This document shows, one piece after another, positions 1-64,000 of a DNA stretch of 64,000 nt; the stretch's first letter is position 1, and every line of letters starts with the position of its first letter. Source of the DNA: Lysobacter enzymogenes. Lineage in GTDB: Bacteria > Pseudomonadota > Gammaproteobacteria > Xanthomonadales > Xanthomonadaceae. The position numbers and the translations under genes are program-made. The notes beneath the pieces are model-generated. The model made no database searches. It was not told the origin of the DNA and saw only the letters and a program-made list of their open reading frames with translations. The stretch is from positions 186,001 through 250,000 of the forward strand of contig NZ_FNOG01000008.1 of the NCBI RefSeq assembly GCF_900106525.1. Reading direction: 5' to 3'.

Positions 1-1
1 G

Positions 2-154
2 CTGGGCGTGGCCTTCATCGCCTCGGCGGTGACCGCCTTCATCGCGGTGAAATGGCTGCTGCGCTACATCCAGAGCCACCGCTTCACCGCGTTCGCGATC
101 TACCGCGTCGTGCTCGGCATCGCGCTGTTGCTGCTGATGCCGGCCGGCAGCTGA
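2..154 (+). CDS. uppP: Undecaprenyl-diphosphatase, C-terminal end (partial)
   Basis: Only the last 50 residues are inside the window; the reading frame is open at the left edge. They form two hydrophobic helices joined by a short basic loop (LLRYIQSHRFTAFAIYRV) and end in a hydrophobic segment, the usual C-terminus of UppP/BacA proteins. That family dephosphorylates undecaprenyl diphosphate in the inner membrane to recycle the lipid carrier of peptidoglycan synthesis. The identification rests on this tail alone, with none of the catalytic motifs visible, so another polytopic membrane protein cannot be excluded. The next gene starts 10 bases after the stop and may be co-transcribed. Confidence 0.65.
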   Translation: MGVAFIASAVTAFIAVKWLLRYIQSHRFTAFAIYRVVLGIALLLLMPAGS

Positions 155-164
155 GGAAACCGCC

Positions 165-677
165 ATGTCCGATCCGCACACCGATCCCGCCCAACTCGAG
201 CAGGAACTGCTCGACGACCAGGGGCTGTCCGCCGCCGAGCGCTACGCGGCCTTCCTCGCCGCGGTCGCCGACAGCGGCCGCTTCTGGGTGGCCGAGTCGG
301 GCGAGTACCTGCTGACCTTGTTCGACGGCGAAGAACAGGAACTGCTGCCGGCATGGCCCTCGGCCGCGACCGCGCGCGCCGCGCTGACGCAGGCGCCGAC
401 GCTGGCCGGCTACGCGCCGGCGCCGCGCGAACTGGCGGTGTGGCGCGAACGCGCCGCCGCGGCGATGGGCGAGGCCGGCGTCGGCGTCGGCGTGTTCCCG
501 GACACGGCGATGCAATGCGCGGTGGTCGCGCCGGCGCAGTTGCTCGAACATCTCGACGCGCTGATCGCCGATGCCGGCGCGGCGCCGGGCGAATCCGAAG
601 GCGCCTCCACCGGGCTCGACCTCGCCCAGGCGCAGCGCGCGCTGGCGCAGAAGTTCGCCAAGCCCAAAGAAGGCTGA
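165..677 (+). CDS. DUF2750 domain protein
   Basis: A soluble 170-residue protein without signal peptide or membrane segment. Residues about 20-135 follow the DUF2750 pattern: an N-terminal AERYAAFLAAVADSGRFW stretch, an LLPAWPSAATA segment, then a GVGVGVFPD block and a short helix ending with LLEHLDAL. The molecular function of this family is not known to me. The ATG at 165 has a GAGGAA ribosome-binding site six bases upstream and lies just behind the uppP stop, so the two probably share a transcript. The C-terminal 30 residues (after AGAAPGES) are low-complexity and lie outside the conserved domain. Confidence 0.7.
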   Translation: MSDPHTDPAQLEQELLDDQGLSAAERYAAFLAAVADSGRFWVAESGEYLLTLFDGEEQELLPAWPSAATARAALTQAPTLAGYAPAPRELAVWRERAAAAMGEAGVGVGVFPDTAMQCAVVAPAQLLEHLDALIADAGAAPGESEGASTGLDLAQAQRALAQKFAKPKEG

Positions 678-829
678 GCGCCGGATTGCGGCGGCCCGCG
701 TGCGCGCAAGCGCCGCACGCGGGCTGCGAATTTCGATAGCGTGATCGGCCTCGCACATCGCTGCCGACGCCGCACGCGCGTCTGTTTCACGCTGTGCGCC
801 CCGATACGCAGATCGCCATGGGTCCGAGC

Positions 830-1729
830 ATGAAGTTCCCGCGCATCACCGCGATCGTCGCCGCAGTCGCCGTATGCGCCGGCCTGGCGCTGGCCTACGC
901 CGCCCGACCGGACGGCTACGGTGCCGATGCGGCCTCCGACCCGACCGTCACCTCGCTGCCGCGGCGCCAGGCCGGCGTCGCCGACCTGACCGAGTACCCG
1001 TGGCAGGTGCAACTGGCCACCCGCGCCGACGGCAACGCCCTAGCCTTGCTGCAGGCCGATGCGATCGGCCAAGTCCGGCTGGACTTCAGCGACCGCAGCA
1101 TGCGCTTCAGCGGCGGCGCCAACACTTTGTCGATGGACTACCGCATCGACGGCGCGCGCATCGTCTCCGCCCACGGCGACGCCGGTTTCGCGATGACGCT
1201 CGCCGGCACCTCGCAGGAGCGCCCGCTCGCGATGGACGACCTGCTGTCGGCGCACCTGCGGCCGCCGTTCGACTACTGGCTGGAAGGCAGCGGCGCCGGC
1301 CAGCGCCTGTACCTGACCGGCGCCGACGGCACCCGCTTCGTCCTGCAGACCCGCGATGCCGCGTACGGCGCCAAGGGCGAGGACGTGAGCCTGGAAGCCG
1401 AAGCCGGGCTGCGCGCGTGCACGACCGGCTGCTCGCCGAACCTGCCGCGGCCCGATTGCCTGTCGGTACGCAAGCTGCGCTGGGTGAAGTACATGCCGCA
1501 ACCGGCGTCGGACTGGTTCCTGCTGCCGCGGCATGCCTTCGACGGCCGCCGTCCCGAGGGACAGCGGCGGCAGCTGTTGTCGACCCGGCACTATCCGAGC
1601 CTGACTGGGAAGTCGTGTTCGCTCGGCATCTACGTGATCGCGACGGCGACCGACTTCGATCAGCTGCCGCGCGTGGAAGCGCAGGGAAACACGATCAGCG
1701 CCACCGCGCCGCAGCCGGCGCAGCGGTAA
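830..1729 (+). CDS. Exported META/DUF4377-like protein (degenerate paralogue)
   Basis: The start is taken at ATG 830 (MKFPRITAIVAAVAVCAG), which gives a normal signal sequence; ATG 818 and 794 are in frame but only add a non-hydrophobic leader. The mature part can be laid over the next gene: a META-like domain (about residues 55-180) followed by a DUF4377-like domain (about 185-280) with conserved cysteines (LRACTTGCSPN, PDCLSVRKLRW). The META landmarks GGCN and MAC of the neighbour read SGGAN and AMTLAG here, so the two cysteines typical of the HslJ/META fold are lost. META proteins are envelope proteins of unclear function, linked in E. coli HslJ to heat and novobiocin response. It appears to be a diverged tandem duplicate of the following lipoprotein. 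Confidence 0.62.
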   Translation: MKFPRITAIVAAVAVCAGLALAYAARPDGYGADAASDPTVTSLPRRQAGVADLTEYPWQVQLATRADGNALALLQADAIGQVRLDFSDRSMRFSGGANTLSMDYRIDGARIVSAHGDAGFAMTLAGTSQERPLAMDDLLSAHLRPPFDYWLEGSGAGQRLYLTGADGTRFVLQTRDAAYGAKGEDVSLEAEAGLRACTTGCSPNLPRPDCLSVRKLRWVKYMPQPASDWFLLPRHAFDGRRPEGQRRQLLSTRHYPSLTGKSCSLGIYVIATATDFDQLPRVEAQGNTISATAPQPAQR

Positions 1730-1819
1730 GCCCGACCCGCGGCTGAACGCGCAAAACCCCACGCGGCGCGGCGCCGCGTTCATCTGTTTTTCGCGACTCA
1801 CCCCGGATCATTGCGCCCC

Positions 1820-2710
1820 ATGAAAATCCAACGCCACCTCGTTCTCGCCGCCGCGCTGTCCAGCGTCCTGCTCGCCGCCTGCGCCGCGCCTTCCACTTCG
1901 CCCGGCACCGATGCCGCCAAGCCGGCCGGCGACAAGCCCGACGCCGCCCAGCCCGCCGACGGCGCTGCGCCGGCCGCGGTCAAGAGCGATCCGGCGCCGG
2001 CCTCCAGCATCGATCTGCGCGGCTACACCTGGAACCTCGACAGCGCGGTCGACGCCGCCGGCAAGCCGATCGCGCTGCTGCAGCGCGAAGGCAAGTACGG
2101 CCTCAAGCTGAGCTTCAACGGCGACAACCTCGGCGTGTCCGGCGGCTGCAACCACGTCGGCGCCGGCTTCAAGCTCGCCGGCGACCGCATCGAGATCGGC
2201 GGCTTCCGCAGCACCCTGATGGCCTGCCAGGACCAGCGCCTGATGCAGATGGACAGCGCCATCGGCGAACAGCTCAAGGGCAGCACGCGCTTCGTCATCG
2301 AAGGCGAAGCGCCGCAGCCGCGCCTGCTGCTGACCACCGCCGGCGGCGCCAAGCTCACGCTCAGCGGCGAGCCGACCGCGGAAACCCGCTACGGCGGCCC
2401 CGGCGCCACCGTGTTCCTGGAAGTGGATTCGCAGCTGCGCAAGTGCTCGCATCCGCTGATCCCGAACTACCAGTGCCTGTGGGTGCGCGAGCGCAAGTAC
2501 GCCGACAACGGCGTCGCGCTCAAGCCCAGCGACGAGTGGCATTTCCTCTACCAGAGCATCGAGGGCTACACCCACGAAGCCGGCATCCGCAACGTGGTGC
2601 GGGTGAAGAAGTTCGACATCAAGAACCCGCCGGCCGACGCGTCGTCGGTGGCCTACGTGCTCGACATGGTGGTCGAGAGCGAATCGGTGCCGGCGCCTAA
2701 GTCGAAGTAA
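1820..2710 (+). CDS. META/DUF4377 domain lipoprotein
   Basis: A 296-residue lipoprotein. The start is ATG 1820 (MKIQRHLVLAAALSSVLLAAC), giving a clean signal peptide and an LLAAC lipobox; a TTG nine bases upstream is a poorer choice. A Pro/Ala-rich linker (residues about 25-65) is followed by a META/HslJ domain with the hallmarks SGGCNHVGAGF and STLMACQD, then a DUF4377 domain (about 200-295) starting EVDSQLRKCSHPL and containing CLWVRERKY and IEGYTHEAGIRNVVRV. The combination is frequent in Xanthomonadaceae; the function is unknown, with an outer-membrane or periplasmic place inferred from the lipobox. A strong terminator follows 40 bases after the stop, and the upstream paralogue ends 90 bases before it. 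Confidence 0.85.
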   Translation: MKIQRHLVLAAALSSVLLAACAAPSTSPGTDAAKPAGDKPDAAQPADGAAPAAVKSDPAPASSIDLRGYTWNLDSAVDAAGKPIALLQREGKYGLKLSFNGDNLGVSGGCNHVGAGFKLAGDRIEIGGFRSTLMACQDQRLMQMDSAIGEQLKGSTRFVIEGEAPQPRLLLTTAGGAKLTLSGEPTAETRYGGPGATVFLEVDSQLRKCSHPLIPNYQCLWVRERKYADNGVALKPSDEWHFLYQSIEGYTHEAGIRNVVRVKKFDIKNPPADASSVAYVLDMVVESESVPAPKSK

Positions 2711-2748
2711 GCGCGGCTCGCGCACAGGCGCGATTCCGGACCCGAACG

Positions 2749-2783
2749 AAAAGCCCGGCCGCTCGCGCGGCCGGGCTTTTTTT
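2749..2783 (+). terminator. Rho-independent terminator after the META lipoprotein
   Basis: A perfect 13-bp stem (AAAGCCCGGCCGC / GCGGCCGGGCTTT) around a TCGC loop, followed by a T run (2777-2783). It lies 39 bases behind the lipoprotein stop. Confidence 0.9.
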
Positions 2784-3176
2784 GCTTCGCCTCCTCCCGC
2801 TTGAGTTTTCGCCCCCGACGCCTGGGCCGGCGGGCCCTGCCGAGCTTCCTTGGTACTGCTGTGATGGGTGAACGTCCGGGCGGCGCGCTACCGCGCCCTG
2901 GGCCAGTTCCCGCGGCTGTTCGGCTAGGTCGGACAGGGTGGTCATCAAGCGGCCCGGATCGGGTCTTGACCGCTCGTGTTGGTTCGCGAGATACCCGGCA
3001 CACCTTGTGTGCCTGACGGACACATACATCTTCAGCGGGCCTTCCGATCTGCGCTCGACGTCTCGTTGTCCGCTCGATCGCGTTGACACCAGCAGCCTTG
3101 ATGGGCCAATGAGGGCTGCGCACCGTTGGCATCGCTGGGCGTCCAGGCAATGGACGCAGCGGAGCAAGGAACCCAC
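2784..3176. other. Gene-free spacer before the effector/immunity pair
   Basis: About 390 bases separate the terminator from the immunity lipoprotein. Both strands carry open frames, but none has a convincing ribosome-binding site, signal peptide or family motif. The base composition is less extreme than that of the flanking housekeeping genes. The spacer presumably holds the promoter of the pair; no clear -35/-10 pair could be assigned. Confidence 0.5.
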
Positions 3177-3878
3177 ATGACACGCAACGCCACCGCCAAG
3201 CCCCTGAGAGGTCCCGCTCGCCTTCGGATGACCCAATGGCCACTGCTGACGCTGGCCTTGGGTGCGCTGACGGCGTGCGCGCAGCCCCCGGGCGAGCCAG
3301 CGCCGACAGGCCCCGCTCCCGCCATCGCGGCCGTTGACGCTGCAGCTAAGGGCCAACAACCGGTCGGCTACGACGTTCAGGAGCTCCAGCGCCGGCTGGT
3401 GCGCTTACTGGTGGAGTTGGACAACTTCGACGATGTCCAGCCGCGTTCGGTGGCGAAGGCGTTCGATCTGAAGCTACAGCCGAGGTCGGCGCAACCGCGG
3501 AGCCTGGAAGCCGTCGGCAGGCTGAGCAACGGCTGGGTGTTCAATGTGTGGGCGTGGCAAAGCGAGCCCAACGAAGCGCCTTGGGCGCCTTTGCAGTTCT
3601 ATTTTTACCCGGGTGGCGATGTCGACGTAAGCCTGTGGAGACGCAGCTTGTGTTTCCTGGACGCCGCTGCGTTGCTCGCCGAGCTCCAAGCCACCGGCTA
3701 CACGGTGATTGGCGAAAGGTCCAACGTCCCCCTCCACTCTATTCAACTCGTAAAAACCACCTCAAAGGCAGAGTTCACCGTCAGCGTGGGCGACTACCGG
3801 CCGCAGCATGCCCCAGCGGAAGCCACGCGGTGCCTGCGCAATGTCACCATCACCACGGGACCTGCGCCTTCGCCGTAG
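3177..3878 (+). CDS. Putative T4SS immunity lipoprotein (X-Tfi type)
   Basis: A 233-residue lipoprotein. ATG 3177 is chosen because GGAGCAAGG lies just upstream; it gives a basic n-region, a hydrophobic core and the lipobox LTAC near residue 34. The frame is open further up to 3126, but that adds only an acidic leader. The mature protein has a Pro/Ala linker, a helical segment (YDVQELQRRLVRLLVELDNF) and a beta-rich C-terminal half with paired cysteines (SLCFLDAA, TRCLRNVTI). No named domain was recognised. The gene lies 36 bases upstream of an XVIPCD-tailed effector. In Xanthomonas, effectors of this class are encoded directly beside periplasmic lipoproteins that neutralise them (for example the XAC2610/XAC2609 pair). 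The immunity role is inferred from this order and the lipobox; the sequence does not show the target. Confidence 0.7.
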   Translation: MTRNATAKPLRGPARLRMTQWPLLTLALGALTACAQPPGEPAPTGPAPAIAAVDAAAKGQQPVGYDVQELQRRLVRLLVELDNFDDVQPRSVAKAFDLKLQPRSAQPRSLEAVGRLSNGWVFNVWAWQSEPNEAPWAPLQFYFYPGGDVDVSLWRRSLCFLDAAALLAELQATGYTVIGERSNVPLHSIQLVKTTSKAEFTVSVGDYRPQHAPAEATRCLRNVTITTGPAPSP

Positions 3879-3914
3879 TGACGGCTTGGAAGCACTTGGT
3901 TAAGGAAAACGACG

Positions 3915-5330
3915 ATGCGCGACCTTCCCCCCGAACTCGTTCCGCTGTTGAATGGACTGCCGCCCGCCGCCAGAGCCGACGTGCAAGTCGCGATCGAAAG
4001 CTCTACCTACCTGTCGTCGACCTTGGTGGATGCAGCTCGGCAGGACCGTGTGGGCCACATCGCGGTCACGACCACGCCTCACCAAAGCGGGCACTACGAC
4101 TTCATTGAAAAAACCATCTTCATCAGCGCAGAGCAGTTCACGGAAAAGAACGCTGGCGCGCGTGTCGACAACATCACTGCGACGCTGGGGCACGAAGCTA
4201 GCCACGCCTATTTCAGCGGCCATCTTTACGATGCGCTCGAAAGGCTTGATGTGGAGACCAACGAGGCTATCGTCAAAGCAGGGCCTGGTGGCCGTGCCGA
4301 TCTGACCGATCCGTTCGAGCGATACTTGCTGGCCGCGCGCGAAGGCGAGGCGTTGGCCGAGATCGGCGGCATGAACGCGCTCGCCAGCCGGGTGCGCGAA
4401 CAAAACGGCGGCACGTTCGACCGCAAGGATTTTCTTGCGCGCGCAGACGCCACCACCCACTGCATCAGCCCCGGCAAAGGCGGCGCCCCAGCCTTCGCTC
4501 GCGACATTCGCATGAGCGACGACGGGCTCATCTACGCGGGTAGCGTCCCGCTCGTAGCGGACAAGCACAACCCAAACCCCAACCGCGAAGCTGTGGCCTT
4601 GTGCCACTTCGACCTGCCTCCCAAAGAAGCTAATCTGGGACAGGCGGGCGCTTCGGACTACCAGAATTACTACGGTACCCGTGCGATCACCGCCGCATCG
4701 AGCGTGCTCAAAGGCTGGCACAACCCGCCGGAGGTGGCGCTCGACCTAGAGCGTTTAAAGCTCGACCCCACCCTGATCGAGCGCAGCGGCCTGGACCTGG
4801 GCGGACCCGGAAAGGTCTTCAGCTTCATTGACACTAGCCAGGGCGGGATGAACTGGACGACCCTGCACAACACGAAGACCGAGCCCTCGAACGCCGCCCC
4901 CGACGTAGCGCCTGAGCCCCGCGCCTTGCGCGCGGACAGCCCTGGCCACCCCGACCACGCCGCTTTCGAGATGTTCCACCGTGCAGCCCAGGCCGACGGC
5001 CGCTGGAGCCAGGCCGAGGCCCGCAACCTCGCCGCAGCCGGCTTGGCGGCCGTGAAGGCCGATCCGACCGTGGGGACGAACCTCACCGGGGTCGTGATCG
5101 GCAGGGCGGCGGACGGGGGCACGAACCTGATCGGCTATGCCTCCCCGCACGGGCCGGCCGGCCCGCACCACCACCTGGCAATCGACGCCGGCAACGCCGC
5201 GCAAGCGCCCGCGGAGAAGAACCTGGACCGGGTGGAGCAACTCAACCGGCAACAAGCCCAGCAGCAAGCCCCACCACCAACGCAGGGCCCGGATGGGCCG
5301 CCCCAGGCTGGCCCGAAGATGACCCTCTAA
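3915..5330 (+). CDS. T4SS antibacterial effector with XVIPCD tail and HExxH zincin-like head
   Basis: A 471-residue protein without signal peptide. Residues about 336-471 match the XVIPCD (Xanthomonas VirD4-interacting protein conserved domain): an HPDH motif at 345-348 followed by AAFEMFHRAAQ, a central GTNLTGVVIGRAADGGTNLI stretch, a His-rich loop (GPHHHLAID) and a Gln/Pro-rich tail (LNRQQAQQQAPPPTQ). This domain docks effectors to the VirD4 coupling protein of the bacteria-killing type IV system. The N-terminal domain has HEASH at 93-97, an HExxH zinc-protease signature, with candidate third ligands in EGEALAEI (143-149). This suggests metallopeptidase activity in the recipient periplasm, which is inference. 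The putative immunity lipoprotein precedes it by 36 bases. Codon use is less GC-skewed than in the flanking genes, as in an accessory module. Confidence 0.82.
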   Translation: MRDLPPELVPLLNGLPPAARADVQVAIESSTYLSSTLVDAARQDRVGHIAVTTTPHQSGHYDFIEKTIFISAEQFTEKNAGARVDNITATLGHEASHAYFSGHLYDALERLDVETNEAIVKAGPGGRADLTDPFERYLLAAREGEALAEIGGMNALASRVREQNGGTFDRKDFLARADATTHCISPGKGGAPAFARDIRMSDDGLIYAGSVPLVADKHNPNPNREAVALCHFDLPPKEANLGQAGASDYQNYYGTRAITAASSVLKGWHNPPEVALDLERLKLDPTLIERSGLDLGGPGKVFSFIDTSQGGMNWTTLHNTKTEPSNAAPDVAPEPRALRADSPGHPDHAAFEMFHRAAQADGRWSQAEARNLAAAGLAAVKADPTVGTNLTGVVIGRAADGGTNLIGYASPHGPAGPHHHLAIDAGNAAQAPAEKNLDRVEQLNRQQAQQQAPPPTQGPDGPPQAGPKMTL

Positions 5331-5407
5331 GACGCGGCAGAGGGGCCCAAGGCACCGCCCAACCCCGCACCAACACAGCAGCGGGATGCGAGGCTCTTTG
5401 CGCAGCC

Positions 5408-5914
5408 TCAGCGCGACGCGGCCATCGCCTGCGCGCGCACCACCAGGGTCTTGGGAAAACGGTCGTGCCACGCGGTCGCGCGCGCGGGGTCGCCGAACAG
5501 GATGGTGATCGGTTCGAACGGCACCTGACGCACCAAGGTGCGTCCCAGCACCTGGCCCCAGCTCGGCGGGCGGCCTTGTTCGTCGACCACGCGGGTGCTG
5601 GTGACCAGCTTGCCCAGGGTGACGCCGAAGATGCCTTCCATCGGCACGTAGTAGGCGAACTGCACGCACAGCATGATCAGCGACATGGTCGGGTTCCACG
5701 CCGCGTCGGGCGCGGCGGGCTGCAGCAGCTTGAGCACGTCGGGGTCGAACGTGGACCACACGCTGAGGCCGCCGAGCGCGGCGGCGGCGCAGATCGCGCT
5801 GTCGATCAGCAGGTTGACCAGACGCTGGGCGCGGCTGGCCGGCACCAGCGCGGCGATGCGCTCGGCGCGGTGCTGCGACGGGGAAAACGCGGGGGATTCG
5901 TTCGGATCGTTCAT
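5408..5914 (-). CDS. RDD family membrane protein
   Basis: A 168-residue membrane protein starting at ATG 5914 (MNDPNESPAFSPSQHRAER). The family signature begins with ASRAQRLVNLLIDSAICAAA (the R...D of the RDD name), then comes a second hydrophobic helix (MSLIMLCVQFAYYVPMEGIF) and the conserved GVTLGKLVTSTRVVDEQGRPP and VLGRTLVRQVPFEP segments. RDD proteins are small polytopic membrane proteins, some of which take part in ion or solute transport; the substrate here cannot be read from sequence. The open frame extends far upstream over the TPR gene, but that extension is antisense shadow. The PEBP gene ends 56 bases upstream in the same direction. Confidence 0.85.
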   Translation of the reverse strand: MNDPNESPAFSPSQHRAERIAALVPASRAQRLVNLLIDSAICAAAALGGLSVWSTFDPDVLKLLQPAAPDAAWNPTMSLIMLCVQFAYYVPMEGIFGVTLGKLVTSTRVVDEQGRPPSWGQVLGRTLVRQVPFEPITILFGDPARATAWHDRFPKTLVVRAQAMAASR

Positions 5915-5970
5915 GGCGCTGTTCGGTGGATGCGTCGCGGCCGGCGCGAGACGCGCGCCGGCCGCGCTGC

Positions 5971-6597
5971 TCACCCCTTCACCGCCGGGTTGAGCGAATA
6001 GGTGCCGTAGATCGAGGCCTGCGCCAGCACATGCCCGTGCATGGCGTTGAGCGCGTCGGCGGCGGTGAAGCGCGCGTCCAGCGGCAGGCGTTCGACATCC
6101 AGCGCGAACACGCGGAAGAAATAACGGTGCAGGCGCAGGTCGTTCGGCGGCGGGAACGGGCCGTCGTAGCCGTACCAATCGCCGGCCATGTCCGGGTCGC
6201 CGGCGAACCAGCCGGTGTAGTCGTTCAGGCCCTGGCGCGCGCCGTGCGGGCCGGCCGGGTCGCGCTTGCCGTGGGCGACGACGCCGTCGCTGCAGCTGCC
6301 GGCGGCGATCTCGCGCACGTCGGCGGGGATGTCGGCCATGACCCAGTGGATGAAGTCGCCGCGCACCTGGTGCTCGGGAATCTGCACGTCGTCGCGGCCG
6401 ACCATCTCGGCTACGGTCGGAATGTCCGGGTCGATGCAGATCAGCACGAACGAACGCGTGCCTTCGGGAACCTCGTCCCAGGCCAGGTGCGGATTGCGGT
6501 TGGCGGCGAAGCCGTAGCCGCCGTCGACGGCCTGGCCGGCGGCGAACTCGGCCGCCAGGCGTTGGCGGTGCTGGAAGCTGTTGCTGCGGATCTGCAT
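5971..6597 (-). CDS. YbhB/YbcL family Raf kinase inhibitor-like (PEBP) protein
   Basis: A 208-residue protein of the phosphatidylethanolamine-binding protein family. ATG 6597 (MQIRSNSFQHRQRLAAEFAA) is chosen because an AGGAG lies at the right distance upstream; the longer frame adds only a low-complexity leader. Family features visible are NPHLAWDEVPEGTRSFVLIC, the ligand-pocket segment DPDIPTVAE, FIHWVMADIP, and YDGPFPPPNDLRLHRYFFRVFALD. Bacterial members bind small ligands or act as soluble modulators, and no enzymatic activity is established. No signal peptide is seen, so it is probably cytoplasmic. It sits between an RDD protein and a TPR protein with no evident functional link. Confidence 0.9.
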   Translation of the reverse strand: MQIRSNSFQHRQRLAAEFAAGQAVDGGYGFAANRNPHLAWDEVPEGTRSFVLICIDPDIPTVAEMVGRDDVQIPEHQVRGDFIHWVMADIPADVREIAAGSCSDGVVAHGKRDPAGPHGARQGLNDYTGWFAGDPDMAGDWYGYDGPFPPPNDLRLHRYFFRVFALDVERLPLDARFTAADALNAMHGHVLAQASIYGTYSLNPAVKG

Positions 6598-6747
6598 GGC
6601 GAACTCCTGGTGCGAGTCGGGCTGACGAGTCGGGTCTCGGGCGCCGCCGCGCGCGGGCGCGGCGGCGCAAGCGCCCATGATCGCATCGGCGCATGACGGC
6701 GACCGCGACCGCCGCCGCATCGGCGGCGGCAGCGCGGCGCGCGCGGC

Positions 6748-8820
6748 TCAGCGCTCGGGATAGCCGAGCCGGCGCGCGACCGGGCCGAGCACGGCGAAGG
6801 CCTCGCCCAGAGTGCCGGCGTAATCGCGCCAGCGGCCGTTGGGCAGGCGGTCGCTGACGTCGATCTCCTTGGGCAGCTGGATGTTGATGCGCAGCGTGTC
6901 GGCCAGCACCTGGGCGATCGCGGCCGGGTGTTCGCCGACTTCGTCTAGCTTCACCAGGCGGTGCGGGAACAGGTTGCCTTCGTGCAGGTCGGCGACCTGC
7001 TCCAGGCTGCGCGCCAGCCAGCGCGCGCCTTCTTCCGGCGAGCTCAGGCGGTACGGGGTCGGGCTGCCGAAGGCGAGCCAGTCCAGCAGCATGTCGCGCG
7101 GGTCGCGGATCGACAGCAGCAGGAAGGCTTCCGGCAGGTACGGACGCAGCGCGCGCAGCAGCGCGTTGTCCCACCACAGCAGCCAGTCGTACACCGGCGC
7201 GTCGGCGACGCCGCGCGCGGTCAGCGCGGCGCGGTAGAGCTTGACCAGGAACGCGGGGTCGAGGCTGCCGTTGAGCAGCTCGTCGACCGTGCCGTAACGC
7301 TGCATCGGGTCGGTCGGCGGCTGCGGGCCGAAGCGGTCGAACAGCAGCGGCGCGCCGGCCAGGCCCAGCACCTGGCCGATGCGTTCGATCTGCGAACCCG
7401 GCGCGCCCCACAGCAGCAGGATGCCGCGGCTGCCTTCCGGCGCCTGCGCCAGCGGCGGCCAGTCCTCGCCGGTGCGCGGGCTGATCGGGTTCAGCGGCAG
7501 GCGCTGCTCGATCACCTCGGCGTGCAGCTCGGCCCAGGTCGCGGCCGCGGCCTCGGGCTGGCCGGCGACGTCGAGGGTGCGGCCGAGCATCTGCCGCAGC
7601 TCGCGCTTCACGCCGGGATCGGGCGCCATCTCGATCAGGCGCTCCAGGCGCTCGGCGGCGGCGTCGGGATCGCGTTCGATCAGGCTCTGGACGATGCGCA
7701 TCTCGGCTTGGGCGTCGCCGGGGCTGAGCTCGGCGATGCGCTCGGCCAACGCCACGGCCTGGTCGGTTTCGCCCAGGTGGTCGTGCACGGCGGCGCGCGC
7801 TTCCAGCGCGCCGAGATTTTCCGGCATCGCCTCGCGCCAGCGTTCGATCACCGCCAGCGCCGATTCGGACGCGAACGGCTCCAGCGCCACTCGCGCGCGC
7901 CACAGCTGCGGCAGCTGCGGGTGCGCGGCCAGCGCGGTTTCCAGCGACTGCACGGCTTCGTCGAAGGCGTCGTTGCGGCGCCAGGCTTCCATGCTCGCGT
8001 CGAGCGTGCGCAGGTCGGCCGGCTGTTCGGCGAAGGCGCTGCGCAGGAAGCGCAGTGCGCGCTCGTTGCGGCCGGCGTCGAGTTCCAGCTCGCCGGCCCA
8101 GCGGCGCACGCCGAAGTCGGCGCCGTCGCGCTCGGCCAGCGGCGCCAGGCGGTCGGCAGCGTCGATGAAGCGCGACTGGCGGCGCAGCAGTTCGGCCAGC
8201 AGCATCTGCAGCGTGGGTTGTTCGGGATTGAGTTCGGACAGGCGCTGGAAGCACTGCTCGGCGAAGGCCAGGTGGTCCTTGGCCAGGTAGGCGAAGCCCA
8301 GCGCGTGCAGCACCTGCGGGTCGTCCGGGGCGACCGAGCCGGCCTGGCTCAGCACCGCCAGGGCGCGGTCGGGATCGCCGCGACGCAGCGCCAGCATGCC
8401 CACCACCGCGGCCACGCGCGGGTGGTCGGGGGCGATGCGCGCGGCGGTGCGGGCCAGCCGCTCGGCTTCGTCGAGGTCGCCGTGCAGCAGCGCCAGCTGG
8501 GCCTTGATGATGTAGGCGGGGAAGGTGTTGGGATCCAGGCCGATGGCCTGGGCCAGCGAGGCCTGCGCGGCGTCGAGCTGGCGCCCGTCGAGCAACGCGC
8601 CGGCGCGCTCCAGGTGCAGCTGCGCGTCCTCGGGGGCCAGGCCGATGGCGCGGTCGAGCGCGGCCACGGCGGCGTCGCGCTGGCCGTCCAGGCGCAGCGC
8701 GGCGGCGTGCAGGCGGTGGGCGCTGGCGTCGTTGGGCTGCTCGCCGACGAGCTGCTCGGCGCTGGCAAGCGCCTGGGCCGTGTCGCCGCGGCGCAGGGCG
8801 TCGAGGGTGGGTTCGTACAT
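6748..8820 (-). CDS. TPR-repeat protein with sulfotransferase-like C-terminal domain
   Basis: A 690-residue cytoplasmic protein without signal peptide. Roughly residues 1-420 are tetratricopeptide repeats, for example LHLERAGALLDGRQLDAAQA and VLHALGFAYLAKDHLAFAEQ. Residues about 455-690 resemble a sulfotransferase fold. GILLLWGAPGSQIERIGQVL occupies the place of the 5'-phosphosulfate loop, and LLLSIRDPRDMLLDWLAFG looks like the 3'-phosphate-binding strand-helix. The first loop lacks the usual Lys-Ser/Thr pair, so catalysis is doubtful. TPR-sulfotransferase fusions are common in proteobacteria and mostly uncharacterised. The start at ATG 8820 gives the first TPR immediately. The gene stands alone between a PEBP gene and a hydrolase, both on the same strand. 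Confidence 0.8.
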   Translation of the reverse strand: MYEPTLDALRRGDTAQALASAEQLVGEQPNDASAHRLHAAALRLDGQRDAAVAALDRAIGLAPEDAQLHLERAGALLDGRQLDAAQASLAQAIGLDPNTFPAYIIKAQLALLHGDLDEAERLARTAARIAPDHPRVAAVVGMLALRRGDPDRALAVLSQAGSVAPDDPQVLHALGFAYLAKDHLAFAEQCFQRLSELNPEQPTLQMLLAELLRRQSRFIDAADRLAPLAERDGADFGVRRWAGELELDAGRNERALRFLRSAFAEQPADLRTLDASMEAWRRNDAFDEAVQSLETALAAHPQLPQLWRARVALEPFASESALAVIERWREAMPENLGALEARAAVHDHLGETDQAVALAERIAELSPGDAQAEMRIVQSLIERDPDAAAERLERLIEMAPDPGVKRELRQMLGRTLDVAGQPEAAAATWAELHAEVIEQRLPLNPISPRTGEDWPPLAQAPEGSRGILLLWGAPGSQIERIGQVLGLAGAPLLFDRFGPQPPTDPMQRYGTVDELLNGSLDPAFLVKLYRAALTARGVADAPVYDWLLWWDNALLRALRPYLPEAFLLLSIRDPRDMLLDWLAFGSPTPYRLSSPEEGARWLARSLEQVADLHEGNLFPHRLVKLDEVGEHPAAIAQVLADTLRINIQLPKEIDVSDRLPNGRWRDYAGTLGEAFAVLGPVARRLGYPER

Positions 8821-8935
8821 GTGACGTGCTTCGCGCTGGATAAGAGGGGGGATTGTAGGGGCGCGCGCGGTTTTGCGCTGTTTCGCCCTGTGCCGGCGCG
8901 GCGCGGGCGGCGTGCGGGCCGCCGCGGCGGCGCGC

Positions 8936-9928
8936 TCAGCCGGCGGCCAGCGCGGCCAGCCGGTCGGCGATCCAGCGTTCGGCGAAGCCGTCGAGCTGGG
9001 CGTTCTCCAGAAACCCGCAGTGGCCGCCCCAGGGCGCCACTTCCAGGCGCGAATGCGGCGGCAGGCGCAGCTCGCGGAAGCCCGCCAGCGGGATCACCGG
9101 GTCGTCGGCGGCCATCAGGATGCTGGCCGGCACCTGCAGCCGCGACAGCCGCTCGCCGGCGATCGAATAGCCTTCGAAATAGCGGTCCAGGGTGCCGAAG
9201 TCGGTGTGGCGCTCGACCATCCACTGGGTCAGCGGGCGCATGCGCAGGCCCAGGGTGCGGTCGTCGAAATCGTGCACGCCCGGGAACAGCTCGCGCTTGC
9301 GCGCCAGCGAGCCGCGCCACTTGCGCTCGAAGTACCACAGGTACATCGGCAACCCGACTTCCATCTGTTCCATGGTCCGCGCCGGATCCAGCACCGGGCA
9401 CACCGCCGCCGCGTGCGCCAGCGGCAGGCCGATTTCGGATGCGCGCAGCGCCAGGCGCAGGGCGAAATTGCCGCCGAGCGAATAGCCGGCCACCGACAGC
9501 GGCCGCAGCGGGAAGCGCGCGGCCACTTGCTGCGCGGCCTGCACCACTTCCTCCAGGCGGTTGGAGTGGAACAGGCCTTCGTTGAGGTGGTGGGTGTCGC
9601 CGTGGTCGCGGAAGTTGAGCCGGAACACTTCGAAGCCGCGGCCGAGCAGGCGCGCCGCGGTCAGGCGCATGTAGTTGGATTCGGCGCTGCCTTCCCAGCC
9701 GTGCAGCAGCAGCACCAGCCCGCGCGGGGTCGTGCCGGGCACCGCGCTGTGCAGGCCGAGCAGGCGCACGCCGTCGGCGGTTTCCAGCAGATGCCGTTCG
9801 GTGCGCGCGCCGGCCGCGGCCAGGCGCCGCTCGGCGTTGCGCCGGCGCAGCGGGCTGGAGCCGAGCACCGACTGGATGTGGGCGTTGCGCAGCCAGCGCG
9901 GCGGTGCGTAGTCGGATGCGGTCAGCAT
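8936..9928 (-). CDS. YheT-like alpha/beta hydrolase
   Basis: A 330-residue alpha/beta hydrolase of the YheT/EMB8 group. Motifs: the N-terminal PPRWLRNAHIQSVLGSSP typical of the group, the oxyanion strand LVLLLHGWEGSAESNYMR, DHGDTHHLNEGLFHS, the nucleophile elbow GYSLGGN (Ser), the acid strand SILMAADDPVIPLAGF, and the histidine in APWGGHCGFLE. All three triad residues are present, so it should be an active esterase/hydrolase; the substrate is unknown. The stop of the upstream acyltransferase gene lies only 7 bases before this start, so the two are probably one operon, suggesting a role in acyl-lipid turnover. Confidence 0.9.
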   Translation of the reverse strand: MLTASDYAPPRWLRNAHIQSVLGSSPLRRRNAERRLAAAGARTERHLLETADGVRLLGLHSAVPGTTPRGLVLLLHGWEGSAESNYMRLTAARLLGRGFEVFRLNFRDHGDTHHLNEGLFHSNRLEEVVQAAQQVAARFPLRPLSVAGYSLGGNFALRLALRASEIGLPLAHAAAVCPVLDPARTMEQMEVGLPMYLWYFERKWRGSLARKRELFPGVHDFDDRTLGLRMRPLTQWMVERHTDFGTLDRYFEGYSIAGERLSRLQVPASILMAADDPVIPLAGFRELRLPPHSRLEVAPWGGHCGFLENAQLDGFAERWIADRLAALAAG

Positions 9929-9935
9929 CGGCGCC

Positions 9936-10742
9936 TCAGCCCGCCATCGCCTCGACGATGCGCTGCCGCGCCAGTTCGGCGATGCGGCGGCGGCCGTCGG
10001 CTTCGCCGGGGCCGATCGGCGTCAGGAAGTGCACTTCGGCCAGTCGCCCGGGCTCGCCGAGCAGGCGCAGGAAGTTGGCGAAGAAGCTTTCGCGGCCCTG
10101 GAACGCGACCACCGCCTGGGCGTCGCCGCGCTCGCCGTAGCGCAGCGCCACCGGCTGCACCGGCACGCCGGCCTCGACCGCGGCCATGAAGATGCGCGCG
10201 TGGAACGGGCCGATCTCGCGGCCACCGCGGGTGCCGCCTTCGGGGAACACGCCGACCGAGCGGCCCGCGCGCAGGCGCGAGAGCATTTCGTGCAGCACGC
10301 CGCCGAGCGATTCGGTGCTGCCGCGCGAATGGAAGATGGTGTGGCCGCGCGCGGCCAGCCAGCCGACCACCGGCCAGCCGGCGATTTCGCGCTTGGCGAC
10401 GAAGCCCATCATGCGTTGGCTGTGCAGGATCTCGATGTCGACCCAGCTGACGTGGTTGGCGACGAACAAGGTCGCACCCGCCAGCGGCGTACCGATCCGG
10501 CGCAGGCGGAAGCCGAAGATCCGCATCAATCCGGCCGACCAGGCGCGGATCGTGCGGTGTTCCAGGGTTTCCTCGCCCCAAGGGATGCGGGCGGTGGGCA
10601 GGGTGATCAGCAGCAGGACCAGCGGCAGGTGGACGAACACGTGCCACAGCAGCAAGGGCGTACGGATCAGGTAACGCAGCGCGCGCGCGGCCGACGCGCC
10701 GGTGGGCGCGACCGCGCCGGCGTGGGGAGGCGGCGCATTCAT
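9936..10742 (-). CDS. 1-acyl-sn-glycerol-3-phosphate acyltransferase (PlsC family)
   Basis: About 268 residues from ATG 10742 (MNAPPPHAGAVAPTGASAAR). One N-terminal membrane segment (about residues 25-50) is followed by the acyltransferase core: NHVSWVD (the NHx4D catalytic box), a KREIAGWPVVGW segment, FHSRGSTES, and VFPEGGTRGG (the phosphate-binding FPEGT-like box). The family transfers an acyl group to lysophosphatidic acid at the inner membrane; the exact acceptor here is not certain, because close relatives act on ornithine lipids or other lysophospholipids. ATG 10802 is in frame but adds a basic leader before the conserved region. It is the first gene of a two-gene unit with the YheT-like hydrolase. 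Confidence 0.88.
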   Translation of the reverse strand: MNAPPPHAGAVAPTGASAARALRYLIRTPLLLWHVFVHLPLVLLLITLPTARIPWGEETLEHRTIRAWSAGLMRIFGFRLRRIGTPLAGATLFVANHVSWVDIEILHSQRMMGFVAKREIAGWPVVGWLAARGHTIFHSRGSTESLGGVLHEMLSRLRAGRSVGVFPEGGTRGGREIGPFHARIFMAAVEAGVPVQPVALRYGERGDAQAVVAFQGRESFFANFLRLLGEPGRLAEVHFLTPIGPGEADGRRRIAELARQRIVEAMAG

Positions 10743-10920
10743 TGCGTGCACGATACCGAAGCGCCGCCGCAGCGGCCAGCGGCTTTTGGCGGAACGCCGC
10801 ATCCGGCGAGGCCACGGGCGGCGACGGTCGCGGCGGCGGTGAAATATCGACCGGATCGGCGGGCGGCGTTTGAAACGCCGGCGCCGTGCGGGAGGATGAA
10901 CCGTGGCAGAGCCTTCACTG

Positions 10921-11000
10921 TAGGAGGGCCTTCAGGCCCGATGCTTTCGGCTCAGGTCGCTGCATCTGGAACAAGAGCCTCGGGCCTGAAGGCCCTCCCA
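10921..11000. repeat. Palindromic intergenic repeat (GGAGGGCCTTCAGGCCC family)
   Basis: Two inverted arms, 10921-10940 and 10981-11000, each containing GGAGGGCCTTCAGGCCCG or its complement, separated by a 40-base loop. Each arm is itself partly palindromic (GGGCCTTCAGGCCC). It has the form of a REP-like element, and only this copy was seen in the window. Confidence 0.8.
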
Positions 11001-11019
11001 CAACAAGCCCTGCCACAAC

Positions 11020-11044
11020 AGGCCCTGCCTGGGCGGCAGGGCCT
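11020..11044 (-). terminator. Hairpin downstream of the sugar permease
   Basis: A perfect 10-bp stem (AGGCCCTGCC / GGCAGGGCCT) with a 5-base loop lies 12 bases beyond the permease stop. There is only a weak T-rich tail on the minus strand, so termination is probable but not certain. Confidence 0.4.
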
Positions 11045-11056
11045 GCCGGGCGGTCT

Positions 11057-12370
11057 TCAGTTGGCCTCGACCGCCGGCGCCGCGCCGGCGCCGCTGCGCT
11101 CGCGCAGGCCGACCTTATGCCCGACCTTGGCGAAGAACAGGATGTACAGGTAGCACGGCACCATCAGCGCCAGGAACACCGCCTGGAAGTCGAAGTGCTG
11201 CTTGAGCACCGCGTACAGCTGCGGCACCACCGCGCCGCCGGCGATGCCCATGACCATGATCGCCGAGCCGGTTTCGGTGTGGCGGCCCAGGCCGCGGATG
11301 CCGAGCGGGAAGATCGCCGGCCACATCATCGCGTTGGCGAAGCCCAGCGCGGCGACGAACAACACCGAGACCAGGCCGTGGGTGGCGAACGCGCCGATGC
11401 TGAGCAGCACGCCCAGCACCGCCGACCACGACAGGTAGCGCTCCTGCGAGATGAAGCGCGGGATCACGATCAGGCCGACGATGTAGCCCAGCAGCATGCC
11501 GCCCAGGGTGAAGGAGGTGAAGAACTTGGTCTTGTCCAGCGGCAGGCCGAAGCTGTGGCCGTAGGTGCCGATGGCGTCGCCCGCCATCACCTCCACGCCG
11601 ACGTAGACGAAGATGCACAGCGCGCCGAGCCACAGGTGCGGATAGCCGAACAGGTTGCGGCGGCCGCCGCCTTGCTCGGCGCCGCCCTTGTTGACCTCGG
11701 CGCCGCGCAGTTCCGGCAGCGGCGAGAACAGCACGCCGACGGCCAGCAGCGCGAGCAGGCCGGCCATCAGCAGGTACGGGCCGTGGATGTTGGCGGCGAA
11801 TTCGTTGAGCAGTTGCTGCTTGGCCGCCGGGTCGGCGCCCTTGACCTGCTCGGCCAGGTCGCCCATGCCGTGCAGCACCAGGGTGCCGAGCACGATCGGC
11901 GCGAGGATGCCGGCGATCTTGTTGCAGATGCCCATCACCGCGATGCGCTGGGCCGCGCCGTCGATCGGGCCGAGGATGCTGATGTAGGGATTGACCGCGG
12001 TCTGCAGCACCGCCAGGCCGGCGCCGATCACGAACAGGCCGCCGAGCGCGCCGGGGTACCAGCGCTGGGTGGTGAACTCGCCGAACACCGCCGCGCCGAT
12101 CGCCATCACCAGCAGGCCCAGGGCCATGCCGCGCTTCATCCCGGTGAAGCGCAGGATCGAGGAGGCCGGCAGGGCCAGGAAGAAATACGACAGATAGAAC
12201 GCCATCGGCACCAGGAAGGCGCCGACTTCGTCGAGCTCGAAGGCGAGCTGGGCGAAGGCAATCAGCGGGCCGTTGAGCCAGGTGACGAAGCCGAAGACGA
12301 AGAACAGCGCGCCGATGATCGCGATCGACATGAGATAGCGCGGCGGCGCGCTGGCGTTTGCAACCGACAT
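11057..12370 (-). CDS. nagP: FucP/GluP-type MFS sugar permease, probable N-acetylglucosamine permease
   Basis: A 437-residue MFS protein of the fucose/glucose:H+ symporter branch. ATG 12370 (MSVANASAPPRYLMSIAIIG) follows GGAGGGGA. Twelve hydrophobic segments are apparent; family marks are FFVFGFVTWLNGPLIAFAQL near the N-terminus, VLQTAVNPYISILGP in the middle, and AMMWPAIFPLGIRGLGRHT in the C-terminal half. It imports a sugar across the inner membrane. The divergent neighbour is a sugar kinase, followed by a TonB-dependent receptor and a GH20 hexosaminidase. That set matches the GlcNAc/chitobiose loci of Xanthomonas and Shewanella, where this permease type is NagP, so GlcNAc is the likely substrate. 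Glucose or galactose remains possible from sequence alone. An operator-like half palindrome (12448-12463) lies 78 bases upstream. Confidence 0.82.
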   Translation of the reverse strand: MSVANASAPPRYLMSIAIIGALFFVFGFVTWLNGPLIAFAQLAFELDEVGAFLVPMAFYLSYFFLALPASSILRFTGMKRGMALGLLVMAIGAAVFGEFTTQRWYPGALGGLFVIGAGLAVLQTAVNPYISILGPIDGAAQRIAVMGICNKIAGILAPIVLGTLVLHGMGDLAEQVKGADPAAKQQLLNEFAANIHGPYLLMAGLLALLAVGVLFSPLPELRGAEVNKGGAEQGGGRRNLFGYPHLWLGALCIFVYVGVEVMAGDAIGTYGHSFGLPLDKTKFFTSFTLGGMLLGYIVGLIVIPRFISQERYLSWSAVLGVLLSIGAFATHGLVSVLFVAALGFANAMMWPAIFPLGIRGLGRHTETGSAIMVMGIAGGAVVPQLYAVLKQHFDFQAVFLALMVPCYLYILFFAKVGHKVGLRERSGAGAAPAVEAN

Positions 12371-12447
12371 GAGACATCCCCTCCCAGGGCAGGCGGGAGA
12401 CGCCCGCCGCGTGCGCCTTGCTCCGGTTGACCGGCACGACAAGCGTT

Positions 12448-12463
12448 GGCCCAACGTTGTCAC
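12448..12463. promoter_or_regulatory. Degenerate LacI-type operator upstream of the permease
   Basis: The sequence has the core AACGTT and a good right half (AACGTTGTCA) of the perfect palindrome found at 12619; the left half is degraded. It is 78 bases upstream of the permease start, a fitting place for repression of that gene. Confidence 0.5.
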
Positions 12464-12618
12464 AACTGCCTGCGTCCTGCCAACCGGGACCGCCCGAAAT
12501 GGCTGAAACCCGCGCCAGAACGTGATCTCCGGCGCGCGTCGCGATGTTGCGCCGCATCAATAAAAGCGCGTCAGAGGACACGGTTTGGGTCCGTCGATGA
12601 CGGTTTTGCGGAGTCTTG

Positions 12619-12634
12619 TTGACAACGTTGTCAA
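12619..12634. promoter_or_regulatory. LacI-family operator palindrome with embedded -35
   Basis: TTGACAACGTTGTCAA is a perfect 16-bp palindrome with the central CG step typical of LacI-family operators, and it closely resembles the TGACA-N4-TGTCA core of NagR/NagQ sites in amino-sugar regulons. Its first six bases read TTGACA, an ideal -35 element facing the kinase gene, so a bound repressor would cover the promoter. No LacI-type gene is in the window. Confidence 0.75.
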
Positions 12635-12802
12635 AGCGGGTGCAGTCTCGGCGCCGCCAAGGGGAACGCTCAAAGGCAGCCGTGGAGGGCGCATGCAGTG
12701 GGACGGGCTGTGGGAAACCGGACAATCGCAGCAGCGGCGGCCGCAATGCGGGCGCTCGCGCCGCATGAACGCTCGCTCCGCCGGCCCGACGCGGGGGCGC
12801 GC

Positions 12803-13849
12803 ATGAGCGCGGCGCCGCGGCTGAATCCGGCCGCGCCGGCCGACACCGGTACCTTCATCGCCGCCGACGTCGGCGGCACCCACACCCGGGTCGGGCTGGT
12901 GCGCCCGGGCCAGGGCGGCGACAGCGTCGCCGTGCTCGCCCACCGCAAGTACGTGTGCGCCGACTACCCGAGCCTGGCGCCGATCCTGAGCGCGTTCCTC
13001 GACGAGTTCACCGCCGGCCACGGCGGCGGCGTGGAGCGCGTGGTGATCGCCTGCGCCGGCGTCGTGCTCGACGACCGCGTAGTCAATTCCAACCTGCCCT
13101 GGCCGATCTCGCTGTCGGAACTGCGCCGCGAGCTGGGCCTGCGCGAAGTGCTGTTCATCAACGATTTCCAGGCCAACGCCAACGCCGCACAGTGCATGGC
13201 GCCGGACGACTCGACCCTACTGACCCCGGGCGTGCGCGACGCCGCGCCGGGCCCGGTGCTGGTGATCGGTCCGGGCACCGGGCTGGGCGCGGCGGTGCGC
13301 ATCCCGCACGGCCGCAGCACCGTGGTGCTGCCGACCGAAGCCGGCCACACCGCGTTCGCGCCGGGCAACGCGCGCGAAGCGGACATGCTGCGCTGGGCCC
13401 GGCAACGCGGCCAGACCCATGTGCCGACCGAACATTTCGTCTCCGGCCCGGGCCTGGTGAATCTGTACAACGCGCTGTGCGCGCTGGACGGCGCCGAGCC
13501 CGCGCTGCGCGCGCCGGCGCAGATCACCGAGGCCGCGCGCCGCGGCGACACCCTCGCCCGCGAAGCGGTGCTGACCTTCTGCGCCCTGCTCGGCAGCGTG
13601 ATCGGCGACCTGGTCGTGGTCAGCGGCGCCCGCTCGGTGTTCATCGCCGGCGGCATCCTGCCCCAGCTCAAGGACTTCGTGCCCGACAGCGCGTTCCACC
13701 CGCGCATGCTCGACAAGGGCGTGATGCGGCCGGTGCTGGAAGGCGTGCCGGTGCGATTGATCGAAAACGAGCGCCTGGGCGTGATCGGCGCCGCCAGCTG
13801 GTACCTGGAACACCTTCGCGACGAAGCCGCGACCCGCTCCACCGCTTGA
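12803..13849 (+). CDS. Glucokinase-family sugar kinase, probable amino-sugar kinase
   Basis: A 348-residue cytoplasmic kinase. ATG 12803 (MSAAPRLNPAAPADTGTFIA) is preferred because the phosphate-1 loop AADVGGTHTRVGLV follows at about residue 20; an upstream ATG at 12746 adds only a basic leader. Motifs in order: DVGGTHTR (ATP), INDFQANANAA (catalytic Asp region), VIGPGTGLGAAV (phosphate-2), EAGHTAFAP, and SVFIAGGILPQL (adenosine). The family phosphorylates glucose, and in GlcNAc loci of Xanthomonas and Shewanella a related kinase (NagK) makes GlcNAc-6-phosphate. The divergent permease, the operator palindrome upstream and the hexosaminidase downstream favour the amino-sugar role, which is inference. 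Confidence 0.85.
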   Translation: MSAAPRLNPAAPADTGTFIAADVGGTHTRVGLVRPGQGGDSVAVLAHRKYVCADYPSLAPILSAFLDEFTAGHGGGVERVVIACAGVVLDDRVVNSNLPWPISLSELRRELGLREVLFINDFQANANAAQCMAPDDSTLLTPGVRDAAPGPVLVIGPGTGLGAAVRIPHGRSTVVLPTEAGHTAFAPGNAREADMLRWARQRGQTHVPTEHFVSGPGLVNLYNALCALDGAEPALRAPAQITEAARRGDTLAREAVLTFCALLGSVIGDLVVVSGARSVFIAGGILPQLKDFVPDSAFHPRMLDKGVMRPVLEGVPVRLIENERLGVIGAASWYLEHLRDEAATRSTA

Positions 13850-14066
13850 CCCGAATCGACGTCGCGCGGCGCGCAGGCGCCGCACGACGCTGGCAGCACA
13901 CGCTCCAGGCGCAAGGCCGAAGCAGGCACGCGGCCTCGCAACGAAGGCGGCAATACCGCAGCACGCGCACCGCACGCACTACCGCACGCACAAAGACAAC
14001 CGGACTCGACGACGAACCGGCTACCGGACGATCGCCGAGCCATCACCGCCCGAGGGAGGAACAGTA

Positions 14067-16679
14067 ATGAAAGCGCGCAAGACCCTATTGTCCGCCAGCA
14101 TCGTCGCGGCCCTGAGCTTGGCCTCGGGCGTCGCGATGGCGCAGGACGCACCGGCCGCGGCCGCGCAGGCCAAGGACCTCGACGCCGTCGTGGTCACCGG
14201 CATCCGCGCCAGCCTGGAGAAGTCGCTCGACACCAAGCGGGCCAACGTAACCGTGTCGGAGGCGATCACCGCCGAAGACATCGGCAAGTTCGCCAACACC
14301 AACGTCGCCGAAGCCATGTCGCAGATTCCCGGCGTCGTGCTCGACCGCCGCTTCGGCCAGGGCGAGCGCGTCAGCATCGACGGCACCGACCCCAGCCTCA
14401 ACCTCAGCTTCCTCGACGGCCACCCGGTGGCGCAGTCGATCTGGCTGTACGGCGAGCAGCCCAACCGCGGCTTCGACTACACCCTGCTGGCGCCGGAAAT
14501 CCTCGGCCGGCTGGAAGTCATCAAGTCCTCCGAAGCGCGCCTGACCGAAGGCAGCCTCGGCGGCACGGTGCTGATGCACACGCGCAAGCCGCTGGACATG
14601 GAGGCCAACTCCATCGCCGGCTCGCTGAGCTTCAACTACAACGACCAGGGCGGCGACACCCGTCCCAGCGGCTCGTTCATGTACAGCTGGAAGAACGCCG
14701 AGGAAAACTTCGGCTTCAACTTCGCCGCGCAGCACTACGAAGAAACCGTGGACCGCCAGGGCGTGGAAGTGTTCGGCTATCAGAAGGCCAGCGCCTTCCC
14801 GAACCAGACCGGCGCGGCGGCGAACATCGACGTGCCCAACTTCGTCAACGCCGCCTGGTTCCAGCAGACCCGCGAGCGCAACAGCGCCAACCTCAACCTG
14901 CAGTTCAAGCCGAGCAACGAGCTGGAGTTCAACCTGAGCGGCTTGTTCATCCGCGAGAGCTTCGACAACTACAACCAGTCGTTCTACAACTTCCTGACCC
15001 AGCGTCCGGGCGCGGTGGATCGTCTGGGCACCAGCGGCGGCGTCGCCACCAGCGGCCACAGCAACGCCAACCCGGTGTTCTACGACAACAACGTGCGCGT
15101 GTCCGAGCCCGAAACCAAGGGCATCGACCTGACCGGCAAGTACCAGACCGACGCCTGGGGCGTGTCCGGCCAGATCGGCCACAGCAAGTCGGAGAACTCG
15201 CTGGAGCAGTGGTTCATCGAACCGGTCTACACCGGCGGCTACAGCTTCGACCTCAAGCGCGGCCTGACCTTCGACAACCCGGCGGCGGCCAGCAACCCGG
15301 CCAACTGGGCCGGCGACGGCTTCATGGGCAACTACGGCGTCATCGACACCGAGACCAAGGACACCTACGGCCAGCTGGACTTCAACGTCCGCTTCGACAG
15401 CGTGTTCAACAACCTCAGCTTCGGCGCGCGTCGCGGCAAGCACGAGGAAGACTACCGCCAGAACGTCTACGTCGGCCTGCCGGTCGCCGACCTCAACACC
15501 GTCGGCACGATCAACCCGGTCAGCCTGCGCGACCTCAACGCCGGCTCCGGCCGCCATGTGCAGGTCGGCCGCCAGAACGTGATCGACTACGTCAACCGCT
15601 ATCGCGGCGGGCTGACGCCGGATCCGGCCAGCTTCCTCAACAACACCTTCAGCATCGAGCAGACCAACACCGCCGCCTACGTCCAGGCCGATTTCTCCGC
15701 GGGCGGTTTCCGCGGCAACGTCGGCGTGCGCTACGTGGAGTCCAAGACCGATGGCCAGGGCTACGCTTACGGCGGCACCCCGACCCTGACCGACCTGGCC
15801 TCCAAGCTGGTGCGCAGCTCGAAGAAGGAAGACTTCGTGCTGCCGTCGTTGAACGTGGTCTACGACACCGGCAACGACGTGCTGCTGCGCTTCGGCGCGG
15901 CCAAGGTCGTGGCCTGGGCGCCGTACAACCAGCTGGTCGGCAACACCTTCCTCAACGACAGCACCTTCACCGGCAGCGGCGGCAGCTCCAACCTCGACGC
16001 CTACGAGTCGACCAACTACAGCCTGTCGGCCGAGTGGTACTTCGCCGAGCAGTCGGTGCTGGCGGCGTCGGTGTTCTACAAGGACATCGACAACTACATC
16101 ACCAGCGAAGCGGCGGTCGAGCGTCAGTTCAACTCCAACGCGACCACCGCGCCGGCGTTCTACCAGTCGCGCATCGTCGGCACCAACGGCTGCACCACCG
16201 ACGGTTTCTGCAACTACAGCATCTTGCGCCCGGTCAACGCCGGCAAGGGCAAGGTCAAGGGCTTCACCGTCAGCTACCAGCAGCCGTTCGGCGACACCGG
16301 CTTCGGCCTGACCGCGAACTACACCTACGCCGACGGCGAAGGCGCCAACGGCACCGACCTGCCGTACCAGTCGCGCGATGCGGTGGCGATCAGCCCGTAC
16401 TACGAGCGCGGCCCGCTGTCGGCCCGCGTCAGCTACAACTGGCGCAGCGACTACCTGGCCGGCGGCTACGTGGCCGGCGCGCCGCCGGCGAGCGTGGACG
16501 ACTACGCCGAGCTCGGCGCGAGCGTGAGCTGGACCTTCGACGACCGCCTGACGGTGGCCCTGGAAGGCATGAACCTGCTCGACTCCGAGTACAAGCAGTA
16601 CCTGGGCCGCGAAGAGCTGGTCGCCCAGCGCTTCCACACCGGGCGCCGCTTCATGGCCTCGTTCCGCTTCAAGTTCTGA
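14067..16679 (+). CDS. TonB-dependent outer-membrane receptor (amino-sugar locus)
   Basis: An 870-residue outer-membrane receptor with a signal peptide (residues 1-25, ending GVAMAQ) and a TonB-box-like AVVVTGIRAS near residue 41. The plug domain includes VTVSEAITAEDIGKFANTN and VAEAMSQIPGV, and a long beta-barrel ends in the required aromatic residue (FRFKF). The layout fits the large receptors that xanthomonads use for oligosaccharide uptake. A very strong ribosome-binding site (GAGGGAGGAACA) precedes ATG 14067. It sits 217 bases after the kinase and 182 before the GH20 gene, so uptake of chito-oligosaccharides is the most economical role. The ligand cannot be read from the sequence. A terminator follows, so the hexosaminidase probably has its own promoter. 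Confidence 0.9.
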   Translation: MKARKTLLSASIVAALSLASGVAMAQDAPAAAAQAKDLDAVVVTGIRASLEKSLDTKRANVTVSEAITAEDIGKFANTNVAEAMSQIPGVVLDRRFGQGERVSIDGTDPSLNLSFLDGHPVAQSIWLYGEQPNRGFDYTLLAPEILGRLEVIKSSEARLTEGSLGGTVLMHTRKPLDMEANSIAGSLSFNYNDQGGDTRPSGSFMYSWKNAEENFGFNFAAQHYEETVDRQGVEVFGYQKASAFPNQTGAAANIDVPNFVNAAWFQQTRERNSANLNLQFKPSNELEFNLSGLFIRESFDNYNQSFYNFLTQRPGAVDRLGTSGGVATSGHSNANPVFYDNNVRVSEPETKGIDLTGKYQTDAWGVSGQIGHSKSENSLEQWFIEPVYTGGYSFDLKRGLTFDNPAAASNPANWAGDGFMGNYGVIDTETKDTYGQLDFNVRFDSVFNNLSFGARRGKHEEDYRQNVYVGLPVADLNTVGTINPVSLRDLNAGSGRHVQVGRQNVIDYVNRYRGGLTPDPASFLNNTFSIEQTNTAAYVQADFSAGGFRGNVGVRYVESKTDGQGYAYGGTPTLTDLASKLVRSSKKEDFVLPSLNVVYDTGNDVLLRFGAAKVVAWAPYNQLVGNTFLNDSTFTGSGGSSNLDAYESTNYSLSAEWYFAEQSVLAASVFYKDIDNYITSEAAVERQFNSNATTAPAFYQSRIVGTNGCTTDGFCNYSILRPVNAGKGKVKGFTVSYQQPFGDTGFGLTANYTYADGEGANGTDLPYQSRDAVAISPYYERGPLSARVSYNWRSDYLAGGYVAGAPPASVDDYAELGASVSWTFDDRLTVALEGMNLLDSEYKQYLGREELVAQRFHTGRRFMASFRFKF

Positions 16680-16711
16680 TCCTTCGGTAAGGCGATCGAC
16701 CGCTAGACCCG

Positions 16712-16747
16712 ACAAGCCCGGCATGCGCATGCCGGGCTTGTTTTTTG
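16712..16747 (+). terminator. Rho-independent terminator after the TonB receptor
   Basis: A perfect stem ACAAGCCCGGCATG / CATGCCGGGCTTGT (the central CGCGCATG-like bases fold back) followed by a T run (16740-16746). It starts 33 bases after the receptor stop. Confidence 0.9.
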
Positions 16748-16861
16748 GGCGCGGGAAAAGTCCGCCGCGCCGCGCTACGCAAACGCACAAACAAACAAGA
16801 CTCGGCCGCCGCGCCTGCGCCATGGTGTGCGGCCGAACGCCTTGCCTGGAGTCCGTCCACG

Positions 16862-19276
16862 ATGAAGACGCGCCACGCTTTCGCCCCGCCCGTTCGCACC
16901 GCTTTCGTCCACGCCGGCCTGGCCTGCGCGCTGACCCTGGCCCTGACCGCGTGCGAACGCGGCGCGCCGGCGCCGTCGGCGCAAGCGCCCGCGCCGGCCG
17001 CAGCGAAGCCCGCCGCGCAGCCGCGCGTCTCCCATCCCAGCGCGATCCTGCCGCGCCCGGCCAAGTTCGTGCCCGGCCAGGGTGCGTTCGTGTTCGGGCC
17101 GGACACCGCGGTGGTGGTCGCCGCCGACCAGCCCGGCGCGCGCCGGGTCGGCGAATTCTTCGCCCAGCGCGTGCAGGCGCTGCGCGGCTTCGCGCCGAAG
17201 CTGCAAGAAGGCAGCGGCGCGCTCAAAGGCGCGGTGGCGCTGAGCCTGGACCCCAAGCTGCCGATCGGCGAGGAAGCCTACGTGCTCGACATCGGCCAGG
17301 ACGGCGCCAAGATCAGCGCGCGCAGCGAGGCCGGCCTGTTCTACGGCGCGGTGAGCCTGTGGCAGCTGGCCACCGCCGACGGCGCCCAGGGCGAGACCCG
17401 GATCGCCGCGCAGCGCATCGAGGACGCGCCGGCGTATCGCTGGCGCGGGCTGATGCTCGATGTCGCGCGCCATTTCCGCAGCGTCGATGAGGTCAAGGCG
17501 GTGCTCGACCAGATGGCGCTGCTCAAGCTCAACAGCTTCCACTGGCATCTCACCGACGACCAAGGCTGGCGCATCGAGATCAAGAAATTCCCGCGCCTGA
17601 CCGAAGTCGGCGGCTGCCGCATCCGCGCCGGCGCCAACGGCCGCGATGCGCAGGGCAAGCCGGTCCAGTACTGCGGCTACTACACCCAGGAACAGATCCG
17701 CGACGTGGTCGCCTACGCCGCCGCGCGCCACATCAACGTGGTGCCGGAGATCGAGATGCCCGGCCATGCGCAGGCCGCGATCGCCTCGTATCCCGCGCTC
17801 GGCGTCGGCGACGTGCTCAAGCAGGTGCCGCCGGTGTCGCCGGACTGGGGCGTGCACACCTATCTGTTCAATCCGCAGGACGAGACCTTCGTCTTCCTCA
17901 CCGGCGTCCTCGACGAAGTGGTCGGGCTGTTCCCGTCCAAGTACATCCACATCGGCGGCGACGAAGCGGCCAAGGACCAGTGGAAGGCCTCGCCGATGGT
18001 GCAGAACAAGATCAAGTCGCTCGGCCTGAAGGACGAGGCGGCGCTGCAGAGCTGGTTCGTCGGCCGCATCGGCGCGCACCTGCAGCAGCGCGGCCGGGTG
18101 CTGGTGGGCTGGGACGAAATCCTCGAAGGCGGCAAGCTGCCGGCCGACGCCACGGTGATGTCCTGGCGCGGCGACGCCGGCGCGCTGCAGGCCGCGCGCG
18201 ACGGCCACGACGTGATCCTCGCGCCCGACCGCAAGCTGTACCTGGACTACGCGCAGAGCGAGCGCGACGACGAACCCAGCGGCCGCTACCCGGTCGCCAC
18301 CTTGCGCGCGTTCTACGAATTCCCGATGACCCCGCCGGGCATGGACGCCGAGCAGGCCAAGCGCGTGATCGGCGCGCAAGGCAACCTGTGGACCGAGCAC
18401 AAGCGCAGCTTCGATCAGGTGCAGCTGGCGCTGCACCCGCGCCTGGACGCGCTGGCCGAGGTGGTGTGGTCGCCGGCGCAGGGCCGCGACTGGAACGACT
18501 TCCAGCGCCGGCTGGTGCCGCAGTTCGATCGCTACCGCGCGCTCAAGGTCGGCTTCAGCGACGCCGCCTACGCGGTGGAAACCAAGGCCGAGCCCGACGC
18601 CGGCGGCGCCCGGGTGACCCTGTCCAGCCAGACCGGCTTCGGCGAGATCCGCTACCGCACCGACGGCGGCGCGCCGGACGCGTCCTCGCCGGTGTACGCG
18701 CAGCCGTTGCAGGCGACGCTGCCGCTGGACGTGGTCGCCACCACCTTCTTCGACGGCCACCCGGTGTCGGCGCCGCGCCGGTTCCAGGCCCAGACCGCCG
18801 CCGACCTCAGCGAGCGCGGCAGCGCCCAGCTCAAGGCCTGCCGCGAGGGCTACAACCTGCGCCTGGAAGACGACGCCGCGCGCGACGGCGGCCGCGAGGG
18901 CGCGCGCGCCGCGCTGACGGCCAACCTGATCGACCCGTGCTGGATCTACCCCGGCGCGCGCCTGGACGGCGTCGCCGCGCTGCGCGCCACGGTCGCGCAG
19001 GTGCCGTACAACTTCCAGCTCTGGCACGACACCGAGCAGATCGTGACCCGCAAGGCCCAGCCCGACGCGGCACTGGAAGTGCGCCTGAACGACTGCAAGA
19101 GCGCACCGATCGCGCGCCTGCCGCTGCAGCCGGCGCTCGGCCGCGACGGCCTGACCGTGCTGGAGGCGCCGCTGCCGAAGCTGTCGGGCACGCACGATCT
19201 GTGTTTCGTGTTCGCCAGCGGCGCCCACGACCCGCTGTGGGCGCTCGACCGGGTCAGCCTGCGACCCGCGCCCTGA
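16862..19276 (+). CDS. Beta-N-acetylhexosaminidase lipoprotein (GH20)
   Basis: An 804-residue enzyme from ATG 16862 (MKTRHAFAPPVRTAFVHAG), with signal peptide and LTAC lipobox near residue 34. After a Pro/Ala linker come the GH20 N-terminal alpha/beta domain (about 60-185), the TIM barrel (about 190-560) and C-terminal domains with a chitobiase-type CTSS-like segment (GFGEIRYRTDGGAPDAS). Catalytic marks are HWHLTDDQGWRIEIKKFP (His227) and HIGGDEA (Asp367-Glu368), the substrate-assisted pair of GH20. It should cleave terminal GlcNAc from chito-oligosaccharides in the periplasm or at the outer membrane. That supplies the sugar for the permease and kinase encoded upstream, with the receptor next door bringing in the oligomers. 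Confidence 0.93.
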   Translation: MKTRHAFAPPVRTAFVHAGLACALTLALTACERGAPAPSAQAPAPAAAKPAAQPRVSHPSAILPRPAKFVPGQGAFVFGPDTAVVVAADQPGARRVGEFFAQRVQALRGFAPKLQEGSGALKGAVALSLDPKLPIGEEAYVLDIGQDGAKISARSEAGLFYGAVSLWQLATADGAQGETRIAAQRIEDAPAYRWRGLMLDVARHFRSVDEVKAVLDQMALLKLNSFHWHLTDDQGWRIEIKKFPRLTEVGGCRIRAGANGRDAQGKPVQYCGYYTQEQIRDVVAYAAARHINVVPEIEMPGHAQAAIASYPALGVGDVLKQVPPVSPDWGVHTYLFNPQDETFVFLTGVLDEVVGLFPSKYIHIGGDEAAKDQWKASPMVQNKIKSLGLKDEAALQSWFVGRIGAHLQQRGRVLVGWDEILEGGKLPADATVMSWRGDAGALQAARDGHDVILAPDRKLYLDYAQSERDDEPSGRYPVATLRAFYEFPMTPPGMDAEQAKRVIGAQGNLWTEHKRSFDQVQLALHPRLDALAEVVWSPAQGRDWNDFQRRLVPQFDRYRALKVGFSDAAYAVETKAEPDAGGARVTLSSQTGFGEIRYRTDGGAPDASSPVYAQPLQATLPLDVVATTFFDGHPVSAPRRFQAQTAADLSERGSAQLKACREGYNLRLEDDAARDGGREGARAALTANLIDPCWIYPGARLDGVAALRATVAQVPYNFQLWHDTEQIVTRKAQPDAALEVRLNDCKSAPIARLPLQPALGRDGLTVLEAPLPKLSGTHDLCFVFASGAHDPLWALDRVSLRPAP

Positions 19277-19479
19277 GCGGCTGGGAGCGGCCCGTCGCCG
19301 GCGCGGCCGCTGCCGGCCCAGCGGTCTGTGTCAGCCACGTGTCGGGCGTGCCGTTACTGCATTTACAACCTGCACAGTTATGCACTCGGCCGCATTTTGC
19401 GAACAAAAATATGTGCCGATGTTCATGAATCCGTGCTGCGGGCGGTAGCATGTGCGGCCCAAAGGGGGGATACACGTAC

Positions 19480-20118
19480 ATGCTCATCCGCAATCTGCTG
19501 TTGGCCGCGGCGCTCGCCACGGCCCTGGCGTCCGGTTCGGCCGCTGCGCAAAGCCTGCCCAAGCCGAACGAGTTCTACTTCGACGCCGACGCCCAGACCG
19601 CCAAGCCCGTCGTCGCCGTGCGCGAAACCGGCGAGGCGGCGATGCAACGCCTGGCCAAGACCCTGGAACGCAAGGCGCACGCGCCGACCGAAGCCGCGCA
19701 GTTGGCGCATCTGGCGATGGAAGCCGGCCGCAACGACCTGGGCCGCCAGCTCTACGCCCGCGCCCTGCGCGAGATCGACAGCAGCAGCAGCTTCTGGCGC
19801 TCGATCAACTGGAACTACGGCTGGGACCTCTACCACGCCGGCGCGCCGGAAGACGCGCTGAAGGTGTTCGCCACCCTGCACAGCGCGCGCAACATCAACG
19901 CCGGCTGGATGCCGCCGACCTACGCCGTGCTGCTGTGGTCGCTGGGCCGCAAGGACGAAGCGCTGCAGTGGTACGCCGCCGCGGTGCGCACCGAACCCGA
20001 CCACTGGCGCGACGCCTCGCGCTACGCCGAGCTGCTGCCGACCTGGCGCGACGCCGACCGCGCCACCCTGGCCGAAGTGCAAAAGGCCTGGGCGGCCAAT
20101 CCGCCGGCCTGGCCGTAA
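19480..20118 (+). CDS. Exported TPR-like protein of unknown function
   Basis: A 212-residue protein from ATG 19480 (MLIRNLLLAAALATALASGS), with an AGGGGGG ribosome-binding site; a nearer upstream ATG (19450) gives no signal sequence. The signal peptide ends about residue 24 (AAAQS). The rest is helical, with tetratricopeptide-like spacing: QLAHLAMEAGRNDLGRQLYA, DALKVFATLHSARNINAGW and EALQWYAAAVRTEPDHWRDA. No enzymatic motif is visible. It stands alone after the amino-sugar locus and before the convergent lipoprotein genes, so its context gives no clue. The 200 bases before it are relatively AT-rich and probably carry its promoter. Confidence 0.75.
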   Translation: MLIRNLLLAAALATALASGSAAAQSLPKPNEFYFDADAQTAKPVVAVRETGEAAMQRLAKTLERKAHAPTEAAQLAHLAMEAGRNDLGRQLYARALREIDSSSSFWRSINWNYGWDLYHAGAPEDALKVFATLHSARNINAGWMPPTYAVLLWSLGRKDEALQWYAAAVRTEPDHWRDASRYAELLPTWRDADRATLAEVQKAWAANPPAWP

Positions 20119-20213
20119 CCTTGCGCCGGCGCCCGCACGCGGGCGCCGGGTGGGCGCGGCCGTGTTCCGCGCGCTGATCCCCGCCGCAGCCAGCCGGCTC
20201 CGGCGGCCGCCAC

Positions 20214-20930
20214 TCAGGGCCGCTCGACGATCACCGACACCGACGGGTCGGTCGAAAACACCACACGGTAGCCTGCGGGCGCACCGGGCGCCGACGGCTC
20301 GACGAGCTTGATGCTGGACGAACCGATCTTCGCGCCGCCGTCGCAGTTGCCGCTCATCAACGCCTCCAGCAAGCGCGTGGCGGCGATCTTCTCGCCCGTC
20401 AGGCTCGCCGCGCAGATCCGCTGGCCGCAGGCCAACCGCTCCAGCGCCACCCCGGTTCCGGACTTGGCCAGCGCGCCGGTAAAGCGCGTGCCGAACAAAC
20501 GGGCGATCTCGGCGGCGTCCGGATCGTTGCGGAATCCTTCGTCCAATGCGGTCAGCAGGCGATCGAAACGCTCCTGCGTCTGCGCGGCGCGTTCGGCCGC
20601 CTGCGCGGAAAAGGCGCCGCCGGAAACGAAGCCGGCTTCCAGCCGATGCGGATCGCCGCGCACCGGCGCGGCCCCCGGCGGCAGCGGCGCATCGTGCCCG
20701 GCGAGCTCGCCGGCCGCCGCCGCCGCCGGCGAAGCCGGTTGCGCCAGCGGCGCCTGCGTCGGTTGCGCCGCGCCTGCGCGCTCGCGATCGCCGCAGCCGG
20801 CAAGGCCGGCGATCATCGCCAGCACCGGCAGCCCGAGCGCCGGGCGCATGAACCGGTTCGGCTTGCGCGCCGCTTCGGGAGGGGCGGGGGATCGCTGCTG
20901 CGGCTCGCGGCGGACGTCGCCCGGCGGCAT
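20214..20930 (-). CDS. Putative lipoprotein, unknown function
   Basis: A 238-residue protein. ATG 20930 is selected because the upstream gene's stop and this start overlap as TGATG, a classical translational coupling; an internal Met (20849) directly before PALGLPVLAMIAGLAGCG would give a tidier signal peptide. The lipobox is LAGC. The mature part has a Pro/Ala-rich linker, then a helical region (QTQERFDRLLTALDEGF) and a C-terminal domain with two cysteine pairs' worth of Cys (LACGQRICAASL, NCDGG). No family was recognised. With the coupled upstream gene it forms a two-gene unit of envelope proteins. Confidence 0.68.
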   Translation of the reverse strand: MPPGDVRREPQQRSPAPPEAARKPNRFMRPALGLPVLAMIAGLAGCGDRERAGAAQPTQAPLAQPASPAAAAAGELAGHDAPLPPGAAPVRGDPHRLEAGFVSGGAFSAQAAERAAQTQERFDRLLTALDEGFRNDPDAAEIARLFGTRFTGALAKSGTGVALERLACGQRICAASLTGEKIAATRLLEALMSGNCDGGAKIGSSSIKLVEPSAPGAPAGYRVVFSTDPSVSVIVERP

Positions 20931-21259
20931 CAGGTCTTTCCCTCTTCGTCGACGATCACCCCGCCGTCGACCTCGATTCGGGCCGCCCAGCCGCCGAGCG
21001 CATCGCGGATGTGGGCCGAGCCGTCCTTGAACGTCGTGATCGAACATCGGTGTTCGCAGGCATAGAGCTTGCCGTTGTATTCGACCCGTTCATACGCCTC
21101 GCCCGCGAAAGGCGCGACGAGCAAGGCGGCGATCCAAGGCGCACCCAGCCCCAGCGCGCGCCGCCTGGCCCGATGCTCCGTTGCACGCTGCGACGCTGGA
21201 GCGGCGGACGCAGCGCCGCCATCGGCCGCGCCATCGATACTCGGGTTGTGCATGTTCAT
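20930..21259 (-). CDS. Small membrane-anchored protein, unknown function
   Basis: A 109-residue protein from ATG 21259 (MNMHNPSIDGAADGGAASAA), preceded by AGGGG. A basic stretch (TEHRARRRALG) precedes one hydrophobic segment (GLGAPWIAALLVAPFAGEA, about residues 39-58) that ends in a possible signal cleavage site. The exported part has YNGKLYACEHRCSITTFKDG with two cysteines, then a short beta-rich end (GGWAARIEVDGGVIVDE). No known domain was recognised. The stop overlaps the start of the next lipoprotein (TGATG), so the two are expected to be made together. Confidence 0.6.
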   Translation of the reverse strand: MNMHNPSIDGAADGGAASAAPASQRATEHRARRRALGLGAPWIAALLVAPFAGEAYERVEYNGKLYACEHRCSITTFKDGSAHIRDALGGWAARIEVDGGVIVDEEGKT

Positions 21260-21682
21260 GGTCCCCTGTCGTTGGCCCGATCCGCTTCGGAGGTGGCCGC
21301 GTGCAGCGTCGAGGATCGCGGGCCTCGCCTCGGACGACCGCGCGTGCGGCGGTGCCACGCAGGAGTCTTGCGGCGCTCGCAGATCGAAAACAGGGTCGAT
21401 AGCGCAATCGCTGCCGATCGGACCGCTTTTCGTACTCGTCTTATCCGTTCAGGCCGACAGTGCAGACCGATAGTGCCTTTGCCCGCAGTCGCCGCCCCGA
21501 CTAGCGCGCGTGTGGGACGGCCACGACCGTCACCCTCCTCCCGCGACCTGGATCGCAGCCGCTCGCGACCGTTCGTCGCCACGCTTCCCGTTGACTCCCC
21601 TACACGGCTACAGTCGGCCGTTCGCGGCCGAGTCTGCTGCCCCCGGGGCCGGCCTGTTGTTGCGCACGCAACCGGGGATCGG
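21260..21682. other. Divergent intergenic region
   Basis: 420 bases between the small membrane protein (minus) and the REC-EAL regulator (plus). Open frames here lack ribosome-binding sites and family motifs. It must hold two divergent promoters, but no confident -35/-10 pair or operator was found. Confidence 0.5.
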
Positions 21683-22939
21683 ATGTCGAAGTCGGCACTC
21701 AGCGTCCTGGTGGTCGAAGACCACGGCTTCCAGCGCCGCATGGCGCTGCGGCTGCTGGCCGAACTGGGCGTCGCCTCGCTGCACGAAGCCGCCGATGGCG
21801 CCAGCGCTCTGAATCTGCTGAACCGCCTGGCGCAAGCGCGGGCGACAAGCCGCGGCGATGCGCGCGGCGACGATCCGGCCGACATCGATCCCGCTCAAGT
21901 CGACCTGGTCCTGGTCGACCTCGACATGCCCGGCATGGACGGCATCGAATTCATCGACCGCCTCGCCCAGCAGCGCCTCGCGCGTGCGGTGCTGGTGGTC
22001 AGCGCGCTCGATCCGGCCCTGCTGCACACCGTGCAGACCATGGCCCGCGCCTGCGGCCTGCGCGTGCTCGAAGCCCTGGCCAAGCCTTTGACCAAAGCCA
22101 AACTGGCCGAAGCCTTGATGTCCCTGCGCCAAGCCAAGGCCGACGAAGACCCCCAAGCCGCCCCCGACATCACCGCCGAAGACGCGCGCATCGCCCTGGA
22201 AACCGGCCGCATCGAGCCGTGGTTCCAGTTGCAGGTGGAACTCAGCAACGGCCGCGCGATCGGCGTGGAAGCGCTGGCCCGCTGGCGCCACGACGACGGC
22301 CGGGTGATCCTGCCGCAGCATTTCGTGCCGCTGCTGGAAGCCCAGGACCTGCTCGACGAACTGACCGAACGCATGCTCGCCCAGGCCTGCCGCTACAAGC
22401 GCGGCTGGGACCGCGAGGGCCTGCGCCTGAAGCTGTCGGTCAACGTCTCCGCCTCCACCCTCGACGACGCCGGCGCCGCCGACCGCTACCAGAAGATCGT
22501 GCGCGAAGCCGGCGTGGCCGCCAGCGAGGTGGTGCTGGAGCTCACCGAAAGCTCGCTGATGGCCGACGCCGCGCGCGGCCTGGCGGTGCTGGCGCGGCTG
22601 CGGCTGAAGGGTTTCGGCCTGTCGATCGACGACTTCGGCACCGGCTGGTCGTCGCTGTCGCAACTCTCGCAGGTGCCGTTCACCGAACTGAAGATCGACC
22701 AGGAATTCGTCGCCGGCGCCAGCCACAAGCCGCGCAAGCGCGCGGTGGTCGAGGCCAGCCTGGACCTGGCGCGCAAGCTCGGCCTGGACGCGGTGGCCGA
22801 AGGCGTGGAGACGGTCGAGGACTGGCAGATGCTGGCCGAGCTGGGCTGCGCGGTGGCGCAGGGCCGGCTGATCGGCGAGGCCGTGCCCGGCGCCGAGCTG
22901 CGCGCCGCGCTCGGCCGCTGGCGCCGCCCTGAGCACTGA
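21683..22939 (+). CDS. REC-EAL response regulator (c-di-GMP phosphodiesterase, RocR/PvrR type)
   Basis: A 418-residue two-domain regulator. The receiver domain (about 8-145) has VVEDHGFQRRM, phospho-acceptor Asp79 in LVDLDMPGMDG and a LAKPLTKAKL lysine. The EAL domain (about 165-412) shows EALARWRHDDG (Glu196), SVNVSASTLDD, ELTESSLM, IDDFGTGWSSL, LKIDQEFV and AEGVE, so the metal- and substrate-binding residues for c-di-GMP hydrolysis look complete. There is no GGDEF domain. ATG 21683 begins the receiver directly; the longer frame is non-coding. A hybrid sensor kinase starts four bases after the stop, giving a RocS/RocR-like pair. The pair likely lowers c-di-GMP in response to an envelope signal. 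Confidence 0.92.
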   Translation: MSKSALSVLVVEDHGFQRRMALRLLAELGVASLHEAADGASALNLLNRLAQARATSRGDARGDDPADIDPAQVDLVLVDLDMPGMDGIEFIDRLAQQRLARAVLVVSALDPALLHTVQTMARACGLRVLEALAKPLTKAKLAEALMSLRQAKADEDPQAAPDITAEDARIALETGRIEPWFQLQVELSNGRAIGVEALARWRHDDGRVILPQHFVPLLEAQDLLDELTERMLAQACRYKRGWDREGLRLKLSVNVSASTLDDAGAADRYQKIVREAGVAASEVVLELTESSLMADAARGLAVLARLRLKGFGLSIDDFGTGWSSLSQLSQVPFTELKIDQEFVAGASHKPRKRAVVEASLDLARKLGLDAVAEGVETVEDWQMLAELGCAVAQGRLIGEAVPGAELRAALGRWRRPEH

Positions 22940-22943
22940 GCCG

Positions 22944-25820
22944 ATGTTCGCCTGGCTCGACCGCTTCAGCGTGCGCCGCCAGCTGTGGGGGCTGTTCGCG
23001 CTGTTCCTGGCCGCCGGTTCCAGCGTGCTGCTGATCGACGAGATCGAACAGCACCGCGCGCGCGGCGCGCTGCAGAGCCTGCAGGACGATTCGCTGCGCG
23101 GGCTGCGCCTGATCAAGACCATTTCCGACGCCTACGGCCTGGACGTGGTCGACACCACCTTCCGGGTGCGCAACGACCTGGTCGGCTGGGACGAAGGCGT
23201 GGACCGGGTCGACCGCGCCCGCGCCCGCATCGACGCGGCCTGGCGCGAACTCGATGCGTTGCCGCATTCGCCGCGCGAACAGCAGCAGCTCAACGCCGCC
23301 GGCCTGGCCCGGCGCACCGCCGACGCCGCCGCGCAGGAGCTGCGCGCGATCCTGCGGCGGCGCGACCTGCCGGCGCTGGGCCGCTTCGCCGACACCCGGC
23401 TGTACCCGGCGATCGATCCGCTGACCCTGCGCATGCAGCAGCTGTCCGACCTTGAACTGGTCCAGGCCGACGCGGTGGTGCGCGCCGACATCGTCCGCAG
23501 CGAACGGGTCAGCGCGCTGCGCATCGCGGTGTCGCTGCTGGCGCTGGCGCTGGCCGCGCTGGTCGGCCGGCGGGTGCTGCGCAACGCCTCGCGCGGAGTC
23601 GACCAGCTGACCTGGCTGGCGCGGCGCATGCGCGACCACGACTACACCGCCGACCCCGGCGAGCTGCCGCCGGGCGAACTCGGCGCGGTCATGCAGACCT
23701 TCCTGGACATGCGCCGCGACGTGCTCGGCTTCGAGACCGAACTGACCGGCCAACTGATCCGCAACGAGCGCACCCGCGCCGAACTGGAGCGGCGCCAGCG
23801 TTTCCAGGCCTCGCTGCTGGATTCGGCCCAGACCGCGATCATGTCGGTCGACGCCGAAGGCCGCTTCACCCTGGTCAACCCGTTCGCCGAACGCTTGCTC
23901 GGCCTGCGCGAGGCCGAGGCGGTCGGGCGCGAACGCCTGCACGCGGTGTTCGAAACCCGCGCCCTGCAGGCGTTGGCGACCGAACTGAGCGCGCGCCTGG
24001 GCCGGCCGGTGGCGGCCGACTGGACCGCGCTGCGCGAACTCGCGCGCGGCCAGGCCGCGCCGCGCGAAACCCGCCTGCGCCACCGCAACGGCACCTGGGT
24101 GCCGGCGTTGGTGGCGGTGTCGGCCACCGGCGGCGACGACGACGAGCCGCCGGGGCTGCTGGTGATCGCCGCCGACCTCAGCGCGCTCAAGCGGCTGGAA
24201 CGCGAGCTGCGCGCCAGCGAAGCGCGCGCGCAGGACGCCAGCCGGGCCAAGTCCTCGTTCCTGGCGGCGATGAGCCACGAGATCCGCACGCCGATGATCG
24301 GCGTGACCGGCATGATCGAAGTGCTGGCGCACTCGCGCCTGGACGGCGAGCAGCGGCAGGCGCTGGAGGTGATCCAGCAGTCCTCGCAATCGCTGCTGCA
24401 GATCATCGGCGACATCCTGGATTTTTCGAAGATCGAGGCCGGCCGGCTGGAACTGGCGCCGGCGCCGGTCGATCTGGCCGCGCTGGTGCGCACCACCACC
24501 GCGGGTTTCCTCGGGGCCGCGCGCACGCGCGGGGTGGCACTGCGCTGCGAGGTCGATGCGCGCGTGGCCGCGGCGTATCGCGCCGATGCGCTGCGGCTGC
24601 GGCAGATTCTCGGCAACTTCCTGTCCAACGCGGTCAAGTTCACCGAGCATGGTTCGATCGACGTGGCGCTGGAGTTCGAAGCCACGCAGCCGCCCGCCGC
24701 CGGCGACGACGCGCCGCGCGACCGCCTGTGCCTGCGCGTCAGCGACACCGGCATCGGCATCGACGCGCAGCGCCAGCGCCTGCTGTTCCAACCGTTCCAG
24801 CAGGCCGACGCCGACACTGCGCAGCGCTACGGCGGCACCGGCCTGGGCCTGGCGATCTGCCGGCGCCTGGCCGAATTGATGGGCGGTGAGATCGCGATGG
24901 ACAGCGAGCCCGGCGTCGGCACCACCCTGCGCCTGCGCCTGAACCTGGCGCGCGCGCCGGCGCCCGAACGCGACGACGCGGCCGACGAGGCGATGACGTT
25001 GAACGCGGCGACGCCGCCGGATCCCGAGCGCGCCGCGCGCGCAGGCCGGCTGGTGCTGCTGGTCGACGACCATCCCACCAACCGTCTGGTGATCGCGCGG
25101 CAACTGGCCCTGGCCGGCTACGCCTGCGAAACCGCCGACGGCGGCGAAGCCGGCCTGCAGCGCTGGCGCAGCGGCCGCTACGCGCTGGTGCTGACCGACC
25201 TGCGCATGCCCGGCATGGACGGCTACGCGCTGACCCGGGCGATCCGCGCCGAACAAGCGCAGGCCGGCATCGGCGACGGCGATGCGCGGCGCACGCCGAT
25301 CCTGGCGCTGACCGCGTCGGCGCTGAAAGACGAAGCCGACGCCTGTTTCGCCGCGGGCATGGACGACTGCCTGGTCAAACCCATCGCCGCGGCCAAGCTC
25401 GCGGCCGCGCTGCGGCGCTGGCTGCCGGCGCAGGACGGCGATGCGGCAACGGCAACCGCCGCGGCCGCCTCGATGCTGGCGCCGCACCGAGATCTGGGCC
25501 GCGTGCTCGACTTGGACGTGCTGCACACGCTGCTCGCCGACAGCGGCGGCAGCGAAGCGCAAATCCTGCTGGCCGATTTCCTGCTCGCCGCCGACGAAGA
25601 CTTGGCCGGCCTGCACAGCGCGCACGCGGCCGGCGACGCCGGTGCGCTGCACCGCCACGCGCACCGGCTCAAGGGCGCTGCGCAACTGATCGGCGCGCAA
25701 GAACTCGCCGAAGCGGCGCAAGCGCTGGAGCAGGCGGCGCGCGCGCAAGACCTCAGCTGGATGGATGCGTTGATCGGCGATGCGCGCACGGCGTTGCGGC
25801 ATCTGCACGAATTGAACTGA
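22944..25820 (+). CDS. Hybrid sensor histidine kinase (TM-PAS-HisKA-HATPase-REC-HPT)
   Basis: A 958-residue inner-membrane kinase. Two membrane helices (about 18-35 and 190-212) flank a helical periplasmic sensor. They are followed by a HAMP-like linker, a PAS domain (about 290-400), HisKA with His445 in MSHEIRTPM, and HATPase with QILGNFLSNAVKF, DTGIGIDAQ and GTGLGLAIC. A receiver follows with VLLVDDHPTNR, Asp752 in LTDLRMPGMDG and CLVKPIAA, then a C-terminal HPT with His907 in HRLKGAA. All phosphorelay residues are present. The order resembles BvgS/RocS kinases that pass phosphate through REC and HPT to a separate regulator. The REC-EAL protein encoded four bases upstream is the obvious partner. 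The gene lies directly upstream of the NRPS cluster, so a regulatory link is possible but unproven. Confidence 0.93.
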   Translation: MFAWLDRFSVRRQLWGLFALFLAAGSSVLLIDEIEQHRARGALQSLQDDSLRGLRLIKTISDAYGLDVVDTTFRVRNDLVGWDEGVDRVDRARARIDAAWRELDALPHSPREQQQLNAAGLARRTADAAAQELRAILRRRDLPALGRFADTRLYPAIDPLTLRMQQLSDLELVQADAVVRADIVRSERVSALRIAVSLLALALAALVGRRVLRNASRGVDQLTWLARRMRDHDYTADPGELPPGELGAVMQTFLDMRRDVLGFETELTGQLIRNERTRAELERRQRFQASLLDSAQTAIMSVDAEGRFTLVNPFAERLLGLREAEAVGRERLHAVFETRALQALATELSARLGRPVAADWTALRELARGQAAPRETRLRHRNGTWVPALVAVSATGGDDDEPPGLLVIAADLSALKRLERELRASEARAQDASRAKSSFLAAMSHEIRTPMIGVTGMIEVLAHSRLDGEQRQALEVIQQSSQSLLQIIGDILDFSKIEAGRLELAPAPVDLAALVRTTTAGFLGAARTRGVALRCEVDARVAAAYRADALRLRQILGNFLSNAVKFTEHGSIDVALEFEATQPPAAGDDAPRDRLCLRVSDTGIGIDAQRQRLLFQPFQQADADTAQRYGGTGLGLAICRRLAELMGGEIAMDSEPGVGTTLRLRLNLARAPAPERDDAADEAMTLNAATPPDPERAARAGRLVLLVDDHPTNRLVIARQLALAGYACETADGGEAGLQRWRSGRYALVLTDLRMPGMDGYALTRAIRAEQAQAGIGDGDARRTPILALTASALKDEADACFAAGMDDCLVKPIAAAKLAAALRRWLPAQDGDAATATAAAASMLAPHRDLGRVLDLDVLHTLLADSGGSEAQILLADFLLAADEDLAGLHSAHAAGDAGALHRHAHRLKGAAQLIGAQELAEAAQALEQAARAQDLSWMDALIGDARTALRHLHELN

Positions 25821-26324
25821 GCGCCCAACGAACGCAAGCCGCGCTTGCGCGCACACGCGCATACGCGTGCGAGAGCGCGAACGCAACGATATCGATCGCA
25901 TTCGCCGTTCGCGCCGGATCGATCCGCGGCGCGGCCGATCGCGGTGATTTCCTGCGGAATTGCACGATTACCCGCAGCGTTCATCTACATATTCAGCGTG
26001 CCGTTTCGCATGCTATCGCCAGAACGTCATGCATTGATGCAGCTTTTGTTTGTAGCGATTACGCATGTTCATATCGACTCGCGACGAATCGACCAACGCG
26101 TCACATCGGCGAACACGACGGTGTTGATAACGTTCCGCCGCCGCACCGCTCGCCAAGCCATCGCTGCGGTCACAGCTGAACCGAGCAATGAGCTGCACAT
26201 TGCGCGCGTGCTGCGCCAACGCAAGAAAACTGACATCAACCGCGCCCACTATCCGCGTCGACAGCGCACCGCGCCGTCCGCTGCGGGAGCGCTCCATCCT
26301 CACGCCAGAGAAAGGAAGCAAGCC
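25821..26324. other. Leader region of the NRPS cluster
   Basis: About 500 bases without a credible gene, with markedly lower GC than its surroundings, especially 25980-26120. It begins with a 9-bp inverted repeat (GCGCGAACG at 25875-25883, CGTTCGCGC at 25906-25914), which may mark the end of the kinase transcript though no T run follows. It most likely contains the cluster promoter and a long 5' leader. Confidence 0.55.
26046..26074 (+). promoter_or_regulatory. Candidate promoter of the NRPS cluster
   Basis: TTGTTT (26046-26051) and TCATAT (26069-26074) are spaced by 17 bases in the most AT-rich part of the leader. The match to a sigma-70 promoter is moderate and was picked by eye; the start site would be about 240 bases before the first NRPS gene. 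Confidence 0.25.
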
Positions 26325-28238
26325 ATGGCCTCAGGACTCATCGACACCGCCCGCGCCGACGACGCGCTCGACGCCCGGCGCCACTGCGTGCATCGCCTGT
26401 TCGAACGCCAGGCCGCGGCCACGCCCGATGCGATCGCGGTGGAAACGCATTCGTCGGCATCGCGTTCGCTGGCGTCGGGCACGTCGCAGGCCGGCAGCGT
26501 GCGCCTGAGCTACGGCGAACTCGAGCGTCGCGCCAATCGCCTGGCCCATCGCCTGATCGCCGCCGGCGTGCGCCGCGGCGACCGCGTCGCATTGAGCCTG
26601 GAGCGCTCGCCGTGGCTGCCGGTGGCGCTGCTGGGCGTGCTCAAGGCCGGCGCCGCCTATCTGCCGATCGACACCCGCGCGCCGGCGGCGCGCCGCGCGT
26701 TCGTGCTGCGCCAGGCGCAGGCGCGCGCATGGCTGTGCGATGCCGGTTATCCAGATGGCGAACACGACCGCGCCGACGGTGGCGGCGATTTCGACGACGC
26801 GCATGGCGCGCCGGTGCGCATCGACCTGGACGAGCGCGACGACAGCTGGACCCGCTTCGCCGAACAGCCGCCGGCGCTGGACGCCGACGGGCGCGACCTG
26901 ATGTACGTGCTGTACACCTCCGGCACCACCGGCGAACCCAAGGGCGTGATGCTCGAACACGCCGGCGTCGCCGCGCTGCTGCAGTGGATGATCCGCGCCT
27001 ACGCGTTCGACGGCGCCGACCGCGTCCTGCAGAAAACGCCGTACACCTTCGACGCTTCGGTGTGGGAACTGTTCCTGCCGCTGCTTAGCGGCGGCACCGT
27101 GGTGCTGGCGGAGCCCGATGCGCACCGCGATCCGGCCTACCTGTCGGCCACCGTCGCCGCCGCCGGCATCACCACATTGCAACTGGTGCCGTCGATGCTG
27201 CGGCATGTGCTCGACCAACCCGAGTGGTCGCGTTGCGGCGGGCTGCGCCACCTGTTCTGCGGCGGCGAAGCGCTGACCGGCGATCTGGTCGCGGCGGTGC
27301 ACGCGCAATTCGACATTCCGGTGCACAACCTCTACGGCCCTACCGAAGCCTCGGTGCAAGTGCTGACCTGGACCTGCCGGCGCGGCCAGGCGCATGCGCA
27401 CGTGCCGATCGGCCGCGCAATTCCCGGCGTGGTCACGCACGTGTTCGACGCCGACGGCCGTCCGGTCGCACCCGGCGAAACCGGCGAACTGCACCTGGGC
27501 GGCATCGCTCTGGCGCGCGGCTATCTCGAGCGGCCCGAGCTGACCGCGCAACGCTTCCTGCAACGCCCCGGCGAGCCCGCCCCGCATCACCGGCTGTACC
27601 GCACCGGAGATCTGGTGCGCGAGGACGCCGACGGTTGCTTCCATTACGCCGGCCGCATCGACGATCAGGTCAAGGTGCAGGGCAATCGGGTCGAACTGGG
27701 CGAGATCGAAGCCTGCCTGGCCCGGGCGGCCGGCGTGTCCGCCGCCGCGGTGCTGGCCGAAACCTCGGCCGAGACCGGCGCGGTGCGGCTGGTCGCGTTC
27801 GTGCGCGCCGGCGCCGAGGTCGCGCCGCGCCTGGCCGAATTGCGCGCGCACCTGGCCGCGCATCTGCCCGACTACATGATTCCGGCGCAGTTCCGCCGCG
27901 TCGACCGCTTCCCGCTGACCGCGCACGGCAAACTCGACAAGGCCGCGCTGCGCGCCGGCCCGAGCGCGCCGTTGGCCGGCGAGAGCGCCGGCGCCGCCGC
28001 GGCCAACGAACTCGAACGCGCGCTGTCGGCGCTGTGGTCGGATGCGCTGGGCGTGGACGAAGTCGGCGTCGACCAGGACTTCTTCGAACTCGGCGGCGAT
28101 TCGGTCAGCGGCTTGCTGATGATCGCCAAGGCGCGCCGCCAGCGCATCGTGCTGACGCCGCAGGAACTGTTCCGGCTGCGCCGCATCGACGCCATCGCCT
28201 CGGCCATCGGCCAGCGCCAGGCGGCCGCTTCGGCCTGA
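26325..28238 (+). CDS. Stand-alone NRPS loading protein (A-T)
   Basis: A 637-residue A-T didomain. ATG 26325 follows AAAGGAAG; the frame is open far upstream but without motifs. Adenylation marks: LSYGELERRANRLAHRL, LKAGAAYLPID, YTSGTTGEPKG (about residue 200), FDASVWELF, NLYGPTEAS, YRTGDLVR and GRIDDQVKVQGNRVELGEIE; Lys in NGKLDK-type AHGKLDKAAL. The carrier domain has FFELGGDSVSGL with the phosphopantetheine Ser593. Reading the ten specificity positions by hand gives D-A-W-Q-F-G-L-V-Q-(K), closest to the Gln-type code DAWQFGLIDK that I remember, with Q for D at position nine. No condensation domain is present, so the amino acid is either the first residue of the chain or is passed to another carrier by a transferase. 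The large synthetase starts 93 bases downstream. Confidence 0.93.
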   Translation: MASGLIDTARADDALDARRHCVHRLFERQAAATPDAIAVETHSSASRSLASGTSQAGSVRLSYGELERRANRLAHRLIAAGVRRGDRVALSLERSPWLPVALLGVLKAGAAYLPIDTRAPAARRAFVLRQAQARAWLCDAGYPDGEHDRADGGGDFDDAHGAPVRIDLDERDDSWTRFAEQPPALDADGRDLMYVLYTSGTTGEPKGVMLEHAGVAALLQWMIRAYAFDGADRVLQKTPYTFDASVWELFLPLLSGGTVVLAEPDAHRDPAYLSATVAAAGITTLQLVPSMLRHVLDQPEWSRCGGLRHLFCGGEALTGDLVAAVHAQFDIPVHNLYGPTEASVQVLTWTCRRGQAHAHVPIGRAIPGVVTHVFDADGRPVAPGETGELHLGGIALARGYLERPELTAQRFLQRPGEPAPHHRLYRTGDLVREDADGCFHYAGRIDDQVKVQGNRVELGEIEACLARAAGVSAAAVLAETSAETGAVRLVAFVRAGAEVAPRLAELRAHLAAHLPDYMIPAQFRRVDRFPLTAHGKLDKAALRAGPSAPLAGESAGAAAANELERALSALWSDALGVDEVGVDQDFFELGGDSVSGLLMIAKARRQRIVLTPQELFRLRRIDAIASAIGQRQAAASA

Positions 28239-28331
28239 GCCGCCGCGTCGATCCGTTTCGTCGATCCGCCCCCGGTCGCCATCCGCCGCCGCCCCGCAGC
28301 GCGGCGACTTCCCCCTGCATCGGATGCCCTC

Positions 28332-34601
<6,270 letters not shown>

Positions 34602-34623
34602 TCCCCTCGCCCAGGAGCCCCGA

Positions 34624-35025
34624 ATGCGCATCCGCAATCCCGCCGCCGTGCACGCGCCCGTCGCCGCCTATTCCCATCAGATCGAAGTCGCCGGGCCGGC
34701 GCGCTGGCTGGTGCTGTCCGGCCAGATCGGCCGCCGCGCCGACGACAGCGTGCCGGACGATCCGGTCGAACAGATCCAGGTGGCGCTGGACAACATCGCC
34801 GCCAACCTGCACGAGGCCGGCATGGACGTCGGCGATGTGGTCAAGCTGACCGTGTACCTGGTCGGCGACGTCGACGCGGCGCGCCGCCGCGCGGCGTTCG
34901 ATGCATGGCTCGGCGCGCATCGCCCGTGCATGACCTTGCTCTACGTCGCCGGCCTGGCCGCGCCGGTCTATCGCGTCGAGATCGACGCGATGGCCGCCGC
35001 GCCCACGTCCGGCGCGCCCGACTGA
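34624..35025 (+). CDS. Rid family protein (cytoplasmic), NRPS cluster
   Basis: A 133-residue YjgF/Rid-family protein with AGGAG before ATG 34624, starting 22 bases after the synthetase stop, so certainly in the same operon. Family features are PVAAYSHQIEV, WLVLSGQIGRR, EQIQVALDNIAANLHEAG, DVVKLTVYLVGDVD and VYRVEIDAMAA. At the position of the catalytic arginine of true RidA (the PARS motif) the sequence reads HRPCMTLLYVAGL. When the following VA-x-L is aligned, the arginine falls on Met, so 2-aminoacrylate deaminase activity is not expected. Such proteins recur in natural-product clusters with mostly undefined roles, perhaps hydrolysis or tautomerisation of an imine or enamine intermediate. 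Serine activation by the synthetase makes a dehydroalanine-type intermediate conceivable. Confidence 0.9.
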   Translation: MRIRNPAAVHAPVAAYSHQIEVAGPARWLVLSGQIGRRADDSVPDDPVEQIQVALDNIAANLHEAGMDVGDVVKLTVYLVGDVDAARRRAAFDAWLGAHRPCMTLLYVAGLAAPVYRVEIDAMAAAPTSGAPD

Positions 35026-35053
35026 TTCCCCCTCCGCCCAGAAGGAACGCCCC

Positions 35054-35965
35054 ATGTCCGCCCAGCCCGCCGACCGCGCCTACGATTCCGGCCGCATCCA
35101 TACCCACACCCAGTCCGACGGCTACGTCTCGCACTATCGCCAGTGGGGCGAGCAGGACGCACAGGACCTGATCGCGATCCTGCACGGCGGGATCAGCCAT
35201 TCGGCCTGGCAGGCGCCGCTGGCGCAGGCCGCGGTGGCGCACGCGGGCGTGGGTTTCGTCGCGCTGGACCGGCGCGGCTCCGGCCTCAACCAGCCCGGCC
35301 GCGGCCATCTGCCGTCGGCCGAGCGCGAACTCGACGACGTGGCTTCGCTGCTGCGCGCACTGGCCCGTCCGGGCCGGCGCCTGCACCTGGCCGGCTGGTG
35401 CTTCGGCGGCCAGATCGCGACCCTGGCCGCCGAGCGCGTGGCCGCCGACCGCTTGCTGTCGAGTCTGGTGCTGATCGCGCCGGGCTTCGTCTTCACCGAG
35501 CGCTATGCCGACGTGCTGCGGTTGTCGATGCAGGCGGTGGCCGAGGTGGTGGAAGAACTCGGCGCGCCGCCGCAGGACCGCGCGTTCGTGCCGGTACCGT
35601 TGCAGATCGCCGACTTCACCGCCGATCCGGACTGGCAGCGTTACGTCGCCGACGACGAGCTGCGCCTGCGCCGGGTGTCGCAGAGCACGGTCAAGGTGTG
35701 GAGCGAGCTGGCGGAGCGTTCGCGCAGCGGCGCGCTGGCGCAGATCGGCGAACTGCCGGTGCTGGCAGTGTTCGGCCGCCAGGACCGGCTGGTCGACAAC
35801 GACGGCGTGGCGGCGATGCTGCGCGCGCAGTTGCGCGGCCCGCGTCCGGACATCGTCTACCTGGATGCGCCGCACGCGATCCAGTTCGAATCGCCGCGGC
35901 GGTTGGCCGAACTGGTGGTCGGCTTCCTGCCGCGCGGGCGCGTCGCGCTCGCCGCCAGCGCTTGA
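35054..35965 (+). CDS. Alpha/beta hydrolase with Cys nucleophile, candidate SyrC/CmaE-like aminoacyltransferase
   Basis: A 303-residue alpha/beta hydrolase behind an AGAAGGA site, 28 bases after the Rid gene. Fold marks: LIAILHGGISHSAWQ (oxyanion strand), VALDRRGSGLN, nucleophile elbow AGWCFGGQ with Cys116 instead of Ser, acid strand VFGRQDRLV (Asp244), and DAPHAIQFE (His274). The triad is therefore Cys-Asp-His. Cys in this place is the hallmark of SyrC and CmaE, which shuttle aminoacyl groups from a stand-alone A-T protein to an A-less carrier, and also of some unusual thioesterases. Both an A-T protein and an A-less carrier are encoded in this cluster, and the synthetase lacks a thioesterase. 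So this protein is either the trans-loading transferase (preferred) or a release enzyme. Neither is proven by sequence. Confidence 0.8.
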   Translation: MSAQPADRAYDSGRIHTHTQSDGYVSHYRQWGEQDAQDLIAILHGGISHSAWQAPLAQAAVAHAGVGFVALDRRGSGLNQPGRGHLPSAERELDDVASLLRALARPGRRLHLAGWCFGGQIATLAAERVAADRLLSSLVLIAPGFVFTERYADVLRLSMQAVAEVVEELGAPPQDRAFVPVPLQIADFTADPDWQRYVADDELRLRRVSQSTVKVWSELAERSRSGALAQIGELPVLAVFGRQDRLVDNDGVAAMLRAQLRGPRPDIVYLDAPHAIQFESPRRLAELVVGFLPRGRVALAASA

Positions 35966-35979
35966 CCGCTGCGCCCGCC

Positions 35980-37167
35980 ATGAACCTCGCCGCGCGTCTG
36001 CGCGATCTGAGCCTGCTGTCGGCCAGCACCATCACCATCATCGGCACCACGGTCATCGCCGCGTCGCTGCCGCAGATGGCCGAGGCCTTCGCCGGGCAGG
36101 CGCATGCCGCGTTCCTGGTCAAGATCGCGCTGACCCTGCCGGCGCTGGCGGCCGGGATCGCGGCGCTGTCGACCGGCTGGGCGATCGAGCGGGTCGGGCG
36201 CAAGCGGCTGTTCGTCGCCGCGCTGGCGCTGTACGCGCTGGCCGGCGCCGCCGGCTACGCGCTGCAATCGCTGCCCGCGCTGCTGCTGAGCCGCTTCGCG
36301 CTGGGCCTGTCGATCGCCGCGATCATGACCTGCGCGACCACCCTGATCGCCGACTACGCGCAGCGCGACGGACTCGGCGGGGCGCTGGGGCGGCAGTCGC
36401 TGTTCATGGCGCTGGGCAACATCGTGTTCGTGTTCCTCGGCGGCGTGCTCGCCGGCGTGCACTGGCGGCTGCCGTTCCTGATCTACCTGGTGGCGCTGGC
36501 GATCCTGCCCGGCGTGGCCTGGCTGGTGCGCGACCTGCCGGCCGCGCCGGCCGCCGGCGCGAGCCAACGCCCGTCGCTGCGCACCGCCGCACCGATCTGC
36601 GCGCTGGGACTGGCCAACATGCTCGCCTACTTCATGGTGCCGGTGTATCTGCCGTTCCATCTGCGCGGCTTTCCCGACGCCAGCAGCGTGCGGGTGGGCT
36701 CGCTGCTGGCGCTGGTCGGGCTGGCCTGGGGCGCGGCCTCGCTGGCCTACCCGCGCGCGGCCGCGCGCCTGCGCCACGGCCAGGTGCTGGCGCTGGGCTT
36801 CGGCCTCAGCGGCGCCGGCCTGCTGCTGCTCGGCGGCGCCGGCGACTATCCGCAGGCCTGCCTGGGTCTGGTCGCGATCGGCTTCGGCCTGGGCATGAAC
36901 GTGCCCAACTTCAACGCCTGGATGCTGTCGCGCACCCCGGCGCCGGCGCGCGCGCGCGCGATCGGCTGGCTGGTGTGCTGCGTGTTCCTGGGCCAGTTTT
37001 TTTCGCCGGTGCTGACCCAGCCGCTGGTCGCCGCGCTCGGCATCGGCCACGCCTATCTCGCCGCCGGTGCCGCCGCGCTGGCGGTCGCCGCCGGGGCGCT
37101 GGCGCTGTCGGCGCGCACGCGACAATCTGCCGCGACCCAATCCCCCGTGCCCAGGAGCGCTCCATGA
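35980..37167 (+). CDS. MFS exporter of the NRPS cluster
   Basis: A 395-residue MFS transporter from ATG 35980 (MNLAARLRDLSLLSASTITI), 14 bases after the hydrolase stop. About twelve membrane segments are visible. The loop 2-3 motif A reads GWAIERVGRKRLFV, and LSRFALGLSIAAIMTCATTL fits helix 4 of the DHA1 drug-efflux branch. The last Pro/Ser-rich residues are cytoplasmic. The stop overlaps the start of the following Rid gene (ATGA). Its place in the cluster indicates export of the peptide product and possibly self-resistance; the substrate is not readable from the sequence. Confidence 0.88.
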   Translation: MNLAARLRDLSLLSASTITIIGTTVIAASLPQMAEAFAGQAHAAFLVKIALTLPALAAGIAALSTGWAIERVGRKRLFVAALALYALAGAAGYALQSLPALLLSRFALGLSIAAIMTCATTLIADYAQRDGLGGALGRQSLFMALGNIVFVFLGGVLAGVHWRLPFLIYLVALAILPGVAWLVRDLPAAPAAGASQRPSLRTAAPICALGLANMLAYFMVPVYLPFHLRGFPDASSVRVGSLLALVGLAWGAASLAYPRAAARLRHGQVLALGFGLSGAGLLLLGGAGDYPQACLGLVAIGFGLGMNVPNFNAWMLSRTPAPARARAIGWLVCCVFLGQFFSPVLTQPLVAALGIGHAYLAAGAAALAVAAGALALSARTRQSAATQSPVPRSAP

Positions 37168-37628
37168 CGATCCGCATCGCCCTAGCCTGCGCTTTCGCCG
37201 CTTGCGCGGCCGCGCCGGCCGCCCACGCGAGCGACGACCACGCTGCGCGCTATCTCAATCCCGCGACCTTGCCCAAACCCAACGGCTACAGCCACGCGGT
37301 GTCGGTGGCGGCCGGCCGCACCGTTTACGTGTCCGGGCAGATCGGCACCGATGCGCGCGGCGAATTGGCCGGCGACGGCTTCCAGGCGCAGGCCGAGCAG
37401 GCATTCGCCAATCTCGACGCCGCGCTCAAGGCCGCCGGCGCCTCGTTCGCCGACGTGGTCAAGCTCACCTTCTACGTCACCGACATGCGCCAGATCGCGG
37501 CGGTGCGCACCGCCCGCGACAAGTACCTGGTTCCAGGCCAGGCGCCGGCCAGCACCGCGGTGGAGGTGACTGGCTTCGTCAAACCCGGCGCGCTGGTGGA
37601 AGTGGACGCGATCGCGGTGGTGCGCTGA
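37164..37628 (+). CDS. Periplasmic Rid family protein, end of NRPS operon
   Basis: A 154-residue Rid protein with a clear signal peptide (MTIRIALACAFAACAAAPAA, cleavage near HASDD), unlike the first Rid protein of the cluster. Family marks are GYSHAVSVAAGRTVYVSGQ, FANLDAALKAAGASFADVVK and LVEVDAIAVV. The catalytic-arginine region reads APASTAVEVTGF, so the arginine of RidA is replaced by Ser. The start overlaps the exporter stop as ATGA and has CCAGGAG upstream. A periplasmic Rid protein coupled to an exporter suggests that a final maturation or hydrolysis step takes place after export; this is inference from location and signal only. Confidence 0.88.
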   Translation: MTIRIALACAFAACAAAPAAHASDDHAARYLNPATLPKPNGYSHAVSVAAGRTVYVSGQIGTDARGELAGDGFQAQAEQAFANLDAALKAAGASFADVVKLTFYVTDMRQIAAVRTARDKYLVPGQAPASTAVEVTGFVKPGALVEVDAIAVVR

Positions 37629-37640
37629 GCGCACCCAGGC

Positions 37641-38411
37641 TCACTGCGCTGCGGCGTTCTCCAACGCCACACCGCGTTCGCGCAGCCAAGCCGCCACCGC
37701 ATCGCGCTCGCCGCGAGTGCGCGCATTGAGCAAGCGATCCGGGCTCATGAACATGTACCGCTGAAACGTCGCCCCCTGCGCATTGCGCGCATTCGGGTCG
37801 GCGCCCGCGCGCAACAACGTCAAGGCATGGCCGAACTCGTTGATCTTCGCCGCCACATGCAACGGCGTATTGCCGAGCCGGTCGGCGCGGCCGGGATCGG
37901 CGCCGGCGGCGAGCAAGGCGGCGAAATGTTCGTGGCGCTCGGCCATCAGCGCCGCGGTCAGCGCAGTAGCGCCGGTCACGGTGTTGGGCAGGTTGAGATC
38001 GACCCGCGCCTCGAGCAGCGCGCGCAGGTAGCGCGGGTCGTCGGCCATCGCCGCCAGCTGCAGCACGGTGGCGCCGTCGTCGGCGCCCTGGGCCGGGTCG
38101 GCGCCAGCGGCGAGCAGCGCGCGCATGCCCTCGACGCTGCGCTGGTACAGCGCCCACTGCAGCACGCTGATCCCGCGCTCGCCGCGCGCGTTCGCATCGG
38201 CGCCGGCGGCGACCAGCGCGCGCACCTGCGCCGCGTCGCCGTCGGCCGCGGCCTGGGCGAGTTCGGCCGCGGCCGGTGAAGAAAACGCCTGGCTGGCGCG
38301 CATGGCCCTGACTCCGGGTTGGGCGAAAACGACCGCGGCGCACAGACACAGCCCCAAGGCCGCGGCGAACGCGCGACGGGGCGCGGCGCGATCGTGCCGG
38401 TTCGGGTCCAT
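37641..38411 (-). CDS. Exported ankyrin-repeat protein
   Basis: A 256-residue protein from ATG 38411 (MDPNRHDRAAPRRAFAAALG). A basic n-region and hydrophobic segment (FAAALGLCLCAAVVFAQP) form a signal peptide. Then follow about five ankyrin repeats: ELAQAAADGDAAQVRALVAA, ISVLQWALYQRSVEGMRALL, ATVLQLAAMADDPRYLRALL, ATALTAALMAERHEHFAALL and NTPLHVAAKINEFGHALTLL. Ankyrin repeats mediate protein-protein contacts; small exported forms in xanthomonads have no assigned partner. It converges on the NRPS operon with 12 bases between the stops and is probably unrelated to it. The frame is open further upstream without a better start. Confidence 0.85.
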   Translation of the reverse strand: MDPNRHDRAAPRRAFAAALGLCLCAAVVFAQPGVRAMRASQAFSSPAAAELAQAAADGDAAQVRALVAAGADANARGERGISVLQWALYQRSVEGMRALLAAGADPAQGADDGATVLQLAAMADDPRYLRALLEARVDLNLPNTVTGATALTAALMAERHEHFAALLAAGADPGRADRLGNTPLHVAAKINEFGHALTLLRAGADPNARNAQGATFQRYMFMSPDRLLNARTRGERDAVAAWLRERGVALENAAAQ

Positions 38412-38686
38412 GGGCGCCTGCGCCTCGCAGCGATGGGAAGGCCCGATGCTAACCCGCGACGCCGACGTCCGGCCGGAACCGGCCGCGGGGTTCCGCCATC
38501 GCATGCGCGCAACGTCGGCCCCATCCGCACGCCGCCTTGCCGCTTCGGGCGATCCGACGATGCGCCGCAGCAAGCGCGTCGCCGCGAATCGAAACCACGC
38601 ATTCAGCTTGCCGCGCTCGACTTTCGGCCTACTCAGTTCCGCGCGCGTCTGCGCTATCGTCGAAGGCTGTCCTGGGGAGTTCCGTC

Positions 38687-40447
<1,761 letters not shown>

Positions 40448-40496
40448 GGCGGTTTGTGTCGCGGCTGCGATGACGGGTTCGTCGTAGCCGCATTGT

Positions 40497-40561
40497 CGCG
40501 GTCGCAGCTCGCGCAGCTCCTACAGGCAGCGACTGTAGGAGCTGCGCGAGCTGCGACCGCG
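40497..40561. repeat. Palindromic repeat, GGTCGCAGCTCGCGCAGCTC family, copy 1
   Basis: Two perfect 29-base inverted arms (40497-40525 and 40533-40561), each containing GTCGCAGCTCGCGCAGCTCC or its complement, with a 7-base loop. The rest of the 410-base gap 40448-40859 shows no gene. Further copies are at 53341, 60250 and a half copy at 60954. Confidence 0.9.
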
Positions 40562-40859
40562 AAAACCAATCGACGACAAACCCAACCTATCGAGTACAAA
40601 ACGCGAAAAATTTTCGCGCCGCCACAACCGCACCCGCGAAGGTTTCGCTATTTCGCCGCCGCCGCGCCTTTCGCGTTGACAGCCCGCCGCCCGCCGTCCA
40701 ACACTGCGCCGGCATCGCGCTGCGATGCCATCCACTTGCGCGACGCCATCGCGGCGCCGCGCGATCCGGACCCGAGGGGTGCTGCGACGGAGTCCATGCT
40801 CCGCCACGCTCGGGCCGCGATGCCGAGCAAGGGCGCCCTCCCGATTTCCTGGAGGCGTC

Positions 40860-41834
40860 ATGTCCCGTTCCGATTCCATTCTTCCCCCGCCCGCGACCGA
40901 TCCGCGCGCGCCGCAGTTCGTCCGTTTCGATCCGCCGCTGTCGCTGGCCCTGGTCGTCTCCGACGTCCAGCCCGAACCGCACGAAGACGACGCCGGCCTG
41001 ATCGCCGCGCTGCGCGAGCACGGCATCCACGTCCACGCCCGCATCTGGAGCGACCCGGCGGTGGACTGGGCCGCGCACGATGCGCTGCTGGTGCGCAGCA
41101 CCTGGGATTACTTCGAACGCTACACCGAGTTCCTGCAGTGGTATCAGCGCATCGATGCGCTGCGCTGCCCGATCGCCAACCCGCTGCCGCTGCTGGTGTG
41201 GAACAGCGACAAGCGCTATCTGCTGGAACTGGCCGCGCAAGGCGTGGCGATCATCCCGACCGTGCACGCGCGCGGCGCCGAACTCGACGCGGCGCTGGCG
41301 CCGTTGCAGGGCGAGGTGGTGGTCAAGCCCAGCGTCAGCGGCGGCGCCTGGAACACGGTGCGCGGGCGCATCGGCGAGGCGGCGTTCGCGCAGGCGCTGG
41401 CCGGCCTGCCGCGCACGCTGGATTACCTGATCCAGCCGTTCGTGCCGCAGGTGGTCGACGACGGCGAGTGGTCGCTGCTGTTCTTCGGCGGCGTCTACAG
41501 CCACGCCGTGCTGAAGAAGCCGGCGCGCGACGACTACCGCGTGCAGACCTATTTCGGCGGCAGCGCCGTGCCGACCGAACCGCCCGCGCACGTCGCCGCG
41601 GCGGCGCAGCGCGCGCTCGACACGGTGGCGGCGCTGGGCCATCGCGACCACGCCTACGTGCGCGTGGACGGCGTGGTGGTCGACGGCGAGTTCCGGCTCA
41701 TGGAGCTGGAGTTCATCGAACCCTTCCTGCATTTGGCCGCGCATCCGCCGGCGGCGCGCTTGTTCGCCGCGCAGTTGGCGCAGCGCTGGTCGGCGCTGCG
41801 CGAGCCGCAAGCGTCCGAGGCCGCGCCGGCCTGA
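40860..41834 (+). CDS. ATP-grasp domain ligase
   Basis: A 324-residue soluble protein from ATG 40860, behind TGGAGGCG. The N-terminal third is a Rossmann-like pre-ATP-grasp domain (ALVVSDVQPEPHEDDAGLIA, LLVRSTWDYFERYTEFLQW). The central and C-terminal parts fit the ATP-grasp fold: NSDKRYLLELAAQGVAIIPT, EVVVKPSVSGGAWNT (ATP-binding lysine), LIQPFVPQVVDDGEWSLLFF, and FRLMELEFIEPFLHL with the metal-binding acidic residues. The family (glutathione-synthetase-like/RimK-like) joins a carboxylate to an amine using ATP. Substrates are not predictable, but the flanking gamma-glutamyltransferase and cyclotransferase-like genes point to gamma-glutamyl or glutathione chemistry. The next gene starts 90 bases on. 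Confidence 0.85.
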   Translation: MSRSDSILPPPATDPRAPQFVRFDPPLSLALVVSDVQPEPHEDDAGLIAALREHGIHVHARIWSDPAVDWAAHDALLVRSTWDYFERYTEFLQWYQRIDALRCPIANPLPLLVWNSDKRYLLELAAQGVAIIPTVHARGAELDAALAPLQGEVVVKPSVSGGAWNTVRGRIGEAAFAQALAGLPRTLDYLIQPFVPQVVDDGEWSLLFFGGVYSHAVLKKPARDDYRVQTYFGGSAVPTEPPAHVAAAAQRALDTVAALGHRDHAYVRVDGVVVDGEFRLMELEFIEPFLHLAAHPPAARLFAAQLAQRWSALREPQASEAAPA

Positions 41835-41924
41835 GCCTGCGGCGACGGCGCGCGGCGGTTGCGCGCGCCGTCGCCGCCGCTTAGCGTCGGCAGTCGTCTT
41901 GCCATTACCGGTAACCACGCCGAC

Positions 41925-42272
41925 ATGAGCGTCTCCTACGACCAGCGATTGTTTTCCTACGGCACCTTGCAGCTGCCGGCGGTGCAGCAGGCCACCTTCG
42001 GCCGGCTGCTGCACGGCGACGCCGACGCCTTGGTCGGCTTCCGCCGCACTTTGGTGAAGATCGACGACGCGCAAGTCGTCGCCACCAGCGGCCAGACCCA
42101 TCACCCCATCGTCGAACCCAGCGGCGACGACGCCGACCGCGTCGACGGCACGGTGTTCGCGATCAGCGCCGACGAGCTGGCGCGCGCGGACGCGTACGAA
42201 GTCGACGATTACGTCCGGGTCGAGGCGGTGCTGGCCTCGGGCGGACGCGCCTGGGTGTACGTGAAGGCCTGA
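41925..42272 (+). CDS. Gamma-glutamylcyclotransferase-like (AIG2) protein
   Basis: A 115-residue protein from ATG 41925 (MSVSYDQRLFSYGTLQLPAV). LFSYGTLQ is the phosphate/gamma-glutamyl binding loop of the GGCT/AIG2 fold. It is followed by FGRLLHGDADALVGFRRTL, the core DGTVFAISADELARADAYE with the catalytic-type acidic residue (E of DELARADAYE), and DYVRVEAVLASGG. Members cleave gamma-glutamyl peptides to 5-oxoproline or act on related amines. The last 64 bases overlap the end of the convergently oriented efflux gene. The order ATP-grasp, GGCT and the Ggt upstream suggests a gamma-glutamyl metabolic group. Confidence 0.85.
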   Translation: MSVSYDQRLFSYGTLQLPAVQQATFGRLLHGDADALVGFRRTLVKIDDAQVVATSGQTHHPIVEPSGDDADRVDGTVFAISADELARADAYEVDDYVRVEAVLASGGRAWVYVKA

Positions 42273-43618
42273 TCCTCGCTGGCCGCGGCGGCGCCGGGTT
42301 GCGCCGGCGCAGCGCGCGGGCCGCGCAACAACGCGCGCAACGCCGGCAGGCACGGCAGGTACAGCGCCGCACCGGCGACCCAGACCCAGCCGTCCCAATG
42401 CCCGGCGCTGGCGACGTAGATCGCGCCGAACAGCAACGGGCCGATCACCGCCGCCAGGCTGGCGAGGCTGGCCAACACGCCTTGCAGCGCGCCCTGGCGC
42501 GCTTCGTCGGTGCGCTCGCTCGACATCGCCAACAGCGCCGGCCCGCCGATGCCGCCGCCGGCGGCCAGCAGCAGGCCGGGGGCGAGGGTCGCGGCGCTGC
42601 GGGCGAAGGCGAAGGTCAGGTAGCCCAGCACGTCGGAGATCACCCCGCCGATCAGGGTCTTGGCCGGGCCGAAGCGGTCGCTGATGCGGCCGGTCGCGAA
42701 CGCCTGGAACAGCGAATGGATCACCCCGAACGCGGCCAGCGACAGCCCGATCGCGGTCGGGTTCCAGCCGAAGCGGTCGTGGCCGTAGATCGCCCACAAG
42801 GTGCCGGGCACCTGCCCGGCGAGTTGCATCGCCAGGTACAGCCACAGCAGCGGCGCCAGGTCCGGCAGCCGGCCCAGTTCGCGCAGCGCGTGCCACGGCG
42901 CCAGTTCGCGCAGCGCCGGCGCGGGCCGCGGTTCGCGCTCGCGTTTGCGCGCCGGCTCGGGCAGGGCCAGCCAGGCCAGGGCGAAGTTGACCAGGGCCAG
43001 CGCGGCCGCGGCCAGGAACGGCGCGCGCAGCCACACCGCGCCGAGCAGGCCGCCGATCACCGGCCCGGCCACCAGGCCCAGGCCGAAGCTGGCGCCGAGC
43101 CAGCCGTAGCGGCGCGCGCGCTGGGATTCGTCGGAAATGTCGGCGATGTAGGCGCCGGCGACCGAGCCGCTGGCGCCGCTGACCCCGGCGATGGCGCGGC
43201 CCAGGTACAGCAGCGACAGCCACGGCGCGCAGGCCATCAGCAGGTAGTCCAGGGCGCTGCCGAACAGCGAGCACAGCAGCACCGGGCGGCGGCCGTAGCG
43301 GTCGCTGAGCGCGCCCAGCGCCGGGGCGCAGACGAACTGCATCAATGCGTACAGCGCAGTCAGGGCGCCGGCGTGCAGGGCCAGGTTGGCGTGCACGCCG
43401 AACGCGTCGAGCAGTTGCGGCAGCACCGGCGCGATCAGGCCGATGCCGATGGCGTCGAGCGCGACCGTGGCCAGGATCAAGGCCAGGGCGAGGTTGAAGC
43501 CGGCGGGGCCGACAGCGGGTGGTTGAGCGGGACCGGCGGCGGCCGGCCCGGACGGTTGAGCCGCGGCGTCCGCGGACTCGGCCGGCGCGGCGGCCGGCGA
43601 AGAGGTCGGGGTGTGCAA
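42209..43618 (-). CDS. tetA: TetA-class MFS drug efflux protein
   Basis: A 469-residue MFS antiporter. After a long Pro/Ala-rich N-terminus (about 40 residues, unusual for the family), twelve membrane segments follow. Marks are ATVALDAIGIGLIAPVLPQL (helix 1), the loop 2-3 motif GALSDRYGRRPVLL, GRAIAGVSGASGSVAGAYIA (motif C, helix 5) and ISDRFGPAKTLIGG (second half). It closely follows Tet(A)/(B)-type tetracycline efflux pumps. It is divergent from a TetR gene with two tetO-like operators between them, so it should be induced by its substrate. The tail overlaps the end of the GGCT gene (42209-42272). Tetracycline itself is inferred from operator and family similarity. Confidence 0.88.
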   Translation of the reverse strand: MHTPTSSPAAAPAESADAAAQPSGPAAAGPAQPPAVGPAGFNLALALILATVALDAIGIGLIAPVLPQLLDAFGVHANLALHAGALTALYALMQFVCAPALGALSDRYGRRPVLLCSLFGSALDYLLMACAPWLSLLYLGRAIAGVSGASGSVAGAYIADISDESQRARRYGWLGASFGLGLVAGPVIGGLLGAVWLRAPFLAAAALALVNFALAWLALPEPARKREREPRPAPALRELAPWHALRELGRLPDLAPLLWLYLAMQLAGQVPGTLWAIYGHDRFGWNPTAIGLSLAAFGVIHSLFQAFATGRISDRFGPAKTLIGGVISDVLGYLTFAFARSAATLAPGLLLAAGGGIGGPALLAMSSERTDEARQGALQGVLASLASLAAVIGPLLFGAIYVASAGHWDGWVWVAGAALYLPCLPALRALLRGPRAAPAQPGAAAASEDQAFTYTQARPPEASTASTRT

Positions 43619-43625
43619 GACACGC

Positions 43626-43642
43626 TCCCTATCGGTGATAGA
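43626..43642. promoter_or_regulatory. tetO-like operator 1
   Basis: TCCCTATCGGTGATAGA differs by one base (G for A) from the classical tetO half of Tn10 tetO (TCCCTATCAGTGATAGA). It is immediately upstream of the tetA start and is matched in reverse orientation by the second site. Confidence 0.9.
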
Positions 43643-43659
43643 TTCGCAGCGGATGCTAA

Positions 43660-43676
43660 TCTATCACCGATAGGGA
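43660..43676. promoter_or_regulatory. tetO-like operator 2
   Basis: TCTATCACCGATAGGGA is the exact reverse complement of operator 1, 17 bases away, and lies 34 bases before tetR. Two inverted tetO sites between divergent tetA and tetR are the arrangement of the Tn10 system. Confidence 0.9.
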
Positions 43677-43709
43677 GACAAGGCCGCTCGTCGCCTGGAA
43701 ACTGAACGC

Positions 43710-44333
43710 ATGAAACTGCAACGCGAGACGGTGGTCGCCGCCGCCCTGAAGCTGCTCGACGAGGTCGGCATGGACGGCCTGAGCACGCGCCGCCTGGCCC
43801 AGGAGCTGGGCGTGCAGCAGCCCAGCCTGTACTGGCACTTCAAGAACAAGCGCGAGCTGCTCGACGCCCTGGCCGAGGCGATGCTGGGCGAGCACCAGCC
43901 GGTGGACCGGGCCGCCTGCGCCGACTGGCGCGAATGGATGACGCGGCAGTCGCGCGAGTTCCGCCGCTGCCTGCTCTCGCACCGCGACGGCGCCCGGGTC
44001 CACGTCGGCACCCGTCCGCAGCCGCACGATTTCGGCGAGGTCGAGGCCGAGCTGGCCTATCTGACCGCGGCCGGGTTCACCGCCTCCGACGCGATCCGCG
44101 CGCTGATCTCGCTGAGCTACTACACGGTCGGCTGGGTGCTGGAAGAACAGGCCGCGACCGAAGCCGGCCGCGGCCCCGGCCAGGCCCCGCTCACCCCGGA
44201 CCCGCAGCGCTACCCGCTGCTGGCCCAGGCGCAGCCGGTGATGAGCCAGAGCGATATCGAAGCGGACTACGAATACGGGCTGCAGGCCTTGATTGCGGGG
44301 TTCGAGGCACTGATTGCGCGGCGAAGCGGTTGA
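43710..44333 (+). CDS. tetR: TetR-family tetracycline-type repressor
   Basis: A 207-residue regulator. The helix-turn-helix domain (residues 5-50) reads VVAAALKLLDEVGMDGLSTR and RLAQELGVQQPSLYWHFKNK. The C-terminal TetR_C domain follows with the ligand-pocket region HRDGARVHVGTRPQPHDFGE, close to the HRDGAKVHLGTRP of TetR, and YYTVGWVLEEQA. That pocket segment and the tetO-like operators make a tetracycline-responsive repressor likely, more specific than a general TetR call. It is transcribed divergently from tetA with two operators in the 91-base spacer; the short palindromes would let it control both genes. Confidence 0.92.
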   Translation: MKLQRETVVAAALKLLDEVGMDGLSTRRLAQELGVQQPSLYWHFKNKRELLDALAEAMLGEHQPVDRAACADWREWMTRQSREFRRCLLSHRDGARVHVGTRPQPHDFGEVEAELAYLTAAGFTASDAIRALISLSYYTVGWVLEEQAATEAGRGPGQAPLTPDPQRYPLLAQAQPVMSQSDIEADYEYGLQALIAGFEALIARRSG

Positions 44334-44371
44334 TCCGGCGAGCTGATGGCTACGTCGCGGCGATGGCCTGC

Positions 44372-44773
44372 ATGCCCGCCTTCGCGGGCATGACGATAGT
44401 TGGTCGCACAGGCATGACGGCGGGTGGGTTTCGCGGGGACGACGGTAGATAGGTTGCGCGGCACCGCGCCGGCTGGGTTTCGCCGCGCCTATCCCAGATC
44501 GTCATCCCCGCGCAGGCGGGGATCCAGAGACTTCAGAGCCATGCCGCGATAAAGCCCTGGATGCCCGCCTTCGCGGGCATGACGATAGGTGGTCGCGCGG
44601 GCATGACGGCGGGTGGGTTTCGCGGGGACGACGGTAGATAGGTTGCGCGGCACCGCGCCGGCTGGGTTTCGCCGCGCCTATCCCAGATCGTCATCCCCGC
44701 GAAGGCGGGGATCCAGAGACTTCAGAGCCATGTCGCGATAAAGCCCTGGATGCCCGCCTTCGCGGGCATGACG
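44372..44773. repeat. Tandem 189-bp repeat, two full copies and a partial third
   Basis: Units at 44372-44560 and 44561-44749 are nearly identical, and a third starts at 44750 and breaks off near 44773. Each unit contains ATGCCCGCCTTCGCGGGCAT and CATCCCCGCG-AGGCGGGGAT palindromes, the intergenic type widespread in xanthomonads. The whole gap 44334-44851 holds only this and no gene. Confidence 0.9.
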
Positions 44774-44851
44774 ACGGTTTGGTTTCGCGGGGGATGACGG
44801 CAGGTGGATTTCGCGAGCACGACGGACGACGGCCGGCTGCGCCGCGCGCCC

Positions 44852-46336
44852 TCAATCCGCCGCCACCGTCCGCCCGCGCGCCCACTCGCGCAGCTGCGTC
44901 ACCTGTTCGCCCATCAGCACCGACAGCGGCCGGGTCTGCTTGAGTTCGGCGCGCACCTGAAAGTCCGACAGCGCGGTGCCGGCGGCGTGCGCGGCGTACA
45001 TCGCCGCGACGATGGCCTGTTCGATCTCGGCGCCGGAAAAGCCGTCGCTGGCCGCGGCCAGCGCGGGCAGGTCGAAGCCGGCCGGATCCAGCGAGCGCCG
45101 GCGCAGGTGGATCGCGAACAGTTCCTCGCGCACGTCGGCCGCGGGCAGGTCGACGAAGAAGATCTCGTCGAAGCGGCCCTTGCGCAGCAGTTCCGGCGGC
45201 AGCGCGTCGATCTGGTTGGCGGTGGCGACCAGGAACAGCTTGGACTTGCGCTCGGCCATCCAGGTCAGCAGATAACCCAGCACCCGGCGCGACACCCCGC
45301 CGTCGCTGTCGCCGCTGTCGGCCAGGCCTTTCTCGATCTCGTCGATCCACAGCACCGCCGGCGCCAGTTGCTCGGCCGAGGCCAGCGCGGCGCGCAGGTT
45401 CTTCTCGGTCTCGCCGTGGAACTTGTCGTACAGCGTGCCGAAGTCCAGCCGCACCAGCGGCACGCCGAAGCCGGCGGCCACCGCCTTGGCGATCATCGAC
45501 TTGCCGCAGCCCTGCACGCCCAGCAACAGCAGGCCCTTGGGCGGATCAAGCCCGGGCGGCGGCTGGGCGCCGGCGAACACCGCGCGGCGCTGTTCGACCC
45601 AGCGCTTGAGCCTGCGCGCGCCGGCCACTTCGGCCATGCGCGCGCTGTCGTATTCGTAATGCAGGTGGCCGGAGCGGTTGAGCAGCTCGAACTTGAGCTT
45701 GGCCAGCTCGGGCAGGTCGTCGGCGTTGAGCGCGCCGTCGCGGAAGATCAGGTGGCGGGCGATGCGGCGCGCGTCGACCGCGTCGATGCCCTGCAGGTTG
45801 CGCACGATCTGCTTGACCGCCTCGCCGTCGGCCTCGACCCGGCGGCCGCCGTTCTCGCGCGTGTAGTTCTCCGCTTCCTCGCGCACCAGCTTGAGCAGGG
45901 CGTTGGCGTCGGGCAGGCGCGGGGTGAAGCGCACGGCCAGCGCGTCCAGGTCCGGCGGCAGTTCCAGCTTGTGGCCGATCAGCACCAGCACGTGCGGCTC
46001 GCACTCGCGGCGCTGGGCGATCTCGCGCAGCTGGCGCTGGGTGCCGGCGTAGACCAGATACGGATGGGCGTCGAACAGCAGATAGATGCCGCGCTGGTCG
46101 GCGTGGCGGATCGCCTGCAAGGTGTTGGAGATGTCCGGGGCGGTGTCGGAATCGTCCTCGCGGTCCAGGTCGATGCGGCGCAGGCCTTCGGTGATCGACC
46201 AGCGGTACAGCGCGCGCCAGACGTTCATCAGCGCCTGGCGGAACAGCTCGACTACGCGGGTTTCGTCGCGGGTCTCGATCACGATCAACGGGGTGTTGGC
46301 GCGGATCAGCGCGGTCAGGTCTTGCAGGTCGCTCAT
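44852..46336 (-). CDS. AAA+ ATPase (Ycf46-like)
   Basis: A 494-residue soluble ATPase from ATG 46336 ([20 protein letters not shown]). The N-terminal half (about 1-235) is a non-AAA domain typical of Ycf46-like proteins ([20 protein letters not shown]). The AAA module (about 255-490) has Walker [16 protein letters not shown], Walker [17 protein letters not shown], sensor 1 [14 protein letters not shown], the arginine finger region [17 protein letters not shown], and [15 protein letters not shown] hydrolysis should be intact. Cyanobacterial and proteobacterial Ycf46 proteins are largely uncharacterised (linked to inorganic carbon use in cyanobacteria). The 500 bases downstream are repeats, and no operon partner is evident. 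Confidence 0.88.
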
Positions 46337-46574
46337 GGGCCGGGGTCGTCCGTGGAACGGGCATGATACGGCCCGCATCGCGGGCGTGTCGGCGGGAGGC
46401 ACGTTTTCGGCGACATGTTTCCTCCACGGGCGCGCGGCAGCGGCCCGCCTCCAGCAACGCGCAGAACGCGCCGCCGCCGGCTCACGGCCATCGCGCGCGC
46501 CTAAGCCGAAAGCCGTCTTGAGCCGACGGCCGCCAGCCGCGACCATGGCCGTCACCGCCATCACGCCGCGACCC

Positions 46575-47483
46575 ATGGCTTTCGACGCCTTCGCCCTGGT
46601 CCTGGCGATGCTGGCGCTGGGCTACCTGTTCCAGCGCCTGCGCGCCCTGCCCGACAACGCCGCCCAGGTGCTCAACCTGGTCGTGCTCTACGTCTGCCTG
46701 CCGGCGGCGGTGCTGCGTTACGCCCCGCGCCTGCACCTGGAGCCGGCCCTGCTCGGCGTGGCCGCGGTGCCGTGGCTGCTGCTGGGCGCGACCGTGCTGC
46801 TGGTCGGCCTGCTGGCGCGCGCGCTGAAGCTGCGTCGCGACGAACACGCGGTGCTGCTGCTGACCGTGGCCCTGGGCAACACCAGCTTCCTCGGCTACCC
46901 GCTGACCCGCGCGCTGATCGGCGAACACGCGCTGCCGTATGCGGTGGTCTACGACCAGTTCGGCGCGTTCCTGATCCTGTCGACCTTCGGCCTGTGGGTG
47001 CTGGCGCGTTACGGCGGCGACGCCCGCCCGAGCGCGGCCGACATGCTGCGGCGGGTGCTGCGCTTCCCGCCGCTGTGGGCGCTGGTGGTCGGTTTCAGCA
47101 TCATGCCCGCCGAGCCGCCGAGCTGGATCGCCGGCGGCCTGCAGCGCCTGTCGGATGCGCTGCTGCCGCTGGCGATGCTGACCATCGGCCTGTCGGTGAA
47201 GCTGGCGCTGCCGCGCGAGGAGCTCAAGCCGCTGGCCGCCGGCCTGGCGCTCAAGCTGGCGCTGATGCCGGCGCTGGCCTGGGCGCTGGTGCCGCTGCTG
47301 GGCCTGCACGGCGAAATGGCCCGGACCACGGTGCTGGAATCGGCGATGCCGCCGATGGTCACCGCCGGCGCGCTGGCCATCGCCCACGGGCTGGCGCCGC
47401 GGCTGGCGGCGGCGATGGTCGGCTACGGATTGCTGCTGTCGCTGGCGACCTTGCCGCTGTGGGCGCGGCTGGCGGTAGGCTGA
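46575..47483 (+). CDS. AEC family transporter
   Basis: A 302-residue membrane protein with about ten hydrophobic segments, starting at ATG 46575 (MAFDAFALVLAMLALGYLFQ) where helix 1 begins; ATG 46545 adds ten residues and is also possible. Features of the auxin-efflux-carrier fold are LPDNAAQVLNLVVLYVCLPA, LLLTVALGNTSFLGYPL with the helix-break Asn-Thr-Ser, PPSWIAGGLQRLSDALLPLA, MLTIGLSVKL and ESAMPPMVTAGALA. Bacterial members export or import small carboxylates and amino acids, and the substrate is not predictable. The following lipoprotein starts 29 bases later, so they may be co-transcribed. It is divergent from the AAA ATPase. Confidence 0.85.
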   Translation: MAFDAFALVLAMLALGYLFQRLRALPDNAAQVLNLVVLYVCLPAAVLRYAPRLHLEPALLGVAAVPWLLLGATVLLVGLLARALKLRRDEHAVLLLTVALGNTSFLGYPLTRALIGEHALPYAVVYDQFGAFLILSTFGLWVLARYGGDARPSAADMLRRVLRFPPLWALVVGFSIMPAEPPSWIAGGLQRLSDALLPLAMLTIGLSVKLALPREELKPLAAGLALKLALMPALAWALVPLLGLHGEMARTTVLESAMPPMVTAGALAIAHGLAPRLAAAMVGYGLLLSLATLPLWARLAVG

Positions 47484-47512
47484 GCGGCCTCGCCCAACGC
47501 CCGCCGCTTTCG

Positions 47513-48646
47513 ATGCCCGTCGCCGCGCACCGCATCCGTTTCATCGCGTTCGGCCTGCTGGCCTTGGCCGCCGCCGGCTGCGTGCGCGACGCGCCCGAGG
47601 CCCAGGCCGAAACCGAGGCGCCGCAGGAAGCCTCCGCCGAGTGGCAGGCCGCTTTCCAACGCTCGCTGGGCGCGCATCTGCGCACGCTCGCCGCGCGCGA
47701 GGACGCGCAAAGCCGCCTCGACCTGCTGCGATTGCAGTTGTTGTTGCAAGACTTCTCCACCAAACCATCGCCGCGGCGGGCGCGCGAGCGCCTGGCTGCG
47801 ATCGCCGGCCTGCGCGAGACGGCGCCCGCGCAAACCGAAGCCGACTGGTACCACGCCGAGCTGTGCGTGCGTCCGCACCCGCCGGCCTCGCAAGGCTGCG
47901 ACCCGGCCCCGGCCCTGCGCCGGCTGCAAGCGGCCGAGCCGGACAACGCCGCGGTCTGGCTGCTGGCCGCCGACGCCGCCGACGCGCGCCAGGACCCCGC
48001 GGGTTTCGACAGCGCCTTGCGCCGCGCGGCCGCCGCGACCGCGTTCGAACTGCACTACGGCCGCCACTGGAGCGGCGCCATCGAATCGCTGGAACGCCTG
48101 CCGCTGCCGCCCCTGGACGCGCAGACCCGGCGCTACCTGCGCAGCGACGCACCCGAAGCGGCCACCGCCGCGGAGATGCGCGCGACCCTGGCGACGCTCG
48201 CCTCGCCGCTGCCGCTGCCCACCGCCGTCGTCCTGGGTTGCCGCAACCCCGCGCCGGACCGACGCGAAGCCTGCGTCCAGGTCGCGAGCTTGATGGCGGA
48301 CTCGAACACGCTGATCGGCCAGACCCTGGGCCTGTCGCTGATGGCGCGGCTCAGCGCCGACGCGGCCGACGGCCCGGCCTGGCGCGAACGCCTGCGGCAG
48401 GCGTACTGGCGCAACGCGCAGGCGCGCGAACGGGCCATTTCGCCGCAGTTCGCCGCACTGCTGCGCAGCCAGGGCGAAGTGGCCGCGTACGACACGCTGC
48501 TGCGCGCCGCCGGCCGCGACCGGGCGCCGCCGGACTGGCTGCCCGAATCGCCGCTGGCGCGCGACCTGGTGCGCACCGGCCGCGCCGGCGACGAAGACGC
48601 TGCGCAACCCGGGCCGGCCGCGGCTCCGGCGCCGGCTGCGCACTGA
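47513..48646 (+). CDS. Putative lipoprotein, helical, unknown function
   Basis: A 377-residue protein from ATG 47513 (MPVAAHRIRFIAFGLLALAA), with the lipobox AAGC at about residue 22. The mature protein is almost all helical: AEWQAAFQRSLGAHLRTLAA, LLRLQLLLQDFSTKPSPRRA, NAAVWLLAADAADARQDPAG, and in the second half MARLSADAADGPAWRERLRQ and FAALLRSQGEVAAYDTLLRA. Spacing suggests degenerate TPR-like repeats. Cysteines come in the CVRPHPPASQGCD and GCRNPAPDRREAC stretches. No family was recognised. It follows the AEC transporter by 29 bases. Confidence 0.72.
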   Translation: MPVAAHRIRFIAFGLLALAAAGCVRDAPEAQAETEAPQEASAEWQAAFQRSLGAHLRTLAAREDAQSRLDLLRLQLLLQDFSTKPSPRRARERLAAIAGLRETAPAQTEADWYHAELCVRPHPPASQGCDPAPALRRLQAAEPDNAAVWLLAADAADARQDPAGFDSALRRAAAATAFELHYGRHWSGAIESLERLPLPPLDAQTRRYLRSDAPEAATAAEMRATLATLASPLPLPTAVVLGCRNPAPDRREACVQVASLMADSNTLIGQTLGLSLMARLSADAADGPAWRERLRQAYWRNAQARERAISPQFAALLRSQGEVAAYDTLLRAAGRDRAPPDWLPESPLARDLVRTGRAGDEDAAQPGPAAAPAPAAH

Positions 48647-48873
48647 TCGGTGCCGCACCGTGGGCAACGTGGGACCTGATCGTTCGGCTCGGTCTTCGAC
48701 TCGATCAGCCAGTCCGCACCCCGCCCCCCAACTTCTCCGCGCCGGCGCCGGCCGCACCGCCCGGGCGCCCGCCGCCCCGCCGGGTTGCGCGCTCGGTCGC
48801 GCCCCGCTGCCGTCGTGATGGCCCGCTCCACGGGCGCGGTGTAGGCTGGGGTTCCATCCGGAGGGGAGCTCGC

Positions 48874-49503
48874 ATGAAGACCGTGCTGGTGGCCAGTTCC
48901 AAGGGCGGTGTCGGCAAGACCACGATCGCGACCCACCTCGCCGCACAGGCGGCCTTGGATGGGTTGCGCACGGCCTTGATCGACGCCGACCCGCAGGGTT
49001 CCTCGACCCGCTGGGCGCAGCGCCGCTCGGTCCTGGAAAGCGCGGTGCTGCCGCTGGACGGCACGCGCAAGAAGGCCTGGCGCAAGCACCTGCCCGAAGA
49101 CGCCCAGCGCACCGTCATCGACGCCCCGGCCGGGGCCATGGCCGACGACCTGGAATCCTTCCTCGACGTGGCCGACGCGGTCATCGTCCCGATCCAGCCC
49201 TCGACCCTGGACATCGAAGCCACCGTGCCCTTCCTCGACACCCTGGCCCAGCACCCGCGGGTGCGCCGCGGCCAGCTGCGCGTGGGCCTGGTCGGCAACA
49301 AGCTCAAGCCCTGGACCAACGCCTCGCAGCAGGCGCTGGACCTGCTCAGCGAATGGCCCTATCCGGTGGTCGGGCAGATCCGCGACAGCCAGGCCTACGT
49401 GGTCATGACCGCGCTGGGCAAGAGCCTGTTCGACTATCACTCCCAGCAGATCCGCGAGCATCAGGCCGATTGGGCGCCGCTGTTGAAGTGGCTGAAGAAG
49501 TGA
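48874..49503 (+). CDS. Orphan ParA/MinD-type ATPase
   Basis: A 209-residue ATPase from ATG 48874, preceded by a strong GGAGGGGAG. The deviant Walker A reads SSKGGVGKTTIATHLAAQ with the signature lysine near its start; the switch I/Walker A' region is LIDADPQGSSTRWA, Walker B is TVIDAPAGAMADD, and VIVPIQPSTLDIEAT follows. It resembles the short ParA proteins that position chromosomally encoded cargo (PpfA/ParC type). No ParB gene or parS-like site lies beside it, so a chromosome-partition role is unlikely. Flanking genes are a lipoprotein and sixA. Confidence 0.9.
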   Translation: MKTVLVASSKGGVGKTTIATHLAAQAALDGLRTALIDADPQGSSTRWAQRRSVLESAVLPLDGTRKKAWRKHLPEDAQRTVIDAPAGAMADDLESFLDVADAVIVPIQPSTLDIEATVPFLDTLAQHPRVRRGQLRVGLVGNKLKPWTNASQQALDLLSEWPYPVVGQIRDSQAYVVMTALGKSLFDYHSQQIREHQADWAPLLKWLKK

Positions 49504-49507
49504 CGCA

Positions 49508-49580
49508 GGAGATAGCGGATAAGCGATAGGAGATAGAGAAAGCGGCTTGCGCCAGCTCCTGCCTCCTATCCGCTGTCTCC
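49508..49580. repeat. Imperfect inverted repeat between parA and sixA
   Basis: GGAGATAGCGGATA (49508-49521) pairs with TATCCGCTGTCTCC (49567-49580) with 13 of 14 matches, and nearby GATAGGAGATAGAG echoes the same unit. It begins five bases after the parA stop. It may be a terminator or a further REP-like element. Confidence 0.6.
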
Positions 49581-49677
49581 CCTACCCATTCACCCACGCC
49601 CGCCGCCGCACCCGCTACCCTGACCCGCCCTGCGTTCGCGCAAGCATTTCCCCTCCACTCGATCCGTCCAAGGCCTC

Positions 49678-50154
49678 ATGCGCGAACTGATCCTGCTCCG
49701 CCACGCCCACGCCGAACCTGCCGCCAACGGCCAGGCCGACCTCGACCGCCCGCTGTCCGCCGAAGGCCTGGCCGAAGCCGAAGCCGCCGGCCGCTGGCTG
49801 GCGCAAAACAAACTGGTCCCCGACTGCGTGCTGTGCTCGCCCTCGCGGCGCACGCGCGAAACCCTGGAAGCCGTGCTCGGCGCGATCGGCTACGTCGAGC
49901 AACGCATCGAACCGTCGGTGTACGAGGCCACCCCGGGCACGCTGATCGCCCTGGCCGACACCCACGCCGAAGCCGAGCGGCTGATGCTGGTCGGCCACAA
50001 CCCCGGCCTGGAACGGCTGGCCGCGCTGCTGCACAGCGGCCAGTCCGGCGACTATCGCGGCATGCCGCCGGCGGGCATCGCCGTGCTCAGCCTGCCGGCC
50101 GGCGTGGCTCTGGAACCGGGCTCGGCCCAGCTCAGCGCGTTCTGGTGGCCGTGA
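49678..50154 (+). CDS. sixA: Phosphohistidine phosphatase SixA
   Basis: A 158-residue histidine phosphatase from ATG 49678 (MRELILLRHAHAEPAANGQA). The catalytic RHA motif is in ILLRHAHAE (residue about 9), followed by DLDRPLSAEGLAEAEAAG, the second arginine in LCSPSRRTRETLEAVL and the second histidine in LMLVGHNPGLERLA. SixA removes phosphate from histidine of phosphotransfer (HPt) proteins in two-component relays. Length and motifs match E. coli SixA. The TGA stop overlaps the GTG start of the next gene (GTGA), a translational-coupling arrangement, so the two are made from one transcript. Confidence 0.9.
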   Translation: MRELILLRHAHAEPAANGQADLDRPLSAEGLAEAEAAGRWLAQNKLVPDCVLCSPSRRTRETLEAVLGAIGYVEQRIEPSVYEATPGTLIALADTHAEAERLMLVGHNPGLERLAALLHSGQSGDYRGMPPAGIAVLSLPAGVALEPGSAQLSAFWWP

Positions 50155-50867
50155 GCCCGCCGCGGCTGCGCAGCCGCGGCGCGACTTCGCTGTCCTTCGC
50201 CCTGGCCCTGCTGGCCGGCGCCGCCGGCGCCCAGCCGGCCCTGGCGCCGCCGCCGGCCGCCGCGCCACCGGCGGCGCCGACGCCGGGCGCGCGGGTGCTG
50301 AGCCAGACCGGCTTCGACCCGCAGCACACCCGTTTCAGCTTCGAACTGCGCACCCGCTGGGGGCAGAAGGTCGAAGGCCAGTTCCCGCGCTACGACGGCG
50401 AGGTCAGCGTGCTCGCCGACGGCCGCCATCAGGTGCGCATCCGCCTGGCCACCGGCGCGGTCGTGGTCGGCGACTCCGAGCGCTACACCCGCATGGCCCG
50501 CGGCGACCGCTTCTTCGCCGCCGAGCGCTATCCCTACATCGAATTCCTGTCCGAGCCGCATCCGGCCGACCTGGCCCGCACCGGCGGCGCCCTGCGCGGC
50601 CGCCTGACCCTGCACGGGATCAGCCGCATGGAAACCTTCGTCCTGGCTCCGGGCGTCTGCGCGCACCCGGGCGAGGACTGCGACGCGATCGCCCACGGCA
50701 GCGTCAGCCGCGACGACTACGCCTTGGACGGATGGCAGTTCGCGTTGGGCGACCGGGTGCGTTTCACCATGCAAGTGCGCCTGATATCAACGCAAAATAA
50801 GCCCTCCCCGCCGCGGACCCCGCCGCCGCGGCCCCTCGAGACGGTTCCGGCGCGCCCGGAGCGTTGA
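50151..50867 (+). CDS. Exported YceI-like protein
   Basis: A 238-residue protein with GTG start 50151, chosen because GTGA overlaps the sixA stop and gives a signal peptide (ATSLSFALALLAGAAGAQ). A Pro/Ala linker is followed by the YceI/lipocalin-like fold: GFDPQHTRFSFELRTRWGQK, VEGQFPRYDGEVSVL, GDRFFAAERYPYIEFLS and LRGRLTLHGISRMETFVL. The C-terminal end is Pro-rich (PSPPRTPPPRPLETV). YceI proteins bind polyisoprenoid lipids in the periplasm. Cys residues in APGVCAHPGEDCDA may form a disulfide. The phospholipase D-type gene starts 45 bases later. Confidence 0.85.
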   Translation: MSPPRLRSRGATSLSFALALLAGAAGAQPALAPPPAAAPPAAPTPGARVLSQTGFDPQHTRFSFELRTRWGQKVEGQFPRYDGEVSVLADGRHQVRIRLATGAVVVGDSERYTRMARGDRFFAAERYPYIEFLSEPHPADLARTGGALRGRLTLHGISRMETFVLAPGVCAHPGEDCDAIAHGSVSRDDYALDGWQFALGDRVRFTMQVRLISTQNKPSPPRTPPPRPLETVPARPER

Positions 50868-50912
50868 CCCATCGCTGCGGCCGGGCGGCCGCAACGCCAA
50901 GGAGCTGTACCG

Positions 50913-52889
50913 TTGAACCCCGTCTTGCGCGGCCTTGCGGCCTTGCTCGCCCTGTCCCTGTCGGCCTGCGCCTCGTTGAGCCCGGCCCAGCGCGACCGCG
51001 CCAGCGCGATCGCCGCGGCCGCGCGCTCGGCGCAGATCGACTGCCAGGGCGAGAACGCCTGCGCCCGGCCCTCGCCGCTGTACGACCTGGGGCCCAAGGC
51101 GATGGCCGAGTCGGCGCCGGAGCGGCCGCGCCACTACACCGTGATCCTCGACCGCGGCCCCGACGCGCTGCTGGCGCGGGTCAACCTGATCCGCAGCGCG
51201 CGCCACACCCTGGACCTGCAGACCTACATCTTCGAAGAAGACGACGCCGCGCGCCTGGTCCTGGACGAGCTGCTCGCCGCCGCACGCCGTGGCGTGCGCG
51301 TGCGCCTGCTGATCGACCAGCTCGCGGCGATGCGCCACGTCGACACCCTGGCCGCGCTGGCCGGCGCCCACGTCAACTTCGAGATCAAGCTGTACAACCC
51401 GGTGCTGCACCGCGCCCGCATCACCTACCCGCAGTACGCCCTGGCCGCGGCCTGCTGCTGGCGCCGGCTCAACCAGCGCATGCACACCAAGCTGCTGCTG
51501 GCCGACGGCCAGGTCGGCATCTCCGGCGGGCGCAATTACCAGGACGACTATTACGACTGGGACGACCAGTACAACTTCCGCGACCGCGACGTGATCGTCG
51601 CAGGACCCGTCGCCCAGGTCATGGGCACCGACTTCCAGGTGTTCTGGAGCGACCGCCGCAGCGTGCCGGTCGAGCGCCTGGCCGACGTCGGCCAGCGCAT
51701 CATCGACGACGGCGTGCCGACGCTGCCGCCGAGCCGGTTCGAGCGCCCGCAGCGCGCCCAGGCGATGCGCGAAGCCGCCGACGACGAAGCCCAGGTGCGC
51801 GAGCGGCTGGTCGACCCGGCCATCGCGGTCGGCGCGGTGCGCTACATCTCCGACACCCCCGACAAGCACCGCGAGGACGCCGAGGCCAACGCCCTGGCCT
51901 CGGACTCGCTGCGCAACCTGATCGCCAACGCGCGCGACGAGGTGCTGCTGCAGACGCCGTACCTGGTGCTGTCCAAATCGGCGCAGCAGCTGTTCCGCAC
52001 CCTGCACGAGCGCCCGGACCGGCCGCGGGTGATCGTCTCCACCAACAGCCTCGCCTCGACCGACGCCTTCATCGCCTACGCGCTGTCGTACAAGTACAAG
52101 CGCCGCTACCTGCGCGAGTTCGGCTTCAACATCTACGAATTCAAACCCTTCCCCGCCGACGCGCCGATCGACATCGCCGCCACCGGCGCCGAGCTGCCGG
52201 CGCTGGGCCTGCCCGGATTGGACGAGCCCGAAGGCCGCGCGGAACCCGGCGAGATCAGCGGCGCCGGCCTGGCCGAATCGCGCCCGCGCCGCAACGACCC
52301 GGACCGCAGCAGCGTGCTGTACCGCCAGCGCTATCGCCAGCCGCTGACCCAGGAATACGCGGCGATGCGCTACGCGCGCCGGCGCACCAACGAACCGGTG
52401 CCGCTCAAGCGCGCCGGCGTGCGCATCGGCATGCACGCCAAGTCGATGGTGATCGACGAGCGCATCGGCGTGATCGGCACCCACAACTTCGACCCGCGCG
52501 GCGACCACTACAACACCGAGAGCGCGGTGGTGATCGACGACCCTGCCTTCGCCCAGGCGCTGGCGGCGAGCATCCGCCGCGACATCGCGCCGGAGAACTC
52601 GTGGGTGATCGCGCGCCGCGACAAACCGCCGATCTTCTCCGGGCTGGAATACTCGATCGCCAAGATCTCCGAGCACCTGCCGATCTTCGACCTGTGGCCG
52701 GTGCGCTACGCCACCAGCTACGAATTCGTACCCGGCCCGGACTGCCCCAACCCGCTGTACCGCAACGACCCGGGCTTTCGCGCCTGCTACAAACCCGTGG
52801 GCGATTTCCCCGAGGTCAATCTAGGCGTGAAGAGCCTGACCACCCGCATGTTCACTGCATTCGGAGCGGGACTGGCGCCGATTCTGTAG
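50913..52889 (+). CDS. Phospholipase D / cardiolipin synthase-type lipoprotein
   Basis: A 658-residue lipoprotein with TTG start 50913, supported by AAGGAGCTG ten bases upstream and a signal peptide with LSAC lipobox (residue 19). Two HKD phosphodiesterase motifs are complete: NQRMHTKLLLADGQVGISGG (about 188) and IGMHAKSMVIDERIGVIGTH (about 508), each followed by an Asn/Asp. The architecture is that of ClsC-like synthases, which transfer phosphatidyl groups to make cardiolipin or phosphatidylglycerol. The lipobox suggests that this form faces the periplasm. Insertions between the motifs (about 420-460, PEGRAEPGEISGAGLAE) look flexible. It follows the YceI gene by 45 bases, and a lipid role for both would fit. 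Confidence 0.88.
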   Translation: MNPVLRGLAALLALSLSACASLSPAQRDRASAIAAAARSAQIDCQGENACARPSPLYDLGPKAMAESAPERPRHYTVILDRGPDALLARVNLIRSARHTLDLQTYIFEEDDAARLVLDELLAAARRGVRVRLLIDQLAAMRHVDTLAALAGAHVNFEIKLYNPVLHRARITYPQYALAAACCWRRLNQRMHTKLLLADGQVGISGGRNYQDDYYDWDDQYNFRDRDVIVAGPVAQVMGTDFQVFWSDRRSVPVERLADVGQRIIDDGVPTLPPSRFERPQRAQAMREAADDEAQVRERLVDPAIAVGAVRYISDTPDKHREDAEANALASDSLRNLIANARDEVLLQTPYLVLSKSAQQLFRTLHERPDRPRVIVSTNSLASTDAFIAYALSYKYKRRYLREFGFNIYEFKPFPADAPIDIAATGAELPALGLPGLDEPEGRAEPGEISGAGLAESRPRRNDPDRSSVLYRQRYRQPLTQEYAAMRYARRRTNEPVPLKRAGVRIGMHAKSMVIDERIGVIGTHNFDPRGDHYNTESAVVIDDPAFAQALAASIRRDIAPENSWVIARRDKPPIFSGLEYSIAKISEHLPIFDLWPVRYATSYEFVPGPDCPNPLYRNDPGFRACYKPVGDFPEVNLGVKSLTTRMFTAFGAGLAPIL

Positions 52890-53090
52890 GCCCGGCCCGG
52901 TTGCTGTTGCCGTTGCCCTTGCTCCCCCCGCCGCCCCGGACTCGCCACAGGCAAATAGAGACCCGTAGGGCGGCGCGCAGGACGTGCGCCGTGCGCCACC
53001 CAGGCCATCCATGGCCTGTGTGGCGCATCCCGGCGAAAGCACCGAACCACAGTGGCTCTTGATCCGAAAACAAGGAAAGCGCCTTTCTTT

Positions 53091-53124
53091 GGTTACTTTC
53101 TTTGGCAAGACAAAGAAAGTGACC
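53091..53124. repeat. Inverted repeat GGTTACTTTCTTTG
   Basis: GGTTACTTTCTTTG and CAAAGAAAGTGACC (one mismatch) flank a 6-base loop. The preceding GCCTTTCTTT is part of the same repeated motif, a type common in xanthomonad intergenic regions. Confidence 0.7.
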
Positions 53125-53203
53125 CGGCCGCTTGCGGACGGAAGCTGTTGATGTTGGCGGGTCTTCACTCGTTGCTACGAGAGAAGCAGAAGCAACATCA
53201 AAA

Positions 53204-53310
53204 TGGATTCCGGCTTTCGCCGGAATGACGGCGTGGAAGCTTCGGGTCTTCGGTTAGTTCGGCGGAGCTACGTCGCTGCGGTTGGATTCCGGCTTTCGCC
53301 GGAATGACGG
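53204..53310. repeat. Two direct copies of a short REP-like palindrome
   Basis: GGATTCCGGCTTTCGCCGGAATGACGG occurs at 53204-53231 and 53283-53310 in the same orientation, 79 bases apart. Each unit contains the palindrome TTCCGGCTTTCGCCGGAA. Confidence 0.85.
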
Positions 53311-53340
53311 GTTGGTGGGGTGGCGCCGTAATTGCGTTGT

Positions 53341-53423
53341 CGCGGTCGCGACTTGCGTCGCTCCTACAGGGGCTCCGGCGAGTTTCGTATCCGACTGTAG
53401 GAGCGGCGCGAGCCGCGACCACG
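53341..53423. repeat. Palindromic repeat, same family as copy 1, copy 2
   Basis: Arms at 53341-53369 and 53395-53423 are variants of the 40497 family, around a 25-base loop reading GGGCTCCGGCGAGTTTCGTA and on to TCCGA. The same loop, reverse-complemented, occurs in the copy at 60250. Confidence 0.88.
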
Positions 53424-53501
53424 CCACCGCACACCCCAGCGAAAACACCATCGCCCCCGCATCGGCACAATTACGGCCGCACCACCCAACACCCCGCCCC
53501 C

Positions 53502-54068
53502 ATGCTCATCGCCCTGAACAAACCCTACGGCGTGCTCTCCCAGTTCACCGACCGCACCCAACCGCCCAAGCCCACGCTGGCCGGATTCGGCCTGCCCACC
53601 GAGGTCTACGCCGCCGGCCGCCTGGACCACGACAGCGAAGGCCTGCTGCTGCTCACCGACGACGGCACGCTCGCCCACCGCCTCACCGACCCGCGCCACA
53701 AACAGGCCAAGACCTACCTGGTCCAGGTCGAAGGCGAACCGTCCGCAGAGCAGTTGCGGCAACTCAGCGAAGGGGTGAACTTGAACGACGGCCCGACCCT
53801 GCCGGCGCAGGCGCGCGCCGTCGAAGCGCCGCAGTGGCTGTGGCCGCGCGACCCGCCGGTGCGCTTCCGCAAGACCGTGCCCGACGCCTGGCTGGAACTG
53901 AGCCTGCGCGAAGGCCGCAACCGGCAAGTGCGGCGGATGACCGCCGCGGTGGGCCTGCCGACGCTGCGCCTGATCCGCGTCGCGATCGGCCCGCACCGGC
54001 TCGACGGGCTGGCGCCGGGGCAGTGGCGCGCTTTAGCCGAGCAGCGGCACTCTGGCAGCGCGTTTTAG
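53502..54068 (+). CDS. rluE: 23S rRNA pseudouridine synthase (RluE/RsuA family)
   Basis: A 188-residue protein from ATG 53502 (MLIALNKPYGVLSQFTDRTQ). The catalytic motif is YAAGRLDHDSEGLLLLTDDG with the nucleophilic Asp of GRLD; KTYLVQVEG, LSLREGRNRQVRRMTAAVG and LIRVAIGPHRLDGL complete the family pattern. There is no S4 domain, and the length and the LNKPYGVLSQF start match RluE, which modifies U2457 of 23S rRNA. It lies alone downstream of a repeat-rich gap. An ATG further upstream is in frame but lies within repeats. Confidence 0.93.
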   Translation: MLIALNKPYGVLSQFTDRTQPPKPTLAGFGLPTEVYAAGRLDHDSEGLLLLTDDGTLAHRLTDPRHKQAKTYLVQVEGEPSAEQLRQLSEGVNLNDGPTLPAQARAVEAPQWLWPRDPPVRFRKTVPDAWLELSLREGRNRQVRRMTAAVGLPTLRLIRVAIGPHRLDGLAPGQWRALAEQRHSGSAF

Positions 54069-54133
54069 TCACGCTGGGGCACGCGAACAGCAGGTTTTAG
54101 CGCTGGCCGCGCGCCACCCGCATCAGCACGCGC

Positions 54134-54532
54134 TCACGGCGCGCAATAGCGCAACGCGTCCTCGAGCGTGCGCACTTCCACCCCGCCGCACGCCGGCGCC
54201 GGCACCACGCAATCCAGGTAGGGCCGCGCCCAGCGCCGCGATTCGGCCTTGCCGGCGATCATCGCCGGCGCCCCGGCGCGGGCCGCGCAGCGCGCATGCG
54301 CCCGGTCCACGTAGGCGCGGCAGTCGGCCGGCGCCAGCCGCCCGCTGCCGGCCGCGCCGCGCTCGCACAGGCCGTAGGCGGTGTCGCGCCACAGGGCGAA
54401 GAACTCCTCGCGCGGGATCGGCTGGCGCTCGATCTCGGCCAGCCGATAGCGCGGCGCTGGCGCGGCGAACCAGTGCAGGTAGGCGAAGGCGGCGACCGCG
54501 ACCAGCGCGATCAGCAGCAAAAGGCGTTGCAT
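54134..54532 (-). CDS. Small single-helix membrane-anchored protein
   Basis: A 132-residue protein with one N-terminal membrane helix (MQRLLLLIALVAVAAFAYLH). The soluble part has six cysteines, paired as GLCERGA, ADCRAY, RCAARA, DCVV, ACGGVEVR and RYCAP, and an acidic start (IERQPIPREEFFALWRDTAY). No known domain was recognised. The cysteine spacing suggests periplasmic disulfides. It converges on rluE with 65 bases between the stops. The 360 bases upstream (54533-54893) hold no gene and contain only scattered high-GC sequence. Confidence 0.65.
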   Translation of the reverse strand: MQRLLLLIALVAVAAFAYLHWFAAPAPRYRLAEIERQPIPREEFFALWRDTAYGLCERGAAGSGRLAPADCRAYVDRAHARCAARAGAPAMIAGKAESRRWARPYLDCVVPAPACGGVEVRTLEDALRYCAP

Positions 54533-54893
54533 GCGCGGAACCTCGGCGCAGTTCAGGGGCGCGGCATTCTCGCGGATCGGCGCGGCGCTGACGAGGCTCG
54601 ACGCCGCCGCCTCGCTATACCGACACGACGCGCGAAGCGGCGCGGACCGGCCGCCGCCGCGGACGACGGCGCCGCGGCGGCCGCCCCCGGCTCACCGTCG
54701 CTCACCCTTTCCTGCTATCGCCGGCGCACTGCCACCGCGACCGCGGTCGCAGCTCGCCGGCAACGCTGAGAAACCGTCCCGGTTTGGTCCCACGCAGCGC
54801 TGGCGCGGCCCGCGCGCGCGGCCGTAGCGTCGGCGCTAGCTACGCGCCTGGCGCTACGCCACTCGCGGTCTGCTCACCGGAGGAGCCCGACCC

Positions 54894-56645
54894 ATGTCCA
54901 CCCTGCGTTCCCTGTCCCTCGGCGTCGGCTTCGCGCTGGCCGCCGGGGCCGCCAGCCTGCTGCACGCGCCGGCCGCATTCGCCGCCGAAGAACCCTTGCC
55001 GTTCGAATTGGCCCCACCGGTGGTCGAGGACATGCTGATCACCCCGACCCCGCAGTCGGGCCAGGGCGACGCCCTGCTGCAGCTGATCTACGCCAAGGAG
55101 CAGCAACTGCCGGCCGAGATCAACTTCAACGTCGGCGACAAGCCCGTAGTCCTGCGCCGCGACGACAAGGACCCGCAGCTCTACAGCGCCGCGATCCCGT
55201 TCGACTTCGACGGCTTCGTCAAGGAGCAGTCCGAGCGCCAGCAACTGGCCGGACAGAAGCTGACCGTACCGACCTTCGTCGACCGCGAATTCCGCGGCGA
55301 AGCGCCGATGGCCTTCCTCGACCCGGAAACCCTGCGCAAGCAGATCGAGCTGGCATTGCCGATCCGGATCCCGTTCCCGGTGGTGTTCGGCCCGCCGGCG
55401 ATCGTCCGGCCCGAGCGCTCGCTGCTGGTCGTCTCGCCCAGCGTGATCGAAGACCCGACCCGCACCTTCGACCTGTGCACCGGCGCCGGCAATCCGAACG
55501 GCGCGTGGACCTTCAACACGCTGATGACCAACATGGCCAACCAGCCGGTCAGCGGCGTGCATCCGGGCGACTTCGTCGAGAACTGGCTGCGCCAGTGGAG
55601 CACCACCCAGACCATCAACACCTTCCCCGCCGCGCCGCGCTCGCAGGTCATCAACCAGGTGCTCAACGCCTGGGCGCGCGACGGCGCCGGCAAGCTCGAC
55701 CTGAAGAAGTCGCCGATGCGATTGCTGGCGATCGCCAACCGCATGGACCTGCGCACCAACTCGGCCTACGGCGGCGGCACCGCCGGCGAGGGCCGGTTCG
55801 TGTTCGGGGTGATCCGGCGCAACGCCAGCGGCAGCTGCACGGTGTTCCCGTTCACGGTGATCCTGGAATACGGCATCCCGATCACCGGCTGCACCAACAT
55901 CCGCAGCTACGCCCGCCAGTGGGGCGCGCTGGGCACGCTGACCCTGGGCTCGCCGGTCTACAACTCGCAGTTGCAGGTCATCACCGACCGCTTCACCGCG
56001 GCCAACGCCGCCCCGGCCAAGCCCAACCGCAGCGCGATCAATCAGGTGCGCACCAACGAGTTCCTGCAGAGTCCGTGGGAACTGCGCGAATTCGCCATCG
56101 CCCGCGGCGCCAGCCAGCTGACCATGACCACGGCCAAGCAGACGCCTCACCACAGCCTCAACAACTCGATCCTGGTCGGCGACTACATCTTCGACTTCGG
56201 GCCGCAAATCCTGGCCAACACCTACCAGGTGCCGCTGCTGTACCAAGGCCAGCGCATGCTGACCGGCGCGGTGCCGAACGGGCCGCCGCAGCTGATCTGG
56301 AACGGCCCCGGCGCCGGCAACGACGAGCGCCACAAGTTCTCGCTGAACACCTGCAACTCCTGCCACGGCAAGGAAACCCAGACCACCAACTTCCTGCACA
56401 TCACCACCCGCGCCTCGGGTGGGATCTCGGGGTTGTCGCTGTTCCTGGTCGGCAACAACCCGGCCGGCAGCAGCCTCGCCAATCCGGGTACCTTCACCAT
56501 GAACGATCCCTTCAGCGGCACCCCGCGCACCTACGGCGACCTGAAGGACCGGGCGACCAAGCTGTCGGCGCTGCAGACCAACGCCTGCCTGTCCGGCGCC
56601 GTGTTCCACGAAGCGCTGAGCGTGCCGCTGCTGGCCACGCACTGA
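54894..56645 (+). CDS. Exported protein with one C-terminal CxxCH heme motif
   Basis: A 583-residue exported protein with a signal peptide (residues 1-30, ending AAFAAEE) and GGAGGAG before ATG 54894. No known enzyme domain was recognised in residues 40-470. The C-terminal part has CNSCHGKE at 487-491, a single c-type heme-binding CxxCH in a context (SLNTCNSCHGKETQTTNFLH) like that of multiheme or peroxidase-type c-proteins. A distal Met or His ligand could come from HITTRAS or FTMNDPF. Several other cysteines (LCTGAG, CTVFPF, GCTNIRS, ACLSGAV) suggest disulfides. It stands alone, with no cytochrome maturation or electron-transfer genes beside it. Confidence 0.75.
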   Translation: MSTLRSLSLGVGFALAAGAASLLHAPAAFAAEEPLPFELAPPVVEDMLITPTPQSGQGDALLQLIYAKEQQLPAEINFNVGDKPVVLRRDDKDPQLYSAAIPFDFDGFVKEQSERQQLAGQKLTVPTFVDREFRGEAPMAFLDPETLRKQIELALPIRIPFPVVFGPPAIVRPERSLLVVSPSVIEDPTRTFDLCTGAGNPNGAWTFNTLMTNMANQPVSGVHPGDFVENWLRQWSTTQTINTFPAAPRSQVINQVLNAWARDGAGKLDLKKSPMRLLAIANRMDLRTNSAYGGGTAGEGRFVFGVIRRNASGSCTVFPFTVILEYGIPITGCTNIRSYARQWGALGTLTLGSPVYNSQLQVITDRFTAANAAPAKPNRSAINQVRTNEFLQSPWELREFAIARGASQLTMTTAKQTPHHSLNNSILVGDYIFDFGPQILANTYQVPLLYQGQRMLTGAVPNGPPQLIWNGPGAGNDERHKFSLNTCNSCHGKETQTTNFLHITTRASGGISGLSLFLVGNNPAGSSLANPGTFTMNDPFSGTPRTYGDLKDRATKLSALQTNACLSGAVFHEALSVPLLATH

Positions 56646-56667
56646 TCGCAACGCTGCATCGACCGCG

Positions 56668-56689
56668 ACAGGCGCCTTCGGGCGCCTGT
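56668..56689 (+). terminator. Hairpin after the CxxCH protein
   Basis: ACAGGCGCC and GGCGCCTGT form a 9-bp stem with a TTCG tetraloop, 22 bases after the stop. The tail (TTCGCGTTT) is only moderately T-rich, but the position between convergent genes fits a bidirectional terminator. Confidence 0.65.
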
Positions 56690-56714
56690 TCGCGTTTGCG
56701 CGGGGCAGTAGGGC

Positions 56715-57671
56715 TCAGCCCGGCGTCTTGTCCGCCGCCGCCGGCAGCGGCACCGAGTTCGCCCCCGGCCGGCTCAACAGCCACACACCGCCCAGCACCA
56801 CCGCAGTGCCGACCAACTGGATCGCGGTGATCTTCTCGCCGAGCACCCAGGCGCCGAGGAACACCAGCGACACCGGCCCGATCACCGAGAACTGCGCCGC
56901 GGTGCCCGCGCCCAGGCGCCCGACCGCGGCCATGGTGAAGGTCACCGGCAGGAAGGTGCAGAACACCGCATTGGCCGCGGCCAGCGCGTACACCTGCCAC
57001 GGCAGGCCGAACAACGCCGACGGCGGACGCGCGATCAGGTAATGGATCAGCACCGCGGCGGTCGACACGATCATCGCCCAGGCCACCAACTGCAACGACC
57101 CCAGGCGTTTGATCAGTTCGCCCGACATCGCCAGATACAGCGCATAGCTGACCGCCGCGCCCAGCACCAGCGCGCTGCCGAACAGCACGTGATCGCCTTC
57201 CACGCGCAGGTTCTCGACCATCACCAGGACCACGCCGGCATAGCTCACCGCCAGCGCCGTCCACTCGCGCGCGGCGACCCGGCGCTTGAACGCGAACAGG
57301 CCGATCAACAGCACGATGGTCGGGTTGAGGAACAGGATCAGCCGCTCCAGCGAGACCGGCACGTATTCCAGGCCCCAGAAGTCGAGCAGGCTGGACAGGT
57401 AATAGCCGAGCACGCCGAGCACCACGATCAGGCCCCAGTCGCGCCGCGTCGGCAGCGCGCCGCGGGCGCGCGCGCGGCCGTGCTCGCGCACGCCCAACGC
57501 GGCGAACAGCGGCAGCGAGAACGCCATGCGCAGCGCCAGCACCTGCAGCGAATCCACGCCGTAGCGGTATTGCAGCTTGGCCAGGATCGCCTTGGCCGAA
57601 AACAGGATCGCGCCGCTGGCGGCGAGAGCGACGCCGGTGCGGCGGGCGGCAGAACTAGAAGCGGGGGACAC
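56715..57671 (-). CDS. EamA/DMT-superfamily transporter
   Basis: About 318 residues with ten hydrophobic helices and two EamA repeats: AASGAILFSAKAILAKLQYR through LEYVPVSLERLILFLNPTIV, and LVLGAAVSYALYLAMSGELI through SVIGPVSLVFLGAWVLGEKI. The start is uncertain: no ATG precedes helix 1 in a useful place, so the GTG at 57671 (VSPASSSAARRTGV) is proposed; the frame is open further upstream. The family exports amino acids, drugs or nucleotide derivatives, and the direction and substrate are unknown. It is downstream of an aldo/keto reductase on the same strand, separated by 238 bases. Confidence 0.85.
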   Translation of the reverse strand: MSPASSSAARRTGVALAASGAILFSAKAILAKLQYRYGVDSLQVLALRMAFSLPLFAALGVREHGRARARGALPTRRDWGLIVVLGVLGYYLSSLLDFWGLEYVPVSLERLILFLNPTIVLLIGLFAFKRRVAAREWTALAVSYAGVVLVMVENLRVEGDHVLFGSALVLGAAVSYALYLAMSGELIKRLGSLQLVAWAMIVSTAAVLIHYLIARPPSALFGLPWQVYALAAANAVFCTFLPVTFTMAAVGRLGAGTAAQFSVIGPVSLVFLGAWVLGEKITAIQLVGTAVVLGGVWLLSRPGANSVPLPAAADKTPG

Positions 57672-57909
57672 GGGCGGTTCGTCTCGGCTGGGCGCGGGCG
57701 CCGCCGCGGCGTTCGCGAACGGCGGCGGAACAGAAAGGTAGGCGATGGCGAACGTCGGGGCGTCCGCGGCACAGGGTAAGGCCAGCGCCGGGTCGGCGAC
57801 GCGGCGATGCGCCCGCTGCGCTTTGCCGCGGCGGGCCGTCGGCCGGACGGCGCCGCGGCGATCGGCGTCGAACCGGCCAGCGTCGGCCCGGCCGCCGGCG
57901 CGGTCGCGA

Positions 57910-58863
57910 TCAGCCGCCGGCGCTGGCCGCATCCAGCGCCGCGATCTCGTCGGCGCGCAGGTTCAACCGCGTCGCCGCCAGCAACTCGTGCAACTGCGCC
58001 ACGCTGGTCGCGCTGGCGATCGGCGCGGTCACCGACGGCCGCGCGATCAGCCAGGCCAGCGCCACCTGCGCCGGGGTCGCGCCGTGGCCGGCGGCGACCT
58101 CGTCGAGCGCGGCCAGGATGCGCAGCCCGCGTGCGTCCAGATACTTCTGCACCGCGCCGCCGCGCGCCCGGCTCTTGCCCAGGTCGTCGCGGCTGCGGTA
58201 TTTGCCGGTCAGGAAACCGCTGGCCAGCGAGTAGTAACCGATCACGCCGACGCCGCGCGCGCGCACCAACGGCTCCAGTTCGGCTTCGAAGCCGGCGCGA
58301 TCGCAGAGGTTGTATTCCGGTTGCAGAGTTTCATAACGCGGCAACCCGTGCCGTTCCGACACGTCCAGGGCCTGGGCCAGGCGCGCGGCCGAGTAATTGG
58401 ACGCGCCGATCGCGCGCACTTTCCCGGCCTCGATCAGGCGGGCGAATGCGCCCAGGGTGTCTTCCAGCGGCACCGTCGGGTCTTCCTCGTGGGCTTGATA
58501 GAGGTCGATGACCTCGGTGCCGAGCCGGCGCAGCGAATCGTCCACCGCCGCCTGGATAGTGGCCGGCGCCAGCCCGCGCCGCGGCGCCCACTTGGCGACC
58601 TTGGTGGCGACGACGATGCGCTCGCGGCGCCCGCCGCCCTGGGCCAGCCAGCGGCCGATAATGCGTTCGGACTCGCCGCCCTGATTACCCGGCACCCACG
58701 CCGAATACACATCGGCGGTGTCGACCAGGCTGAAACCGGCCTCGGTGAATGCGTCCAGTAGGGCGAAACTCGTCGCCTCGTCGGCACTCCAGCCGAATAC
58801 ATTGCCGCCGAACGCCAACGGCGCCACGGACAGGGAAGAACGGCCGAGCGGACGCAGGTTCAT
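57910..58863 (-). CDS. Aldo/keto reductase
   Basis: A 317-residue soluble protein from ATG 58863 (MNLRPLGRSSLSVAPLAFGG), with AAGGAAA upstream. The barrel core shows LGRSSLSVAPLAFGG, the catalytic Asp in FSLVDTADVYSAWVPG, the general acid Tyr in ADVYS and the lysine in VATKVAKWAP. VIDLYQAHEED, GASNYSAARLAQALD, and QPEYNLCDR follow. It is an NADPH-dependent reductase of the AKR family whose substrate cannot be predicted. The motif EEDPTVPLEDTLGAFARLIE is typical of the AKR5/AKR12-like group. The upstream gap is shared with the divergently oriented REC-kinase gene. Confidence 0.93.
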   Translation of the reverse strand: MNLRPLGRSSLSVAPLAFGGNVFGWSADEATSFALLDAFTEAGFSLVDTADVYSAWVPGNQGGESERIIGRWLAQGGGRRERIVVATKVAKWAPRRGLAPATIQAAVDDSLRRLGTEVIDLYQAHEEDPTVPLEDTLGAFARLIEAGKVRAIGASNYSAARLAQALDVSERHGLPRYETLQPEYNLCDRAGFEAELEPLVRARGVGVIGYYSLASGFLTGKYRSRDDLGKSRARGGAVQKYLDARGLRILAALDEVAAGHGATPAQVALAWLIARPSVTAPIASATSVAQLHELLAATRLNLRADEIAALDAASAGG

Positions 58864-59051
58864 TGCAGTTTCCTTAATGCGGGAATGTTCATGATGCGCC
58901 GCCACAAATGCGGCCGTCATCGCGGATTTCGTATGCCTGGATTGGCGGCTGCGGTGGGTCGTCGCAGGGCCGTGAACCATTCATCATTCCCGGCGGCGGT
59001 TCCGCCTTTATGTGAAGGTTTCTGTTAACTTGCCACACGATTTCCACGCGA

Positions 59052-59078
59052 TTCACATATGCGAATTTCATGTGAATT
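59052..59078. promoter_or_regulatory. Inverted repeat ATTCACAT-N11-ATGTGAAT
   Basis: A perfect 8-bp inverted repeat in the most AT-rich part of the spacer between the aldo/keto reductase and the REC-histidine kinase; a related TATGTGAAG lies at about 59010. It is a good candidate for a regulator site near the kinase start (38 bases upstream of the GTG at 59116). It does not follow the CRP/Clp half-site order (TGTGA-N6-TCACA). Confidence 0.45.
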
Positions 59079-59115
59079 CGGTGGCAATCCAGCGCCTCCA
59101 GGAGATTTACAGGAC

Positions 59116-60207
59116 GTGAGCACTCCCGCGACATCCACCGGTCGCATCTTGGTCGTCGACGACCAGGCCGCGAATCTGCGCGTGGTGACCGCCCTGTTGT
59201 CCCGCCAGGGTTACGAGGTGGTGGCCGCCTCGACCGGCGACGAGGCCTTGCAGCTGTATGCGCAGTCCCCGCCCGACCTGATCCTGCTCGACGTGATGAT
59301 GCCGGGCATGGACGGTTTCGAAGTCATGGACGCGCTGCGCGCCGACTCGCCGCTGCGCGTGCCGGTGGTGTTCGTCACCGCCGCCCACGACCGCGACCTG
59401 CTGCTGCGCGCGTTCGACGCCGGCGTGGTCGATTACGTCACCAAACCGTTCCTGCCCGAAGAGCTGCTGGCGCGGGTCAACGCCCACGTCGGCCTCAAGC
59501 TCACCCGCGACCGCCTGGAGCGGGTCGCGCGCGAGCGCGAGGAACTGGTCAACCTGGTCGCGCACGATCTCAAGAATCCGCTGACCAGCGTGCTGTTCGC
59601 CAGCGACCTGCTGATCAACAACGGCTGCAAGCCCGAGCGCGTGCCGCGCTATCTGCAGATGATCCACGAAAGCGCCGACGACGCGCTGGGCTATATCCGC
59701 CATTACCTGGAAAGCCAGGCCGGCCATCGCGAACGCGCCGAACACGGCGCCTGCGCGGACCTGGCCGAAACCCTGGACTGGCTGGTGCGCCGCTACGAAA
59801 TGCAGCTCGACGCGCGCGGCATCCGCGTGCAGGTGCAACCGCCGGCGAACGGCTCGGCGCAGGTGGCGATGGACTCGCGCGTGCTGCGCCAGGTCAGCGA
59901 AAACCTGGTGACCAACGCGATGAAATACGCGCCCGGCGGCGACCTGACCCTGGCCGCGCGCAACAGCGCGCCCGGCTTCTGGCAGCTGATCGTCGCCGAC
60001 CGCGGCCCCGGGATTCCGGTGGCGCGCCAGCGCGAGTTGTTCAAACCGTTCGTGCGCCTGCACGACAACGACATCGACGATGGTTTATCCAGCGGCCTGG
60101 GTTTGTCGCTGGCCAAGCAGATCGTGGTCAATGCCGGCGGACAGCTTTGGTATGAGGAACGCAAGCACGGCGGCTCGCGTTTCATCATCGAGTTGCCGGA
60201 AGCCTGA
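59116..60207 (+). CDS. REC-histidine kinase hybrid protein
   Basis: A 363-residue soluble protein with GTG start 59116 (VSTPATSTGRILVVDDQAAN), behind AGGAG; an upstream ATG (59059) adds a leader with no motif. The receiver domain (1-130) has VVDDQ, Asp59 in LLDVMMPGMDG and the lysine in DYVTKPFLPEE. The kinase core has His150 in NLVAHDLKNPLTSVL, N-box VSENLVTNAMKYA, G1 DRGPGIPV, and G2 GLGLSLAKQI. No membrane segment is present, so it senses through another protein or through its receiver. REC-first kinases often act as phosphate-accepting relays or output branches. No cognate regulator is adjacent. Confidence 0.93.
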   Translation: MSTPATSTGRILVVDDQAANLRVVTALLSRQGYEVVAASTGDEALQLYAQSPPDLILLDVMMPGMDGFEVMDALRADSPLRVPVVFVTAAHDRDLLLRAFDAGVVDYVTKPFLPEELLARVNAHVGLKLTRDRLERVAREREELVNLVAHDLKNPLTSVLFASDLLINNGCKPERVPRYLQMIHESADDALGYIRHYLESQAGHRERAEHGACADLAETLDWLVRRYEMQLDARGIRVQVQPPANGSAQVAMDSRVLRQVSENLVTNAMKYAPGGDLTLAARNSAPGFWQLIVADRGPGIPVARQRELFKPFVRLHDNDIDDGLSSGLGLSLAKQIVVNAGGQLWYEERKHGGSRFIIELPEA

Positions 60208-60249
60208 AAGACGCGGCGCGGCGCGATGGGTTCGCCGTAGCTTTGTTTT

Positions 60250-60332
60250 CGCGGTCGCAGCTTGCGCAGCTCCTACAGTCGGATACGAAACTTGCCGAAG
60301 CCCCTGTAGGAGCTGCGCAAGCTGCGACCGCG
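60250..60332. repeat. Palindromic repeat, same family, copy 3
   Basis: Arms of 29 bases at 60250-60278 and 60304-60332, complementary to each other, with a 25-base loop. The loop is the reverse complement of the copy at 53341 with three mismatches, so the whole unit is conserved, including the loop. Confidence 0.9.
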
Positions 60333-60359
60333 AAAACCAAACCACGACGCAAGCCCAAC

Positions 60360-60390
60360 AAAAAAGCCGACGCATGAGCGTCGGCTTTTT
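60360..60390. terminator. Bidirectional Rho-independent terminator
   Basis: A perfect stem (AAAAAAGCCGACGC / GCGTCGGCTTTTT) around ATGA, T run at the right end and A run at the left, between the convergent REC-kinase and the small membrane gene. It should serve both. Confidence 0.9.
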
Positions 60391-60447
60391 CGTTATCGCG
60401 AGCGTCCGCAGAATCGTCGGCGCCGCACTCACGCGGACGACGTCGGT

Positions 60448-60807
60448 TTATTCCGCCGCCGTCTCATCCGAGCCGTTGCGGGTGCGGCGGCGCGAACCGC
60501 CCGGCGCCGCACGGCGCGCATCGATGCGCCGGGCCGAACCTTCGATCGGTTCGCCTTCGGCCTGCTTGCGCGCCTTGCGCCGCGCGGCGGCGTACCACAG
60601 CAGGCCGGCGCCGGCGACGGCGGCCACCGCGACCACCGGGTTGCGGCGGATGAAACCACCGGCAGTGCGCGCACCGGCCTTGACCACACCGAGCTTGGCG
60701 CCCGTCTCGAGCCACTGGCCGGCCTTGGGCGCGGCATCCTTGAGGTTAGCGCTGATCGCGTGCACCAGTTCCAGCGCGCGGTCGGGCAGAGAATCGAACT
60801 TGCTCAT
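60448..60807 (-). CDS. Small membrane-anchored protein, unknown function
   Basis: A 119-residue protein from ATG 60807 (MSKFDSLPDRALELVHAISA). An amphipathic N-terminus is followed by a hydrophobic helix (NPVVAVAAVAGAGLLWYAAA, residues about 56-76) and a basic, Arg/Lys-rich tail (RRKARKQAEGEP and RRIDARRAAPGGSRRR). The pattern matches small inner-membrane proteins of unknown function common in xanthomonads, related in layout to the DUF883/ElaB group. The terminator downstream separates it from the REC-kinase. Confidence 0.72.
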   Translation of the reverse strand: MSKFDSLPDRALELVHAISANLKDAAPKAGQWLETGAKLGVVKAGARTAGGFIRRNPVVAVAAVAGAGLLWYAAARRKARKQAEGEPIEGSARRIDARRAAPGGSRRRTRNGSDETAAE

Positions 60808-60953
60808 CGTGTCGGTCCTGGACGAAGAGAAACGGATTCCAGTGTCGGCGCGCTACCGTTGAAATTCTGTGAGCGGGGCCGTGCTGGGGTGGCTGTGGGC
60901 TGAATGTGGGCAGAGCATACGACGGGTGGGTGGGTGACGTCGTGGTTGGGTTG

Positions 60954-60983
60954 GCGCGGTCGCGGCTTGCGCCGCTCCTACAG
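60954..60983. repeat. Half copy of the palindromic repeat family
   Basis: A single arm (GCGCGGTCGCGGCTTGCGCC and onward to CTCCTACAG) of the 40497/53341/60250 family with no second arm nearby, 146 bases from the small membrane gene and 18 before the stop of hrpB. It is probably a decayed or truncated insertion. Confidence 0.75.
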
Positions 60984-61001
60984 GGGGCAGGTGGGCATGC
61001 G

Positions 61002-63548
61002 TTATGTGCCGCGCGGTTTCGCGCGATGCGTCGCGGTGGCGGTCCACGGATCGTCGGGCCACGGGTGCTTGGGGTAACGGCCCTTCATTTCCTTCTTCAC
61101 TTCCGGATAGGTGCGCTCCCAGAAACCGCGCAAGTCCTGGGTGACCTGCAGCGGGCGGCCGGCCGGCGACAGCAGGTGCAAGGTCAAGGGCACGCGGCCG
61201 TCGGCGATGCGCGGGGTGTCGGCCAGGCCGAACAGTTCCTGCAGCTTCACCGCCAGCACCGGCGCCTGCGCCGCGCCGCGGCCGTCGAGGGCGTGGTCGT
61301 CGTAGCCGTACTCGATCGCGCGTTCCATGCCCGAGGGCACGACGATGCGGGTCGGCGCCAGCGCGTCGAGCTTCTGCCGCCACGACCAGTCGCACAGCGA
61401 ACGCAGCGCTTCGCCGAAGCCGGCTTCGTCGAGCGCATCGAGCCGGGTCTTGCCGCTGAGCGCGGGCTTGAGCCATTGGTCGAGGCGTTCGAGCAGCGCG
61501 CTGTCGGACAGATCCGGCAACGGCGTGTCGCCCTGGGTCAGTTCCGGCATCCACTCGCGCAGGCCGCGCACGCGCGCGCGCCACTGGCGCAGGCCGGGCG
61601 TCCACGGCAGCGCGTCCAGGCCGAGCTGGCGCACCGCGTCGATCAGCGCGTCGGCATAGCGCGAAGGATCGGGCCGCGCCAACGGACGGCTGTCGATCAC
61701 GATGCGGTCGAAGCGGCGTTCGCGCACCGCCGCGATGCCGCGCGCAGCGGCGTCCCACACCACTCTGTCTTCGCTGACGAAACGCTGCGGGAACTCGCGC
61801 TCCAGCCGCGCCTCGTCGAGCGGCGCGGCGCGCAGGATGCGCGCATCGCGCGGGTCGTCGCGCAGTTCGCTGATCACCAGCCACGGCTCGCCGTACACCG
61901 CGCTGTCGTCGAACAGCTTGGCGCTGCGGCCGTTGGCGAGCTGATAGCGATACGGATCGCTCGGATGCTGGCGCGCGATGCGGTCTGGAAACGCATGCAG
62001 CAACAGATCGCCGAGCGCGTGCGCGGGCGCCGACGACGGCGGCGGATTGTCCACGCGCAGGCGCCGGCGCCATTGCTTGCTGGCTTGATCGAGCGCGGCC
62101 AGCGCCGAGCGCGAGGCGTCCGCCGGCGCGCGCCCGGCGCGGAACGCGGCCAGCGCCTGCCAGCGCGCGTGCAGCGCGTCGCCGCCGCTGCGCAGCGGGT
62201 CGCGCGCTTCCAGCAGCGCGGCCAGGTCGCAGGCCAGCGCGCGTTCGCCGGCCTCACGCGGCGCCAGCAGCATCGCCGCCAAGCGCGGGTGCGTGCCCAG
62301 CGCGAGCATGCGCCGGCCGAACGCGGTGATCGCCAACTGCGCGCCGGCACCGGGTTCCAACGCGCCCAGCCGCAGCAGCAACTCGCGCGCCGCGGCCAGC
62401 GCGCCGGGCGGCGGCGCATCGAGGAAGCGCAGGCCGGCGTCGCCCCACGCCGCCAGTTCCAGCGCGAGGCCGGCCAGTTCGACCTGGGCCATTTCCGGCC
62501 GCCGCTGCGGCTCCAGACGCTGCGATTCGGGCCACAGGCGGTAGGCCCAGCCGTCGGCGACGCGGCCGGCGCGGCCGGCGCGCTGGTCGGCCGAGGCCTG
62601 GGCGATGGCGACCACATCGAGGCGGGCGAAGCCGCTGTTGGGGTCGTAGCGCGGTTCGCGCGCCAGGCCCGAGTCGATCACCACGCGCACGCCCGGCAAG
62701 GTGACGCTGGATTCGGCGACGTTGGTCGCCAGCACCACCCGGCGGCGGCCGTCGGGGTCGGGCTGGAGCACGCGGCTTTGCTGCTCCACCGGCAATTCGC
62801 CGTGCAGGGCCAGCACGTCGACGCCGCGCGCGGCCTCGCTGCCGGCCAGCGCGGCGTCGGCGCGGGCGATCTCGCGCTGGCCGGGCAGGAACGCGAGCAC
62901 GTCGCCCGGGTGCGCCGCCAGCGCGTGTTCGATCGCGCGCTTGAGCTGGTGTTCGAGCTTCTCTTCGCGCCGCGCCGGGTAATGGCCGATCTGCACCGGA
63001 TGGCTGCGCCCGGCGCTGCTCAGCCGCGGCGCGTCGAGGAACTGCGCCAGCCGCTCGCCGTCGAGCGTGGCCGACATCACCACGATGCGCAGGTCTTCGC
63101 GCAACGAGGCCTGCACGTCCAGCGCCAGGGCCAGGCCGAGGTCGGCGGCGAGGTGGCGTTCGTGGAATTCGTCGAACAGCAGCGCGCCGACGCCGTCGAG
63201 GGTCGGGTCGTCCTGGATCATCCGGGTCAGGATGCCTTCGGTGACCACCTCGATGCGGGTGCGCGCGGACACCTTGTTCTCGAAGCGGATGCGGTAGCCG
63301 ACCGTGTCGCCGGCGGCTTCGCCGCGTTGGCGCGCCATGAAGTTCGCCGCCGCGCGCGCGGCGACGCGGCGCGGTTCCAGCATCAGGATCCGGCGCCCGT
63401 CCAGCCACGGCGCGTCCAGCAGCGCCGGCGGCACCTGGGTGGTCTTGCCGGCGCCGGGCGGCGCTTCCAGCACCAGGCGCGGATGGGCGGCGAGGCTGGC
63501 GCGGATCTGCGGCAGCAGCGGATCGATGGGAAAGGCGGGGCTGTTCAC
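61002..63548 (-). CDS. hrpB: ATP-dependent helicase HrpB
   Basis: An 848-residue DEAH-box helicase from ATG 63548 (MNSPAFPIDPLLPQIRASLA). Motif I is EAPPGAGKTTQVPPALL, motif II DEFHERHLAADLGLA (DEFH for DEAH), motif III IVVMSATLDGERLA, and motif VI QRAGRAGR. HrpB-type marks in the C-terminal half are VELAGLALELAAWGD and PQRFVSEDRVVWDAAARGIA, along with the HrpB C-terminal domain GRVPLTLHLLSPAGRPLQVT. Length matches the family (about 820-850). The substrate in bacteria is not established; it is distinct from the hrp type III genes with the same name. It has no operon partner: the small membrane gene is 194 bases downstream and the partial gene 64 bases upstream. Confidence 0.95.
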   Translation of the reverse strand: MNSPAFPIDPLLPQIRASLAAHPRLVLEAPPGAGKTTQVPPALLDAPWLDGRRILMLEPRRVAARAAANFMARQRGEAAGDTVGYRIRFENKVSARTRIEVVTEGILTRMIQDDPTLDGVGALLFDEFHERHLAADLGLALALDVQASLREDLRIVVMSATLDGERLAQFLDAPRLSSAGRSHPVQIGHYPARREEKLEHQLKRAIEHALAAHPGDVLAFLPGQREIARADAALAGSEAARGVDVLALHGELPVEQQSRVLQPDPDGRRRVVLATNVAESSVTLPGVRVVIDSGLAREPRYDPNSGFARLDVVAIAQASADQRAGRAGRVADGWAYRLWPESQRLEPQRRPEMAQVELAGLALELAAWGDAGLRFLDAPPPGALAAARELLLRLGALEPGAGAQLAITAFGRRMLALGTHPRLAAMLLAPREAGERALACDLAALLEARDPLRSGGDALHARWQALAAFRAGRAPADASRSALAALDQASKQWRRRLRVDNPPPSSAPAHALGDLLLHAFPDRIARQHPSDPYRYQLANGRSAKLFDDSAVYGEPWLVISELRDDPRDARILRAAPLDEARLEREFPQRFVSEDRVVWDAAARGIAAVRERRFDRIVIDSRPLARPDPSRYADALIDAVRQLGLDALPWTPGLRQWRARVRGLREWMPELTQGDTPLPDLSDSALLERLDQWLKPALSGKTRLDALDEAGFGEALRSLCDWSWRQKLDALAPTRIVVPSGMERAIEYGYDDHALDGRGAAQAPVLAVKLQELFGLADTPRIADGRVPLTLHLLSPAGRPLQVTQDLRGFWERTYPEVKKEMKGRYPKHPWPDDPWTATATHRAKPRGT

Positions 63549-63612
63549 CCGCGCAAGGATACGGACCGGCGGCGGCGGCCGGAATGGCGCGGCCGCCGCC
63601 GGCGCGCGCGGG

Positions 63613-64000
63613 TCAGGGTTTGCGGTATTCGCCGCAGCCGTAATAGAGCTTGTCCGGATCGCTGGCGTCGCCGATGGCGATGAACACCGCCTGGGCGTAC
63701 TTTTTCCCGCGCACGTCCTGGCACGGGGCGCCCGCCCGGCTCGGCCCGACCAGCACCTGCATCGGCCGCGAGCGCTGCTGGATCGTGGCCGTGCCGGCCA
63801 GGCCGTACTCGCCCTTGAGCTCGCCGAACACCGGCAGCTTCAGCACCGGCGCCACCGATTTCAGCGTGCCCGCGGCGAGCAATACGCCGCGCGGACTCGA
63901 CAGCGAATACCGGACCAGACCGACGTCCTCGCGCTTGAGCTCGATGCTCCAGACCGGGTCGGTGTTGCCGCCGTTGAACGCGTTCTCGGGAAAATCCAGC
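63613..64000 (-). CDS. Partial exported-type protein, COG3650-like, at window edge
   Basis: The reading frame is open through the right edge, giving at least 129 residues of C-terminal sequence. Visible parts are FPENAFNGGNTDPVWSIELK (a segment like the GNEPFW stretch of COG3650 proteins), DVGLVRYSLSSPRGVLLAAG, and a cysteine pair in GAPCQDVRGKKYAQAV and YYGCGEY. A TTG at 63882 could pass as a start, but the coding pattern continues without a break upstream, so this is a truncated gene. A lipoprotein or periplasmic protein is likely from the family, but the signal lies outside the window. Confidence 0.55.
   Translation of the reverse strand, partial: LDFPENAFNGGNTDPVWSIELKREDVGLVRYSLSSPRGVLLAAGTLKSVAPVLKLPVFGELKGEYGLAGTATIQQRSRPMQVLVGPSRAGAPCQDVRGKKYAQAVFIAIGDASDPDKLYYGCGEYRKP

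Follow-up and report, generated by a model that had tools for sequence, protein, structure and literature searches.

A probable albopeptide-type dehydropeptide synthetase in Lysobacter enzymogenes with an adenylation-less carrier and a candidate Cys-type carrier-to-carrier transferase

Results

Gene organization of the locus

The window analyzed here is a 64,000-nucleotide stretch of Lysobacter enzymogenes DNA, in which genes for a stand-alone A-T protein, a nonribosomal peptide synthetase (NRPS) and a Cys-type alpha/beta hydrolase were found on the same strand (Table 1). A first-pass annotation had described these three parts, and our analysis bore the description out: Pfam confirmed the A-T protein, Pfam and alignment gave a C-A-T-C-T-C synthetase whose second carrier (T2, Ser1570) has no adenylation domain, and the Cys116-Asp244-His274 triad of the hydrolase was present and conserved in 6/6 members of the family, one of which was available as a C-terminal part. 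The NRPS contains three Condensation, one AMP-binding and two PP-binding domains and no TE domain. The code of its own A domain, DVWHFSLIDK by alignment, is one that we take to be serine-type, with the code positions likewise assumed, and a serine code was read in 5/5 of the synthetases.

Table 1. Features of the locus (positions in the window).
Feature	Position	Strand	Basis
Stand-alone A-T protein (carrier T0), code DAWQFGLVQK, predicted glutamine	26325..28238	+	ATG at 26325, stop 28238, 637 aa; Pfam AMP-binding, AMP-binding_C, PP-binding; code by alignment
NRPS C1-A(Ser)-T1-C2-T2-C3, T2 without A domain	28332..34601	+	2089 aa; Pfam
C1, condensation domain of elongation type	28401..29756	+	Best solved relatives Txo2, Txo1, TycC6
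C2, dehydrating (CmodAA/DHC) condensation domain, RSALLAAH	31662..33011	+	Solved relatives, tree
Ser1570 codon, phosphopantetheine site of A-less carrier T2	33039..33041	+	Residue 1570 is S in RGVDSIS
C3, terminal dehydrating condensation domain, KQVLLAGH	33252..34556	+	Solved relatives, tree
Rid-family (RidA-like) protein	34624..35025	+	133 aa; Pfam Ribonuc_L-PSP; alignment to 1qu9
Cys-type alpha/beta hydrolase, candidate carrier-to-carrier transferase	35054..35965	+	303 aa; Pfam, triad, model
MFS transporter, probable exporter	35980..37167	+	Pfam MFS_1
Second Rid-family protein, signal-peptide-like N terminus	37164..37628	+	Pfam Ribonuc_L-PSP; signal peptide by eye

Two Rid-like genes and an MFS transporter gene, which the first-pass annotation had not mentioned, also lie within 26325..37628. 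A residue that we take to have a role in RidA imine deaminases, Arg105 of E. coli YjgF (numbered along the alignment to 1qu9), aligns with a Met in the first Rid protein; PCMT was read by eye in two other members as well. Given this replacement, a role for the Rid protein in immunity to 2-aminoacrylate, a PLP-enzyme poison that the product might release, was considered and dropped. A literature search linking 2-aminoacrylate, RidA and nonribosomal peptide synthetases found nothing.

Condensation domains

When compared with solved C domains, C1 scored 219 bits with Txo2, 210 with Txo1 and 184 with TycC6, versus 50 with the C domain of the CDA synthetase, which is presumably of the starter type. 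C1 thus looks like an elongation domain, and the proposal of an acyl starter as its donor was not supported. The dehydrating signature was absent from C1 of the window and from four other C1 domains of the family.

The other two C domains are of a different kind. The best solved relatives of both were McyA (240 bits for C2, 247 for C3) and AmbE (169 and 175), with the next relatives at 115 and 97 bits, respectively. A [K/R]...H motif before C5, reported as the signature of CmodAA domains (PMC11342130), was found in 11/11 C2 and C3 domains of the family versus 0/19 other C domains in the fetched loci, and C3 keeps it in 6/6. By sequence, C2 and C3 therefore belong to the dehydrating class of C domains, an assignment missing from the first-pass annotation.

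In phylogenetic trees, C2 grouped with the C2 of locus L077 of genome G890 (support 99) and C3 with its terminal C domain (support 91), while C1, which is fused to the Ser module in the window, fell outside the clade of the L077 C1. L077 encodes A-Val, A-Ser, A-Thr and paired dehydrating C domains, and was called albopeptide-type from its codes and layout only; in its A codes and its pair of dehydrating C domains it agrees with what is reported for AlbA/AlbB (PMC10880069). The NRPS of the window very probably belongs to this albopeptide-type class of dehydropeptide synthetases. Unlike the albopeptide-type line, it has lost the A domain of the third module.

Stand-alone A-T protein

The code of the A-T protein is identical in Streptacidiphilus and reads DAWQFGLIQ in strain DvalAA-14. 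Since the codes DAWQFGLIDK (PMC2866473) and DAWQFGLINK (PMC3992020) are reported for glutamine, the A-T protein is predicted to activate glutamine. In a tree of 53 A domains, this Gln-class A-T protein lay within the clade of serine-type A domains (23 leaves, support 100). A second type of A-T protein lay elsewhere; the two are not closest relatives, and both are paired with a single hydrolase family. Neither pairs with A3 of L077, and for the A domains the idea that the A-T protein descends from a third module cut out of an albopeptide-type line was rejected. The carrier alone (T0) had its best scores with T3 of L077 (143 and 140, versus 133 and 119 for T2), a weak hint in favor of such a descent. 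Gln-class T0 scored higher against albopeptide-type T2/T3 carriers than against initiating T1.

Recurrence and co-inheritance

The gene set recurs in five further genomes, all of the Streptacidiphilus family, giving six clusters in total, and is therefore not a product of chance. The T2 carrier was A-less in 5/5 whole NRPSs beside the hydrolase (of the other four homologues, three by Pfam and that of G1019 by alignment). The cluster of DvalAA-14 is damaged as assembled: its A-T frame runs straight into late C2, so that A-T protein and NRPS cannot be read separately. A Rid-like homologue was present in 5/6 clusters. The A-T protein and the hydrolase occurred together in 6/6, a co-occurrence that is partly circular since the search that yielded the clusters started from the hydrolase. 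A search with C3 alone covered 297 genomes, scoring the best five candidates per genome, and members lacking the hydrolase may exist unseen. At E<=1e-4, the hydrolase had a match in 0/12 related loci, which have an A domain after a C domain.

Between the two A-T classes, the hydrolase was more divergent than each of 59 NRPS segments of 290 aa (0.773 versus a minimum of 0.824), a weak test considering that its bootstrap range (0.69-0.86) overlaps that of the NRPS. For T2, the tracking of A-T class was not significant (49/165 segments as low; 8/52 with DvalAA-14 included), and it had looked stronger in one tabulation because the DvalAA-14 fragment was mixed in.

These results bear on the earlier proposal of a shuttle role, in which the hydrolase would carry the residue of the A-T protein, here Gln, from T0 over to T2 in the manner of SyrC, CysB and LgnA with their own A-T proteins. 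The resemblance of the gene set to SyrB1/SyrC/SyrE and CysH/CysB/CysK, the constant company of A-T protein and hydrolase, the hydrolase divergence that follows A-T class and the leaning of Gln-class T0 toward T2/T3 rather than T1 all argue for it. However, an elongation-type C1 would be left with no obvious donor among the genes seen in three compact clusters of the family, C3, conserved as a dehydrating domain, would find no substrate for dehydration in Gln, and the two A-T classes are not each other's nearest relatives. We consider this route rather unlikely. Entry of the A-T residue at T2 rather than first is one of several readings, and a beta-hydroxy residue would fit T2 better than Gln because C3 is sister to a terminal dehydrating C domain.

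Such a residue could be a second serine supplied by the synthetase's own A(Ser) domain, either directly (trans-iteratively) or through transfer of seryl from T1 by the hydrolase, and C2 and C3 would then form two dehydroalanines from one A domain. We consider this possible, though less likely than not. It is consistent with the dehydrating signature of C3 in 6/6, with the position of C3 as sister to the C domain after a Thr module and with the serine code in 5/5, and precedents are reported in the trans-iterative loading of CmnI (PMC12400406) and the iteration proposed for SolG (PMC10204066). In Streptacidiphilus there is, in addition, a further Ser-type A domain without a T domain, although this could serve the A-less first T (recognized by eye) of a neighboring protein; direct loading by the A domain would, moreover, leave the hydrolase unexplained.

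Cys hydrolase

The hydrolase was predicted to adopt an alpha/beta-hydrolase fold (pLDDT 62.5), with thioesterases and esterases among its tied structural neighbors. Pfam placed it closest to Hydrolase_4 (88 bits), followed by Abhydrolase families (61). Thioesterase (PF00975, cut-off 26.4) scored 22.5 in the window, 23.9 and 12.8 in two other full-length members and 31.9 in the DvalAA-14 part. DLH (PF01738, cut-off 21) scored 21.7 in the window with no passing stretch, 21.8 in Streptacidiphilus with one, 18.2 in G785 and 20.6 in the DvalAA-14 part, its best stretches covering 24-41 of 217 profile positions, while Hydrolase_4 scored 54-88 bits. By Pfam ranking, placement among dienelactone hydrolases or release thioesterases was thus not shown. 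A class-level search gave four matches beyond the window's own genome, at 29-33% identity. Since the distant relatives (these and a second match in the own genome) are 23-30% identical over the aligned stretches, function cannot be read from kinship; a plasmid search gave no match at 1e-8 and six weak ones at E<=10. In the aligned stretches of five distant relatives, the place of the nucleophile held Ser in two (L002, L003) and Asp in three (L004-L006), versus Cys in 6/6 family members; Cys is also, we assume, the nucleophile of SyrC and CmaE. CysB itself is reported to be 20% identical to SyrC (PMC7966384).

Were the hydrolase instead a thioesterase for release or proofreading, working on T0, T1 or T2 while T2 is loaded independently of it, this would agree with the predicted fold and its neighbors, with an NRPS that has no TE domain, with the DvalAA-14 part passing Pfam Thioesterase and with LgnA, reported to combine transfer and editing (PMC8748450). 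Also counting against the hydrolase as the loader of T2, deletion of the LgnA-like TEII homologue of the bripiodionen pathway was without effect, and BpdE, a thioesterase-like protein with a Cys nucleophile, is a Dieckmann release enzyme (PMC10956176). On a Dieckmann reading of the hydrolase, no PKS was noticed among the ORFs inspected beside the window genes and in the three compact clusters; Streptacidiphilus has one. Against a release or proofreading role, AlbB-C3, the reported counterpart of C3, hydrolyzes the product itself (PMC10880069), the hydrolase family had no match in the 12 related loci, and the three full-length members scanned fall below the Thioesterase cut-off. We judge this role somewhat unlikely.

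Discussion

Charging of T2

In the mechanism that we favor, the A-T protein would supply Gln to C1, and its residue may well be residue one. C2 would convert T1-bound Ser to dehydroalanine and couple the chain with the residue that T2 bears. T2, the A-less third carrier, would itself be loaded in trans, with the Cys hydrolase as the likeliest agent; C3 would then dehydrate and/or hydrolyze the T2-bound chain, as reported for AlbB-C3 (PMC10880069), and the MFS protein would export the product. An MFS homologue, 49% identical, adjoins the Streptacidiphilus hydrolase. That the hydrolase loads T2, acting as a trans-thioester transferase from carrier to carrier, has in our judgment an even chance. 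The claim that the SyrC-type shuttle operates here is plausible as regards carrier-to-carrier transfer, but what is carried may be something other than the A-T residue. Candidates for the cargo are Ser, the A-T residue and the chain itself; Ser fits better than Gln because C3 keeps its dehydrating signature. Speaking against the hydrolase as loader, direct trans-loading by an A domain, with no shuttle, is reported for AmbB/AmbE-T2 (PMC4357302) and CmnA-A1/CmnI (PMC12400406).

A T2 without its own residue, to which the hydrolase (or C2) would pass the completed chain on T1 for hydrolysis by C3, is improbable. In AmbE the product is reported to pass, once dehydrated, from T1 onto the A-less T2 through transthioesterification (PMC10880069), but an earlier study found that AmbB loads AmbE-T2 in trans with Ala (PMC4357302), and the dehydrating signature of C3 would be idle. 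A fuller picture is offered as speculation and is unlikely to hold in full. In it, the hydrolase would represent a lineage of carrier-to-carrier transferases distinct from both the SyrC/CmaE-like enzymes and the TEIIs, allowing a single synthetase to use interchangeable A-T proteins and to feed serine from its own T1 to the A-less T2; two dehydroalanines in a row would thus come from one A domain, and the terminal dehydrating C domain would then release the peptide.

Movement of aminoacyl groups between carriers on separate proteins has been shown in few systems, and this small, conserved gene set separates the question cleanly: it offers an A-less carrier with a dehydrating C domain on either side, a single candidate transferase and A-T proteins of two kinds. 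If our reading is true, an albopeptide-type line was changed by loss of an A domain and gain of trans-loading, and the locus points to dehydropeptides for which we found no description. Should the hydrolase do the loading, a little-understood hand-over between carriers would become testable.

Comparison with known systems

AlbA/AlbB and L077 share with the window an LCL-type C1, a Ser module, a dehydrating C2, a third carrier and a terminal dehydrating C3. The window differs in having no third A domain, in adding the Cys hydrolase and a Rid-like gene (the latter in 5/6 clusters), in an A-T protein whose code reads Gln instead of Val and in the fusion of C1 to the Ser module.

A free-standing A-T protein, an A-less module and a transferase are documented as SyrB1/SyrC/SyrE (PMC8949500), for which the statement that "exactly these three parts" are used stands. 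It applies only loosely to CmaA/CmaE, whose acceptor is reported to be the stand-alone carrier CmaD (PMC8748450). Both systems share with the window a stand-alone A-T protein, an A-less carrier and a (candidate) transferase; however, no halogenase was seen beside the window genes, and the acceptor carrier of the window lies between two dehydrating C domains. The same kind of trans-loading arrangement is reported for CysH/CysB/CysK of cystobactamid (PMC7966384), with a stand-alone loading protein, a separate transferase and a module (CysK-M3) without a working A domain, although CysK-M3 keeps an inactive A domain whereas that of the window is gone. Legonindolizidine LgnB/LgnA/LgnD likewise has a free-standing A-T protein, C-T-C with an A-less T followed by a dehydrating C domain, and a separate shuttle (PMC8748450), but LgnA is a TEII, and the position of the A-less T differs, being that of the first acceptor carrier in legonindolizidine and of the last in the window. 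Finally, AmbB/AmbE shares the order of a dehydrating C domain and an A-less T2, while AmbE has an MT domain and ends in a TE, and its trans-loading uses other substrates and no separate shuttle.

Gene content and distribution of the cluster

The anatomy that the first-pass annotation had described was confirmed in the window genome (6.26 Mb, 23 contigs): Ser1570 of T2, the second carrier of the C1-A-T1-C2-T2-C3 synthetase, which has no adenylation domain of its own, and the Cys116, Asp244 and His274 triad of the hydrolase were all verified.

Genes of the cluster and its surroundings in the window
Feature	Position	Strand	Remarks
TonB-dependent receptor, then GH20 beta-hexosaminidase	14067-19276		possibly a locus for uptake of chitin or GlcNAc
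A-T protein	26325-28238	+	637 aa
NRPS	28332-34601	+	2089 aa; Pfam matches: 3 Condensation, 1 AMP-binding, 2 PP-binding
Rid-like protein	34624-35025	+	
Alpha/beta hydrolase	35054-35965	+	303 aa
MFS transporter	35980-37167	+	
Second Rid-like protein	37164-37628	+	
Gamma-glutamyltransferase	38687-40447		upstream of the ATP-grasp gene
ATP-grasp protein	40725-41834		DcsG (D-cycloserine synthetase) match sub-threshold, 172 bits vs cut-off 360; no homologue at E<=1e-8 among the fetched loci of other clusters

Searches with the hydrolase, in which the best 6-7 candidates per genome were scored, matched one genome, the window's own, among the 297 of its family (E<=1e-20) and five among the 369 of its class (its own and four weak matches of 29-33% identity; E<=1e-12). 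A pattern scan of genome contigs gave 80 stretches, two of which coded for relatives, in Streptacidiphilus jiangxiensis (65%) and Streptomyces sp. DvalAA-14 (59%). Within the Streptacidiphilus family, 5 of 394 genomes had a match at E<=1e-25, namely these two and the genomes G785, G1019 and G1012. All six clusters were retrieved with the hydrolase as query, and its presence in each is therefore given; the finding is that every one also contained homologous NRPS sequence together with an A-T protein (a fragment in DvalAA-14). The DvalAA-14 cluster is damaged as assembled, with a single frame running from the A domain of A-T into late C2-T2-C3 (L021:5295-8030) and the hydrolase split across two frames (L021:8608-9452), reflecting either misassembly or decay.

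Gene order in G785, G1019 and G1012 was LAL ligase, NRPS, Rid-like protein, hydrolase, membrane protein (by eye resembling another MFS), A-T and a YqcI/YcgG protein, and their A-T was only ~35% identical to that of the window. The YqcI/YcgG-family gene, assigned by Pfam in one genome and by tblastn in the other two, adjoins the A-T gene (L037:3752-4456, L040:3642-4343 and L043:4262-4966), and its product perhaps modifies the A-T residue.

A Rid-family gene was present within five of the six clusters (the window and loci L021, L036, L039 and L042). In the window protein, the residue that aligns with Arg105 of YjgF from E. coli is Met; the L042 homologue has a disrupted reading frame, and one TGA lies within the match in DvalAA-14. 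Since a 68% identical gene occurs in genome G862 (L055:13706-14080) with no hydrolase match in the loci covered around it, Rid proteins of this type also exist outside the cluster.

Family of the hydrolase

The hydrolase scored 88 bits against Pfam Hydrolase_4, 61 each against Abhydrolase_1 and Abhydrolase_6, a marginal 21.7 against DLH (cut-off 21) and 22.5 against Thioesterase (cut-off 26.4). Its closest solved relatives by sequence were ABHD6, esterases or chloroperoxidases at ~30 bits, and an AlphaFold2 model built from 3 sequences (pLDDT 62.5) had an alpha/beta hydrolase fold with tied structural neighbours. Separately, Streptacidiphilus encodes a protein (L017:2862-5270, minus strand) that lacks a T domain and joins a thioesterase-like N-terminal region to an A domain of serine type (DVWHFSLIDK); judged by eye, the nucleophile position of that region is a Cys (GYCSAA), and its score against Pfam Thioesterase is 15.8 bits, below the cut-off.

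With the clusters classed by A-T type, the ratio of between-class to within-class identity was 0.773 for the hydrolase (bootstrap range 0.69-0.86) vs 0.824-0.983 in 59 of 59 NRPS windows of 290 aa, with T2 unremarkable in the same test. This divergence pattern is no more than a hint that the hydrolase may act between A-T and T2.

Adenylation and condensation domains

A-domain codes were read by alignment at the usual code positions. The NRPS code was DVWHFSLIDK in the window and Streptacidiphilus and DVWHISLIDK in G785, G1019 and G1012, both of the serine type. The A-T code was DAWQFGLVQK in the window and Streptacidiphilus and DAWQFGLIQ in DvalAA-14; published glutamine codes include DAWQFGLIDK and DAWQFGLINK (PMC2866473, PMC3992020). 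A second A-T type, with the code DVEQVGGVTK, was found in G785, G1019 and G1012. In the A-domain tree the two types were not each other's closest relatives, yet the hydrolase family is common to both.

Compared with PDB sequences, C2 matched McyA (240 bits), AmbE (169) and then microcystin synthetase B (115), and C3 matched McyA (247), AmbE (175) and then Txo2 (97). For C1, Txo2, Txo1 and TycC6 ranked on top, and the CDA synthetase C domain, McyA and AmbE scored 50, 37 and 33 bits. CmodAA domains are reported to carry a [K/R]SVLLAAH-like motif before C5 (PMC11342130). At the aligned columns K/R and H occurred in 11 of the 15 family C domains, i.e., all five C2 and six C3, the remaining four being C1, and together in none of 19 other C domains of fetched loci, a convenience set from loci returned by earlier searches. 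The C1 of the window was assessed in a larger alignment instead of in that set, and had no dehydrating signature there. By these sequence features, C2 and C3 are classed as dehydrating domains and C1 appears to be of elongation type.

A search with C3 alone matched 36 of 297 genomes at E<=1e-55. Twelve C3-related loci (L077-L088) were fetched; in every one a C domain is followed by an A domain within a single frame, and in 11 the dehydrating signature is present in a C domain. With three family queries at E<=1e-4, none of the 12 had a hydrolase match within the 13-20 kb covered per locus, although these loci were picked by C3 similarity and a hydrolase lying farther away would escape. Locus L077 (genome G890; 964-11580) reads A-T-C then A-T-C-A-T-C, with codes DAFWVGGTFK, DVWHFSLVDK and DFWNVGMVHK, which we take to specify Val, Ser and Thr; a membrane-protein gene, transporter-like by eye, follows it. 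Albopeptide is reported to be built from Val, Ser and Thr by a line in which C1 is of LCL type, C2 and C3 are dehydrating domains, and AlbB-C3 acts both to dehydrate Thr and to hydrolyse the product (PMC10880069). The L077 line agrees with the albopeptide synthetase in layout and codes, on which the term albopeptide-type rests. In a 63-leaf tree, family C2 formed a clade with L077 C2 (support 99) and C3 with L077 C3 (91); C1 formed its own clade (100) apart from L077 C1, where deeper nodes were weak. The serine-type A domains fell into one group with their counterparts in L077 and in three further loci (78).

Proposed loading of T2 and order of the line

At the level of sequence, the parts are a serine-type A domain, dehydrating-class C2 and C3, a T2 without an A domain and an intact Cys triad; from these we infer the steps of transfer, order and release. 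If C3 acted like AlbB-C3, the T2 cargo should be a beta-hydroxy residue, and Ser would be at hand. Gln would fit poorly because it is not beta-hydroxy, and with Gln on T2 the role of C3 would be release only. As an elongation-type domain, C1 would require a donor carrier charged with an aminoacyl or peptidyl group. In the three compact clusters T0, the carrier of A-T, was the only one seen besides those of the NRPS. In Streptacidiphilus, the upstream genes encode a KS-AT-T protein and another protein that has single C and A domains and two T domains; the line there may therefore receive a longer chain. Considering the elongation type of C1 and the dehydrating signature of C3, the route proposed in the first-pass annotation, with the A-T residue moved to T2 and an acyl starter at C1, is less well supported than other versions.

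A hydrolase shuttle is itself a reasonable possibility, and a Cys nucleophile would be compatible with thioester-to-thioester transfer. Transferases reported to load carriers without a working A domain include SyrC in SyrB1/SyrC/SyrE (PMC8949500), CysB, as followed by protein MS (PMC7966384), and LgnA (PMC8748450). Alternatively, an A domain might load T2 directly in trans, as described for AmbB on AmbE-T2 (PMC4357302) and CmnA-A1 on CmnI (PMC12400406); AmbE-T2 is also reported to receive a handed-over chain (PMC10880069). The likelihoods of these readings overlap, some bearing on what T2 carries and some on which enzyme acts.

The general layout, an A-T protein standing alone beside a module that has no A domain, has been published as a recurring type (PMC10956176); this particular combination was not found described in the open-licence literature searched. 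Since C2, C3 and the serine-type A domain group with those of L077, the window line keeps the serine module, C2 and C3 of an albopeptide-type line, from which it differs in having no A domain between C2 and T2.
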